Assembly: GCF_964204865.1 (NCBI RefSeq)
Contig: NC_135250.1
Location: forward strand, 19,149,395 to 19,213,394
From: Styela clava
Taxonomy: Eukaryota > Chordata > Ascidiacea > Stolidobranchia > Styelidae
DNA: 64,000 nt
Reading direction: 5' to 3'
Shown here: positions 1 through 64,000 of the stretch, piece by piece
Position numbering within the stretch: the first letter of the stretch is position 1
How the letters are laid out: the number at the start of each line of letters is the position of its first letter
Translations under genes and position numbers: made by a program
Notes under the pieces: generated by a model
Database searches by the model: none
Seen by the model: the letters and a program-made list of their open reading frames with translations, nothing else
What the model was told of the DNA's origin: nothing

Positions 1-3000
1 CCCGCAGGCCGCCTGTTGCACACCCCCACACTTGGGTGTGATATCAATCTCATATATTTCCGGAGTGTGTGCATGTGATATTGCTTTGAGAAAATTTCTA
101 AAAAAATACGCCAATTCTACAAAGTCGGAATACTAATTCTCAAGGATTTTGCTGAATAGTGGTATAATATACATAAATTGTTTACTTTCAAATTTCACTT
201 CATTGTGTATTTATAAATGATATTACTGTTGTTGCACTAAGCGATATGTTTGTTTTTTTGAATGCTTCAAGATTTTCCAGATATAGTGTTTGAATCGGTA
301 CGCAATTGGTTATAAAAAGCATTTGATATACATATAATCTATACTTTTAAACATAAGCTTTCTCAGATAAAAGTTTCCTAAAAGTTGCGTTAGGTTCAAA
401 TACCAATATTCAAAAAGCCATTGTATGACAATTAACGAGAGACTCCAATAACTTATAATTGAACTGACATGAAAAGATGTCATGAATTTAAAAAAAATAT
501 TAGTACAGCATATTTGTTGACAGATCGAGTTAGGAATAACTGGTTAAGAAACTCAGGCAATCAGTTTATGCTGTATTATCTGTAATAGAAGTAAAGCCAT
601 ATTTCCTAAAGAAATTCTTTTCATCCATACCTGGCAGGGTTTCAGAGAATCTTTATTTGTATTATAATGCTCTATTTCAGGTAATACTTATCCATGTAAA
701 ATTTTCAGGATTGTCATGTATTGATTTCTGTACCTTGCTATTCTGTTCTATAGTTCTTTGCATATTTTGCTTAATCGTACTTGATTTTTGTGTTCGTAAT
801 TAAGAAATCATCTTGCGATCTGCCTCATTCTTATTCGAGTATTATTCTTCGCTGACATTGATTGAAGTTTATCAATTTTCAGCAATACTTCAATCCGGGT
901 TATTTTTAAATTGTACTGATGTATTTTTAGATGAATTTATCCCTCCTGTCAGCACTCAGTTTCATTGTGAATTTGAAGTTATTCATTGTGATTAGTATTA
1001 TCACTGTCTTCTTAAATTCTTACTGTTTATTTCAACAGTATTTTTCTGCTTTTTTATCCTTATATTTTAGGTGTTGGAAATTGTAATCTCTGTGATTGGT
1101 GAATTCATAAATTTTGAAATAATGTTTAGATCAGCACTCTTACCCAGTTGCTAAGTATACTGTAGTTGCTTGCTGGCGATAGTTATTGAGAAATAAAGAA
1201 TGAGAGACATTGACAGTAAATGGTCAACTACTGGGACTAGTTATTACAGAAAAAATCCTTTGATCTTCAACAGATAAAATTCCCTGGGTAAATTTAACTC
1301 TCGTGCTGTACTTCATCTGTTATGGTGCACATTTAGTAAATGGAAAGCATATGTATTAAAAGTGCCATGGATTTGTAGACAATATATTCTGATTGCCAAA
1401 ACTAAATTTAATCGTAATCTCAACAAATTCCTCGAGATATTCTTTAGCTAAAACATCAAACTTTGGTTTTAGTTTGGTTGTGGCAGCATCAGGCGGCTGG
1501 ATTGATTAACCCAATAGGCCTGATTTGGCTCGGGGGCTGTACTTTGCCCATGTCAGCTCTAAGTATGTTCAAATGACCTTGGTACTGTTGTGGGGTCGTC
1601 CTTTATTTACCCATACTTGTACTACATTTGGATTAGAACTGGGTAGCTACCCTTATCAACATTAATTAGTAACAGGGCAGAGAGCCATAGTAGGATGTCC
1701 CAATACCTGTACACTTTTGATTAATCATGATATGCTTGATCTGTGCTTTTAGTACCCTGCTGCTTATATGTGCATATTCGAGGTAAATATTTTACAGATG
1801 GGGCAGATTCTAATTTAATAATATTTTCATATGATAAGAAATTTGCTTTTTTGATTATAAATCTTTTTGTTTTCCTTCGTTATTATTATTTTCGTCATTG
1901 TGAACTATCATTGTTTAATTGATCTTGAAAGTTTAATAAAAAAACATGTGAATCACACACTTCGTAAAAACATCAGGTACAGGTAAATTCTAGTAAGCTA
2001 TGCGGAATAGAAAAAATACATGTTGGCATATGTACAATTATTTTCGATGCAATAATGGGACAATGCTGAATGATTCATTGACCGGTGCCATATCACAATA
2101 TTTAGGCATTTTTTTTCTTTTTGATTATATTGATTTATGTTGTCTTTTTTAAAATGTGCATATCCATTCAAAACAGCATATTATCTGTCTTTTTTCTATA
2201 CAAAGTATTCATATGTTTCACTCTGAACAAGAATCTGCACAAACAGTATTGCTAGACAAGGAGCTACTAAAGTTTGAAGGAATTCTGAATCTTTCCGGTT
2301 CTGCATTGTCAACAAAAATCCCACCCCCCTCTCCCAGGTGAGGTGGTGGGATGAGATTGGAAACCGAATTTTTAACCTTCGAAGTGTAATGCTTTAATCA
2401 CTAGGCCACAGAGGCGGCTTCTGAACTCAAGATTGGTGTCATTTGCTGTCCTTCTCTTCTCATCATTAAGAGTAGAACGTATCGCCAATTTTTTCTTCTG
2501 TTTTATTGCAAGATGTTTCTCACACGATAGTAGTAAATATCTTAATCTCATTGGGCATCGGTCGGCGTACTTTATGTACATTTGGGCCAAATATACACAT
2601 TTCTGGTAGTGTGCGAGACTGCGAGGGCATTAATGGCCTGGCACAATGTGTATGTGGCTGTTTCTTATTTATTGTCATACACAATACTCTGTTTTTATCC
2701 ACTTATCATCAACATGATAGATGATGCTGTTTTTGTTTGATGGACAAAAGTTAAAATTAACTGGCAACTTCATTGATGATATATGCAGTACTTCGTTGAA
2801 ATAACGATCTTAAAAGCCAGTACAAAGTTTAATATTAGCGTAATTCATTTTGGATGAAGCTGCTCACAGCAATATGAGTTTCGAATGTACACATAAAAAT
2901 GAGAAAAGTTGGAATTGATGAGTTGAGCTTCCCGAAGACATAACTTGTTCATGAAAGCAGTAATATTTTCATATATCTAATTATTTAATAAATTTCCCCT

Positions 3001-3760
3001 CCTTGCAGTTAAGCTTGTTCATATGAGCGCCACCTACAATATATCATCCAACTTTATTAATGTTCTTTTTATGATACAAATTTGACAACCTGAACATTTA
3101 ATCATCAAAATTTTGCTATAGATAATTTATATCTGATGTCTTCGGCCCAGATCTCGTATTGCTATAGTACTTTAATTTCTGTGTTATACTTGGCCATGCT
3201 CGTTTAAAAAGAGATTGATCTCAACCATAAGCCATCTTTTCTCTTCACCATTATAATTGTAAATTTGCCTCCAGGCTATATTGTGGTATCAGTGCTTTCC
3301 GACTTTATGATAATAAGACTCGGTTACCAGTAAATGTATCCATTCTAATTTGAAACAATTTTATAGTTTACAGTCAGTCATTTAGAACTTAATATATCAT
3401 ACAGATTAACTTGGGTTTCATTATATAGTTTACAGGATTTGATATTGTTTAGTTCCAACAGTCTGGTAAAAGTCATTAGTTGGTCTGGTCATGTCTGAAG
3501 ATGAAATAAGAAATATCGACATATAGCATTCAATAATATTGTCAATGTACTTATTAAATTATCAAAATTATTCAGATAATGAATAGCATTAAATCACAAG
3601 AGATTTTTTTGGGGTCAATTCTGTTAAAGTGTTTTATATTGGGCAGCTAGTTTTAGTAACAATATATATTGTATTTAAATTTGATAAAGCTTACTGGTAT
3701 TTTATTGGAGTATTGTTACCAAGATGATAAAAATGACAATCAACGCACACACGAGTCGGA
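1..3760. other. Gene-free 5' stretch
   Basis: I see no convincing coding exon on either strand here: open frames are about 70 codons or shorter, AT-rich, and lack paired splice sites or recognisable protein motifs. The stretch contains one tRNA-like SINE fragment on the minus strand (about 2285-2420), listed separately. The rest looks like intergenic sequence upstream of the sulfotransferase gene. Confidence 0.6.
2285..2420 (-). mobile_element. tRNA-derived SINE-like fragment
   Basis: Read on the minus strand, the right end gives a tRNA-like A-box region (GTGGCCTAGTGATTAAAGC) followed about 35 bases later by a B-box-like segment (CGGTTTCCAATC). A body then follows that contains CCACCTCACCTGGGAG. 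A similar body motif, CCACCTCACCCAGGG, occurs after a B-box-like segment at about 5140-5175 on the plus strand, which suggests one dispersed family. The tRNA fold is not intact, so this is not a functional tRNA gene. Confidence 0.45.
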
Positions 3761-3768
3761 AATTGAGG

Positions 3769-3911
3769 AAGTTGCTCTAAAAACTTTAAATGAGGTTTAA
3801 AAGCGTGTTACATAAAAAGGCAACCTCATATTGCGACATAGTTGCTCTAAAAACTTCAAATGAGGTTTAAAAACGTGAGACATAAAAAAGGCAATCTCAT
3901 ATTGTGACATA
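3769..3911. repeat. 70-base tandem duplication
   Basis: Two head-to-tail copies of an approximately 70-base unit start at 3769 and 3839 with the shared words AGTTGCTCTAAAAACTT and CTCATATTG.GACATA. They differ at a handful of positions. The pair lies 180 to 320 bases upstream of the sulfotransferase start codon, so it could lie in the promoter region, but no specific factor site is evident. Confidence 0.85.
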
Positions 3912-4087
3912 GGTTATAAATTCAAAAATAAGACAGATTATTCTCTAAGTACCGTATTTATACTGGTAACTTTGTTACAGAGACTTCTGAGAGAATGCTA
4001 AAGCTCTCTCTTGCTGTTTTGTGTTGAAAAATTATATTAATTTCACTATTTTGTCTTTGTGTTAGCTGCTATGTTTACTAGTTCAAT

Positions 4088-7000
4088 ATGAAAAAGCGTA
4101 AATTCGTCACAAGGAGATGTACAATCAAAATACAAATTTTATTTGCAACAATTTTTATATTTTCTGTCATTCATTTCCAGTATGTAAGTATCATTGTTAT
4201 ATTTGAGTAACAAGTATTTAACACTAGCTCATTTCATGACTGCAGCAGTTTTAAAATTTGTTGTGTTATAGGATACATGACAGAAAGCCAATTAAAAATA
4301 TAGTGATACGTATCTTAGATATATCTTTATTTTTTATTACCCCAAAGTCGAAGCAGAAATTTCAAATTCTTCGGATTTAGGATTAAAGACTTCTAATAAT
4401 GATAATCAAAGTCTAAATTTCTGATGGAAATTGAAAAGTTTTAATTACCGGTACCTATAATACAATTGAAGAAGTCTTGCAATGCCAGGTTTGTTTTTTC
4501 GGTGTGATATTTTTAGCAACTTAGAGACTAACTTTATTGTCTCCTGCTTTCAAATTTTATTATAATAATCACTTTTTATTATTTTTTGCACCATGAATGA
4601 AGATGAGCACAATTGATCATGAAAATCTGGAAAAATTGTATACAATTCCTGACAATTTGATGATGAAACATTCTTCAAAAGGAGATAATAAAAGAAATAA
4701 AATGATTCAAACAAATAATAGAAAATTTGATAGCGGAACTACTCTGCAAAATCATGAAGGTACAATTACAAATAATATTTTGTGTGTAGACTCAATTACG
4801 AAACAGGCAAGAGGCATACATTATGGCTACTTGGGGAATAATTGGCTACAGCTCCGAACCCAACTATTTTGACCACAAGAATAAAATAATCTGTTTTTTT
4901 ATGTGGATTCCTACCATTATACCTGACTTTTACCAAGAGAAAGGAACAGACAAGTGTTTAGTGTTTTCTTCGTTACGGTTAACTAGAATTTTAATGAAAT
5001 TAATTTTTTTAACCCAGGGGTCAAATTATCTGTTTTTTTTTTCCTACAAAATATGTCTTATCTTGTTCTTGATACATAAATCAACATTAACATGATGTGT
5101 TAGAGTCAGACGCAACCCGCGTCGCTGGTTAAAATCTTCTGTTCACATCCCACGTCTGCCACCTCACCCAGGGTTTAGTGAATTAGGTAGGCAATGCTGA
5201 GATTGTGGTTCTTCCGAACTCTAGTAACTTTCTAGCTAAGATGTCACGAACTAGGTTAGCTAATCGGCGAATCTTATTTACATTAAAAAATATATGATGA
5301 ATTTATAAATATATTTGTGGCTTATGGCACCTCTTTAGTTGATGTGGGCCTTTAGCAGTTTTGTCGTTCAAAGTATTTCATACTTTTATCTTAAGCAGAT
5401 CTGAATGAAATCTATGATAGAGACGAGGGGTTGTGGAAAACCCATTCAATGCTTATTCATTCAAGGATTATTTCCACTGTGTTGAACGAATAATCTTATT
5501 GAATTTGAAATTACTAAAGCTTTTTTCCATATCTTTATTTTAGAAATAGATTGCCAACCTAGAAGAGGTGTTGTTTTTTTGAAGACTCATAAAACAGGTA
5601 TGAGATGAATTTTCTAATTGACGACAGCATTATGTAGATATTGAGTCTCCTAATTTACTTTGATATACAGTGACACCTCGGTAGTCCAACGACTCGATGC
5701 TCGAATAATTTAGTAGTCGACCAAAAAATTCTAGTCAAAAATGCTGCGGTACTCGAACGAAAATTCGATGCTTGAACACCCTTGTCGCCGAGTGAGATGA
5801 CATCACCCGAATCGCGCAAATCGGCTGCCCTTTGACCAACCATTCAACAAAAGAGCGAAGCTCAAATATAATGGACACAAAGGCAAAACAAAGTAGTACG
5901 AGTATGCAATCTGTCAAAGTAGACTAACGCGAAAGCCAAACTGCCACAAGGTCTGCAATTTAGGAATGCATAGGAATGGATTAAACTAGTTACCGTTGTT
6001 TGTTATGGAAAAAAGTTTCTGTACTCGAACAAATCAGTCGTCGAACACCAATCATGAACGCATTATGTTCGACTACCGAGGTATCACTGTAGACCAAATT
6101 TTTTTAAACATCATAAATTCAATCTTTTAATCTTGCCAGAATGATGAGATTTAAGATACGCCAGAGATTGTTTACGAAGTACCTACCCTTCACTGCTATC
6201 CTATCTTTTAACTTCTTTACTGCTATTTATAACCACTGTTCAATATTACCCTTTTTATACCCATCTCTTATTTGAAAAAATCTTTATTACCAAATCTTGA
6301 TGCAGTGAAGTTATTACTTCTAATATTGCAATCGGTGATTATTACTGAAAAGATCTGACTGGCATTTAAATTCTTCACATTTTCTGTTGTGCTGTTACCA
6401 GAAATGAACTTGAATTGCATAATTTGAACAATTTGGTTATGTTACTGTATAAAACAAATAAAAAATAGCTTACTCACCAATATTCATATACAAATCTATG
6501 GCCAATAGAATTGTTTAAAATTTCATGGAAATTGGTTAGAAATAGTTTTTTTTTATAAAGTTGTCATCTTTTCTATGAAAGAACAGTATTTGAAGCAGTA
6601 TGCTTGATTTTAAGATTCATATGGCGAATATTTGTGCAGTTGTTCAATGCTCTGATGATTTATGGACTTATATTGACCACCTCTGGTGGCCGATATATAT
6701 CCGTTGACCTAGTGGTTAAAGTTGACTTAGTGACATCTCAGGTAATGGCTTCTTGCACAGAGCCTTGGTTGGAGCAGAAGGTGTGAAAATATGTCATATC
6801 AAAAATATGCGTGTAGACCTGAATTATTCGCCTAATTGTTTTCAGGAAGCACAACTATGACAAACATATTTCTTCGATTCGCTGAAAAACATAAACTTGC
6901 GGTTGGTTTGCCTCCATTAAGAAAATGGGAGCTTGGTGGTTATCCTGGATTTTTCAATAAAAAATTAGTTGATCCACAATTAAAGCAATATGAAATGCTT

Positions 7001-10000
7001 TGCCATCATTTCAGGTGAGTTTTTTCCTGATATTTATTGGTATATTTTAAGTTTATCACATGGTATTTCGTAACAGTATTCCAAGCAAGGCTTTGCAAAA
7101 GCAGGCACCGATATGTACAGAATACATGTGTATCGTATGTATGTGATATAGGACAACATCCCATTGCGGACTTCAGAAGAGTTAATTAATTAAAAAGCTG
7201 AAGTTATCAATTTACAAGTATTTTTATATATTGCTGATATATCATTTCAAGAGGCGGGGCACGATGGCTTATTACAGCAGTTCCCAAAGTTGCTAAGTGC
7301 GTCATGAAAACTGACAGAATTCTGTTAAACATAACAAAATAGGATTCAATATTTTACATATTGCATTTGATATAAATGTGTTATATTGTTTCTTATTCGA
7401 AAAACGCACAAAATTAACTTTGTATGAGATTCTGCGAACCCACGCAGAGTAATCAGAGGAGCGGTGGCGAGTGGATTCCTGAAGCTTAGAACGATTTGCC
7501 ACTTCGCAGAACCAATGCAATTTCGTGAGCTGCAGTTTATTTATCTGCTGAACCGAATTGGCAAACATGGGTGATTTTTTTAGCATTTCGAAGAAAAATT
7601 GGACAGAGATAAGGAAAAAAATTGACCTTTTGTCTTTATCCCCCAGGCTCACTCGTTTACTTTAAAAGGCATAAAAGTACACATTAACGATAAAAGCAGC
7701 ATTTTTTCGTGAGCCTTTTTCTCCAATAATGTGTCGCCGCACGAACAAAAAGTTTTGGAACTGCTTGCCTAGCAATTAAAAGCGTCAGGCTGAGTTGGCA
7801 TCGCATATTACACATCACAGGTACAAGCCTCATGACCCTAACCCAGGGGATAATAAATTTGGTAAGCATTTGTAAAGCTACTTCACAAATATATTCACTT
7901 TTATTACATTCAGAATGAACACTGAAGTGGTGTCACAAATAGTACCTGCTGATACCTTGTATGTTACCATTCTACGAGATCCAGCAAATGCGTTTGAATC
8001 GGGATTTTCGTTTTTCCGAGATGGTCCTTTTTCATCATGGATGCCAAATTATGAAAATGAAGATGCTTTGGAACAATTTATTGAATCTCCAAAGCATTTT
8101 TACAACAAATCAACACCTTGGTATTTTCGAGCGAAAAATTACCAAAGTTTTGATTTAGGTATGATATACGTATTTTTTATGTAGCGTCATATAATTCAAC
8201 AATCAATTACATCGGTCAACAATCACCTCTTGAGAATAATGGCCAATGGCCCAGCAGTTGAGGTGTTAAACATGACTGTTCTGACATTGCAGATTACACA
8301 TCTTGTATTCCAATCCAATTTTTTCTTTCTGGTTGTGAGGGTGAGCTCTGAATTTGAACATAAAATTTGAGATATTTATTGGTGCTAACACAGTGAGGTA
8401 CAACTATTTAAGCACCTCTGCATTTTTGACGATTTACAATCAGGAGGTGTAGATGCCCTCAATAAACAATGATCAACATTCTTTCATGGTACTTGATACG
8501 TTCGTTCAACATACGTTTGTTATGTAATAAAATCCAAATTTTGCCTGCAAAAGTACGCACACCTTAGTTACTTATCTGTTTAGAATTCACAGTCAACTTA
8601 AATAATCTTTCCTACTTGACGTCATAAATTTCAACTTCGCTTATCACCATTAGAAGTTGTACATTCTCCATGTACTCCGAAAAATTTGAAATTTCTTCTT
8701 CCGATTATGGCTTAAATAACAATTGAATTTTCTTCACTTCTCAAATTCTGTCAAATATTTCCATTTTTAGGTTTTAATAATGACAGAGAAGATGAAGATT
8801 ATATCAAATATGTTCGTTATAAAATGGATGATTTGTTCAATCTCGTTTTAATAACTGAAAAATTTGAAGAATCACTTATTTTACTCAAAGGTGAGTGGAA
8901 ACAGATTTGAAAAGGAGCAGATGAGTGTGATCAGAGCATTGGCTCTTTGGTTGGCAGTTTCATAGCTTATACCCTGCACTATTTCAAAAATATAAATTAT
9001 AGTTTTATGTCCTCGTTACCCTCAACTTCATATTCATATTTTGACGCTCCAGAAGTGTATGTACCAATATATGGAGATAACTAATTTTGTTCGCCTACTT
9101 TACATCAAGTTGTGTAAAGGAACTGAAACCTATGGGCAAGGGTATATTCGCCTGGCTAACACAGACAGTCCCCGAACTCGTAATAGAACTAAAATAAGAA
9201 AAATGGGAATAAAATTATGGCCTACTCGTACTTCAATATTATTACATAGTCCATTAATAACATATGATATAATTTTCAACAGATTTGCTCTGCATGGAAA
9301 GTTTGGAAGATATTCTGCATATAAGACTCAAAGTTCGACAAAATAGTATGCGAAGAAAATCTAATGATAAATTGAAAAGACAAATGAGAGAATGGAACAA
9401 AATAGATACAATGATTTACGATTATTTCTTGAAGCGTTTGAATGAAAAGGTATTTTGTCAGTCTTGTTTGACAAAATGGAATTAATCTGTATTTAGTATT
9501 ATCAGGTGATCGTTGGTAATTCAGTTTTTAGTTAATACATTTGCTTGATCAACGTGTATTTAACTACTCCAAGTCTCTTTCATTTACCACCAGTCCTGCA
9601 TGAGAGTTAGATGGATAGACATGTTGCCCTGTTGCCCCTCTAAAACACACTATGCCTACTTATTTCGTGTGAAGCAGACACAGTTGGGGCGGGAAGATGA
9701 CACATAAAAAAAAATAGTGTAACCGTGAATGAGTTATTATTCCTTGTAAAAATATGTCTCTAGTATTTTGGCACTTCGGCTAAATATATAATATTTTTAC
9801 TATTTCATATTGAAATTACATGATAGAAACATCATGTTTGAGTCTGGGGTATTCCCATTGAATAGGATATACATATTTATCCCGAGGGAGAGGAAAGGAG
9901 GAAAAAAACAGGCTAACATAAATATTTTAACAGATTCAAGGTTATGGTATACAAAGAATGACCAACGAAGTTGAGCAGTTGAAGAAAATGTTACAAGAAA

Positions 10001-11376
10001 TTGAAGAGAAGTAACTTTCAGCAATTTTGTATATTTTTGTATGATTATAACATAAATTCAATCCAAATATGTCTAAGGTGTTTATATCTTCAACCCGTAT
10101 TTGCTAAAAAAGAAAATATTTTTTTGGTCGAGGACTAATCAGTTTCGTGACTTGACTAAAATACCCAAGGCATGGAAGCAATTCGGAGGAATAAAATACG
10201 GTTTCTCGAAAATGTCATGTTCTACTCGTCTCACTTGTCTGTGTCCCACTTGCTTCACGTGTACTACTTGTTCCAAGGTTGTGGAAATAGGTGAACTACA
10301 CCTGATTGAATTAAAGTATTGTAATTACCATTTGGAAAAGATCTTTGTTAAATTAAAAATTTGAATGGCGATACATGCATTTAGATATAACGATACCGCT
10401 TTTATCGCTTATACCGCTGGCACCAATCTGATAATGAAACGCCAATTTTTTAAAATGCAGATATTGCCGGTATTCCAATACTGAGATTCCGGTAATATTT
10501 AATTATCATCTGGATTTTAAGGGATTGACAGGATGAAAAAGTTGTCCAAGTGGGACACGATAGACAAATGGGACAACAAGGACGAGTGGGGCATATGGGA
10601 CACAACATTGTCAATTCCGTAACCTCAGTCAACTTTTTATCATTCACAGATGCGTATTGGAATATGATCATGATGATTTAAGAAGTTGGATCAGTAGAAT
10701 CAGAATAAAAAAGGATTCCGGTGAATTCTGTGACAAATTATCATGGGGAGAGGTAAGATGTGTTCGGAATAGCCGAGATAGGGGGACCTGTCCTCATTGT
10801 AAGGCACAGGGTGACACAAAAACAGAGCCCATGTAATTTGGAAAATATTTTAGAAAGAACATATCTTTTGTGCAAAGCGTCCTAGATAAATTTTGGGTAC
10901 AATCATACACAAACAGAAGTTCAGGTCTTAAATAATTTTTTTCATTTTCCGAAGGAAAAGTGTTACGGTATGTTGTTGACACCCTTGGTTTTTGTCAAAG
11001 AAGTATAAGAATAAAATTCTAAATTATTGCTCCCACAAAGATATTCCTCAGGAATTCAGGTGGTTTTATTTGTTCCTCTCAAGTTTTTTCCAGCTTTACA
11101 ATGAATTATGATTTATGTCAAATTTTGCGAAGTAAACTTTTGAAGAATTTCGATGCAATTATTACCTTTTCTCATCGTTTTTACATGGAAATGACGTCTT
11201 TATTGGGGATAGAAATTTGATAGTAATCCTTTTTATTTCAAAATTAGGTGAGATTTGGTGATTTCATTCGTACAAATCAACGAAAATATTTGAATATTGT
11301 TGTGGAGGAACAAATACCAGCAGACAATATGAGAAGAATGTTAGAAGAAGAACAAAATAAAATTTTAAATGTTTAA
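4088..11376 (+). CDS. GAL3ST1: Galactosylceramide/galactose 3-O-sulfotransferase, 10 exons
   Basis: Golgi type II membrane enzyme of the Gal3st family, which transfers sulfate from PAPS to the 3-OH of galactose on glycolipids or glycans. Coding exons: 4088-4183, 4603-4759, 5544-5597, 6846-7014, 7914-8158, 8771-8890, 9283-9449, 9934-10010, 10650-10752, 11248-11376. Phases agree at every junction and give 438 residues, close to the 423 of human GAL3ST1. Residues 2-10 are basic and cytosolic; 15-30 form the signal anchor. The 5'-phosphosulfate loop is KTHKTGSTT (98-106). The 3'-phosphate site is RDPANAFES, with R180 and S188. Later family landmarks are LITEKFEESLILLKDLLC and REWNKID. The two last exons complete the C-terminal part. 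Exon 1 was chosen because it supplies the anchor in phase 0. Paralogue identity (1 to 4) and acceptor are inferred only at family level; introns carry several transposon relics. Confidence 0.93.
5100..5235 (+). mobile_element. tRNA-derived SINE-like fragment
   Basis: In intron 2 of the sulfotransferase gene. A B-box-like segment (TGTTCACATCCCACG) is followed by CCACCTCACCCAGGG and an AATTAGGTAGGCA tail. The same body word, inverted, is found at 2285-2345, and a similar CCCAGGG...TTTGGTAAGCA tail is at about 7840-7870. The A-box part is weak, so the fragment is degenerate. Confidence 0.4.
5668..6089. mobile_element. pogo/Tigger-type MITE with TA duplication
   Basis: A 422-base non-autonomous element in intron 3 of the sulfotransferase gene. 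The left end reads CAGTGACACCTCGGTAGTC; the right end is its reverse complement with one mismatch (GACTACCGAGGTATCACTG). Both ends are flanked by TA (5666-5667 and 6090-6091), the target duplication of Tc1/mariner and pogo elements. Inside are more inverted TCGA-rich words but no transposase frame. The CAGTGnnACCTCG start resembles pogo/Tigger ends known from many animals. Confidence 0.88.
7275..7765. mobile_element. Probable hAT-like non-autonomous element
   Basis: In intron 4 of the sulfotransferase. The left part (CAGCAGTTCCCAAAGTTGC) and the right part read in reverse (GCAGTTCCAAAACTTTTTG) look like diverged terminal inverted repeats of the CAG-start type seen in hAT elements. I could not find a clean 8-base target duplication. 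A 116-codon open frame on the minus strand lies inside, but it has no recognisable domain and I do not call it a gene. Confidence 0.4.
8235..8400 (+). mobile_element. tRNA-like SINE fragment
   Basis: In intron 5 of the sulfotransferase. TGGCCCAGCAGTTGAGGTG resembles an A box and GTATTCCAATCC, about 50 bases further on, a B box. The tail has a T-rich stretch. It is a degenerate tRNA-derived repeat rather than a tRNA gene, because the cloverleaf arms do not pair. Confidence 0.35.
9048..9245 (+). repeat. Dispersed repeat R, copy 1
   Basis: In intron 6 of the sulfotransferase. The unit starts near GACGCTCCAGAAG and includes TTTACATCAAGTTGTGTAAA, GAAACCTATGGGCAAGGG and CCCCGAACTCGTAATAGAAC. Part of it recurs inverted at 31000-31093, in the first intron of the CUB receptor gene, and again at 61463-61840, where it is split by a hAT insertion. 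No coding capacity and no terminal inverted repeats are seen; class unknown. Confidence 0.8.
10011..10205 (+). repeat. Diverged copy of block S end inside Gal3st intron 8
   Basis: Starting exactly at the splice donor of exon 8 (GTAACTTT), this segment matches 16633-16815 and 25758-25945, with landmarks TTTTGTATATTTTTGTATGA.TATAACATAAATT and GAGGACTAATCAGTTT. By eye the match is about 80 percent, whereas the other two copies are nearly identical to each other. Either the repeat captured this intron or the intron holds an old insertion. Confidence 0.75.
10215..10605. repeat. Degenerate inverted minisatellite in Gal3st intron 8
   Basis: Around 10220-10280 there are repeated GTCCCACTTG/CTCACTTGT-type words. 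Around 10538-10602 the complementary series occurs (AAGTGGGACACGATAG, AAATGGGACAACAAGGACG, AGTGGGGCATATGGGAC). The short period (about 12 to 15 bases) is degenerate. The two arms lie head to head about 260 bases apart and could form an imperfect hairpin in the pre-mRNA. Confidence 0.55.
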
Positions 11377-11394
11377 TTTTTTCACTGTTGCCAG

Positions 11395-14050
11395 AATTTT
11401 TGCAAAAGAACACCAAGGAGATGCGGAAAGTATTCACTCCTCGCTTGCCAATTATCTTCTGTGAATTTTTGTGTTATTCACTGTGTTTTACAATTGCAAA
11501 TATATTATTTATGTCAATATTTCTTGGAATATCACGCCATCTTAGGTAAACGAAAAGGCAGCCTCACTGTGTCATACGATTAAGCCGTCTTATCATCGCT
11601 TTAGCAGTTTCAACGACCGTTTTAGTGATTTAACATATTGTTAAGGAAGTTGAAGTGATTTTTTCAGGCTCTCGCTGGGCTTTGTTAATTATGGACATTA
11701 CATATTCGTGATGATAGGGGTGCAAGATGTGATAGTATGACCATACCCACATGGTGCGCAGCCAGGATTTTCAAAAAGGGGGGAGGGAGTCTACATCGGA
11801 AATTGTCTTCTGAAACAGACCCCGCGATTACGCGCCCGGCGTATAATGACTTTTCTGTCATGAAAAAAATATTCATCAAATCATGACAACTACGCGAATC
11901 TAAGATGTCTTTCTATATCAATTTAATTCTGTTCAACGTAACACGCGGTTGCGTCTTCTTACGACAGGTTAAAGAATTACTACTCTGAAATAGTTATTTT
12001 GCCCAATGCACCACAATAAGGGGGCGAAAATACATACTAAACGACCTTTAATCTGAAAACATACTGATTAGAAACCACGTAATGAAAGATGGCATCACTG
12101 CACGTTTTGAAATTAGTTGCAAATGCAAAAAAGTGTCTTTTCCGTCTTTAGCTTGACGTACGAATCATTGGTTGCGGAGTTAGGAACCGCGCTCAGATTT
12201 CGGACAAAAAAAAATATATATAATAATATATGACACCGGATTTCGAAATAGACTCAGTATTAACAAGGAAAATTGGCGATTCCGACGAATACAAATTTCT
12301 GGCTCAGGAAAATTGGATTCCAACTAAAAATATATATATAATATGCCAATCACCGACTTCGCAACACGAGACACAGCCGTCATTCCCTTGATTTGATAAC
12401 ATGAGATAATAGTGGTGCCGGTGCGTCAGTAGGTAACAGTGGCGCAGCCAGAGGAAGGGGATTCGGGGTCGCCGTGGATCTATGGACATAAAAATATGAG
12501 ATGAACTGACGGTTTATATTTAGTTATTATCTTAAGATATGATATAAAATCCCATATAGTTCAATTTAATTTATACCAATAAAAATACATATACTAGTAA
12601 ATCAAAAATACATATTCATCGCCTCGATATCCCCGCGGGACGGATTCTGAAACAGTCGCCGCGTCATTACCCCAAAATTCCACGGCCATCCCTGCATATA
12701 ATAATGTGTGGTGAACTACTCGATTATATATTGTTTTGATCCGTATTTTTGCCATTTTGCGAATTCGACAAATTTGAGCTGTACTTGCAACATTGATTCC
12801 GCTCCATCGCAATGCTGCCTTTCAGGTTATTTTAAAGATATACTCGTTTGTGAAATCCCTAAATCTGCTATAAAATCTCATTTTAGAACTATAAAATTGA
12901 TTGAGTATACTTCAGATTATTTATCTTATATAAGCTTGTATATTTTCAACACGATAAATTCCGCGCACAATTGACTGTTTCGTTTTCAGTGACGGTACGG
13001 TTTCTAAACATAATGTGTGAAATTTCGCGATTTACAATGCCTAGAGCAGGGGTCCGCAACTACTTTTTAGCGCGACCCCAAACAATTTTTTTAACTTCTC
13101 GCGACCCAAGCATTTGGTAAACATGTAATTAGTTATCGATTCTAAGACTATTGTCGACACTAAAATTTTTCTTGCACAAAATTATATGAAACTTATCACA
13201 TAAAATTGTGAATAATAGCGTTTATTATGACTAATGCAAATTATAAGCTTTGTGTATAATACACAACATACCAAATCGAGATTTAATTTCGGAGACGGCA
13301 ACTCGAAGATATTTTACTACCTCTAGCCTTGATCTGTCATTGTATTTTATGAAAACGCTGATGGGCGGGAAAAAAATGTATTGGTTTTTTAATGAATTTT
13401 GGATACTTTGCTGTAAGATACACGTAAAACTAATCTTTATACATTATTCGCTGGCATTCCGCTTATATGTATGGTTTGAGTGATGTATTTCTATCCGATG
13501 AGGGTGAGAAGAGGAGTCTTTTGTCGGGCGTTGATACCCACTGCTATAAGTGATCCGTACGGAGCCTCAGGGCTCCGCGAGCTATTCGTTCACTTAAAAA
13601 ACGGACTTGGTTAATTTTGTATCTGTGAAGAAGCATTGTCACTAATAAAATTTGACGATAGTGGTGTCGAAATGTGGTAGTGATTCAAATATAACATTAT
13701 CTATAACTAAGGGCGCAGCAGCCGTGGTTTCCTAAAAGAGAGGGGGTTCAGAATAGAAAATTTCCGAGAAACACTCATCGCCCAATCCATTGTCGACCCG
13801 AGAATTTAAAATGTCATATCAATTCTATTGTGTTCATCGTTGCTCGTCTTTGAGTTAACTAATATACTACGGCAACCATGAAATACTTGTCAAACCGTCT
13901 ACTAGCAATGAATGGATTGAAATCGTATTTTTGAGTTGCTCTTTCAGCACTTAGAATTATCGCAATGTTTCGTTGTTAAGGGAGAGCTTGCAGTTATGAA
14001 GCCAGTTATATTTGATACATTCATTGAAGGTATTTCACTTTCATTGAAGG
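11395..14050 (+). repeat. Block B, copy 1
   Basis: First copy of a large non-coding block that recurs at 16835-19255 and, truncated, at 25970-26585, with a short inverted piece at 28820-28990. It begins with ACCAAGGAGATGCGGAAAG about 20 bases after the sulfotransferase stop codon. It contains several transposon-end-like words: GCGCAGCCAGGATTTTC at about 11758, CAGTGGCGCAGCCAGAGG at about 12434, and CAGGGGTCCGCAACTACTTT at about 13047. I find no supported reading frame. Relative to copy 2 it retains about 140 bases at 11580-11720. Confidence 0.85.
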
Positions 14051-14058
14051 GTTTAGAT

Positions 14059-14464
14059 CAGGGGTCGGCAAACTACGGCTCGCGACGCTTCACTGAATTA
14101 TATTAACTAAACAGCCTTATTGACGAATATATTCTTTATGTGACAAAATTTGTTTTGAGAAACTAAATTATACTATAACCTAACAAGTATATAATTCACA
14201 ATCACTCGTTTAATGAGCCTATAATTGATTATAATTAGAGAAATGGCAACAGAACGTAGAAAAGTTGATGCTGAGCGCAAATGGTTTAATGACGCTGACA
14301 ATATTCAAATGATCAGTCTTCGCGCACTGCTTGAAATTTCTGGGTGAAAAATGTGATTCATTGGCCATTCCTTTGGTTTTTAACTTTCTAAAATACGTGC
14401 TACCCGCAAATGACTTGCAACCTTTAATTTTGGCCCGCAAACGACAAAAGTTTGCCGACCCCTG
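14059..14464 (+). mobile_element. hAT-type MITE h, copy 1 (complete, with 8-base duplication)
   Basis: The left end CAGGGGTCGGCAAACTACGG and right end AGTTTGCCGACCCCTG are inverted repeats. The element is flanked by GTTTAGAT (14051-14058) and GTTTAGAC (14465-14472), an 8-base target duplication typical of hAT transposons. Inside, after ATGGCAACAGAA, the plus strand encodes ERRKVDAERKWFND, which resembles the N-terminal RKVD.E...FN segment of GTF2IRD2/ZBED-like hAT transposases. The frame then breaks. Related copies lie at 19628, 21545, 23732 and 26895. Confidence 0.88.
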
Positions 14465-15935
14465 GTTTAGACTTTAGAGCCAGTGAAGTTATACAGTCAT
14501 CCCAACTCAAATCCTCGACCCACTGCCCTATCTTCCCTCCACTTTCCTATTCTCGATCCTCTGCTCCACCTCTCTCAACTTTCCTATCCTTGACCCACCG
14601 CCCTATCTCCCCCAAACTTCCTATCCCCTTCAACCTCTTTCTCCTCGAGTCATTGCACTATCCCCCTCAACTTTTCTTTCCCCTATCCACGGCACTATCT
14701 ACCTCAAATCTCCCACCATCGATCCACTGTCCGACCTCTCTAAACTTACTTATCTTCGACCCACGACGCTACACCACTCAGCACCTAACCTAACGGCGCT
14801 ACAATCACGACACGATCGTCAAAATGAACTCTACCATCTTGCAACCAACTTCAATGTGTTATACTGGTCGAGTATGCCAATGAGATGATACAATCGTACG
14901 TGACAAAACATGATTGACGGCATTCGTAAATGTAGGCTGGAATTTCAATTGGTAATCAATAACCATAATTAGTGGCTTAAAAATGTGCTACTAATTAAGC
15001 TACTCATTACATCGGGTTTGAGGCGACTGTTTTTAAAATTTTGAAAGGCCGTTCGATTTCCACATACCTGAGTTCATTTTTAGAAACTCATTCGATGTCG
15101 CCTGTATTTCTGTGCAAGGCAAAAAGATGAGGAAATAATCAAATAGTTGCACGCATAGTCATTTTCAACGAATGTTCTGCCATATTCTGTTGTATATACA
15201 GATTTCTTTTACGTGACTGAGAAGGCTGAAAAGTCAAAAACAGTAAAAAATATAAGTCGCTCAGTGAGTGTAATCCCTTCCAAACTATTTTTAAGCCATG
15301 AAATGTTTTGTCGTAGCTAGCGTTGCAACTGCCTTTTGGTTCAGCGTATAGTCCCAAAATTGAGCTTATCTTATCTGCAACTTCATGAAGTTGCAAAGGA
15401 CGCAGTTAGCACGTAATCTTCGGCACTACAAAATGTTGAAGAAAAATACTTTATATGGACCAGAGCACTATTGCTTATTTCAGATCAGCATCATATTGTC
15501 ACAAGACTCACGACATGGCCAATTATTAAGGGCATAAAACGGCTTGTGGAAACTTAGAAAACTGCTATTCCCAACAAAAAACCATCAGTAGCCCAATTAG
15601 TGAAACATTTTTAAACTACCAATTAAGGTTATTGTTTACTAATTAATATTCCAGCCTACATATAGGGAATGCTGTCAATCATGTTTTGTCGACGTACGAT
15701 TGAATCATCTCATTGGCATACACGACCAGTATAACCCATGGCAGTTGGTCGCAAGATAGTAAAGTTCAGTGTGGCGATTGGGTCGTGAATAAAGCGCCGT
15801 TAGGTCAGGAGATAGGTAAGTTGTGGCAGATAGGGCAGTGGGTCCGAGGATAGGTAGGTTGAGGGGAATAGGGCAGTTGGGTCGAGGATAAGGAAGGTTG
15901 GGGGAGGTAGGGCGGTGGGTCGAGGACAATTTTAA
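14465..15935 (+). repeat. Composite element T, copy 1, with inverted 37-base minisatellite arms
   Basis: The left arm (about 14500-14780) is a C/T-rich minisatellite of about 37-base period with core CGACCCACTGCCCTATC. An inner stem follows (GATACAATCGTACGT...CATGATTGACGGCATTCGTA, to 14945), then a 700-base centre, then the same stem inverted (15645-15720) and the minisatellite inverted (15780-15935). The whole is a large interrupted palindrome. The proline/serine/leucine-rich open frames in the arms are translated minisatellite, not genes. Confidence 0.85.
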
Positions 15936-16834
15936 GTGTCTTTAACGGAGAACCCGAAGTCTACGTAGTAGGATATAACAATGCGAACAACTAAGTAACG
16001 AATGTTTCCCCGATTTTTGATCTCTTGAATTCTTCCTCTTTACACTCTACCATTGCAAAATTATTGGTACTTTTCATTTCAAGAATGGTTTTGCGAGTTT
16101 AGGACTTATATTTACCAAAACACAACTAAAATCTAACAAATAACACGCGAAAACCGACAAAACGAGCTAATATCACAACCACGAAAGGCCTGAGCACTTC
16201 TGAAACGTTTATTGTTACTTCAATTTTGCACTTATTCTGATTGGCCAATGTTACGGCAGTAAATAAGGAAGTGTATACTCGGGGAAACATTCATAATTAT
16301 AATCAGAGATTTATAAAGTTGTTATACATAATTACGCTGCACAGACGCGATGCTCGTATTTATGGAAAATTTAAATTGTTTCGCGACCCAGAGCGGAGGG
16401 CTTCGCGACCCAATTAGACTGCACTGGAGTACACCGAGCACGATTTGCCTGATATTTGATAGGTAAACTTTCCAGAGAAGAAGGATTACATACCAAAGAG
16501 TTATGGAATGAAGTACTTTGCAAAGTAAGAGTAATAAACTGCAAAAAAATGTAACTATATGGAGGGAGAAAGCAACTATCAGGAAAAGGAAATTTCGGAA
16601 GTTGATTTGTATAAATTGCAAGTAACTTTATCGATTTTGTATATTTTTGTATGAATATAACATAAATTTAATATACAGGTATGTAAAAAATGTCTTAAGT
16701 GTTTATATCTTTGGCCCGTATTCGATAATGAAGAATTTTTTTTTGGTGGAGGACTAATCAGTTTAGCGAATTGACAAAAATAGGTCCAAGGCATGGCCTA
16801 TTCAAAGAATGAAAAATGATATTTTGTATGCAAT
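15936..16834 (+). repeat. Block S, copy 1
   Basis: It starts at GTCTTTAACGGAGAACCC and ends where block B begins. It is nearly identical to 25035-25968; the main difference is a loss of about 25 bases near 16185 (CTGTCTGTCTGAATGGCAAA is present only in copy 2). It contains an ATTGG/CCAAT palindrome (GATTGGCCAATG at 16239) and a hAT-end-like segment, TTCGCGACCCAGAGCGGAGG to CAATTAGACTGCACTG (16379-16425). No supported gene. Confidence 0.85.
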
Positions 16835-19255
16835 AGAACACACCAAGGAGATGCAGAAAGTATTCACTCCTCGCTTGCCCATTATCTTTTGTGAATTTTT
16901 GTGTTATTCACGGTGTTTTACAATTGCAAATATATTATTTATGTCAATATTTCTTGGAATATCACGCCATCTTAGGTAAACGACAAGGCAGCCTCACTGT
17001 GTCATACGATGTGATAGTATGACCATACCCACATGGTGCGCAGCCAGGATTTTCAAAAAGGGGGGAGGGAGTCTACATCGGAAATTCTCTTCTGAAACAG
17101 ACCCCGCGATTACGCGCCCGGCGTATAATGACTTTTCTGTCATGAAAAAAATATTCATCAATCCATGACAACTACGCGAATCTAAGATGTCTTTCTATAT
17201 CAATTTAATTCTGTTCAACGTAACACGCGTCTTCTTACGACGGGATAAAGAATTACTACTCTGAAATAGTTATTTTGCCCAATGCACGACATTGAGGGGG
17301 CGAAAATACATACTAAACGACCTTTGATCTGAAAACATACTGATTAGAAACCACGTAATGAAAGATGGCATCACTGCACGTTTTGAAATTAGTTGCAAAT
17401 GCAAAAAAGTGTCTTTTCCGTCTTTCAGCTTGACGTACGAAGCATTGGTTGCGGTGTTAGGAACCGCGCTCAGATTTCGGACAAAAAAAATATATATAAT
17501 TTTATATGACACCGGATTTCGAAATAGACTCAGTATTAACAAGGAAAATTGGCGATTCCGACGAATACAAAATTTCTGGCTCAGGAAAATTGGATTCCAA
17601 CTAAAAATATATATATAATATGCCAATCACCGACTTCGCAACACGAGACACAGCCGTCATTCCCTTGATTTGATCACATGAAATAATAGTGGTGCGTCAG
17701 TAGGTAACAGTGGCGCGGGAAGGGGATTCGGGGTCGCCGTGGATCTATGGACATAAAAATAGGAGATGAACTGACGGTTTATATTTAGTTATAATCTTAA
17801 GATATGATATAAAATCCCATATAGTACAATTTAATTTATACCAATAAAAATACATATACTAGTAAATCAAAAATACATATTCATCGCCTCGAAATCCCCG
17901 CGGTCGCCGCGTCATTACTCTAAAATACCACGGCAATCCGTACATATAATAACGTGTGGTGAACTACTCGATTATATATTGTTTTGATCCGTATTTTTGC
18001 CATTTTGCGAATTCGACAAATTTGAGCTGTACTTGCAACATTGACTCCGCTCCATAGCAATGCTGCCTTTCAGGTTATTTTAAAGATATGCTCGTTTGAG
18101 AAATCCCTAAATCTGCTATAAAATCTCATTTTAGAACTATAAAATTGATTGAGTATACTTCAGATTATTTATCTTATATAAGCTTGTATATTTTCAACAC
18201 GATAAGTTCCGCGCACAATTGACTGTTTCGTTTTCAGTGACGGTACGGTTTCCAACGCCAACCAAACATAATGTGTGAAATTTCCCGATTAACAATGCCT
18301 AGAGCAGGGGTCCGCAACTACTTTTTAGCGCGACCCAAAAAATTTTTTTTTAACTTCTCGCGACCCAAGCATTTGGTAAACATGTAATTAGTTATCGATT
18401 CTAAGACTATTGTCGACACTAACATTTTTCTTGCACAAAATTATATGAAACTTATCACATAAATTGTGAATAATAGCGTTTATTATGACTAATGCAAATT
18501 ATAAGCTTTGTGTATAATACACAACATACCAAATCGAGATTTAATTTGGGAGACGGCAACTCGAAGATATTTTACTACCTCTAGCCTTGATCTGTAATTG
18601 TATTTTATGAAAACGCTGATAGGCGGGAAAAATGTATTGTTTTTTAATGAATTTTTGATGCTTTGCTGTAAGATACACGTGAAACCAATCTTTATACATT
18701 ATTCGCTGGCATTCCGCTTATATGTATGGTTTAAGTGATGTATTTCTATCCGATGAGGGAGAGAAGAGAGTGATCCGTACGGAGGCTCAGGGCTCCGCGA
18801 GCTATTCGTTCACTTAAAAAACTGACTTGGTTAATTTTGTATCTGTGATGAAGCATTGTCATTAATAAAATTTGACGACGGTGGTGTCGAAATGTGGTAG
18901 TGATTCAAATATAACATTATCTATAACTAAGGGCGCAGCAGCCGTGGTTTTCTAAAAGAGAGGGGGTTCAGAATAGAAAATTTCCGAGCAACACTCATCG
19001 CTCAATCCATGGCCGACCCGAGAATTTAAAATGTCATATCAATTCTATTGTGTTCATCGTTGCTCGCCTTTGAGTTAACTAATATACTACGGCAACCATG
19101 AAATACTTGTAAAACCGTATACTAGCAATGAATGGATTGAAATCGTATTTTTGAGTTGCTCTTTCAGCACTTAGAATTATCGCAATGTTTCGTTGTTAAG
19201 GGAGAGTTTGCAGTTATGAAGCCAATTATATTTGATACCTTCATATCGAATTGGG
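16835..19255 (+). repeat. Block B, copy 2
   Basis: High-identity duplicate of 11395-14040, lacking the segment equivalent to 11580-11720 and with scattered small changes. For example, it gains an A-rich frame at 17358-17618 that is not conserved as coding in the other copy. It is followed by about 80 unrelated bases and then a truncated T arm. The ends of the duplication differ from copy 1, where a complete h element follows. Confidence 0.85.
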
Positions 19256-19344
19256 TCTATGAATAAATGTATCAGTGATTTCTAGATGCAGTGATGGGAC
19301 AAATATCGGCCGACTCAGTAAAATGATCAAACTTTCATTAACCC

Positions 19345-19627
19345 TAGGGTTTCCCCTTCAACCTCTTTCTCTTCGAGTCATTGCACTATCTCCCTCAACT
19401 TTTCTTTCTTCTATCCACTGCACTATCTGCCTCAAATTTCCCACCCTCGATCCACTGTCCGACCTCTCTCAACTTACTTATCTTCGACCCACGACGCTAG
19501 ACCAGTCAGCACCTAACCTAACGGCGCTACAATCACGATACGATCGTCAAAATGAACTCTACCATCTTGCAACCAACTTCAATGTGTTATACTGGTCGAG
19601 TATGCCAATGAGATGATACAATCGTAC
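19345..19627 (+). repeat. Truncated T left arm
   Basis: C/T-rich minisatellite units followed by the inner stem word ACTGGTCGAGTATGCCAATG and CAATCGTACGTCGA. It then joins abruptly to the inside of an h element at 19628. Only the left arm of T is present. The junction differs from the one shared by units at 21545 and 23732, so this piece arose by a separate rearrangement. Confidence 0.8.
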
Positions 19628-21544
19628 GTCGATGAGCCTATAATTGATTATAATTAGAGAATTGGCAACAGAACGTAGAAAAGTTGATGCTGAGCGCAAA
19701 TGGTTTAATGACGTTGACAATATTCAAATGATCAGTCTTCGGGCACTGCTTGAAATTTCTGGGTGAAAAATGTGATTCATTGGCCATTCCTTTGGTTTTT
19801 AACTTTCTAAAATACGTGCTACCCGCCAATGATTTGCAACCTTTAATTTTGGCCCGAAAACGACAAAAGTTTGCCGACCCCTGGTTTAGACTTTAGAGCC
19901 AGTGAAGTTACACAGTCATCCCAACTCAAATCCTCGACCCACTGCCCTTATCTCCCCTCCACTTTCCTATTATCGATCCTCTGCCCTGGCTCCCTCGCCT
20001 CTGCTCCACCTTCCTATCCTTGACCCACCGCCCTATCTCGCTCAACCTTCCTATCCTCGACCCAATGTCCTATTACCCTCAACCTTCCTATCCCCTTCAA
20101 CCTCTTTCTCCTCGAGTCATTGCACTATCTCCCTTAACTTTTCTTTCCTCTATCCACTGCACTATCTGCCTCAAATCTCCCACCCTCGATCCACTGTCCG
20201 ACCTCTCTCAACTTACTTATCTTCGACCAACGACGCTACACCACTCAGCACCTAACCTAACGGCGCTAAAATCACGACACGATCGTCAAAATGAACTCTA
20301 CCATCTTGCAACCAACTTCAATGTGTTATACTGGTCGAGTATGCCAATGATATGATACAATCGTACGTCGACAAAACATGATTGACGGCATTCGTAAATG
20401 TAGGCTGGAATCCCAATTGGTAATCAATAACCATAATAAGTGGCTTAAAAATGTGCTACTAATTAAGCTACTCATGGCACCGGGTTTGAGGTGACTGTTT
20501 TTAAAATTTTGAAAGGCCATTCGATTTCCACATACCTGAGTTCATTTTTAGAAACTCATTCAAAGTTGCCTGTATTTCTGTGCAAGGCAAAACGATGAAG
20601 AAATAATCAAATAGTTGCACGCTTAGTCATTTTCAACGAATGTTCTGCCATATTCTGTTGTATATACAGATTTCTTTTACGTGACTGAGAAGGCTGAAAA
20701 GTCAAAAACAGTCAAAAATATAAGTCGCTCAGTGAGTGTAATCCCTTCCAAACTATTTTTAAGCCATGAAATGTTTTGTCGTAGCTAGCGTTGCAACTCC
20801 CCCTTAGTTCAGTGTATAGTCCCAAAATTCAGCTTATCTTATCTGCAACTTAATGAAGTTGCAAAGGACGCAATTAGCACGTAATCTTCGGCATCGCTTT
20901 TACTATAAAATGTTGAAGAGAAATACTTTATACGGACCAGAGCACTATTGCTTATTTCGGATCAGCATCATATTGTCACAAGATTCACGACATGGCCAAT
21001 TAATAAGGGCATAAAACGGCTTGTTGAAACTAAGAAAACCGCTGTTCCCAACAAAAAACCACCAGTAGCCCAAGTAGTAAAATATTTTTAAACTACCAAT
21101 TAAGGTTATTGTTTACTATTTAATATTCCAGCCTACATATACGAATGCTGTCAATCATGTTTTGTCGACGTACGATTGAATCATCTCATTGGCATACACG
21201 ACCAGTATAACCCATGGCAGTTGGTCGCAAGATAGTAAGGTTCACTGTGGCGATCGGGTCGTGAATAAAGCGCCGTTAGGTCAGGTACCGAATAGTATAG
21301 CACCGTAGGTCAAAGATAGGTAAGTCGTGGCAGATAGAGCAGTGGGTCCGACGATAGGTAGGTTGAGTGGAATAGGGCAGTAGGTCCATAAGAGGGAGGT
21401 TAAGGGAGATAAAGCGGTGGATCGAGGATGCGAAAGTTGGGGAGATATAGCAGTGGGTCGAGGATAAGGAGATAGCGTAGTGGGTCGAGGATAGGAAGGT
21501 TGAGGGAGATAGGGTAGTTGGTCGAAGACAGGATATTTGAGGGA
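19628..21544 (+). repeat. h-T tandem unit 1
   Basis: A 5'-truncated h element (19628-19885, from ATGAGCCTATAATTGATTA to TTTGCCGACCCCTG) is joined to a complete T: left minisatellite arm 19915-20250, stem 20330-20405, centre to 21120, inverted stem 21130-21215, inverted minisatellite 21290-21540. The unit is about 1.9 kb and is followed by two more units of the same design. Confidence 0.85.
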
Positions 21545-23731
21545 GATACTATAACCTAACAAATATATAATTCACAAGCACTCGTTTAATGAGCCTATAA
21601 TTGATTATAATTAGAGAATTGGCAACAGAACGTAGAAAAGTTGATGCTGAGCGCAAATGGTTTAATGACGTTGACAATATTCAAATGATCAGTATTCGGG
21701 CACTACTTGAAATTTCTGGGTGAAAAATGTGATTCGTTGGCCATTCCTTTGGTTTTTAACTTTCTAAAACACGTGCTACCCGCCAATGATTTGCAACCTT
21801 TAATTTTGGCCCGCAAACGACATAGGTTTGCCGACCCCTGGTTTAGACTTTGGAGCCAGTGAAGGTATACAGTCATCCCAACTCAAATCCTGGACCCACT
21901 GCCCTATCTCCCCTCCACTTTCCTATTCTCGATCCTCTGCCCTGGCTCCCTCGCCTCTGCTCCACCTTCCTATCCTTGACCCACCGCCCTATCTCGCTCA
22001 ACCTTCCTATCCTCGACCCAATGTCCTATTACCCCCAACCTTCCTATCCCCTTCAACCTCTTTCTCCTCGAGTCATTGCACTATCTCCCTCAATTTTCTT
22101 TCCTCTATCCACTGGACTATCTGCCTCAAATCTCCCACCCTCGATCAACTGTCCGACCTCTCTCAACTTACTTATCTTCGACCCACGACGCTACACCACT
22201 CAGCACCTAACCTAACGGCGCTACAATCACGACACGATCGTCAAAATGAACTCTACCATCTTGCAACCAACTTCAATGTGTTATACTGGTCGAGTATGCC
22301 AATGAGATGATACAATCGTACGTCGACAAAACATGATTGACGGCATTCGTAAATGTAGGCAGGAATCTCAATTGGTAATCAATAACCATAATTAGTGGCT
22401 TAAAAATGTGCTACTAATTAAGCTACTCATGGCACCGGGTTTGAGGTGACTGTTTTTAAAATTTTGAAAGGTCATTCGATTTCCACATACCTGAGTTCAT
22501 TTTTAGAAACTCATTCAAAGTTGCCTGTATTTCTGTGCAAGGCAAAACGATGAGGAAATAATCAAATAGTTGCACGCTCAGTCATTTTCAACGAATGATC
22601 TGCCATATTCTGTTGTATATACAAATTTCTTTTACGTGACTGAGAAGGCTGAAAAGTCAAAAATATAAGTCGCTCAGTGAGTGTAATCCCTTCCAAACTA
22701 TTTTTGAGCCATGAAATGTTTTGTCGTAGCTAGCGCTGCAACTGCCCTTTAGTTCAGCGTATAGTCCCAAAATTGAGCTTATCTTATATGCAACTTAATG
22801 AAGTTGCAAAGGACGCAGTTAGCACGTAATCTCCGGCATCGCTTTTACTATAAAATGTTGAAGAAAAAAATTTATACCGATCAGAGCACTATTGCTTATT
22901 TCGGATCAGCATCATATTGTCACGAGACTCACGATATGGCCAATTATTAAGGGCATAAAACGGCTTGTTGAAACTAAGAAAACTGCTATTCCCAACAAAA
23001 AACCATCAGTAGCCCAATTAGTAAAACATTTTTATACTACCAATTAAGGTTATTGTTTACTATTTAATATTCCAGCCTACATATACGAATGCTGTCAATC
23101 ATGTTTCGTCGACGTACGATGGAATTATCTCATTGGCATACACGACCAGTATAACCCATGGCAGTTGGTCGCAAGATAGTAAAGTTCACTGTGGCGATCG
23201 GGTCGTGAATAAAGCGCCTTTAGGTCAGGTACCGAATAGTATAGCACCGTAGGTCAAAGATAGCTAAGCTGTGGAAGATAGGGTAGTGGGTCCGAGGATA
23301 GGTAGGTCTATTATTGTTTACTATTTAGTATTCCAGCCTACATATACGAATGCTGTCAATCATGTTTTGTCGACGTACGATTGAATCATCTCATTGGCAT
23401 ACCCGACCAGTATAACCCATGTCAGTTGGTCGCAAGATAGTAGAGCTCAGTGTGGCGATCAGGTCGTGAATAAAGCGCCGTTAGGTCAGGTACCGAATAG
23501 TATAGCACCGTAGGTCAAAGATAGGTAAGTTGTGGCAGATAGGGCAGTGGGTCCGAGGATAGGTAGGTTAAGGGGAATAGGGCAGTAGGTGGAGAAGAGA
23601 GAGGTTGAGGGAGATAAAGCGGTGGTTCGAGGATGCCAAAGTTGGGGAGATATAGCAGTGGGTCGAGGATAGGAAGGTTGAGGGAGATAGGGCAGTGGGT
23701 CGAAGACAGGAAAGTTGAGGGAGATAGTATA
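21545..23731 (+). repeat. h-T tandem unit 2
   Basis: It begins inside h at CTATAACCTAACAA directly after the inverted minisatellite of unit 1, the same breakpoint as at 23732. The h part ends at 21842. T then runs with left arm 21880-22205, centre 22370-23080 and right stem 23080-23170. The right arm is itself duplicated: the stem and arm recur at 23310-23731. The unit is about 2.2 kb. Confidence 0.85.
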
Positions 23732-25034
23732 ACCTATCAAGTATATAATTCACAATCACTCGTTTAATGAGCCTATAATTGATTAGAATTAGAGAAATGG
23801 CAACAGAACGTAGAAAAGTTGATGCTGAGCGCAAATGGTTTAATGACGCTGACAATATTCAAATGATCAGTCTTCGGGCACTGCTTGAAATTTCTGTGTG
23901 AAAAATGTGATTCGTTGGCCATTCCTTCGGTTTTTAACTTTCTAAAATACGTGCTACCCGCCAATGATTTGCAACCTTTAATTTTGGCCCGCAAACGAAA
24001 AAAGTTTGCCGACCCCTGGTTTAGACTTTAGAGCCAGTGAAGTTATACAATCATCCCAACTCAAATCCTCGACCCACTGCCCTATCTCCCCTCCACTTTC
24101 CTATTCTCGATCCTCTGCTCCACCTCTCTCAACCTTCCTATCCTTGACCCACCGCCCTATCTCCCTCAACCTTCCTATCCTCGACCCACTGTCCTATTTC
24201 CCCCAACCTTCCTATACCCTTCAACCTCTTTCTCCTCGAGTCATTGCACTATTCCCTCAACTTTTCTTTCCTCTATCCACTGCACTATCTGCCTCAAATT
24301 TCTCACCCTCGATCCACTGTCCAACCTCTCTCAACTTACTTATCTTCGACCCACGACGCTACACCACTCAGCACCTAACCTAACGGCGCTACAATCACGA
24401 CACGATTGTCAAAATGAACTCTACCATCTTGCAACCAACTTCAATGTGTTATACTGGTCGAGTATGCCAATGAGATGATACAATCGTACGTCGACAAAAC
24501 ATGATTGACGGCATTCGTATATGTAGGCTGGAATATTAAATAGTAAACAATAACCTTAATTGGTAGTTTAAAAATGTTTTACTAATTAAGCTACTCATGG
24601 CATCGGGTTTGAAGTGACTGTTTTTAAAATTTTGAAAGGCTATTCGATTTCCACTCACCTGAGAAACTCATTCAATGTTGCCTGTATTTCTGTGCAAGTC
24701 AATCATGTTTTGTCGACGTACGATTGAATCATCTCATTGGCATACACGACCAGTATAACCCATGGCAGTTGGTCGCGAGATAGTAAAGTTCAGTGTGGCG
24801 ATCGGTTCGAAAATAAAGCGCCGTTACGTCAGGTACCGAATAGTATAGCACCGTAGGTCAAAGATAGGTAAGTTGTGGCAGATAGGGCAGTGGGTCCGAG
24901 GATAGGCAGGTTGAGGGGAATAGGGCAGTAGGTCGAGAAGAGAGAGGTTGAGGGAGATAGAGCAGTTGGTCGAGGATAGGAAGTTTGAGGGAGATAGGGC
25001 AGTGGGTCGAGGACAGTAAAGTTGAGGGAGGTCG
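23732..25034 (+). repeat. h-T tandem unit 3, centre deleted
   Basis: It starts at the same h-internal breakpoint as unit 2 (TATAACCTATCAAG). The h part ends at about 24020, with left minisatellite arm 24055-24365 and stem to 24535. Most of the centre is missing (24535-24700), followed by the inverted stem 24702-24780 and inverted arm 24840-25030. It passes straight into block S copy 2. Confidence 0.85.
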
Positions 25035-25968
25035 AGGACAATTTTAGGTGTCTTTAACGGAGAACCCAAAGTCTACGTAGTAGGATATAACAATGCGAAC
25101 AACTAAGTAACGAATGTTTCCCCGATTTTTGATCTCTTGAATTCTTCCTCTTTACACTCTACCATTGCAAAATTATTGGTACTTTTCATTTCAAGAATGG
25201 TTTTGCGAGTTTAGGACTTATATTTACCAAAACACAACTAAAATCTAACAAATAACACGCGAAAACCGACAAAACGAGCTAATATCACAACCACGAAAGG
25301 CTGTCTGTCTGAATGGCAAAAGTATCTGAGCGCTTCTGAAACGTTTATTGTTACTTCAATTTTGCACTTATTCTGATTGGCCAATGTTACGGCAGTAAAT
25401 AAGGAAGTGTATACTCGGGGAAACATTCATAATTATAATCAGAGATTTATAAAGTTGTTATACATAATTACGCTGCACAGACGCGATGCTCGTATTTATG
25501 GAAAATTTAAATTGTTTCGCGACCCAGAGCGGAGGGCTTCGCGACCCAATTAGACTGCACTGGAGTACACCGAGCACGATTTGCCTGATATTTGATAGGT
25601 AAACTTTCCAGAGAAGAAGGATTACATACCAAAGAGTTATGGAATGAAGTACTTTGCAAAGTAAGAGTAATAAACTGCAAAAAAATGTAACTATATGGAG
25701 GGAGAAAGCAACTATCAGGAAAAGGAAATTTCGGAAGTTGATTTGTGTAAATTGCAAGTAACTTTATCGATTTTGTATATTTTTGTATGAATATAACATA
25801 AATTTAATATACAGGTATGTAAAAAATGTCTTGAGTGTTTATATCTTTGGCCCGTATTCGATAATGAAGAATTTTTTTTGGTGGAGGACTAATCAGTTTA
25901 GTGAATTGACAAAAATAGGTCCAAGGCATGGCCTATTCAAAGAATGAAAAATGATATTTTGTATGCAA
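25035..25968 (+). repeat. Block S, copy 2
   Basis: Nearly identical to 15936-16834, with an extra CTGTCTGTCTGAATGGCAAA stretch at about 25300. It runs into block B copy 3 with the same junction as copy 1 (AATGATATTTTGTATGCAA then GAACACACCAAGGAG). The shared S-B junction shows that S and B were duplicated together. Confidence 0.85.
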
Positions 25969-26585
25969 AAGAACACACCAAGGAGATGCAGAAAGTATTC
26001 ACTCCTCGCTTGCCAATTATCTTCTGTGAATTTTTGTGTTATTCACTGTGTTTTACAATTTATGTCTTATGTCAATATTTCTTGGAATATCACGCCATCT
26101 TAGGTAAACGAAAAGGCAGCCTCACTGTGTCATACGATTAAGCCGTCTTATCATCGCTTTAGCAGTTTCAACGACCGTTTTAGTGATTTAACATATTGTT
26201 AAGGAAGTTGAAGTAATTTTTTCAGGCTCTCGCTGGACTTTGTTAATTACGGACATTACATATTCGTGATGATAGGGGTGCAAGATGTGATAGTATGACC
26301 ATACCCACATGGTGCGCAGCCAGGATTTTCAAAAGGGGGGGAGGGAGTCTACATCGGAAATTCTCTTCTGAAACAGACCCCGCGATTACGCGCCCGGCGT
26401 ATAATGACTTTTCTGTCATGAAAAAAATATTCATCAATCCATGACAGTAACAGTGGCGCGGGAAGGGGATTCGGGGTCGCCGTGGATCTATGGACATAAA
26501 AATATCAAAAATAAATCAAAAATACATATTCATCGCCTCGAAATCCCCGCGGAACGGATTCTGAAACAGTCGCCGCATCATTACT
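25969..26585 (+). repeat. Block B, copy 3 (truncated, internal deletion)
   Basis: Matches the start of B, including the 140 bases lost from copy 2. At about 26445 it jumps from the ATTCATCAATCCATGACA part to the AACAGTGGCGCGGGAAGGGG part, skipping about 530 bases. It ends near the hAT-like end at 26592. Confidence 0.8.
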
Positions 26586-26591
26586 CTAGAA

Positions 26592-26790
26592 CAGCGTTTC
26601 CCAACTGTGTTCCGCGGAACACTAGTGTTCCGCGATCGTCTCCAAAGTGTTCCGTGGGAAAGGAATCAAAAATACGTCTAAAATGGTCGCCAAGGCTATC
26701 TATGGAACGTGAAGTTGTCGCACAAGTGACCGTTCGATATCTCGTCAGCGCCGGCCTAAAATGGACTAACTAGGGTGGGGTAGTGATATT
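26592..26790 (+). mobile_element. hAT-like end, second type
   Basis: CAGCGTTTCCCAACTGTG followed by the inner palindromic words TTCCGCGGAACACTAG and TGTTCCGCG is a typical hAT terminal region. The opposite end and the target duplication are not visible, so it is probably a truncated element inserted next to block B copy 3. Confidence 0.6.
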
Positions 26791-26894
26791 TTCGTTAACC
26801 TTCGGCCTAGCCTGTTGACTGTTAAGTTCATTATCAGTAATCAGTTTACAGCAATCCTTTTGATTTTGCTATAGGCGAACAAGTAGGTCTAAAG

Positions 26895-27312
26895 CAGGGG
26901 TCGGCAAACTACGGCCCGCGGGCCAGATACGGCCCGCGGAACAATATAATCCGACCCGCAACGCTTCACTCAAATATATTAACAAAACAACTGTAATGAC
27001 GATTATATTCTTTACGTAACAGAATTTGTTTTAAGACACTAAATTATATTATAACTTAACAAGTATATAATTCACTATCACTCGTTTAATGAGCCTATAA
27101 ATTGATTATGATTAGATAAATGGTAACAGAATGTAAAAAAGTTAATGCTGAGTGCAAATGGTTAAATGACGCAGAAAATATTCAAATGATCAGTCTTCGC
27201 GCTGCTTAAAATTTAACTGAAATCTGTGTGACAAAATGTGATTCATTAGCCATTCCCTCGGTTTTTAACGTTCTAGAAATATGTGCAGCCCGCCAATGAC
27301 TTGCGACCCTAA
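26895..27312 (+). mobile_element. hAT-type element h, copy 5 (intact left end)
   Basis: The left end CAGGGGTCGGCAAACTACGG continues into CCCGCGGGCC, a better preserved version of the h1 end. The interior matches h1 (ATTCACTATCACTCGTTTAATGAGCC, RKVDAE-like coding remnant now with frame breaks). The right inverted repeat is absent: the match fades after CCGCCAATGACTTGCGACCC. Confidence 0.8.
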
Positions 27313-28289
27313 ATTTTTGAAGTAAGTTATGTCTCAAATTTACAATAAATTGGGATCTGGTCCTATTACACTGGCTTAGGATGCAACAGAATTAAAAAAA
27401 GGAACAGTTTCTTTATTCAAATTTGAACACAATATTTTTTTGCTACATTCAGAATTCCCAACAAAGGTTCAAAATATATTGCAACAACATGTAAACACAA
27501 TTCAAATTTTCCAACCAAACATGCTTAGCAAAAATACACTTTGTTTGAACTTTAGTACAGCTCTTTCTGTGGTTGTATCATATTCATAACCATCTGAAAT
27601 ATATTGAGAAAAACATACATGATAAATAAGGTGCAATGCAAATTTTTGAATATAATACCTATGCAGAACAGCGAACGAATGTATAAAAATTGAGCTGATT
27701 TTAGGAATAAACGCTTTTACAGTCGTGATGAATTGATTTTGCTTTATCAAATACGACATAGCTCATTCTTAATTTTCTATTAGCCTGCTTAAATAATCAC
27801 CTTTAGACATGTGTGTTCACATGTTACAGCTTGAATATGTTTCTGTTCCCTGGATTTTTGATGGCACGCAATGGCCCGGCTCACATTCGTTAGTTGGAGG
27901 CAATAAGTTCACTGAGACTGTTTCCCTGTTTCACAGACCGATATAAACTTCATCATTGTTCATGTTTTTTATGTAAATATTATATAGGTATTACTGTAAT
28001 ATATAGAATCGAAAAAGGCAATGAACATTATATATGTTAAACAACCATGTCATATCAGTATTTAAGAAACTTCGTGTCATTTGCTGTACATACTGAAATA
28101 TATAATATAATATATGATTGTCTGAAATCAACATGTTTTGTTATTTCATCATTGGAGTCTTTTGACCCAATGCTATATTTGAAAGGTGTGTCGTACTCTA
28201 TTTTGTGAAGCAACAGCTCAAACTCGCGTATGAAAAGCGATAGAGCCGCGTCCCCTCAAAGTAAGGTAAAAGTAGTATCTGGCAGCCGT

Positions 28290-28540
28290 CACGGTCCGAT
28301 GGTTGGTTTGAAAGTTGGTAATGGACCTCTCCCCGAGCATCGACTTCCTTGTTTACATTGTGACATTGGCCAATCAGCAAGATGCAAAAAGTGACGTAAC
28401 AATGTTCCCTTTTCGCATCCGCTCACACTCTTTTCTTACTCAGACAGATTTTTAAGCGTGGTCGTAAACATTATCTCATTTTCGCGTTTTTGAACTCTAT
28501 TCGTCAGTTTTCAGTTGTGTTTTGGAAACTTAAATATAAA
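28290..28540 (-). repeat. Diverged inverted copy of block S
   Basis: Read on the minus strand it follows block S: CTGTCTGAGTAAG, then GCTGATTGGCCAATGTCAC, then AAGGAAGTCGATGCTCGGGG, against CTGATTGGCCAATGTTAC and AAGGAAGTGTATACTCGGGG in S. Divergence is clearly higher than between S copies 1 and 2. The CCAAT box and CRE-like TGACGTAA (28392) therefore belong to the repeat. Whether they act as a promoter for the gene at 30033 is unknown. Confidence 0.65.
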
Positions 28541-28819
28541 TCAGATAATTCAATGATCACTCTGTCTTCCTAGGAGTTTTAATTTAATTGCAGTAATAAA
28601 AAATTAGTGTAGAAATAGCTGTGATAGACCAGGCTAAAATTCTTTACCGGTACTTTTAAAAAAACAGATTGTTGTATGCGATGAATCATAATGATGGTTT
28701 GCAACACATACCCCATTTACAGGCGCCAACTCGCAAAAGCACTCTTAAAATAGCCCCGAAAATTTTGCAATGGTATAGGAAGAAATTTTCGGGTGTCAAA
28801 GGTCGGGGAAAGGTCCATG

Positions 28820-28990
28820 CATCGTGCGTCAAGCTAAAAAAACGGAACACTTTTTTACAAACTGATCTTAAAACGTGCAGTGATGCTATCTTTTATTACG
28901 TGGTTTCTAATGAGTATGTTTCCAGATCAAAGGTCGTTTAGTATGTATTTTCGCCCCCTCAATGTCGTGAATTGGACAAAATACCGGTGG
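28820..28990 (-). repeat. Inverted fragment of block B
   Basis: Reverse complement of the segment near 12000-12160 and 17275-17450. Landmarks on the plus strand are AAACGTGCAGTGATGC, TTACGTGGTTTCTAATGAGTATG and GCCCCCTCAATGTCGTG. The match is close. It shows that this family also inserted, or was duplicated, in the opposite orientation. Confidence 0.75.
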
Positions 28991-28999
28991 AAATATTAC

Positions 29000-30032
29000 A
29001 CGTAGCCCAAAGTAGAGCTGCACAAGTGTCGATTGTGGAGTCGTTTATGTTGGTATTTTGCAGTCGTGAGGCCTTTACCAGACAATCGAGTCAAAGCGCC
29101 CACAGATAGAAACTAATGCATTGTATTTGTCGCTGTGTTGGCTACATATACAAGAGGAATATTGACTATGTTACCGGCATGTCTGTCACGAAGTTCTGAC
29201 GTTTATTGCTATTTCGTCGCACATCGAAATATATTGGAAGCAGTCAGTCTTTTGTTATCGGACGGTCAACGGAAGTACTGCTTAATGACGCACTTTGCGT
29301 CATATGACTGGACCCACGTTGTTAACTTCATTTCCTTTCATTGTCTTAATTTTACTTCGGTTGCCAGCTTCGACTAATGCAAATGGGTTTTGACGCAAGT
29401 GGGTTACGGCGAAAGAAATGATAGTATCTACTACTAGTTATTACCAAAAAGGAAGAGCTGTCAACACCTAGCCCACTACCGCTAGTTGTTTCGCTTGGCC
29501 ATCAAACATCAGGGTGATTTTTTTTAAAGTCGGTTAGAAGCTGTAGTCGTAGAATTGCGGTTTATATCAGTCCGTAGAATATTTTCATGAAATTGAAAAA
29601 AATAATTTAGGAAATATTCTGACAAAAAATATGCCTTTATGAAATATTGCACTGACGCAGCGAATTACAATTGCAAGTATATATTTGCTTCAAAGATTTG
29701 AAGAGAAGTCTGATCATAGATTGTACGCTATCTGATTTTTTCGGCAGTTGAGAAATGGCAGTGTTAGTCTGGCCAGCCAAAGCCAAATTTATAAACTTTT
29801 ACTTCTTTGAATCAAATTTTGATTATAATAAATGCTTGAACAAATATATTAAAAAATTGTATTCAAACCTCAAATGTATGTACGTATGTTTATTTGACTC
29901 AAATATGTAACAGTATCTGCATAATAATCAAACAGTATAACAGAGACGGGATACATGTTCAAGACCTTACTGGCCTAAGACGCAGACGTGCGACATGCAT
30001 TCCTAACAAGTATACCTGAAGTGTTGACTGAA
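29000..30032. other. Region upstream of the CUB receptor
   Basis: No supported exon. An 80-codon open frame at 29135-29377 has no splice or domain support. At 29286-29302 the arms TGACGCA and TGCGTCA form a small inverted pair around CTT, resembling CRE/AP-1-type half-sites, but there is no TATA or initiator context to back a promoter call. Confidence 0.45.
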
Positions 30033-33000
30033 ATGGCTGTATGTATTGTTGCGAATTTACACTTGTTACACATTGTTCTTGTTTCAGCTGCTAGAGTTTT
30101 TATTGTGAGAATGGGAAATGAATGCTCCGTGATACGAGGTGGTAATACAGAAGCTACATTATCATCATTGACCGGAACCATAGCTTCCGCTACTAACTAC
30201 GACGATGATGAAGAATGCAAATGGTCATTCAATCCAAACGGGCTGCAAACGGACGTCATGACCATTGCCGTGACGTCAACAAATGTTGAATGTGATAAAG
30301 CATCTTTCAAAATACATGGTACTCGAATTAAACCTCACACATTTCTTCGTTTTTTAGATCTAATAAAATTTTTGGCACCAGATGTTTTAAAGTTTAAAAT
30401 TATTTGTGGAAGAGAATAATTCTTCAACCCGTAATCGTGATATTTTAGCAAACCGAAATTCGAGATTTTCAAATATACAAAATATGAAAACCGATATCCA
30501 TTTACTTATAAATAACACGTTTTTATTCAAAATAACTGCAAAACATAGATTATCAATCGTTTAAAACGTGTAGGAAAGATTTCTTGCTATCGACTATAGT
30601 AGGTCGAAAAAAATTCGCTTCGTTGACTAGGTCTTATTTTAAGGGGAGGGCTTATATTAAAATGATTTTCAAAATTCAGGCTAGGTCTTATTTCCAACAG
30701 GGTAGATCTTATTTTCGGGGAAACATGGTAGTTACCATAGCAAGGGTTATGATTACTCTAACTTCCCAGTTGCAATCAATACAAAAGTCAATACAACCAA
30801 TTTATTATTGATGTCTTGCAGTATTGAAATTACCGTGTTAACTTATTAGAAAATCTTGTCACAAATATAAAAGTAAAAATTTATATATATATATATCCGA
30901 TGATAATATTCTGGCATGACGTAATGTCATAAAACTGGTTTCAAATAATCATAATCAAAAGCAAGTATTTAATTGACAATGACTTCATTTTCTGGTACCC
31001 CCCGCCCATAGGTTTCCGTCCCTCTACACAACTTGATGTAAAGTAGGCAAACAAAATTAGTTACCATATTGGTATACATTCTTCTGGAGCGCCAATTTTT
31101 TTAATCTACAGTAATTTCTTGACCACGCCACCCCTAAATTGGTTACGTCTTTTATTATTGGTAAAATTGAAACGCAAAATAGTTAAAACGCGTATCCGGC
31201 GTTAGAAGCTGTTTACATTAAAATTGTGGTATTGGTTATTATTAATACTTTTGACCTGGTTTATCGTATCTTTTTTCAGGAAATCAATACTGTGACAAGA
31301 CCAATTCATTTTGTTTAATATTCGACCGTGGAAACTGCAATGGAAATTACAATCCGCACCAATGCCATATTACAAATATTGATTCATTTCCTTCCATTCA
31401 ATTTCGAGGCAAAGACGATGCGAGAAACAAGGGATTTTCTTTGACATATACTTTTACAAACTGTGATAAACTGAGTTAGTATTTTATATATGTATTTAAA
31501 TGTTTACAATTTTAATGTTTTTGGCATGCTATGCTTATAAACAAATCGTATAATGCATGCAATATGTATTATAGATATTTTAGTCATTAATTGCCCAAGC
31601 TAAATGATAATTAGCAAAAAAAAAATAGGAAATCATTCAGAACAATCAAAATGGGCAAGGTTTTATATTCATTCTAGTATATAAATCGTCGTTGATTTGA
31701 TAAAGCTGTTCCCAAATGACTTCAGAAATTTGCATATCCTTAAATTGACCTACACGTCTGGCTACTGGGGTGTTTTTGTGTGCTTATCATTGGGAAATAC
31801 CACTATATGATTTGTATCTTGTGTACTTTAATTTTTCTACAATTTACATTTTAACAGCTGAACCGACAACAACTACGGCGTATATACCGACAACTACTTT
31901 TACTTCTACGGAAGATGACTCCACAGCGCTTGGAACATTCACTCAATCTTTGACAAGCATAAAACCGTTAAATTTCACCTCACAATATTTTGAACACAAC
32001 ACCTCTGTTATTACCTCACAACCTGAAACAACAATTGGAATTGAACCTACAACGGCATCATCTACAGGTAATCTGAAATATATATAACACCAGAGATTAT
32101 TCCATTACGTATCATCAATATAGCAGTGCGGTATCTAGAAATGAAAAAGTGGGTATGGTTATTGAAAAATAATGAAAATTGATCAGAAACGAATAATACG
32201 CTTTGTCCAATGCAAATTTCAAATTCTAATTGACGCATCCTCTGAATCTCTTCCTATGTCGAATTTCACTTTACCTTTGTAGCTTTTTGAGTCGTTTCAA
32301 TTTTATATTCACTTTTTCCAATAAAATTCGATCTGCATTTGTTACGATTCCACTACGTTTTCGTTAAATTACACGGAAGCTGTTGTTCAGGTTACGTTAT
32401 CATTTATATCCTGAGACCTCTCGTCCGTTACCAGTCCATCTCGTGCATGGGAATATATATCTATACCTATAGATATTCGTTCCAGGTGCATTGGTATGAG
32501 ATCATGTCAAAGGTAGTACCTCCGATTGAACCTCATGTGTTCAAACCGGAAACTTTATATTTGTGTGACCTCGAGTATATTGTCTGTACGTTATTAATAA
32601 AATGTAAATAGTTTCCGCCATTAAAGGAACTAGTGACAGGCAGTGGTGCAGATGGGAAATATTGCTTCGTCATTAAAATTAGGCCTACTAACGGTTCTTT
32701 TCATCTAATGTTTCAGGATCGACAATCGTCGCAGGCCAATTGAATATTATTGTAATACTGCTACCGATACTGATTGTCATATTTCTTCTCGCTTTTATTC
32801 TACTAATAGTTTTATGTATGAGGTAAGTTGATAAATATCTCAAAACTCAAGAAATCGGACACTTTTGGACACTTACGGCTTTGATTCAAATCCTACCCTT
32901 TAAAACTTGCGCAAAGCATGATCAGAATTACGGGCGAACACTATAATTCCAAACTTTACTGGAATTATATAAATTTACGGTGGTGCATTGAGTGCTAACA

Positions 33001-34831
33001 AATGCCGTTTGGCCCGAGACATGAAGCATCTTAAGGCAATACGATCAGGAAAACAGCTATGGACAATGATTCCCACACAACCGAAGTTCATGGAAAAAGC
33101 ACACAAAAATTTATTTGTCAAATACCAAACCATGTTCTATTTAATGATAAAAGTACATGCTTCACATCAAAACGGCTGGAATGGCTTATTTTGTTATTAC
33201 TTATCGATCTTGATCGGTAAGTATGTTGATAGGTATTTGTCTGTTTGTCTGTATGCCTGTGTGTTAGATGCACGCGATATCTCACGAAAGCGAGGTTCAA
33301 TCTGCTCCGAAGTTTGCATGTGCATTCATCTTAGCTCGGATCAGAAGCCTATTGATTTTGGATGGATTATGTCGTATAATTAGCGAGTTATTAATTAATT
33401 AGTGATGGGACACACGGTGTCACTATGGAGTAAGACCACTGTTTTGGGAGATCCCCTAACCTTCGATCGATAATTCTTCGGTTTCCAACCGAATTCTAGT
33501 TGTTATATTGTCTTTGAAGTATAAATGATTACACACCCGACTATCACAAAATCCATCTTGTTGGTCGGTATTATATTAATTTGTTGTATGTTCACATTTG
33601 TTGCTGTGAATGCAAACGTAGATGTATAAAACAAAGTACGACATTTCGGCGAATTAGGTTGTGTAGCTACAACGTAAATATTGAATGCATGACTATACGG
33701 TAATTATATATTCCTCAAAACCGCATACCATACATACATTTGCATCTGTTATACACAAGTGTTTCTTGATTGAAACCACACATTCATAATATCCAACAAG
33801 AGAGCTATGCTCAAATATATAGACACGTAGCGCCACCCGATGGCAATAATTTTGATGACGTCATAGCGGGAAAAAAAGTAATACCCTTCTGGAGAAAAAT
33901 TTTATCTTTAACCACTGAAAATTTCAAAGCAATTGGTCCAGTATTCGAAGCGAAAAGCGATTTTTTAAAAATGATGGAGACAAATAACGATAACAACAAA
34001 ATTTTGAAACGATCGTTATGTCCACTAAACGTGTCCAATAAGACTTCCGCATACAGTTAGACAATAGACTACATGTAAAATACTGGGTGAGAAATTGTGG
34101 TGGCCTGTGGTATTTAATTGTGGTATCTAAAATTATATATGTACAATTTTAGACGACGAACGGCAAAGAAATATTTGAACAATACACCTCATTTGACCAC
34201 CACTATAGGCGAGGATTACGTCGCAGCCGATGACATCATAAATGGTCAACGTAACACTACAATGGATTTCGACCAATCGTATGAAACTATTCCGCAAGGG
34301 AGATCACAACCAGACATAGTTCCGATATATTCTGTAGTGGAGAAATCTCCTGGCGTCGTAGATTCGAGTCAAAGTTACGAAACAATAACATTCCCGAATA
34401 AGAATGTTGAAGTAAACAATCCCACATTCAAAAATATGCAGAACCATGTCTCTCGGCCGACTGCGGTGTATTCTGTCGTACGCAAGAAACCAAAATCTTC
34501 AGGCCGCAATATTATCATCAGTAGCCACATACCGGATACCATCGTAGAGTCCAACAACGAAAATCAATACGTAGCTGCCGGTGACGTCTTAGATAAATTG
34601 GCCGAGCAGTCTTATGAAGAAGTTGCCATCGGAACGGCACGAGAAAATCACTCAGCATTCGACAAACCTGAATTGTATTCTGTTGTCACTCCCATGCCAA
34701 AAAATGCTATAGACGAGGAAGGAGTCACATACGACAATCCATCGTTCATGGAGGATGAGTACAAGAGTATCGATGGTGGTAACACAGATAATTTTTCAGA
34801 TTCTGTATATAATAGATTATCCAGATGTTGA
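30033..34831 (+). CDS. CUB-domain receptor with multi-tyrosine cytoplasmic tail, 5 exons
   Basis: Unrecognised single-pass receptor. Exons 30033-30318, 31280-31474, 31858-32067, 32717-32822 and 34153-34831 join in phase to 491 residues. Residues 1-20 form a signal peptide. About 30-157 form one CUB domain (EECKWSF at the start of strand 3, GFSLTYTFTNC at the end, cysteines throughout). Residues 161-232 are a Thr/Ser/Pro-rich stalk with NFT and NTS sequons. Residues 240-264 are the membrane helix, followed by RRRTAKK. The tail, coded by one exon, has SH2-type motifs at Y288, Y309, Y325, Y341, Y372, Y405, Y420, Y441, Y459, Y469 and Y485 (SYETI, IYSVV, VYSVV, SYEEV, LYSVV, VYNRL) and two NPxF motifs. 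Y309, Y325 and Y341 are 16 apart. An alternative start is at 29988; a hidden 5' exon is possible because CTTGTTTCAG precedes 30089. The signalling role is inferred from the motifs. Confidence 0.85.
30628..30730 (+). mobile_element. DNA-transposon end fragment
   Basis: In intron 1 of the CUB receptor. Repeated AGGTCTTATTT words end in ATTTTCGGGGAAACATGGTA, a terminal sequence common to a widespread class of non-autonomous DNA transposons (ends of the type TACCGTGTTTCCCCGAAAAT). The other end is not evident. Confidence 0.5.
31000..31093 (-). repeat. Dispersed repeat R, copy 2
   Basis: Minus-strand copy of R in intron 1 of the CUB receptor. The reverse complement gives GGCGCTCCAGAAGAATG, GTAACTAATTTTGTTTGCC and TTTACATCAAGTTGTGTA, then GAAACCTATGGGCGGGGG, where the match ends. 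Confidence 0.8.
33200..33430 (+). repeat. Dispersed repeat Q, copy 1
   Basis: In intron 4 of the CUB receptor. Landmarks are CGATCTTGATCGGTAAGTAT, GGTATTTGTCTGTTTGTCTG, GATATCTCACGAAAGCGAGG and TTAATTAGTGATGGGA. The same unit occurs inverted at 40670-40845, in intron 2 of the SLC9B2 gene. It has no reading frame; it may be the 3' part of a retroelement, but class cannot be fixed here. Confidence 0.75.
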
Positions 34832-34897
34832 TTATATTTTTTCTAGATGCTTATTTTTAATAATGAAATAATTTGGGAAACCCATTTTATTTACACT

Positions 34898-35000
34898 GTA
34901 CTAGGGCTGGGCGTTTCGAATCGAATGATAAATTATTCGAATAGGTTCAGACGCATATTTCGAATTGCCGACATTTTTTGTCCGCCAGAGGTCGAGGTGA
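34898..35000. mobile_element. hAT-like terminal fragment
   Basis: TAGGGCTGGGCGTTTCGAATC followed by GAATGATAAATTATTCGAATAGG resembles hAT ends that begin TAGGGCTGGGC and carry TTCGAAT repeats. It lies about 70 bases after the stop codon of the CUB receptor gene, so it may form part of its 3' UTR. An AATAAA at 35174-35179 could be the polyadenylation signal. Confidence 0.5.
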
Positions 35001-36660
35001 ATTTCTCATTTTTTTTCTTATGAAGCCCTATTTTTACAATGCACTGGCATATGAATCTTTTTTTCCAGTGAGTTGTCAATGGAACATTTCCGTTTATGTG
35101 TGGACTCTTAACGAATTGCCTGAGTAAAGTATATTTACTATATTTTAAGTAATGTGTCTGGGGCACCCATTACAATAAAAAGTAACGTACAATTACACAT
35201 CTTCCAAGTATTCGAGATTTGAAAATATTATTCCATTTGATTTTGAAATCAAGGTATTAAGGTCGTATTTTTTGTAAATAAATACATCTTTGAGCGCTGA
35301 GCGCATATCAGACCTTTTATTGTTCCCAACATTTGCAGTTGTTTCACTTGATCGTCGAGATATCTGCGATTTTATTATTAAAAATATGCACTTCATCTTG
35401 TCGTATGCAGTGGCGTATCTGGGGTATGGCAGCCATGCCTCGTGCCACGGACGCCGTTTGGATTGGGACGCAAAACGAGCGAAACGTTTTCATCGTCAAA
35501 TGTTTCAATAAAATAATTTCGATTTGGAAATAATTGAAACTTGTATTTTTACCTAAGTAATAAATCTTCTCAAGTTAACAGCTGTCGTTAAAATTTTTTA
35601 ACCGAGGTTCAAGTAAGCGCATTTCTAAATTTGGCATGGGCGCCATTTTACGTAGATAACGAGACTGGTCCTATATACCTTGGTAAATGGTAATCGCACT
35701 TGCACCGCGTAGGCATGACAAAATCATATCGCACGATCCTAGACCATTAACTAGTTTCTGTGTGACTGCCTGCACCCTGATTCATCGCAATAACTTGGTT
35801 TTCAAACCGATTTTCGTTGGGCGTAAATTTGGCTTTGCATTTCATTGTAATGCAATTCTGGTTAAGCAGAAGAAACGGGGCCATTTTCATTTCTTACACA
35901 TATATTACGAAAAAAGTTTCTCTGCTTATTACAGCTGCTCTGAGAATACTTCATTACTTTTATGTCAGTCATCGAGAGCCAACGCGATGTTATGATACCT
36001 TTGAATAGGTAGAATACAAAAGAGCTTTGTTGATGTCATATGTTTCCATATATATCTCATTGAGCCTTATCGAACTGAACAATGCTCGGCACACTCGACG
36101 ACCAAGCGACTATTGTAATCTTAGGTAAAGGTCGATTTATGTCAAATAATGGGCGGTTTTTGGTAGATTTCGTCGATATAAAGTGTCATATAGTAAACAG
36201 ATATGAATCGGGCAGAATAAATGAATTGCAAAAAGCTTGTAAAGCCATAACCTCCTCTATCAATAGCAATATAAAATTATTCAGTTTTTCTATGGCATAT
36301 ATATTGTTTCAGCTCTTTTGTATCATTTAGTTAGACCCACGTTGATCTTTTGTATGTTCGTATGTGTATAACGTTATAAAGAAGTCATACGAAGAATGCA
36401 CACCAGCGAAGTTTGTGCTATAAGAATGTTACATCACGAGTATTGCGTACAGAGATGCAAGGTTTACTTCAGAGTACAGCATTATGGAAAGACAAACCCT
36501 TCAATCCTCGCTGCCGGTACATTTTGTAGTGTCGTCAAGATTATCATGAAACAGTAATTCCTTTAATTAAACATTCCCTAATACAGAATACGTAAAGTTG
36601 ATCTTGGTCATATTGCTAGCTTTTTGACGTGAATGGTACACAGTCTATTATTTTCAGAAA

Positions 36661-37100
36661 TAACCGTATTTCCCGGCGAATAAGTCGCTTTTCTAGACCT
36701 AAATTTTTAGCCTGATTTTAGGGGGGTGGTCTTCTTAGGCGAGTATGATAATTTCCATTTTTTTGGTGTCGCCGTATTATGTATTAGGTAATGTTCTTTT
36801 TCGGTGGACGCAATCGCGAGTTGAACACAACTAGATTAAAATTTAAAGACAGTTTAAATTCCCATAGTTATTATGGATTGAATATTACGCTACAAGAAAA
36901 CGTCATTATAGCCTATTTTAACAAATGCCCAAACGCGGCGACCGCTCAAAAGGCATTGATGGTAATTTGAGATTCCGGTGTTGATGCGATTTTACTACCC
37001 CGACTTATTGGCAGTTTATATGCAAAAACCCATTTTTTCAGGTTTAAATACGGGCCTCTTCTTATTAACCGGGTAGACTTATTCGCCGGGAAATACGGTA
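36661..37100. mobile_element. MITE with long terminal inverted repeats
   Basis: Left end ACCGTATTTCCCGGCGAATA continuing into AGTC. The right end, GACTTATTCGCCGGGAAATA followed by CGGT, is its exact complement over about 25 bases. The 440-base interior is non-coding. Ends of the type TACCGTATTTCCC are shared with a broad class of TA-inserting DNA transposons. An exact target duplication cannot be assigned because of a one-base slip at the left edge. Confidence 0.85.
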
Positions 37101-37331
37101 TTTATCAAGACCCTACAGGTGTCACAATTACTCCGGTGTCTATAAACCTTGTTTTGGCCTGAAATGCCAGACGAATAATATATATATATATATCACAAGA
37201 GTGGTTTAGTGAAATAGACTGTTTATTTCATTTAGGTTCATTTTAAATTCCAGTTAAAATTCATCAAGTTCTTAAAATACATTTCGAGTAGATTATAAAG
37301 TGGATTATAAGTACTACAGAAATCTGAAACA

Positions 37332-38015
37332 ATGGCAGCAATGCACTGGGAAGCTCGAAGAAAACAGGGCGTTCTAGAAAGATCTTTGGCAGCCAGAGAG
37401 AAGATTTTCAATTTCAAGAAAGCCTGTACTCCGGTATTAACTGGTTAGTATGTTTAATATTTTTGGAATTGTATCAGTATTTGTTGTGGGCAATACCCAT
37501 TTGTCTCATGGAAATATTTAATGTCTGTATTGACTACATATTTCACATTACAAGAGGGACCGGACCCCCTCGCTCCGCTGCCATTATAACGTCTTTTTCT
37601 ATTTAAAAAGACCACAACAGCCCAAGTACCACTTCACCAGGCCTCCGACAATACAGACCTCGCTCTATGCTTCCCGACACACGACGAAGTCAGAACGATA
37701 TTGAACTTCGACAAGCGTTACATCAAGAACAACGAAATCAGTTTTCAGCTAAAATCCCGTATCGATATAGCGTAAGTATTTATATTCGTAAATGTACCAT
37801 CACCATCATATAACTGCATCTGCGACATTGGCTTATAATATTCAATATTTTTGAAATAAATCCTAATCAAACTGAATTTGAACACGTAAATATTTTTTTG
37901 AACATATCGCTTTGTTATTATTTTTTAAGTATAATTTATATTTCGGGGTGAAATTAACAAATTTTGTTATATTATTTTTTTTTGCCAGTCAACTAATTAC
38001 ACACAACAATGGTGA
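37332..38015 (+). CDS. Small 99-residue protein, ciliary microtubule-protein-like
   Basis: Three exons, 37332-37443, 37611-37771 and 37989-38015, join as 112, 161 and 27 bases to a 99-residue frame ending in NYTQQW. Residues 62-86 contain RR..DIELRQALHQEQRNQF, which fits the pattern RRxxLRxLLxxExxxYxxEL common in small ciliary proteins such as CFAP141 (about 100 residues). This resemblance is from memory of the motif, so the function is tentative. An alternative splice model (donor after 37432, exon 2 in another frame, exon 3 open to 38097) would give a 126-residue protein with an acidic tail; it needs a weaker donor (CCG/GTATTA). AATAAA at 38096-38101 is a plausible polyadenylation signal. 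Confidence 0.6.
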
Positions 38016-38095
38016 AGACGACGATTCGAACAATCAGACGTTACGCAATACTGTTAAAACAAAGAACAAAGCTAATTTGAATTTAAAACTACAGT

Positions 38096-38101
38096 AATAA
38101 A
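38096..38101 (+). terminator. Polyadenylation signal AATAAA
   Basis: Canonical AATAAA 81 bases after the stop codon of the 99-residue gene, followed by T/G-containing sequence. Confidence 0.55.
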
Positions 38102-39480
38102 ACTTTTACATTACGTAGCTGGATTGAACTAGGATGCTTTTATTGACTATTCGTGTAAAAAAATGAAAAATATGTTGTTACCGGTAACGAAACGGCATAT
38201 TCAGTTTGTCATCGAAAATGATTATGTTAATTATTGTTATGTAGCTCGTTATCACATATTTTGCCAAAATAGGATATTTTACTTAATGTTTACTTTTTGA
38301 CTTGTTATTGAATTTTCATATTTACCAATAAACTTCGCTTAAACTTATTTAATAATCTGATATCGTTGTTGCTTGGAAACATGGAATAGGTTCTCGAGAT
38401 GATGAGATGGCATTATAAGTCACGTAAGCTAATATAGGAAAGGGGAAAAGTTCCTTTATTTTTAGGGTTTTTGTATGCTCACTAATGCTCAGTATTATTC
38501 ACAATATTGAAGAGATGCGACAATACAACATGTATTACGTATAGTGAGTGACTAATACTGGTTACTAATACTACGCGTTTCCTCATTTTGTGAAGGGCAC
38601 ATGAGAATTTGGATAATTCGAACTTTCCAGTAAAACAAATTCAATTGTTAACGTACTGACTGCGCTACTAAACTATAATGTTGTTCTTATGTCAATATTT
38701 CGTATTACGAAATACCTTTATAAGATCAGAATTTGATGGGAAATATTTGAATTCGATGTTTTCAAACTATAAAACCATTACAATAACTGATTTTGAACTT
38801 TAACTTCAGGGTTATTTACCTAAAATTGAATCCATTTAAATAATTTATCTCAACTTATCTTAATTTATAATAGAGTGATAAAAATATATTGTTTTTAAAC
38901 AAAACCAAATTTTTTTGTTCACACAAGTTATCTTTTGATTTTCGGCTACTAGTGCAATTATTCCCAAAGAAAGTTTATTTTGAAATGAAAATATCTCCTA
39001 AATTACTTCTTTTTAATATTTTTTCATTTCACTAGCATCTTGAAGATCGGTGTTTCATTGAAAATTACGTTGTTCCTGATCGGAGCGAATGACACGAATA
39101 ATCGTCGTATAGCAAAATTAAATAAAGGACGGATAGTAAAAGATTAGCATATCAACGAAGGGTTCAATAAATTGTATTACAAATGCACAACTCAAACTTC
39201 ACACAAATTAAACATCCATAAACTATGAAAACGATAAATATTACGAAATAGTACATAAATATGTCAGCTTGATTTATGGATCCATGAGCAATATGAATAT
39301 TATTAAACAAAAGTACTGTCATATATTACGGAATATTGACGGATATTAAATTTAAAGGACTGGTATCTGGGTATATAGTCCTAAACGCGTATCCCGGTTA
39401 CATCTTAAATGAGACGATTTAACCTTAAGAATTGAATCTAATTATAAAACACTGTCATCAAATACGCGCTTCCAATTCGG
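38102..39480. other. Intergenic region before SLC9B2
   Basis: No coding exon, transposon end or RNA gene is recognisable. It is AT-rich unique-looking sequence. Confidence 0.5.
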
Positions 39481-39640
39481 GCCAATGAAAATCTGTGCAT
39501 GTTAAATGTTGAAGCAATGATAAAAGAAAAAAGCTTAAACGTATGCTTAAGCTGTGACGTAGTCGATCCGAAAATCTATGAATAAGTTTCGAGGATAAAA
39601 AGTACAAACGATTGAAATCTTCGTCACAACTTGAAGAAGT
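39480..39640 (+). promoter_or_regulatory. Putative core promoter of SLC9B2
   Basis: GGGCCAATGAAA (CCAAT box, about 39480), a CRE-like TGACGTAG (39556) and a TATA-like GGATAAAAAGT (about 39593) lie in that order 70 to 230 bases upstream of the start codon at 39711. The spacing is reasonable for a TATA-type promoter with a start near 39625. No experimental support can be given. Confidence 0.4.
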
Positions 39641-39710
39641 GAGTTGTTATCTGCATCTTGATATCTAAAACACTTTTTCACTAATTCTGACTAGGAAAAG
39701 AAAATCTAAA

Positions 39711-42700
39711 ATGGACACCGACGGGTGAGAAATTTTTGATTCAAATTTAAAAATTGTGTGAAGTTATGCGTTTGAAATATAATGGTATTATATACTAAAC
39801 AAATGAAAAACTTCAAGCTGTTGGATTCGTACTAGTATTGCAACATCAATTATGGTTGCTATTGTCTTGTATGTTGAATATAAACATATACTGTACCGCA
39901 GTGTTCTTCAACCTTTTTTATCGTGGTATAACTTTTACAAATTTTCAAGAGCTTTTTATACCTCACAAAAACCAATTTTATTTAAGTCTTAAATGAACAT
40001 CAAATTTCAAGCCTATATTGTACTGCAACATCATCATGCAATCTAATAGACTAGTGTCCGCAAGTTATAAACTTGGCCGACAGCTTCAGCGTTAACGGGA
40101 ATAATGTTCAACGTAAATCAAACGAAGTGCACGGCGGCCGAAATAACCAACCCAGACACGTGACCGCATTATCTATATAATTTGTTGTGTAAGAACGTGC
40201 TCACGTCGGTTCTTTGCGTAACTGACAGTTTATATTTCATGTGCGCCGCGTTTGCATTGTTGTCTCCACTTGAATATTTTATAATTTATTATATCAGAAT
40301 TTAGCCTCCCTGACTTACTTAGGCTGTACACCCTTCGTAAACCCTTTATCAGTTGTATACCCAAAATTTGGCCCGGTATACATTTGGGCATACCGTATAC
40401 CCGACTGAAGAGCACTGCTGTACCGGCATCGCGGTAGGAGCTGGAAAATGTAGCTTTTTGTTTAAATGTAGACATAACAATTAGCGTTTAATTATATCGG
40501 TATATCTATTTTTCAGCGTCATTCATCAATTAGACGAAGTTTTAAACAACGAAGAATCTTGTGAGTGTTTGAGAAAAGTACAATTTTATTAATAATAATA
40601 ACTAGATAGCGATCGGAGACTGCCGACTTATTGATCTTCAACATGTTCCCTTCGCTCTGACTCAACAGCGACACCGCGTATCCCATCACTAATTAATTAA
40701 TGATGTGATGAATGCACATGCAAAATTTAGAGCAGATTCAACCTCGCTTTCGTGAGATATTGCGTAACATACGAAAGTGTCTAACAGACAAACAAACAGA
40801 CAAATACCTATCCACATACTTACCGATCGAGATCGATAAGTAATCATAAAAACGTTTTTAAGTGATAATTTACCTAACAAGTGATATACATGGTGCAAAC
40901 ATTCAAAATAATATTTATTATTTCATTCAGTGTACAGACCCAAAGTGGATGAAATTAGTAATGCTGAGAGCGAAGAAGGGCTTCATTTAGAACACATTAA
41001 ATACCCAGAACATTATGAATATCATATGAAGAAAGGAGGACAATTCAAAACAAAGGCACCTGTTGATTTGGATTCTGAAGATAGCGTCGGTCCAGGTAGA
41101 TTTGGTAGTTGCCTGGAGTTTTTTCAACATTTTTCAATGCTTTGTTTTTTATTAGTCTTTTACTATCTTTTGTTTAGTCTTGGCCTGTTTATAATTTCTG
41201 CAGGTTGCGGCTTAGATGAAAACTCTTGCAATGGCAAATGTGCATTGTTTTGGGGAGAAAGATGCATGTGTACAACAAGAAATACATTTCTAATTGGACT
41301 TAAACGTGTTGTTACCAGAAGTAAGATATATTTTTAAGTTGGGTTTATCCCTTGGTTAGTTCTTTTTCACTGATATGTTACCGCCAAAACGATGAGTTAT
41401 ACACATAACATTTATTTATAAATGCTGGTGCTATCTTTGAAGTATTTATATCTTGCTATAGATGAACTTTATTTCTGATTGGCTTTGGCCGTCCATTACA
41501 CAATATTTTCAGATTAAAACATAAAATCGAATCATCGCAAATAGTATTTTGAATCAATTCCTGAAATTGGATATACCTGTTTAATTTATTTTATTTTTCA
41601 ACATAATCCGAATCCAATTGTCTATTGTTTAGCTGCAGCATATTTACAACTACATAAACGCAATATATTTATCCAAATATAATATATATGGGTATTAAAA
41701 TAATATATGTTCTATATTTTTCAGTTATAATGTGCTTTCTATTCTGGGGATTTTTCTGGTCAATCACAGCAATAACAAATCATAGCGCTCTTCCAGGAGG
41801 AAATTTATTTGGTAAGTTTTGCATATTGTACTAGAAAGCACGGTTTGGTGAATTATTTGAAAAACCCCACTGAAATTATTTTGAATAGTTTAATTTGCAG
41901 AATAGTTCTTGTAACACATAATAAATATTTTTGTTGGTACTAAAGCATTAATAATACTCAAAGCATAAGATTTTATGAAACAAACGCGTATAGATAAAGG
42001 ATAGGTAGTCTCGAATAACCACGATCGCTAGAAAAGTATTTTTATTAATAATCTATGGATTCAATGTTTAATGTTCAACGTCAAAGTTGTAAAAACCAAA
42101 CGAACCTGTAGTTGTTTTATGAGAAATAGACTATTAAATTGCTATAATATGAATTGCAATTAATCTCGTGTTGAAATATGGAAATTTAATTCTTATACAA
42201 AATGTAACCCAATACAATATTGTATCATTGCAACTGACTTTAAAAATATCAAAGTCCAAAGCATTAAAATTACGAAAAGTGTAAATTATTTAATTTAGTC
42301 TGTTTCAATTCAATTTTAATTTTGAATATTGATGTCTTGATTTACAGACTATCATTTCTCTTTCTACAGGTATTTTGATGGTTTTCTTGTTTGGTATAGC
42401 AGGGGAATCGTTAATTGAAAAAATACCACTTCCATTTGACCTTCCAGGACTTCCTCCATTACTCGGTAAGTTTTAAATGAGAGAAAAAAACTCTAATTCG
42501 AGAGATTAAATCTGATAACATGACCAGGCCCACGAATAAAGCTAGATTATTTTTTTCGTGTATTTCATTGGAAACGAAACTTCCTATGGCTAAATTGTTG
42601 TTGTCTTGTTGGGGTGTTTGGAATCAATTTTGTTGCTTCGTTATGATGGAATAATCTCATTTGGGTCATCTCTGCGTCATGTGGGGCCCCATAATTTACC

Positions 42701-45700
42701 CCAGATTTTGTGGGCTTCAGAATTCAAGGGTACACCTTCGTATGTCATTCGCTACCATTTTGTTTTACATTGGGCCAGAAATTTGTTGACAATGCAATAG
42801 TCGTGTATTCTTCGTGTTTATGCACTTGACCATTTTTTTAATAGCCATATTAATATTTTCGTGTAAGTCGTGCATTCAACAATTCCTCAACTACAATGAA
42901 CTTCTATTCTCAGCTTCCCTTGTGGTTGGCATTATCTTGCGAAATGTGCCCGGAATTTCAGTTGCGAAATGGATCAAACCGAACTGGTCGTTTACACTCC
43001 GACAGATGGCACTCGGGGTTATTTTAGGAGAAGCCGGTGTGGAAGTCGACAAACAGGTAATTTGTTCAAAATTTTGTATTAATTGATCGTTAACCAAATT
43101 ATAAAATAATTCTATTTTAACAGCAAATGTATCTCTTGAGATGGGTCGTACCAAGACTGTCGTTTTTACCTTGTCTGAGCGAAGCTTTTTCTTGGGGAAT
43201 ATTTTCACATTGGATTCTATCTCTACCATGGCTATGGTCATTCATGCTTGGGTACGTTTGCAAATATATTAGTTTTGCAATTACCGATTCATTTTAATGC
43301 AGATGCTACTATACCGACGTTATGTTTTGTCTTACAACCTAATTTTTAAAAATAATTCTTGCATTGTACATGTATTGCAATAATAAAAGTATATTTGCCG
43401 TTTAAGCGCACTTCATAGCTTTATCATTAGAAAGTGAAAGACGAATAAAAACTACATAGTATTATTTAATATATAATTCCAACATCAAGCGAGATTAGAT
43501 TTTGTATTGCGATATCTTTAAAACAATTGATAAGTTTTAACTGACGACTCTCTAAGTTAAACCGTATCTATTGTTTTTCAGTTTCGTATGCGGTGCAGTT
43601 GCTCCAGCTTGTGTTGTCCCATCGATGATTAGATTTCAAGCGAAAGGAATGGGGGTCAGTATGTATAAAGATAACAAGAAGATAACATTTTCATAACATT
43701 AATGTCTGAGTTACAGATCTTAACGTTAGTAATCAGTAATAAATGCCGAGTCGAACTTCAAATAATTCTTTGCTTGTATTACACCCTAATAGTATTTTAC
43801 ACACATAGGTTCTGCGAGGAGTTCCAACACTTTGTATGGCTGCTGCGTCGATTGACGATATTATTGCTATCAATGGATTTAACATACTTCTCACAATTAC
43901 CTTTTCAACAGGTAACGTTTAAAATCATTTGATATTTTAGTCAAACATGAATGTGCTCATATATCCGAACTGCTAAAAACGTGTTTTGTAAATGCTGGTA
44001 CAGATGAAAAACCTTGGTGTGGGATTTATGTTATTCCCCAAATCGACGCAAAACAATTAGATCAGTGGTGTGCAACATTCTGCCCGTTGGCCACAACCCG
44101 GCCCGCCAAGTTATTTAGTGTGGCCCTTGTCAACTTTCAGATTTCCCTCATCCCGCTGAATTTTTTGTGTGGCCCAGCCAGATGTCTGAATTAAATGGTT
44201 CAATCCCCTTCAAATGTCACAATTTTTACCCATTTAGTGACCAAGAAAATTTAAAAAAGAGAATGAGGTTATGGACAACGAGCGCTTATTTTATATTACG
44301 AACAACCAATAATTACGAACAATTAATAATAAATATCGATCGGTTGCGTTAGGTTTTACAACACTATGACTTTGGGGATATCCTACATAACGAATAGAAT
44401 TTTATAGAAGGTTTCTAAAACTCTACTTTTCATTTTTTTTTATTTGTTTTTGGTAATTCTGCATTTATACTGCATCAACCGTTTTAGTATTATTAATCAC
44501 AATTGAACAGTTATCCAACTGGAAAGAACAATACACATTGTGAGCCTGTTATTTAACTCGGTTGTTCATGCTATATCCAGGTGGAATTGGGTATGATATT
44601 GGAGTGGCGGTCGTTGAAATATGCTTGGGAATCATTCTGGGTATGATTGCCGGATACCTTATGTGGTTCTTCCCTGATCCAAGACAGGTAAATAATAACT
44701 TTCTAATCAAAGCTGTAGAAAAACATGTTTAGTAACTCGATAACAAACAACGAATTTACGATAAAAATTGCTTATTATATGTTAATTACTAAGCAAAACA
44801 GGCTCTCGTTATTGAGTTATTCTACTTGCACCACCACCACTCGGGTTACATAGAATTTTACTAAATACCGTAGCAATTTGTAAAGTTAATTGGAGCATAC
44901 TTCTATTAATTTAGATAATGCAAAATTGATTAAAAAATAAAACATCAAAACATTAATTATCACAAAATCATGTACGCTTTATATCATATTTATATCACAG
45001 CACAACATCGTCAGAGATCGAACGTTTTTATTGGTTTTCACGTCATGGTTTCTCATCTTTATGACAAATGTTGTCAACTTATCTGGCGCCGGGACTCTTG
45101 GTACATTGACATGCTCATTTGTAGGATCACTTGGATGGCCTTTGGAACAAGTGGTAATTCATTTGAAACTTCTAAATTTTAATCTTTTTGATTTCATTTG
45201 GCACTGTTGGTATCTTTACTTTTACTCAATTCGGATATATATTTCAGCATGCTGTGGCTAAAGTGTACAAGTCGGTTTGGTATTGGTTTTCACCACTTCT
45301 TTTTGGTTTGACTGGAGCAAATGTGGACGTCACTATTATGGATGGACATACAATTGGTAAGTAATATTTTTGAACAAACATATGATCTGCGTTCATTTAT
45401 AATCGCTACACTATGACGTAGGCTGATATGTTGTTAAATTTCAAGTTTTTAATTTACAGGTTTGGCCGTTGGATGCATGTGTCTTTGTCTTGCTGTACGA
45501 TTAACGGTGGCTGGATCAGCAGTGTCATTCCTGGGTTGGATGTATAGAGAAAAATTTATGACCGCAGTAACATGGATTCCAAAAGCAACAGTTCAAGTAA
45601 TATCTCCATGTACATTTCAAGCCGCGCGCTGATGAATATTTTTACCATTTTAACTACCTTCAGCTGAAAAGCATATATTTTTATGATATAAAAACAGTTT

Positions 45701-47194
45701 TCAGTATAACCATGGATACATTCGACACTGTGATAATTGATAAGACATGTTATGTAATGCGATAGTCAGCTTGACTATTTTTTTCAGTAATTTACTGAAT
45801 AAATATAAAATGGGGAAAATAATTTAACTTTGCTACACAAAATAACTTGTGTTGAAAGTTTTCAATAAATATATTTAGCATTTTCTGGATAACGTTATGC
45901 TTTTACAGGCTGCTATTGGCGGGGTAGCTCTTGATCATGCAAACGATTTATGCGCCGGAAGAACATGGCCTCCACTGTGCAACACAACTACGGGAACAAC
46001 GGAAACGTATTGTAAGTAAAGCTCATATAAGCATCACCTTAATGACATTATGATTATAAATGAATTGAGTGTGTTACATTTGCGATTGAGGACAAGCGCA
46101 AGGCTCGTTAATATCATGCTGTTCACTCATCCTCAATTTATAACTCTCTATTGATTGATTTCAGACGGCAGTGGATTTAACTGGACAACTAGCGATGTTA
46201 TGATAACGTCAACTGAAATAATGACGACGGGAGCAATGAATACTACATTCAATAATGAAACATACGGAACTACAACACCAAGTTGCGTGACTGAATATGA
46301 TTACCCATCACCTCTATATTGTCAACAAATAACCGGTTATGGTACATTAGTGAGTATTTTATTATAATTATACAAAAACAACAGAAGTTACGTGAAACTT
46401 CAACAAATATTTCCAATTTTGTTTTTAGATTCTTCAAGTATCTGTCGTTGTTATTCTTATAACCGCACCAGTAGGAGTTTTTCTCATTGGAGTTTTTGGG
46501 CCCATTTTATTGAGAGTCGACGATCCGAATATAACTGGAAAGGTAAGTTTTGGAAACATTTTTTAAATTTTATCGAAAAAGGCCGTGAAAGTTCCTTGAC
46601 ACCTCTCATTAATAAAAAGATTTGTAAAAGCGAATTATGTCTGTATAATCAAAAACTAAGCAACATTATATTGATGAATGCTGCCTTTACAACCAACTAG
46701 AAACCGCCAGATGACAACAGTATTGAGCTTGGAGAAAGCGCGTCTGGATTTGAGGAGAAAATGAGAGATGATGTCTTTGACCCAGGCAAGTGAAATCTTA
46801 TTTAGCTCGCGTACTTTCGATACTCCCTCAACACCGAAGAAAGAAAGACTACAGTACTAGACTAATATATATATATATCGTATTTTAGGAATCAATATTC
46901 AACTAGAACTAGGCTACATATTTTGTGCAGTATGTTATTGCGACGGATGCCTTCTAGTTGTATTATTTAGCAATTCGAGGTAGCCTATTCGAAATGAGTG
47001 TAATATGAATATAACATCGTGTTGCAATTCCTAGTATTTTATAGAGCAACCGATTGAGAAAATTTGAAATTATTAAAATTTCAATTTTATGTTTAGGACA
47101 TGACAATCAAGTTTTTACAAAAGAATCGGATACAATGAAATATCCAACATATGCTAACGAGCCAGACAAGACAAGCACATCAACGAAGCTATGA
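39711..47194 (+). CDS. SLC9B2: Sodium/proton exchanger NHA2-type (SLC9B2), 19 exons
   Basis: Cation/proton antiporter of the CPA2/NHA branch. Exons: 39711-39724, 40517-40560, 40931-41095, 41204-41320, 41725-41811, 42370-42465, 42914-43056, 43124-43251, 43582-43654, 43809-43911, 44581-44687, 45001-45153, 45248-45356, 45460-45596, 45909-46011, 46165-46349, 46429-46542, 46701-46785, 47097-47194; all phases agree and give 686 residues (human SLC9B2 has 537). Family landmarks: LPGGNLFG, DLPGLPPLLG, LRNVPGI, LGVILGEAGVEVD, CGAVAPACVVPSM, and the ion-binding AAASIDDIIAINGF with D305-D306. The short N-terminus is cytosolic and acidic. Exons 15-16 insert about 80 Thr/Asn-rich residues before the last helix, and the intron after exon 18 begins with GC. 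Exon 1 codes only four residues plus two bases, so the start is the least certain part. Confidence 0.94.
40670..40845 (-). repeat. Dispersed repeat Q, copy 2 (inverted)
   Basis: Reverse complement of 33200-33430. Landmarks on the plus strand are TCCCATCACTAATTAATTAA, CCTCGCTTTCGTGAGATAT, ACAAACAGACAAATACCTAT and TTACCGATCGAGATCGATAA. It lies in intron 2 of SLC9B2. Confidence 0.75.
44063..44190 (+). mobile_element. hAT-like terminal fragment in SLC9B2 intron 10
   Basis: CAGTGGTGTGCAACATTCTG followed by GGCCACAACCCGGCCCGCC and repeated GTGGCCC words resembles the CAG-start, GGCCC-rich ends of hAT elements. No matching right end is visible. Confidence 0.5.
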
Positions 47195-47512
47195 AGTGCA
47201 GCTTGTATATGTTTGAAATTATTTAACTGCTGTATATTATGAGCGAAACAAATGGTGTCATATATGACCGCGTTTTCGCTGCGTGTAAGACTCCCCAAGA
47301 GAAAAATTAATTGTATAGTAAAGAAACTGGGATTACTTTATATTTGAATTATATATATATTGCAGTATTCAACCTGTGTTAATAAGTATTAATCGTGTAT
47401 TTTCATTGAATAACATTAATTAATGGTATCTCATTTTAGTACTGTTCGGTTTTAGTAAATTATAAGTTACAGTATTAGGTACATTGCCGATTGTTTTTGT
47501 TTTAATTGTGTG

Positions 47513-47518
47513 AATAAA
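47513..47518 (+). terminator. Polyadenylation signal of SLC9B2
   Basis: AATAAA 319 bases after the stop codon, followed by a T/G-rich stretch (ATGTGTGGTTTC). It is the first canonical signal downstream. Confidence 0.6.
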
Positions 47519-47715
47519 ATATAAATGTGTGGTTTCAAAATACTTCTGGCCGTGTATGATATTTAAGGATAAAGAATAAATGAAAGATTGCAATACATAT
47601 ACTTCTAGTTCACTGTTACAATTTTATCGGGACAGCAAGATGAATATGGTTGGCTGTAAGGCTTCGCTCAATTTATTAGAAAGAGAAACCAAATTTATGG
47701 TCGATTTTTTTTCAG

Positions 47716-48345
47716 CCAGTGCAACTTGCAACAAAATTACGTATATGCAGTTTTGCTGAAGGTGAGGTAAGCCGCGGGATTGAAATTTACTAGCAACACT
47801 TATGGTTTTCTCATATATAATTCAGACGGTAGAGGAAAGGAGTTTTGGTTATGCGAATACTGTTATCAGACATTAAGTGGAAATATGACAACACTTTTTC
47901 ACGGAGTTTTTTTTTATCTTCATGAAAAACTCGGTGCTCAGCTGGACAGAAAAAACCTTACCTTAACGATATCTCAGCGTGAAGTTGAGGAAATTGCATT
48001 TTTGTCATTGGAGTTGAAGAGTATGGGCTTTGGCGAATTTACCAACCAACCAATTGCCAATATTGAATTAGAAAGCTTTCAGCCCAGTAAATGCCTCGGC
48101 CGCTTCACCACGCCTAGGATGTTTCAAAAGATTTACTGAAACTTTTAAATCAACAACCATTTTCATATGCGACGGACCTGGACTAGCAATCGGAAGAGAG
48201 ACTGGAGTTTTCAATATCATTGAAAGTCTTCAGTCTTCTATTAAAATCCAACAGCCGTTGTACAAGCCAAATTCACGCCAAGAATGCATGGTACTTAGTG
48301 ATAACTGTAGATTTTGGCTTGGTATAACTGATAAAACCCAAAGTT
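47716..48345 (+). pseudogene. Coding-like but frame-broken sequence, unrecognised
   Basis: An exon-like piece at 47716-47766 follows TTTTTTTTCAG and ends at AG/GTAAGC (reading PVQLATKLRICSFAEGE). A second piece after the acceptor-like ATATATAATTCAG at 47825 stays open to 48139 with protein-like composition (KEFWLCEYCYQTLSGN, LTISQREVEEIAFLSLEL, QPSKCLGRF). A third, in a shifted frame, runs to a stop at 48345 (STTIFICDGPGLAIGRETG, RQECMVLSDNCRFWLG). I do not recognise the family. The frame shift between pieces two and three suggests a decayed gene, but an unseen intron or an assembly error is also possible. Confidence 0.4.
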
Positions 48346-48855
48346 GACATGTTCTCAAATTGATAGATCGTGAAAGAGGTTTTCTTCGACAACGCAAACA
48401 GACATAGAACCATAAATATACAAGAGATAACGTAGTATTATGTAACTTCACAAACATATGATTGCATTCATATATATTTAATATAGCAACGACATGGCTT
48501 CGATAGAGTACATATGCTGTAACTGTGAGTATACTATAATTGGGAACTAACTAATACAAGAGGCATAACAGATTGCTCAATACGATTCGCACATAAAAAA
48601 GTTTTGAGAAATGATAAATAGATGCCAATATTAAATAAACTGAGGTTATATTAAATGGATAAACACAATCTGGAGTGATTGCTTTGGCTAAACAAATGTC
48701 TCGTTTGTAGTTTTGAATTCTGTCATATTGGTATTTTTGGACAATAAAATTTATAATAGAAGTGATTGCATTTTAGTACGAACCATACATGATTGATTGG
48801 TGATCACGAATCATTCATATTCTATACATGGTACAACATGAATTTCAATGACTGG

Positions 48856-51800
48856 TTATATAAATATAGAAGTGTTGACTTGATTCCCGCTGTTTTGTTG
48901 TAGTTCGGCTCTAGCTTGAAATAGTTGGCGCACGAGAGCAGCTTTTTCTTTTTGTAGTTGAACGACTTGGTCAGATTTATCCGAGACTTCCTGTTAAATA
49001 ACAAAAGCAAATGTATATGAATCAGTAACAGAGGGCTCATTGGCACGATAAGGTACCATCCAATAAATAAGAGAGTAATATAATACAAACAACAGAGTAA
49101 TTCTTAAATATATGGACATGGAGGTCGTGCGTCGGTATGGGTAAGACTTAAAAACGGAATTTGCAAAAAAAGCATCGACGGGAAAGTTATAAGGTTGCGA
49201 AAAAAACGCAATCCAAGGTGTTTTCCTTTGACTTGAATAAAACGGCAAAATTTTGAGTGAATTATATAAAGGTACTATAAAACTCGAAAAATCAAATTAA
49301 TGTAAAATAACCCTCTAGCGACTTCCTCCACCTTCAAGTACTGGAAATTTAAATTTGATTGGCCCACTAGTTGCAGGGAAAATGTCCAAAAACCAACCAC
49401 AACAACAAGAATAACAACAAAAAATTACAAAACGATCCATATGGAACCAAGTTAAACATGCGATGTTCTTAGGCATGCCAAACTACACCATTGTTCATTG
49501 AAACAAATTATCTTACCCTTGTTAAGAGTTGATTGTGGTCTCGCAGTGTTGTGATAGTCAAAGATTGTTCTTCGCTTTTTCCGTTGTTAACCTGCGCCAA
49601 ATGTGTAGAACAGTATAATGAATTAGTAAGGCTTGGATTCCGGATGGTTTTAATTTAGAATTAGACGAATTCTCATGTTTGAAAATGCAAATACGAATAT
49701 ATCATTAATATTAACGTGCTTACCTCAATAGTAGCAGTGCTTGTAAATAGTGTTTGTAGCTGAGATACGGTATTCATCAAGGATCTCATCTGTTTTTCAG
49801 TTTCTGCAATGTTATCAAGACGATAATCTGCGGAACCAGGTTCTGGAATAAAATTGAATATGCTGCTTAAAAAACATCTCATCATAGTCGATATAGGCGC
49901 ATTCCTCAACTCTGTAATTTTTATTGGGAACGAAAGGTCATAAAGACGTCTTGTTCCACCTTTCAGCAATGATTTCCAATCTCATTTACAATACATGGTC
50001 CCGTTTCACAGTTTTGAAACCATATATACTACCATAGCACAAAGGGTATCAAACAATTGAACGTATATACTCAATCCCACTATTCGGAGTCAATGCAGCT
50101 CGTTCCCTTGAATTTCTCCATTAACGTTTCAAAATTCTTCCTCAGGAATTTTTTTCACCCAGTTAGAAAATATAATTGAAAGTGATCCTCGCTGCTAACA
50201 ACAATACCTGTTTTACATATATCTTCGGATGATGTTGATCTTCCTACAGAAAGAGATCCTTTGTTTATTTTTAAATTGATTTGATTCTGTCTTTCATTGA
50301 TGTTATTTAATCTTCTTTCAAACCATGATTTAGTCGAATCTATTGCCTGTAGTCCTTGAAGCAACAACTTCTTCTGGTCATCAAGCTGTTTCATATATTT
50401 GATCTGTAAAGAATACAAGATCTTAAAACTGGGTTCCGAGAAATTCATGCGTGATGCAAGAATGCATTTGGCGGAAAAAGACTTAGACCGAAAACAGACC
50501 TTTACGGCAAGTAGTACAACATTTTTGGTGTATGTATTATGTATCAGTTATCAGTCGTGTCAAAATTTTATTTTTTTTTCCACAGTCATTGTGTCAATGT
50601 GCCATATATCATGTCTAAACTCAAATATCAACCGTCCCAATTATCACAGCAATTTTTTGTTTTTAACGTTAATAGAAAACATACGTCGGAATAGGAAATC
50701 TGAATTCGTGATTATTACCAATATCGCAATCATTCAAAAAGGGTCGGTATGAAAATATTAAAGATTTCATGTAATTTCAGTCACTCATTGCATACCGTAT
50801 TATAATCTATTCCTGTAGCAACTGTGTGTCGACGAATATTTCTTCTCTGTTGTATAGAAGCACTGTTTGCTCGGCGTCTTATCCCTGAAGCTGCCGAAGT
50901 AGAAACAGTAAATGGTGGTGTACTTTGTTCCTGATTTTGAGAACTTCTGGAATCTGAATCATTTGGTAAGAATTCTTTATAGTGGGTTTGACCTAACGTG
51001 CACTAGGACGAAGAAGTGTAATCAAATTATATTCATATGATAGTATAAATAACCTAAATTCTTTCAGAATGAAGTAGGTATCTTACCTGAAGGAGAAGTG
51101 AAAAGTGCTTTTGCCACATTCTCTATAGATCTAGGAGATGTTGCCGCCGACGAATCACCGTTTGAAGTTGATGACGACATAGATCCATGAAGATTTAATT
51201 TGGGAATTTCTGTGACTTCCGCTCGGCTTGAGCTCCTGTAAAAAATTGATATATTATTACTGAACAAGGTATTTTCAACATAAATTTTTACTGAAAATAT
51301 TTCGTAAACCGGTTCTAAATCAAGTCTGCCAATGAATACACGGTACCTTGAAGTCAGTCAACTTTAGAAATACGACAATACTCTATCTTCTACCGTAACG
51401 GTGAAAAGACCAAGTCGTCCATTTTAATCGCACAATCAATATTGTAAAAAAAACTAACCGTGCGTATTTAACAATGGGTATTTCGGGTGGAGAAGAACTA
51501 TTGCATCGTCTTCCGTGTCCTTCATTGTTTGGCCGATTTTCGTTGATTTGGGTAATTTCATCTTCGCCAACCTTTCCACTGTTGCTCTCTATCGCTCTCT
51601 TGCGATCGAGCTGGTCACCAGAATGCAGTTTTCTGCACAAAAATGGAACATTAGTTTGGATTAGAAGACTAAAAGTTGTATATTTGAGCAAATTCTTACC
51701 CGGTTGCTGTGTATAATGAATGCGCATTTCTCGAAAATCGACTCGAAGCCGCTGATCTTCCCATTGTCGAAAACGAATTCATGGACGCGGAAATCACCAT

Positions 51801-54429
51801 CGGTTTATTTTCAGAATTTTTTGAAGACCGTTGAAGACTCCCGTATTGTTGGTGTTGAGGTATACTGACGGAAGATTTGGTACGTTTGAGTGTTCCTGTT
51901 ATTCCTATATACTTTCCGGATAGCACCACCGGCTGCATATTCATCACAGAGGCGCCGTCAACCTCGTTTATGAAAAGAGTGCTGGCTGTTATTTGATCGA
52001 GGTTGCTTCTTGGAGTATTGTTACGACAATTTGACGAATCTCGATAATAGTTATCCGCTCGGTTTTCTTTGTCTTTAGAATAGCAGTTATTTTCTTTTTC
52101 AAAATTCAATTTCCTAATTTCTTCGGCATTTTGTTTTGCGTTACATTGTTTGGAGGAATGATTTTGTCCACCGTTGTCCACCTTGATGTCGTCTTGAGTG
52201 GTGTATTGTGAAGATGTCGTATGGTGTTTTACGTTTGGTATTATCTGTCATAAATTAGAGATTATGAAATGAATAAAATTTAAAAGTGAGACAATCGAGG
52301 CTCAACTTACGTAAGTCACAATTATAGTCGATTGTCTTTTTAACAATGTTTTCAGTGCAGCTATTAATTTCACAGTTCCCTAGCGTTCACATTGAAGCGT
52401 CAATATGCTTGAACTAGCATAAAGAAGAATACTTGTTTTGCGATCTCATATAATTTTATCATTTCAGCTCAAGCTTTATGGTATGTTAAATAAATCGCGA
52501 TCCCATATAATTTTAAGATTTAAGCTCGGGTTTTATTTTATTTCGAATAAATCTCATAGTAACTATAACTAAACTGAATAGTATAGTTTAATAAATTCGC
52601 TGGAGTTCGAAGTCGGGCGTATACCATTAGTTACAATTGTACGTCACTATATTGTCCATCCATTGGGTAGACATAATTTTTAGAAACGTCAAAACGACAA
52701 TGATGGATTTGCGTGATTTGATTGACTCATTAAAAGCGTTAGAAGTAATACGTTAATTACCTTGCGTAGTCTAACGCCACAAGCTTTTCATTAATGAAGT
52801 CTACTTCTGTATGCGTAACGACATCTTTAGGAGATGCCCCCCAAATTGAAAATAATAACATAATATAATACGACATATAATACGCACAAAATACGACCCA
52901 GCGATGGCTCTGTCGAGACCTTATACTTGGCAGAGTGTCTTTAGGTACTTGATAAACTTTCTAGTTAGTGGAAACCCATACCTTTGCGGTGAATATGGGT
53001 CCACTGTTTGATCGTCTGTGTCGAAATGGTCTATTTGATTTCGACGTAGATACTGTGGTATCCCGGCGTTTCAGGTTGACAGTATTATTCAGCTTTGTCT
53101 GAAACTGTTGGTTGCTTTGATGGTGCAAAGAAGGAAACACGGCCGCCACGTTTGAATATTTTTGATTAGGTAATGGATGGTCGCACGGAAGAGCTAAAAA
53201 ATTAGAGAATAAGTATTAATAAACAAAAGCGGGAAACTGATTCAGGTTATATTAAATTGTAGCTCTGAGCCAGCTGATTTCATATTTCTACAGATACAAC
53301 TTCTTTGAATTACCGTTAATTTCATGTACATGTCTCGCTTTTTTTAACAATATACAATTACCAAAATGATACAAAGTAGCATTTAAAATTTAGTGACCAT
53401 AATTACGTAGCAAAGTTGAATAAATAAACAATTTCACGCCAATCTTAATCCTAATCGATATGCTCTGATTAAAATAGATATTATAACACAATATTGACCC
53501 GTAATTTTAATTGGCGTTTAATGGAAAATCGTCTTATGACGATAATAATCGCTAATTTGTTTTTTGAAATAATTGATCTCGGATGTTATTTGCTTCATTC
53601 GGGTAATTTCATTATTTGAACAGGTGGAGAAATAAAATGTTGGACCCGATTGACCTCTATATGGATTAAACACAACTCGCAACATGTCGAATTTAAAGTA
53701 CTAGGAAGCAATACGGCCTTTATCGCGTGGTAAAATATTGAAGCGTAAATTAATTTTAAGCGTTTTAGCAGGGTTAAACATAAATCAAAATTAATAGTAA
53801 CATTGTTTCGGATATTTCAAAATATATTTTGCCGCAATATTTTGCAGTTTCGTATTAAAGAATGATTAATGTCGCATTTTAAATAGAAAAATGCTGTGAT
53901 ATATACATCTGTCTGATTAGTTAAATTAGTAATAAAAAATCATGGAACGATTCGTTGCGTAAAAAGTTCGCTAAAAATTAAGTAAGCAAAAAGGCGCATA
54001 TCCTAACTTACATTGCAATTTACCGTGACCATTCCATTTTGGCCGAGCGGCGTTCAAACTTTTCAGCGGAAGTACCTCGTTTTTTCTTGCTCTGGATAAG
54101 GCAAGGCGAAGTCCACAAACAAACGTGTCGAAAGTCAATAATTGTTCAGGCGGTGCAATATCTTTCAATGCAGAGAGCACTCCAGGTAGGTTCGGCACAG
54201 CGTCATCTCTCCAACGGCGTTCGATTTCTGCCAAGGGTACGGCACCCGTATTGCTGTCATCCAGCATGTCAAATAGGGTTCGCATAGATTTGACGAATTG
54301 TTTTGGAAGGCCCTGAATGCTGTTTTTGTGATCTGGCATTGACTGGTTGCAACCGGACGACGAAGATGACCTATACGATTTTGATGAAGTCATTGAAGAA
54401 GATGGCGAGATATTTTCTACCTCTGTCAT
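48856..54429 (-). CDS. SAPCD2: Suppressor APC domain-containing protein 2 homologue, 10 exons
   Basis: Homologue of SAPCD1/2; vertebrate SAPCD2 is a cortical regulator of spindle orientation and polarity. Minus-strand exons in transcript order: 54429-54012, 53193-52982, 52244-51700, 51632-51459, 51235-51087, 50953-50796, 50403-50208, 49842-49724, 49591-49517, 48990-48856; phases agree throughout, giving 726 residues against about 394 in human. The conserved N-terminal helical/EF-hand-like region is at about 40-115 (LPKQFVKSMRTLFDMLDD, TGAVPLAEIERRW, FVCGLRLAL). A long Ser/Asn/Gln-rich middle carries basic RRHTV and RRRANS segments that look like kinase sites. Residues 553-726 are heptad-rich coiled coil ending in VVQLQKEKAALVRQLFQARA, the family C-terminal motif. 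The family is clear; orthology to SAPCD2 rather than SAPCD1 is an inference, as the locus may predate their split. Confidence 0.92.
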
Positions 54430-57400
54430 GGTTCCACTCTAGACAATTGTTTTTATTCGCGATAACTACTTTAATTTACACTGAACCTGCGAAAAACAGC
54501 ATTACAATACCATAAACCGATGAGGATAGGTAATTTTACATTAGTCCACTCCCAATAGCAATCGCGCTTTTGCAATGTTGTCGGGGCTACCTTTGGAACT
54601 CGAGAATGTTACTTTATCGATATTGTATCCCGTCATCTACCTCAAGGTGCCATAAAAAGCTTGTTCAATATTTATGGTCACCATATACGTTATAACATTC
54701 GATCTATAGCGACATCGTAAACTTTAACCCAGACCTGAACCTTTGTAGAATGTCAATACATAATCTCAAATGACGCTTCATGCCTACGGGCAAAGATGCG
54801 TTGCATCTTCAAATATTAAACTTGGACCAAAACATGTATATTGAGGACTGTGAAACACAAGCACAGAGAGCCTGATGTAATATCTTTTCCCTGAACCAAA
54901 TATTTCTTATTCAGTGTGCCTGACTAAGCCTTCCCAAAATATGCAACATCTGCAGAAATAGTAAGAGAAAGGAATTCGTAACTGTTATTTCTTCAGCAAA
55001 ACAGTGCCGGTATCAAATCTGACTAACTGCTTCTGTGTTACATAGACATTCACGGCCAATTTTCCGCTTAACGTTACTTTCTCCAAGCGTAACATTTCAC
55101 GGAATTTTAAAACACGCGCCGTCAATGATTCGTTTGTCTTTCTATTATAAAATACCACAAAATATGCAACAACCGGCGGGCACGCACGCTTGACTGATCA
55201 TATGGCAACTAAAATATGTTAATCCTTTTCGTCCGGTAATAGAAAGTATCGTGAATTTTAACATACAACATTGGAACTTACAAAATTGAAGTATAATCTA
55301 CAGAAAACATTTTGGCGATACAAAAAGCTGGACCAATCAGAATAACTTAAAACACACTGTGGAAACAAAAGTGTTATACTTAGCTTGTGTCATTATTTAA
55401 AAATATAATTGCAGAACAAAAACGTTTTTGGCGTCTGAAAAATCAATTTCAAAACTTCTGCCCCCTTTTATTTTCAATTCACATTACAATCCTTACATCA
55501 TCTTTATTACAGTAACTGTTAAATATTTAGTACAAAATAACGAAGTTTAACAGCTAATTTTCTAATGCGTCAGTTAACGTTCACTTAATCTTCGATAAAC
55601 TAAAGCATTATACCGACTTGTCAGCTCCACTCTACTGCTACAGCTATCCACCAAAATAAAAAGTGTCGATTAACTGAGTTGATCCAATCCGTTTTTGTGG
55701 ACACATCGGGTAAAGTGCGAGTATTAATACGTAAGAAAAACATCGATAGCTATTAACAAAACTATCAAATAGCACGTGTCTAAATCGCGATTAAACTAAA
55801 TTGAACTAACACCATGACTGTAAGACTAATCCAAAATCGATTTTTTGACAAAAAATTCGTAATTTATCTCCTATATCATTACAGCAGCTGATGGCCGAGA
55901 TAATTCTATTCTTCAAAGATTTGTTCAGATCCTATTGTCACATTTAAATTCAGATTCAAGGTAATATATAACATTGGCCTAATTTCAAACATTTTTGAAT
56001 AGATGATCAGCTGCGGGGACTTTCAGTAGTCTATGGCGCAAATATTGCCCATATCGTATATACATATATGCATGTTAACATACTCCTAACAGCTCCAGAA
56101 CCATAATGCACACATCTAAGCATTCAGAAGTATATAAAATGAGTCTTGCTCACCCTGTTATCGCAGTTTACAACCAACACTAAAAACGCTTTCAGCTCGC
56201 ACCTTCGCCGCATTGCGAACAAACCGCTTGTTATCTCGTGGTCGGCAGCAGCATTATTCGAAACAAAAGGACGTGTTATTTTCAAAACACTAATTACAAA
56301 CCACAACACGCATCATTAGTACACATGTTACCGTTTGATATGAACATTGAGGGTGATTAATGAAACACTTAACCTCGCTTTGATATATTGAGCGTGTTAA
56401 AATACATCGTCGAAAGCGCGAGTCGTGGGTCTGGAGGGCGTTTTGTGTTGATAACATTGAGGAAATGAATTTTATTAACACAATCGTCAAAATGATGAAG
56501 TATTATCATTGCAGTTGTTGGGAACAATACCAGGATTTCACTTTAATTAATAATTGTAAAGTTGCTTTTCGGTATTTTATGGCAATGAGACATACTAAAA
56601 TTTTGTATATCATGTGAGTATGTGACACATGTCCATGAAGACGATTCTCACAAACGTATTTCCATGGTACAACTGAATTTAAGCGCGAACGCAATGTTCA
56701 TAGGCTGTCGAAAATGATTATTTGTACACAACCTGTAAGTGAGTCAAATCAAATGTTGAAGTAATTTATAGGCGACTGCGGGATTTTTAGGTGACACATG
56801 TTTGGCTCAAATGTCCGCTTGGGTCAGAGAAATAATTCAATTGACTGGAGAAATCAGGACGAAAGATCACACGAAAATTTCGACTACGAAAACTCACCAC
56901 GTATGTGCTGTTTCACATGATAATTTATCCCCAGACACCGACTACAGAATTCAAATTCATCAGGTTAAAACCACTCCGCTGCGGCTGCGATAAAAATGAA
57001 AGTTTCCGATTTCAGAGCTTCGTACGGTTTCGAGATGGGAACCTTACGAGCCAAGCGATATTATGCGATTTTGAAAAATTTGTTTGAGCAAATATTCTTG
57101 AAATCAGTGGTATAAAATTACCGGCTTTACCTAATTAATGCCTTTATGTAAGTGCAAATATTTGTTTTTATACGTTTGGTCAAGACCATGGTATGTACTA
57201 CCATGCATATTAATTGTTCAGCGATTTCGACCAGCTGTATTATTTTAAACATAAGTCATAAGTCACATAATTTCATGTGTATTCAATGAATAAAATAAAT
57301 AGCCTATACAGAAATAAATTAAATTGTTTCTGTTGCCATTCAATCGTCGCATACAGGTCTAGGTAAACACGCCTCAATAGAAACATGATATTGGAAACAA

Positions 57401-58789
57401 TGGGCAGAAGATTGACATAATACCATCTATGATTCCATTGTATTTGTAACTAATTTACCGTGGCACATGTTTGGTTTAGTATCAATAAATATCGAGGTAC
57501 AGTCACGAAGTCATAATTTTGACGTTATGGCGACTGGCTAGGCTTCTGTGCGTCAACGTCAGTTTCCACTTCAGAGTAACTGCTCAAGTTGACAGAAACA
57601 ACAAGAATAAAACTTTGCAACGAAAACGGAAAGGCCAGGATTTAGCAATAACGAAACTTTTCTATAAAGTTGACTATTAGATTTACGTTGGAGGTTTCAA
57701 ATTATATTTACTATAAAGAATACATTTCCTAGGAGATAGTAACATGAAGGACATTATCTGAACTGAGATTGAGTATATATATAAGGTAGGAGGTATAACG
57801 TAATTATAGGTTTATCGGGATGTCGAGTTAATTAAGCTAAGTAAAAAAATATTCGGTTGGAAATTATCTGAATGTAATTTGTCGAAAGTTCTTCTCCCTG
57901 GCAAGAAAAATTTGTACAATCCGATTGAATCACACATACACTCGAATTTTTTTTAAATTACTGAAGTTGTCAGTACGCTACATTACGGAGTCATGCTGCG
58001 AATATTTATTCAAAATTACGTGATGCATCGCAGTATGCCACAACGTCTGTAGTAGGGCCCGGCAATCATGTTCTCAATTGAACATGGATCAATTGAAGCC
58101 GATGATCCAATCACCAAAATGTGAAATAGATTCAGGTGTAAACAGATCGTTTTAAAATTGTCACTCATTCCGACATTTTATCATTGTTGCCCGTAGTATA
58201 ATACACCTGGTTCTTACAACGAATTTGGGACTGCCATTTTGATTAGAGGCAAGTTTTGATCTGTTTAGTATATTAATTAACACGAAAAATCATTTTCTCA
58301 TGTCTATACCTGCGTTCAAATTATTGTCGGTTTAGGGATTTATAACTTTAACGAATTTTCTTGCCTCCATAATATTGTAGAAAAAACACACAGAAACCAA
58401 GAGCAAGCTTACGAATACTGGAGATGTTTGATAAAGGATAGTATTTTTGCAGCATATGGAGGGCACTACAGATTTCTTCAATCTTTCACAAACAAAAATG
58501 TATTTTATTCAGTCTACTTGGTTGATTAGTATACGAATATACTGTTGAGTCGAATTATGAATTCATAAACATAAGTATTATCTCCACCTAAATTCATTTG
58601 GAGAATCCCCTGAAATTCAACGTATATATTTAATATTTTGCATACGTATTCAACGAAAACATTGATGACTTCTTCCATTGTCTGAATTTTACATTTAATG
58701 TTCAGTTCCATAATACATCCATAGACTAGAAAACTTATCGTACTCTCAAGTGAATAAATTATAGGAATAAAAAGAAATCAGATACAATA
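54430..58789. other. Gene-free region between SAPCD2 and the next gene
   Basis: 4.4 kb with no exon that I can support on either strand. Short frames (60 to 70 codons at 56124-57087) lack splice partners and motifs. The two flanking genes are transcribed away from each other, so both promoters should lie here. A CCAAT-type GACCAATCAGAAT occurs at about 55331, but no clear TATA arrangement is seen near either start codon. Confidence 0.5.
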
Positions 58790-60445
58790 ATGTCGATAGA
58801 CAAAAGCTTCCGAAGTATGTCAGCAGATTCTGGAGATAGAAGACGATTTGTACCAGGATATGACTTTTCGTATCGATTCCAGAGTGCTAAACCGTTCTTA
58901 GAGTTGAAAGCACTATCCAGACCGCATACGACCCCAGATAGCAGCTCGGCACAAGTATACCGTACAGGTGAGTTCATGACTGTACATATATAATCGAATT
59001 AATGTCGTATCGTTCATATGAAACAAACTTTTATGAAATTTAGGTCGCCACCAACAGGCTTACGTGAATGCGATTGCATCGGCCCAAACTCCCTCAATCG
59101 AAGCCATCAAAAGATCGTTGGGCGATGGACTTCTCATGCTGCAACAAGGTAGCAAATATGTGAAGCCTTCTATTTTCGCCAATCTTGACAAAATCCACCT
59201 AACGAAGGCAAAGGAAACCGTCAAAAGCCGGGAAGGAACTTCTCCAGCATTTTTTATTCCACGCCAACCTCCAATACCAACACGCTCGCCAACTCGAAGA
59301 AGGATGCAGACAATAACTTCGAAGATCAGGTTTATTTTTATTTAGAATTACCTGCATCTCAGCTGCAACTGAGTAATGAATGAATGACAACAGTAATATT
59401 TATTCATATTATATTCACTTACTACTTACTTTAGCCTAGCTTTTTGTCAAACAAAAAACCTCATTGGCAGAAATACACTTTATATATACAAAGTCTGTTT
59501 AAAAGTGATATTTCCTAGGCTTACCATACGTCCTGTTTTAGGCGGGACAGTCCCACTTTTCAACGTCTTGTCCCGGCTGGTCAGCCAAAAGTCCCGCTTT
59601 GGCGTTCAGCCAGTCAGCATAAAACACGAAGATTACCAACTCGAGCATATCAGCATGTTCTCGATACTGTTGTAGTGTTGTTTCTGTGTAGCGTACCGGT
59701 TGCCTACTTACTGAAGGCGTGGTTTTGTTTGTTTCGTTGTTTTTCGCTAACGTTGTTAGCAGATAATTGCTACAATTTGTGGCCTGTAAGCCCCGTACGC
59801 CAAAAAGGTGCTCAAAAATTCCTTTCTATTTTTCGAACTGAAACCGATATTTAGACAGACAGCGCATGAACTCGAGATGACAATGTGGTCAATAAAGACA
59901 GTAGGGATGGTTTTAGATGTAGGCCTCTAATGTAAAATCGATCTTCGGAGACGTCCCGCTTTAAGGTCCCAAAAATATGGTAACCCTATATTTCCTACCT
60001 CTCTAACAAGTTATTGAGCCAAAACAATTTCACTTTATTTATCTGTTATTTTGGGAAAGCCTAATTGAATCTAGATCAATATCAAATTTTGACAATAATA
60101 ATGCTCCATAAGACCTTAAATCACAAGAATTTCAGCTGGACAAAGAACCGCAAAAAAAGCAGAAATATAGACGGCTAGATTATTTAATTTATTTACAGGG
60201 GTGGAAAAGAAAAATATAAAAATATTACTACTGATTTATACCGGTTCTCGTTAGTTTTTGTTTTATATTATTCTGGAAATTGACAAATAACTTTCTGCAG
60301 GAGCCAATCTGCTGGATCAAGCACAACACAGTCTCGCGGTGTTCAAGTGAATCGAGGAGCGTCAACTACACCTGCTAACGCCACCAGAAGGCCAAGTACC
60401 GTTGGAGAAATGGTAGTTGAATTTCTGACCAACGTCGACAAAAAG
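58790..60445 (+). CDS. Unrecognised Ser/Arg-rich protein, at least 3 exons
   Basis: Exons 58790-58967, 59044-59329 and 60301-60445 join in phase to 203 residues with good donor and acceptor sites. The start has RRRFVPGYDFSYRFQSAKPF; the middle has a plausible helix (SIEAIKRSLGDGLLMLQQGS) and a KYVKPSIFANLDKIHLTKAK stretch; then a Pro/Arg-rich linker (PPIPTRSPTRRR) and Ser/Thr-rich segment; the end is GEMVVEFLTNVDKK. No known domain, signal peptide or membrane segment is seen. An acceptor at 60608 would add DISLCGWNLIHPN and a stop at 60650, giving 216 residues; otherwise the gene continues to exons that I could not find. Composition suggests a disordered cytoplasmic or cytoskeletal protein, but no function can be assigned. 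Confidence 0.65.
59518..59989. mobile_element. hAT-like MITE with 8-base duplication
   Basis: In intron 2 of the unrecognised gene. The left end GGCTTACCATACGTCC and right end GGTAACCCTAT (reverse ATAGGGTTACCATA) are inverted. ATTTCCTA occurs on both sides (59510-59517 and 59990-59997), a perfect 8-base target duplication as made by hAT transposons. The inside has repeated GGGACAGTCCC/GTCCCGC words and no gene. Confidence 0.8.
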
Positions 60446-60650
60446 GTGACTGCAAATAAAACAAACTTCGCGCATTAAATAAAAGAATGCATTTTTACAT
60501 ATGTGTTGACCCTGCTGTTTGTTGTATGTATGTATATACAGTTGAGTCAATGCTCAACTTCTATTATACGTTTATATATAAAAAATTGTGCTCTCGTTCT
60601 CGTTACAGGACATAAGTCTTTGTGGATGGAATTTGATTCATCCAAACTAA

Positions 60651-61421
60651 TTCCTGGTGAGATTATATATATATGCTCCAAGCTTCAAATTAAGTTATAC
60701 TTTCTACGTTGCCTATATGCCACAGAGATGACGATTATTATCAAACTTATTAACTGATATTGATAATGAAAACAATGAAAAATTTTAGTTTAGTACCAAC
60801 AGATATTCACGATGTCAAACGTTTTCATTTCGTTATTACAGTTTACCTAAGTTTGTAATTAAATAGTGAGTATCTTGTCCATGCCATGAAGCCCTTAGTA
60901 ATTGTTTTTCAAGGAACAACAATCAACAAGAACTAAAGTATACAGGCCACGTTCGAACTCTTACTATTCAACAATAACGGAACTTGACGATAGGTGTTTA
61001 AGAAATTCGGATTTTCCGCAAATACAGATTGATGGAAGGTGAAAAAATTAACTCATTTTTCAGTTTAACATAACCAAAGTTAAGATAGAACAAGGGTATA
61101 TATAAATATAGCAACTGATTTCAAATTCATTTCGATGCGCTTTCTCTTTCAACCATGCGCGCCATAAGTTAAAACGAATGAATTCGGATATTTATTTCCG
61201 CCATGCATGAAGTATTGCACAATTAAACAAATTAGCAATAAAAAAATCAATTGAAAGACGAGGTAATAGACGAGGATCCTCGAAAGAATATAGGGTCATC
61301 GTGTTAGCGACACCGAAATCGGTGTATTTACGTCAAATAACTAGTACTACTTAAACACTTTTTTTATTTTGATGAACACAATTTGGAAAATATAAATCGA
61401 ATTGAGAGAGTCAATGAGGAT
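60651..61421. other. Non-coding stretch
   Basis: No supported exon or repeat boundary is seen here. It may be intron or intergenic sequence, depending on whether the gene at 58790 ends at 60650. Confidence 0.4.
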
Positions 61422-61462
61422 CAGGGCCGGATTAACCATTAAGCAAAATAAGCACGTGCTTA

Positions 61463-61840
61463 GGGCGATAACCAACTTTGTTCGCTGCTGTACATCTAGT
61501 TGTGTAAAGCATTGGTTGGCAACCTTTTTTAAGTGACGGACCGGTAAAGCCTGACCAAAATTTTGGCGGACCACCTTTATGTTGACAATATATTCAAACC
61601 AAAGGTGATGCTATTTATTGCGAAATCTGCATTTGTTTGCTGGCAATTAATTGTTCCCAATTTGGAGACATGGTCGACAGTGATACACATGGGCCGCGGC
61701 CCGATGGTTGCCGACCACTGGTGTAAATGGACTGAAACCTACGGGCAAGGGGTATGTATATTCACTTGGCTAACACATACAGTCCCCGAACTCGTAATAG
61801 AACTAAAATATGGAAAATCTGAATAAAATTATTTCATAAC
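61463..61840 (+). repeat. Dispersed repeat R, copy 3 (interrupted)
   Basis: The left part GATAACCAACTTTGTTCGC to AGTTGTGTAAAG and the right part GGACTGAAACCTACGGGCAA to CCCCGAACTCGTAATAGAAC match R copy 1. They are separated by the 211-base element at 61510-61720. Removing that element and one duplicate restores continuity with copy 1. Confidence 0.8.
61510..61720. mobile_element. Small hAT MITE inserted into repeat R
   Basis: The left end CATTGGTTGGCAACC and right end GGTTGCCGACCACTG are inverted. It is flanked by GTGTAAAG (61502-61509) and GTGTAAAT (61721-61728), a target duplication matching at 7 of 8 bases. R copy 1 shows the single uninterrupted site GTTGTGTAAAGGAACTG, which proves the insertion. 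Length is 211 bases, non-coding. Confidence 0.9.
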
Positions 61841-62549
61841 CCTAACCTGGTACACACAACACACTACGGGAGTACCGAAATTTTCATAGTCAATTTTCAA
61901 TTGCGCCTCAGTGTTTAACGGAATAATCAAAGTTGGTCTGACTACTCAAACCTCAATATTGCCAATCATCTTGGACCTCTATAAATGTTTGTAGGCATGG
62001 GAACTATTTCCAAAAAAATAGCATGCAAATTAATCATAATTTGGCCTTCAAACAGTAATAAATCCTGAAACTGCATATTTAATTTTTATATAACATGGAA
62101 CACTAGTTTCATTATTATACTGTATATTTTTATTATTTCTTCCTATACATAGGGTACCAAAGGGTGAAGTGCTCAGGGCCTTCAAACCTGTAAAAGGCAC
62201 GATCCGGCCCTGGACAGGATACACTGAACCTATGAATTATATGAATAAGAACCTTCATTACCGTAGCGTCCACTATACAATTATGGATATTGATAAATTC
62301 ATAACATTAAAGTGAGAACATAGAATAGAACTAGACAACTAATCGGTGTTTTAGTAAGAAGCTTAACACTGCTGTGCTTAGATTGACTGAGTGGGGTACG
62401 GCTATCGCACTGATATCGGTATTTTGGCATTTAGCCATTAGAAATATTGAACGTCAAGAAGTAACGGTACACAACCACAGTTCTAAATACTGGTATGTAT
62501 GAAGAAACAAACATCGGATTTAGTGGCGAATGGCGCTTTTAACAGTACT

Positions 62550-62778
62550 GGAGTTACGGTGAAATGCTAAGTAAAATATTTAATGACTGACCCTTTTTAA
62601 CAGTAATGCTGTAATAAAGCGCCAGTCGTTCAACGTTTAAATGGAATTTCAACGTTACTTTATTGAAGTTACGGTGAAATACTACCTAAAATAATTAATA
62701 ACCGATTTTTTTTAACAGTAACACTGTTAAAAAGCGCCAGTCGTTTATTGTTTAAATACCATTTCACCGTAACTTCAA
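62550..62778. repeat. Two tandem 115-base palindromic units
   Basis: Direct copies start at about 62550 and 62665. Each begins GAGTTACGGTGAAAT or GAAGTTACGGTGAAAT and ends with the complement (AATTTCAACGTTACT; ATTTCACCGTAACTTC). Each contains an inner inverted pair around TTAACAGTAA.GCTGTT and the word AAAGCGCCAGTCGTT. Each unit can fold into a hairpin; the second has the longer perfect outer stem. Confidence 0.8.
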
Positions 62779-62889
62779 TACCATCAGTACTTGATTTCAC
62801 TGAAGCTATTAGTTTGGGTTACAACGCGAGACTAACTCTATTATGCTGACGGATTTGTAGGCGTATAATAATGCAAGGAGGCTGTGTAG

Positions 62890-63200
62890 TCAGTAGTGCC
62901 TCAGCGTTCAGTGAAATGATTGGTCTGATTGCTCAGGCGATTCATACCTCAACATTGAAATAAATTTCGCTTGTTTTTCTTTCTCAAGTATCACCCTAAA
63001 TGTTAACAGGAATGTAAACAATTTTTTTAAAAATATGTAACTTAATAATAAATTGGCCTTCAATCAGTAATAAATACTGGAACTTACTTTCAATTTCAGA
63101 TAACCTGTAACACTAGTTACATTCCTATTATTATATTTTACATATACGGCACCAAAGTCATGGGTGTTTAGGGCCTCTGAAGGCCACGATCGGGCACTGA
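62890..63200. mobile_element. Decayed right half of the CAGGGCCGG-type element
   Basis: Shares with 61905-62213 the order GCCTCAG, TTGGTCTGA, TTGGCCTTCAA.CAGTAATAAAT, ACACTAGTT and AGGGCCT...GGC-ACGATC. Similarity is patchy and the left end is not seen. Confidence 0.6.
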
Positions 63201-63872
63201 TCAGGAGTGAACAATTCAAATGGAATCGAGAGAGTTTTAGGGGGGGAGGGAATGTTTAAATTGTCAATTTAGCTTTGCAGCGTCATGTTCGGGTGACCCC
63301 AATCACTCTAGTATGGCTGACCAACATGACGCTGCAAGGCGGTGATAAATGAAGGGGAACTCAGCAACCACAATACGGCAATTAGTTTTGGAGTTGTGGA
63401 TAAAAAAAATAAAGAGATTTAACTACGAAAGATTAAGTAAAAAGAGATCACAACAAGAACGTTTAGAGCAATAAGGCTTGCATAACAGACAATGAAAATA
63501 TTTGATAACAGTCAAAGCGAATAATATGATAAAAAAGGGAAAATAGAATATAAACATTTTTCCCTTCAAGTCGGATTTTGGTATATGCAACACTGATAGC
63601 AGTGGTTGTGCGTATACTAAAGACAAACAACTACTATTAAAAGGCTTTTTATGCCAGTTTGTGATCTAAGGATAATTTATTCAAAGTATCATCATTATAC
63701 GTAATGATTGGCACCACTCATACATGAATCTTTCAACGCAAATTATATCGCTTTTCGGCATATTGAAGTATGATATTTTCAAGACTTGAAATATTACAGC
63801 GTAATTTTATCGTGTCATTCATTTCGTATTTATGCTACAATTCATCTTTAGATAAAAAAATATTGTATTTCC

Positions 63873-64000
63873 ATGAATGACAGGACATTAAGTCAGACGA
63901 TGAGAACAGGCACGGGATTTATGCCTCGAGAGCATTGTGATGTACTTGGACCCCTGACCTGTCCAGACTGTATTCGAACAAGATCTCAAAATTCACATCA
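63873..64000 (+). CDS. 5' part or internal exon of an unrecognised gene, cut by window edge
   Basis: A frame open to the last base reads RTLSQTMRTGTGFMPREHCD and goes on to VLGPLTCPDCIRTRSQ, with a CPDC pair of cysteines. It may start at the ATG at 63873. Alternatively it is an internal exon starting at 63884 after AATGACAG, in which case the preceding exon must supply two bases. The exon at 60445 ends in phase 0, so a missing exon would be needed to link it to the gene at 58790. The composition looks coding; the family is not recognised. Confidence 0.45.
   Translation, partial: MNDRTLSQTMRTGTGFMPREHCDVLGPLTCPDCIRTRSQNSH

Follow-up and report, generated by a model that had tools for sequence, protein, structure and literature searches.

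Two kinds of described receptor, CDCP1 and DCBLD1/2, join CUB domains, a membrane helix and several tail tyrosines, and are substrates of Src-family kinases. PMC4395315 describes CDCP1 as a protein of 836 amino acids with three potential CUB domains outside the cell, one helix and five tail tyrosines, its YxxI/L tail motifs (YAVI, YGHL) being linked to phosphorylation by Src-family kinases and binding of SHP2. DCBLD1/2, as outlined in PMC6029619, couple a CUB ectodomain and a helix to a scaffold tail in which 7-8 repeated tyrosine motifs are phosphorylated by Fyn and Abl, and CRKL is recruited through YxxP. Among tunicates, the Botryllus FcoR proteins are described in PMC12065747 as carrying IgV, sushi and two C2 Ig domains together with ITIM and hemITAM motifs; they occupy 53 loci so far, and their long tails can carry a core Y-x-x-I/L/V, the function of which is given there as unknown. 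A search of the open-access literature, covering titles and the start of abstracts, returned no paper on the CUB-membrane-polytyrosine architecture in tunicates among the matches listed.

The gene analysed here lies on contig NC_135250.1 of Styela clava, in a stretch of 64,000 nt (positions 19,149,395-19,213,394, forward strand) that we call the window and to which all positions below refer. An initial annotation had regarded its architecture as belonging to no described family, which overstated the case, given that receptors of the CUB-membrane-polytyrosine kind have been published in CDCP1 and DCBLD1/2. With CDCP1, compared by description and by a PDB chain search that gave no match, the window gene shares a CUB-type ectodomain, one helix and several tail tyrosines including YxxI/L, with candidate sites in its own tail; it differs in having one CUB-like domain instead of three, a stalk rich in Thr and Ser, and a tail with 12 tyrosines, set in recurring motifs, instead of five. 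The CUB-bearing ectodomain, membrane helix and multi-tyrosine tail likewise recall DCBLD1/2, but these proteins have LCCL and FV/FVIII domains and 7-8 YxxP motifs, whereas the window tail contains one Y..P (0.74 expected), and none of the 49 LCCL matches in the genome falls within the window. FcoR proteins resemble the window product in being type I receptors of tunicates with long tails that can have a Y-x-x-I/L/V core, and differ from it in their Ig and sushi ectodomains and 53 loci, as against a CUB-like ectodomain and at least three members here. LAT-type adaptors also combine a single helix with a multi-tyrosine tail; LAT has almost no ectodomain, in contrast to the CUB-like ectodomain of the window gene. 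With moderate confidence we conclude that the product belongs to a small tunicate family and is a phosphotyrosine scaffold receptor with a single membrane pass, resembling CDCP1 and DCBLD2 in its action while being a member of neither.

This reading is based on an open gene structure, a CUB-like ectodomain, a membrane helix, a non-random, motif-rich tail and two paralogues of the same plan. When its five plus-strand exons are joined (30033-30318 and the four that follow in Table 1), the gene reads through 491 amino acids without an internal stop, in mutually consistent phases (0/1/1/1/2), so that the joins, frame and phases proposed in the initial annotation were all reproduced. The Thr/Ser stalk and the membrane helix proposed there were likewise recovered, the latter unambiguously by its hydropathy (Table 1). 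The tail lies in an open reading frame of 237 amino acids from stop to stop, longer than the longest frame in every block shuffle (n = 200, maximum 213). The locus is very probably a real gene, and its predicted features support a single-pass type I membrane protein as the product.

Table 1. Features of the receptor gene and its tail motifs, with positions in the 64,000-nt window.
Feature	Position	Strand	Observation
Proposed signal peptide (MAVCIVANLHLLHIVLVSA) or intron end	30033..30087	+	Open in frame; modest hydrophobic core (10-residue mean 2.39); 3' end is a 99.3-percentile phase-1 acceptor
Exon, first half of CUB-like domain (ends ECDKASFKIHG)	30088..30318	+	Native CUB profile 10.2 bits alone; paralogues A and B each have a homologous exon
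Exon, second half of CUB-like domain (CDKTNSFC, GFSLTYTF)	31280..31474	+	Native CUB profile 10.5 bits alone
Thr/Ser-rich stalk exon	31858..32067	+	44% T+S; N-glycosylation sequons at residues 199 and 208
Membrane helix exon	32717..32822	+	19-residue Kyte-Doolittle mean 3.6 at residue 241; donor 99.9 percentile
Cytoplasmic-tail exon, single	34153..34831	+	226 residues, 12 Tyr, 8 Yxx[ILV]
YVAA copy 1 (Y288)	34217..34228	+	Motif match
QSYETI copy 1 (Y309)	34274..34291	+	Motif match
YSVV copy 1 (Y325), 16 residues past Y309	34328..34339	+	Motif match
QSYETI copy 2 (Y341)	34370..34387	+	Motif match
YSVV copy 2 (Y372)	34469..34480	+	Motif match
YVAA copy 2 (Y405)	34568..34579	+	Two synonymous changes relative to copy 1 at Y288
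QSYEEV copy 3 (Y420)	34607..34624	+	Motif match
YSVV copy 3 (Y441)	34676..34687	+	Motif match
TYDNPSF (Y459), YxN and NPxF combined	34727..34747	+	Motif match
YKSI-x12-YNRL (Y469, Y485)	34760..34819	+	Loose ITAM spacing; SVYNRL also matches the ITIM consensus

Two further loci on contig C3 of the same genome, paralogues A and B, yield 325 and 474 residues when joined and have the ectodomain in common with the window gene (0/1000 shuffles each). Genome-wide, exon 2 finds paralogue B at E = 3.2e-4, and the reciprocal search leads from B back to exon 2 at 8.1e-4. All three loci present CUBa, CUBb and stalk/helix in this order and end in one exon that contains many tyrosines, in matching phases and with a common phase-2 end of the helix exon. 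The stalk exon of paralogue B has the same place and phase as that of the window gene; in paralogue A, stalk and helix share one exon, which therefore lacks one phase-1 intron. Tail A contains nine tyrosines, only three of them as Yxx[ILV], one paralogue tail ends in IYSVVSK, and an excess of Yxx[ILV] was found in neither. Pfam matches to the paralogues were sub-threshold, namely CUB_2 for exon 1 of A (0.036) and, for exons of B, Fn3 (0.0025) and Sushi_2 (exon 2 alone, 0.0051). We conclude that this tunicate genome very probably holds a small CUB-derived receptor family of at least three genes of one plan (the window gene, A and B), judging by their sequences. A candidate fourth locus (C13, E = 0.28) was rejected as a chance match: it contains one internal stop, and neither strand yields coherent exons. 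The same genome also carries a cellulose-synthase-like exon that is followed, some 1.8 kb further downstream and in the same orientation, by a GH6 hydrolase exon. This gives the genome a tunicate look, since fusion of a cellulose synthase with GH6 is, among animals, a hallmark of tunicates.

The 5' end of the gene is less firmly placed, and we regard the ATG at 30033 as a doubtful start. The signal peptide assigned to it holds up insofar as 30033..30087 is open and has a modest hydrophobic core, but a phase-1 acceptor directly before 30088, scored with a rough splice matrix, makes the start uncertain. Both 5' models (start at 30033; acceptor before 30088) stand, because no convincing alternative signal-peptide exon for the window gene was found between 20000 and 30088. 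The homologous first exon of paralogue A can open with a phase-1 acceptor, but one of poor score (-2.8); in paralogue B, a good acceptor is lacking at the place homologous to 30088. By the same rough matrices, the donors of exons 1 and 2 (82nd and 65th percentile) and the acceptors of exons 3 and 5 (74.5th and 67th percentile) are mediocre. The exon-1 donor recurs in both paralogues at the same residue (K-I-x-G) and in the same phase 1.

Standard libraries did not recognise the ectodomain. Pfam gave no CUB match at E ≤ 10 for the full 491-residue protein, no match for the joined ectodomain and no CUB match for exon 2, and a PDB sequence search returned nothing at E ≤ 10. The best Pfam match of the full protein, Cadherin_C_2 (E = 0.0098), was below the cut-off and was discarded. 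Exon 1 alone reached PF23062 (CUB) at a sub-threshold E = 0.021, and a 49-residue piece of the exon, chosen by hand, reached it at 0.012, likewise sub-threshold. The genome itself is rich in CUB domains, with 150 scored matches, and we therefore built a native CUB profile from 17 of these; another 12 half-domain matches were used solely to locate introns. Exons 1 and 2 joined scored 22.5 bits against this profile (E = 7e-6 in a set of 1004 sequences), whereas 1000 shuffles, which preserve composition only, gave at most 10.6. The alignment covers profile positions 10-109 (of 109) and runs across the exon join, and the two halves are additive, since each scores less than half of the joined value alone (Table 1). 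The full 491-residue protein scored 18.1 bits, and the 17 native domains, each left out in turn, scored 32-127 bits. With hhalign the joined ectodomain was placed less surely (46.6%, E = 2e-4), and AlphaFold models of each CUB exon taken singly were of low confidence (pLDDT 40.7 and 48.7) and were left out of account.

Within the window, the CUB-like domain stands alone. Among 1212 open reading frames of at least 30 amino acids, exons 2 and 1 scored highest (10.2 and 9.3 bits, the next 6.6); these two halves of more than 9 bits together form one CUB, and no second CUB domain was found in the 64 kb. The CUB signature GTIASATNYDDDEECKWSF is present in exon 1, although the pattern matches the window three times in all, against 0.18 expected per shuffle, and two of these matches are not CUB. 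In an alignment made by eye, the intron of 10 of 12 native half-CUBs follows D-[YF]-[VLI]-x and is in phase 0; that of the window gene and of the two paralogues lies roughly 7 nt further on and is in phase 1. The CUB domain of the initial annotation is thus supported by the native-genome profile and goes unrecognised by Pfam and PDB. We take the ectodomain to be CUB-related but divergent, the latter because Pfam failed to detect a CUB in the full protein, the joined ectodomain or exon 2.

Each of the eleven tail tyrosines named in the initial annotation, from Y288 to Y485 (Table 1), is present at its residue, and a twelfth, Y273, lies immediately inside the membrane; 12 tyrosines in 226 residues is a plain count for this tail taken by itself. 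Eight of the eleven occur as Yxx[ILV], where 2.15 are expected (P = 5e-5, shuffles keeping composition), in agreement with the description of most of them as Yxx(I/V/L). The exceptions are Y288 and Y405 (YVAA) and Y459 (YDNP). Three motifs recur, namely YVAA, QSYE[TE][IV] and YSVV; the low nonsynonymous figure of their copies arises partly by construction, because the copies were chosen for agreeing residues. When the tail was compared with itself to look for internal duplication, 50 of 500 shuffles did as well as its best self-match. ITIM, ITSM, ITAM, YxxPhi, YxN, NPxF and the Src site were used in their customary consensus forms. A reading of the motifs as ITIM/ITAM-type was not clearly supported: [ILVS]xYxx[ILV] occurs once and is not enriched (0.59 expected, P = 0.46), neither ITSM nor hemITAM was found in the tail, and Yxx[IL]-x6-12-Yxx[IL] has one match, at the loose limit of x12. 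The P values for this x12 spacing (0.03), for an acidic context preceding the tyrosines (4e-4), for two NPx[FY] (0.004) and for YSVV in the tail of paralogue B are optimistic, because these tests were picked after the tails had been viewed. The tail exon matched only itself in the genome, and comparison with viral and prokaryote contigs (4 and 19 pattern matches) gave no confirmed relative. The tail has very probably been shaped around its tyrosine motifs.

These motifs could also serve an endocytic or cargo receptor that does not signal, with Yxx[ILV] acting as YxxPhi for AP complexes and NPxF in PTB/FERM sorting. The match to YxxPhi, the two NPx[FY], the resemblance of YDNPSF to an LDL-receptor-type signal, and the presence of CUB domains in endocytic receptors such as cubilin are all in keeping with this. 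Eight Yxx[ILV], three recurring motifs, the acidic context and the x12 spacing nevertheless exceed the usual need for sorting, and the paralogue tail with nine tyrosines has just three Yxx[ILV]; we therefore consider a purely endocytic role possible but on the unlikely side.

We think it improbable that the gene encodes an ITIM/ITAM-type receptor of immunity or allorecognition, after the manner of Botryllus FcoR. The window tail does contain one ITAM-spaced pair and one SxYxxL, and PMC12065747 reports FcoR tails with a core Y-x-x-I/L/V and the pairing of FcoR1, which has this core, with the activating uncle fester. The single, unenriched ITIM and the lack of ITSM and hemITAM in the tail argue against such a role, as does the ectodomain, since FcoR has Ig and sushi domains and a Pfam search of the window protein, taken down to E ≤ 10, shows neither family. 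A wrong joining of CUB exons from one gene to the tail exon of another is very improbable: it would be allowed by weak donor sites (exons 1 and 2) and mediocre acceptor sites (exons 3 and 5), but exon order and phases are repeated at two other loci and the profile scores of the joined halves are additive.

For the scaffold receptor that we favour, we infer expression, phosphorylation, the kinases, SH2 partners and ligand, and the cell type. The divergent CUB-like domain, held on its mucin-like stalk, would bind a putative ligand or partner, and clustering driven by that ligand would lead to phosphorylation of the tail by Src-family and possibly also Syk-family kinases. The recurring YxxI/V sites (QSYETI, YSVV, QSYEEV and the x12-spaced pairs) might then dock several SH2 proteins simultaneously, while YDN could recruit adaptors and NPxF could recruit PTB or sorting proteins. 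PMC12065747 reports LAT and SLP-76 homologues as absent from ascidian genomes, which lends interest to a receptor that brings its own multi-tyrosine scaffold. We can imagine, though we hold it to be quite improbable, that a LAT-like scaffold has been built into the receptor tails of this tunicate family in animals reported to be without LAT and SLP-76, so that ligand-clustered CUB receptors would themselves carry a multi-site docking platform, and fast-changing tails would keep many tyrosines and not the surrounding sequence.

The gene is new in detail and perhaps also as a family, the kind to which it belongs, a CUB-membrane-polytyrosine scaffold, being already known. The ectodomain escapes standard libraries, and similar genes may therefore be unannotated in other tunicates. 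The window gene and its two paralogues offer three concrete genes for the study of expression, alleles and SH2 binding. If their tails are phosphorylated, they would represent a tunicate family of CUB-type phosphotyrosine receptors separate from the Ig-type fester co-receptors, with a bearing on how SH2 signalling proceeds in ascidians without LAT and SLP-76.

Judged by eye, the intron of ten of the 12 split native CUBs of the same genome (L009-L020) is in phase 0 and follows D-[YF]-[VLI]-x. By the same inspection, the CUB break of the receptor family, as seen in the gene in the window and in paralogues A and B, lies about 7 nt further on and is in phase 1. Dense clusters of CUB matches were also found elsewhere in the genome (see table). 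Candidate signal-peptide exons with a phase-1 donor were observed upstream of paralogue A (MKTLRGIVVYVIMI, L034:5209-5251) and of paralogue B (MYVFLICILGTLVVYVPDC, L036:2417-2474).

Coordinates of CUB-match clusters in the genome and of other coding features in the window
Feature	Location	Strand	Match or remark
Galactose-3-O-sulfotransferase exon	window 7876-8181	+	PF06990, E=9.7e-16
Suppressor_APC and SAPC2_N matches, two exons	window 50158-50547 and 53974-54438	-	Pfam families PF11414 and PF25825
Dense CUB-match cluster	C3:15.71-15.81 Mb		
Dense CUB-match cluster	C19:9.35-9.39 Mb		open frames <=898 aa
Dense CUB-match cluster	C3:8.18-8.22 Mb		
Dense CUB-match cluster	C2:23.99-24.11 Mb		

Direct and inverted repeated segments, together with a 37-bp minisatellite, lie in window 12655-25625, and the repeats are overlapped by several long ORFs, two of which (14487-14885, + strand; 16325-16627, - strand) had no match in Pfam. 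On contig C9 (L038:1232-4170), a cellulose-synthase-like exon is followed on the same strand by a GH6 hydrolase exon. The two Suppressor_APC/SAPC2_N exons of the window probably belong to a single SAPCD2-like gene.
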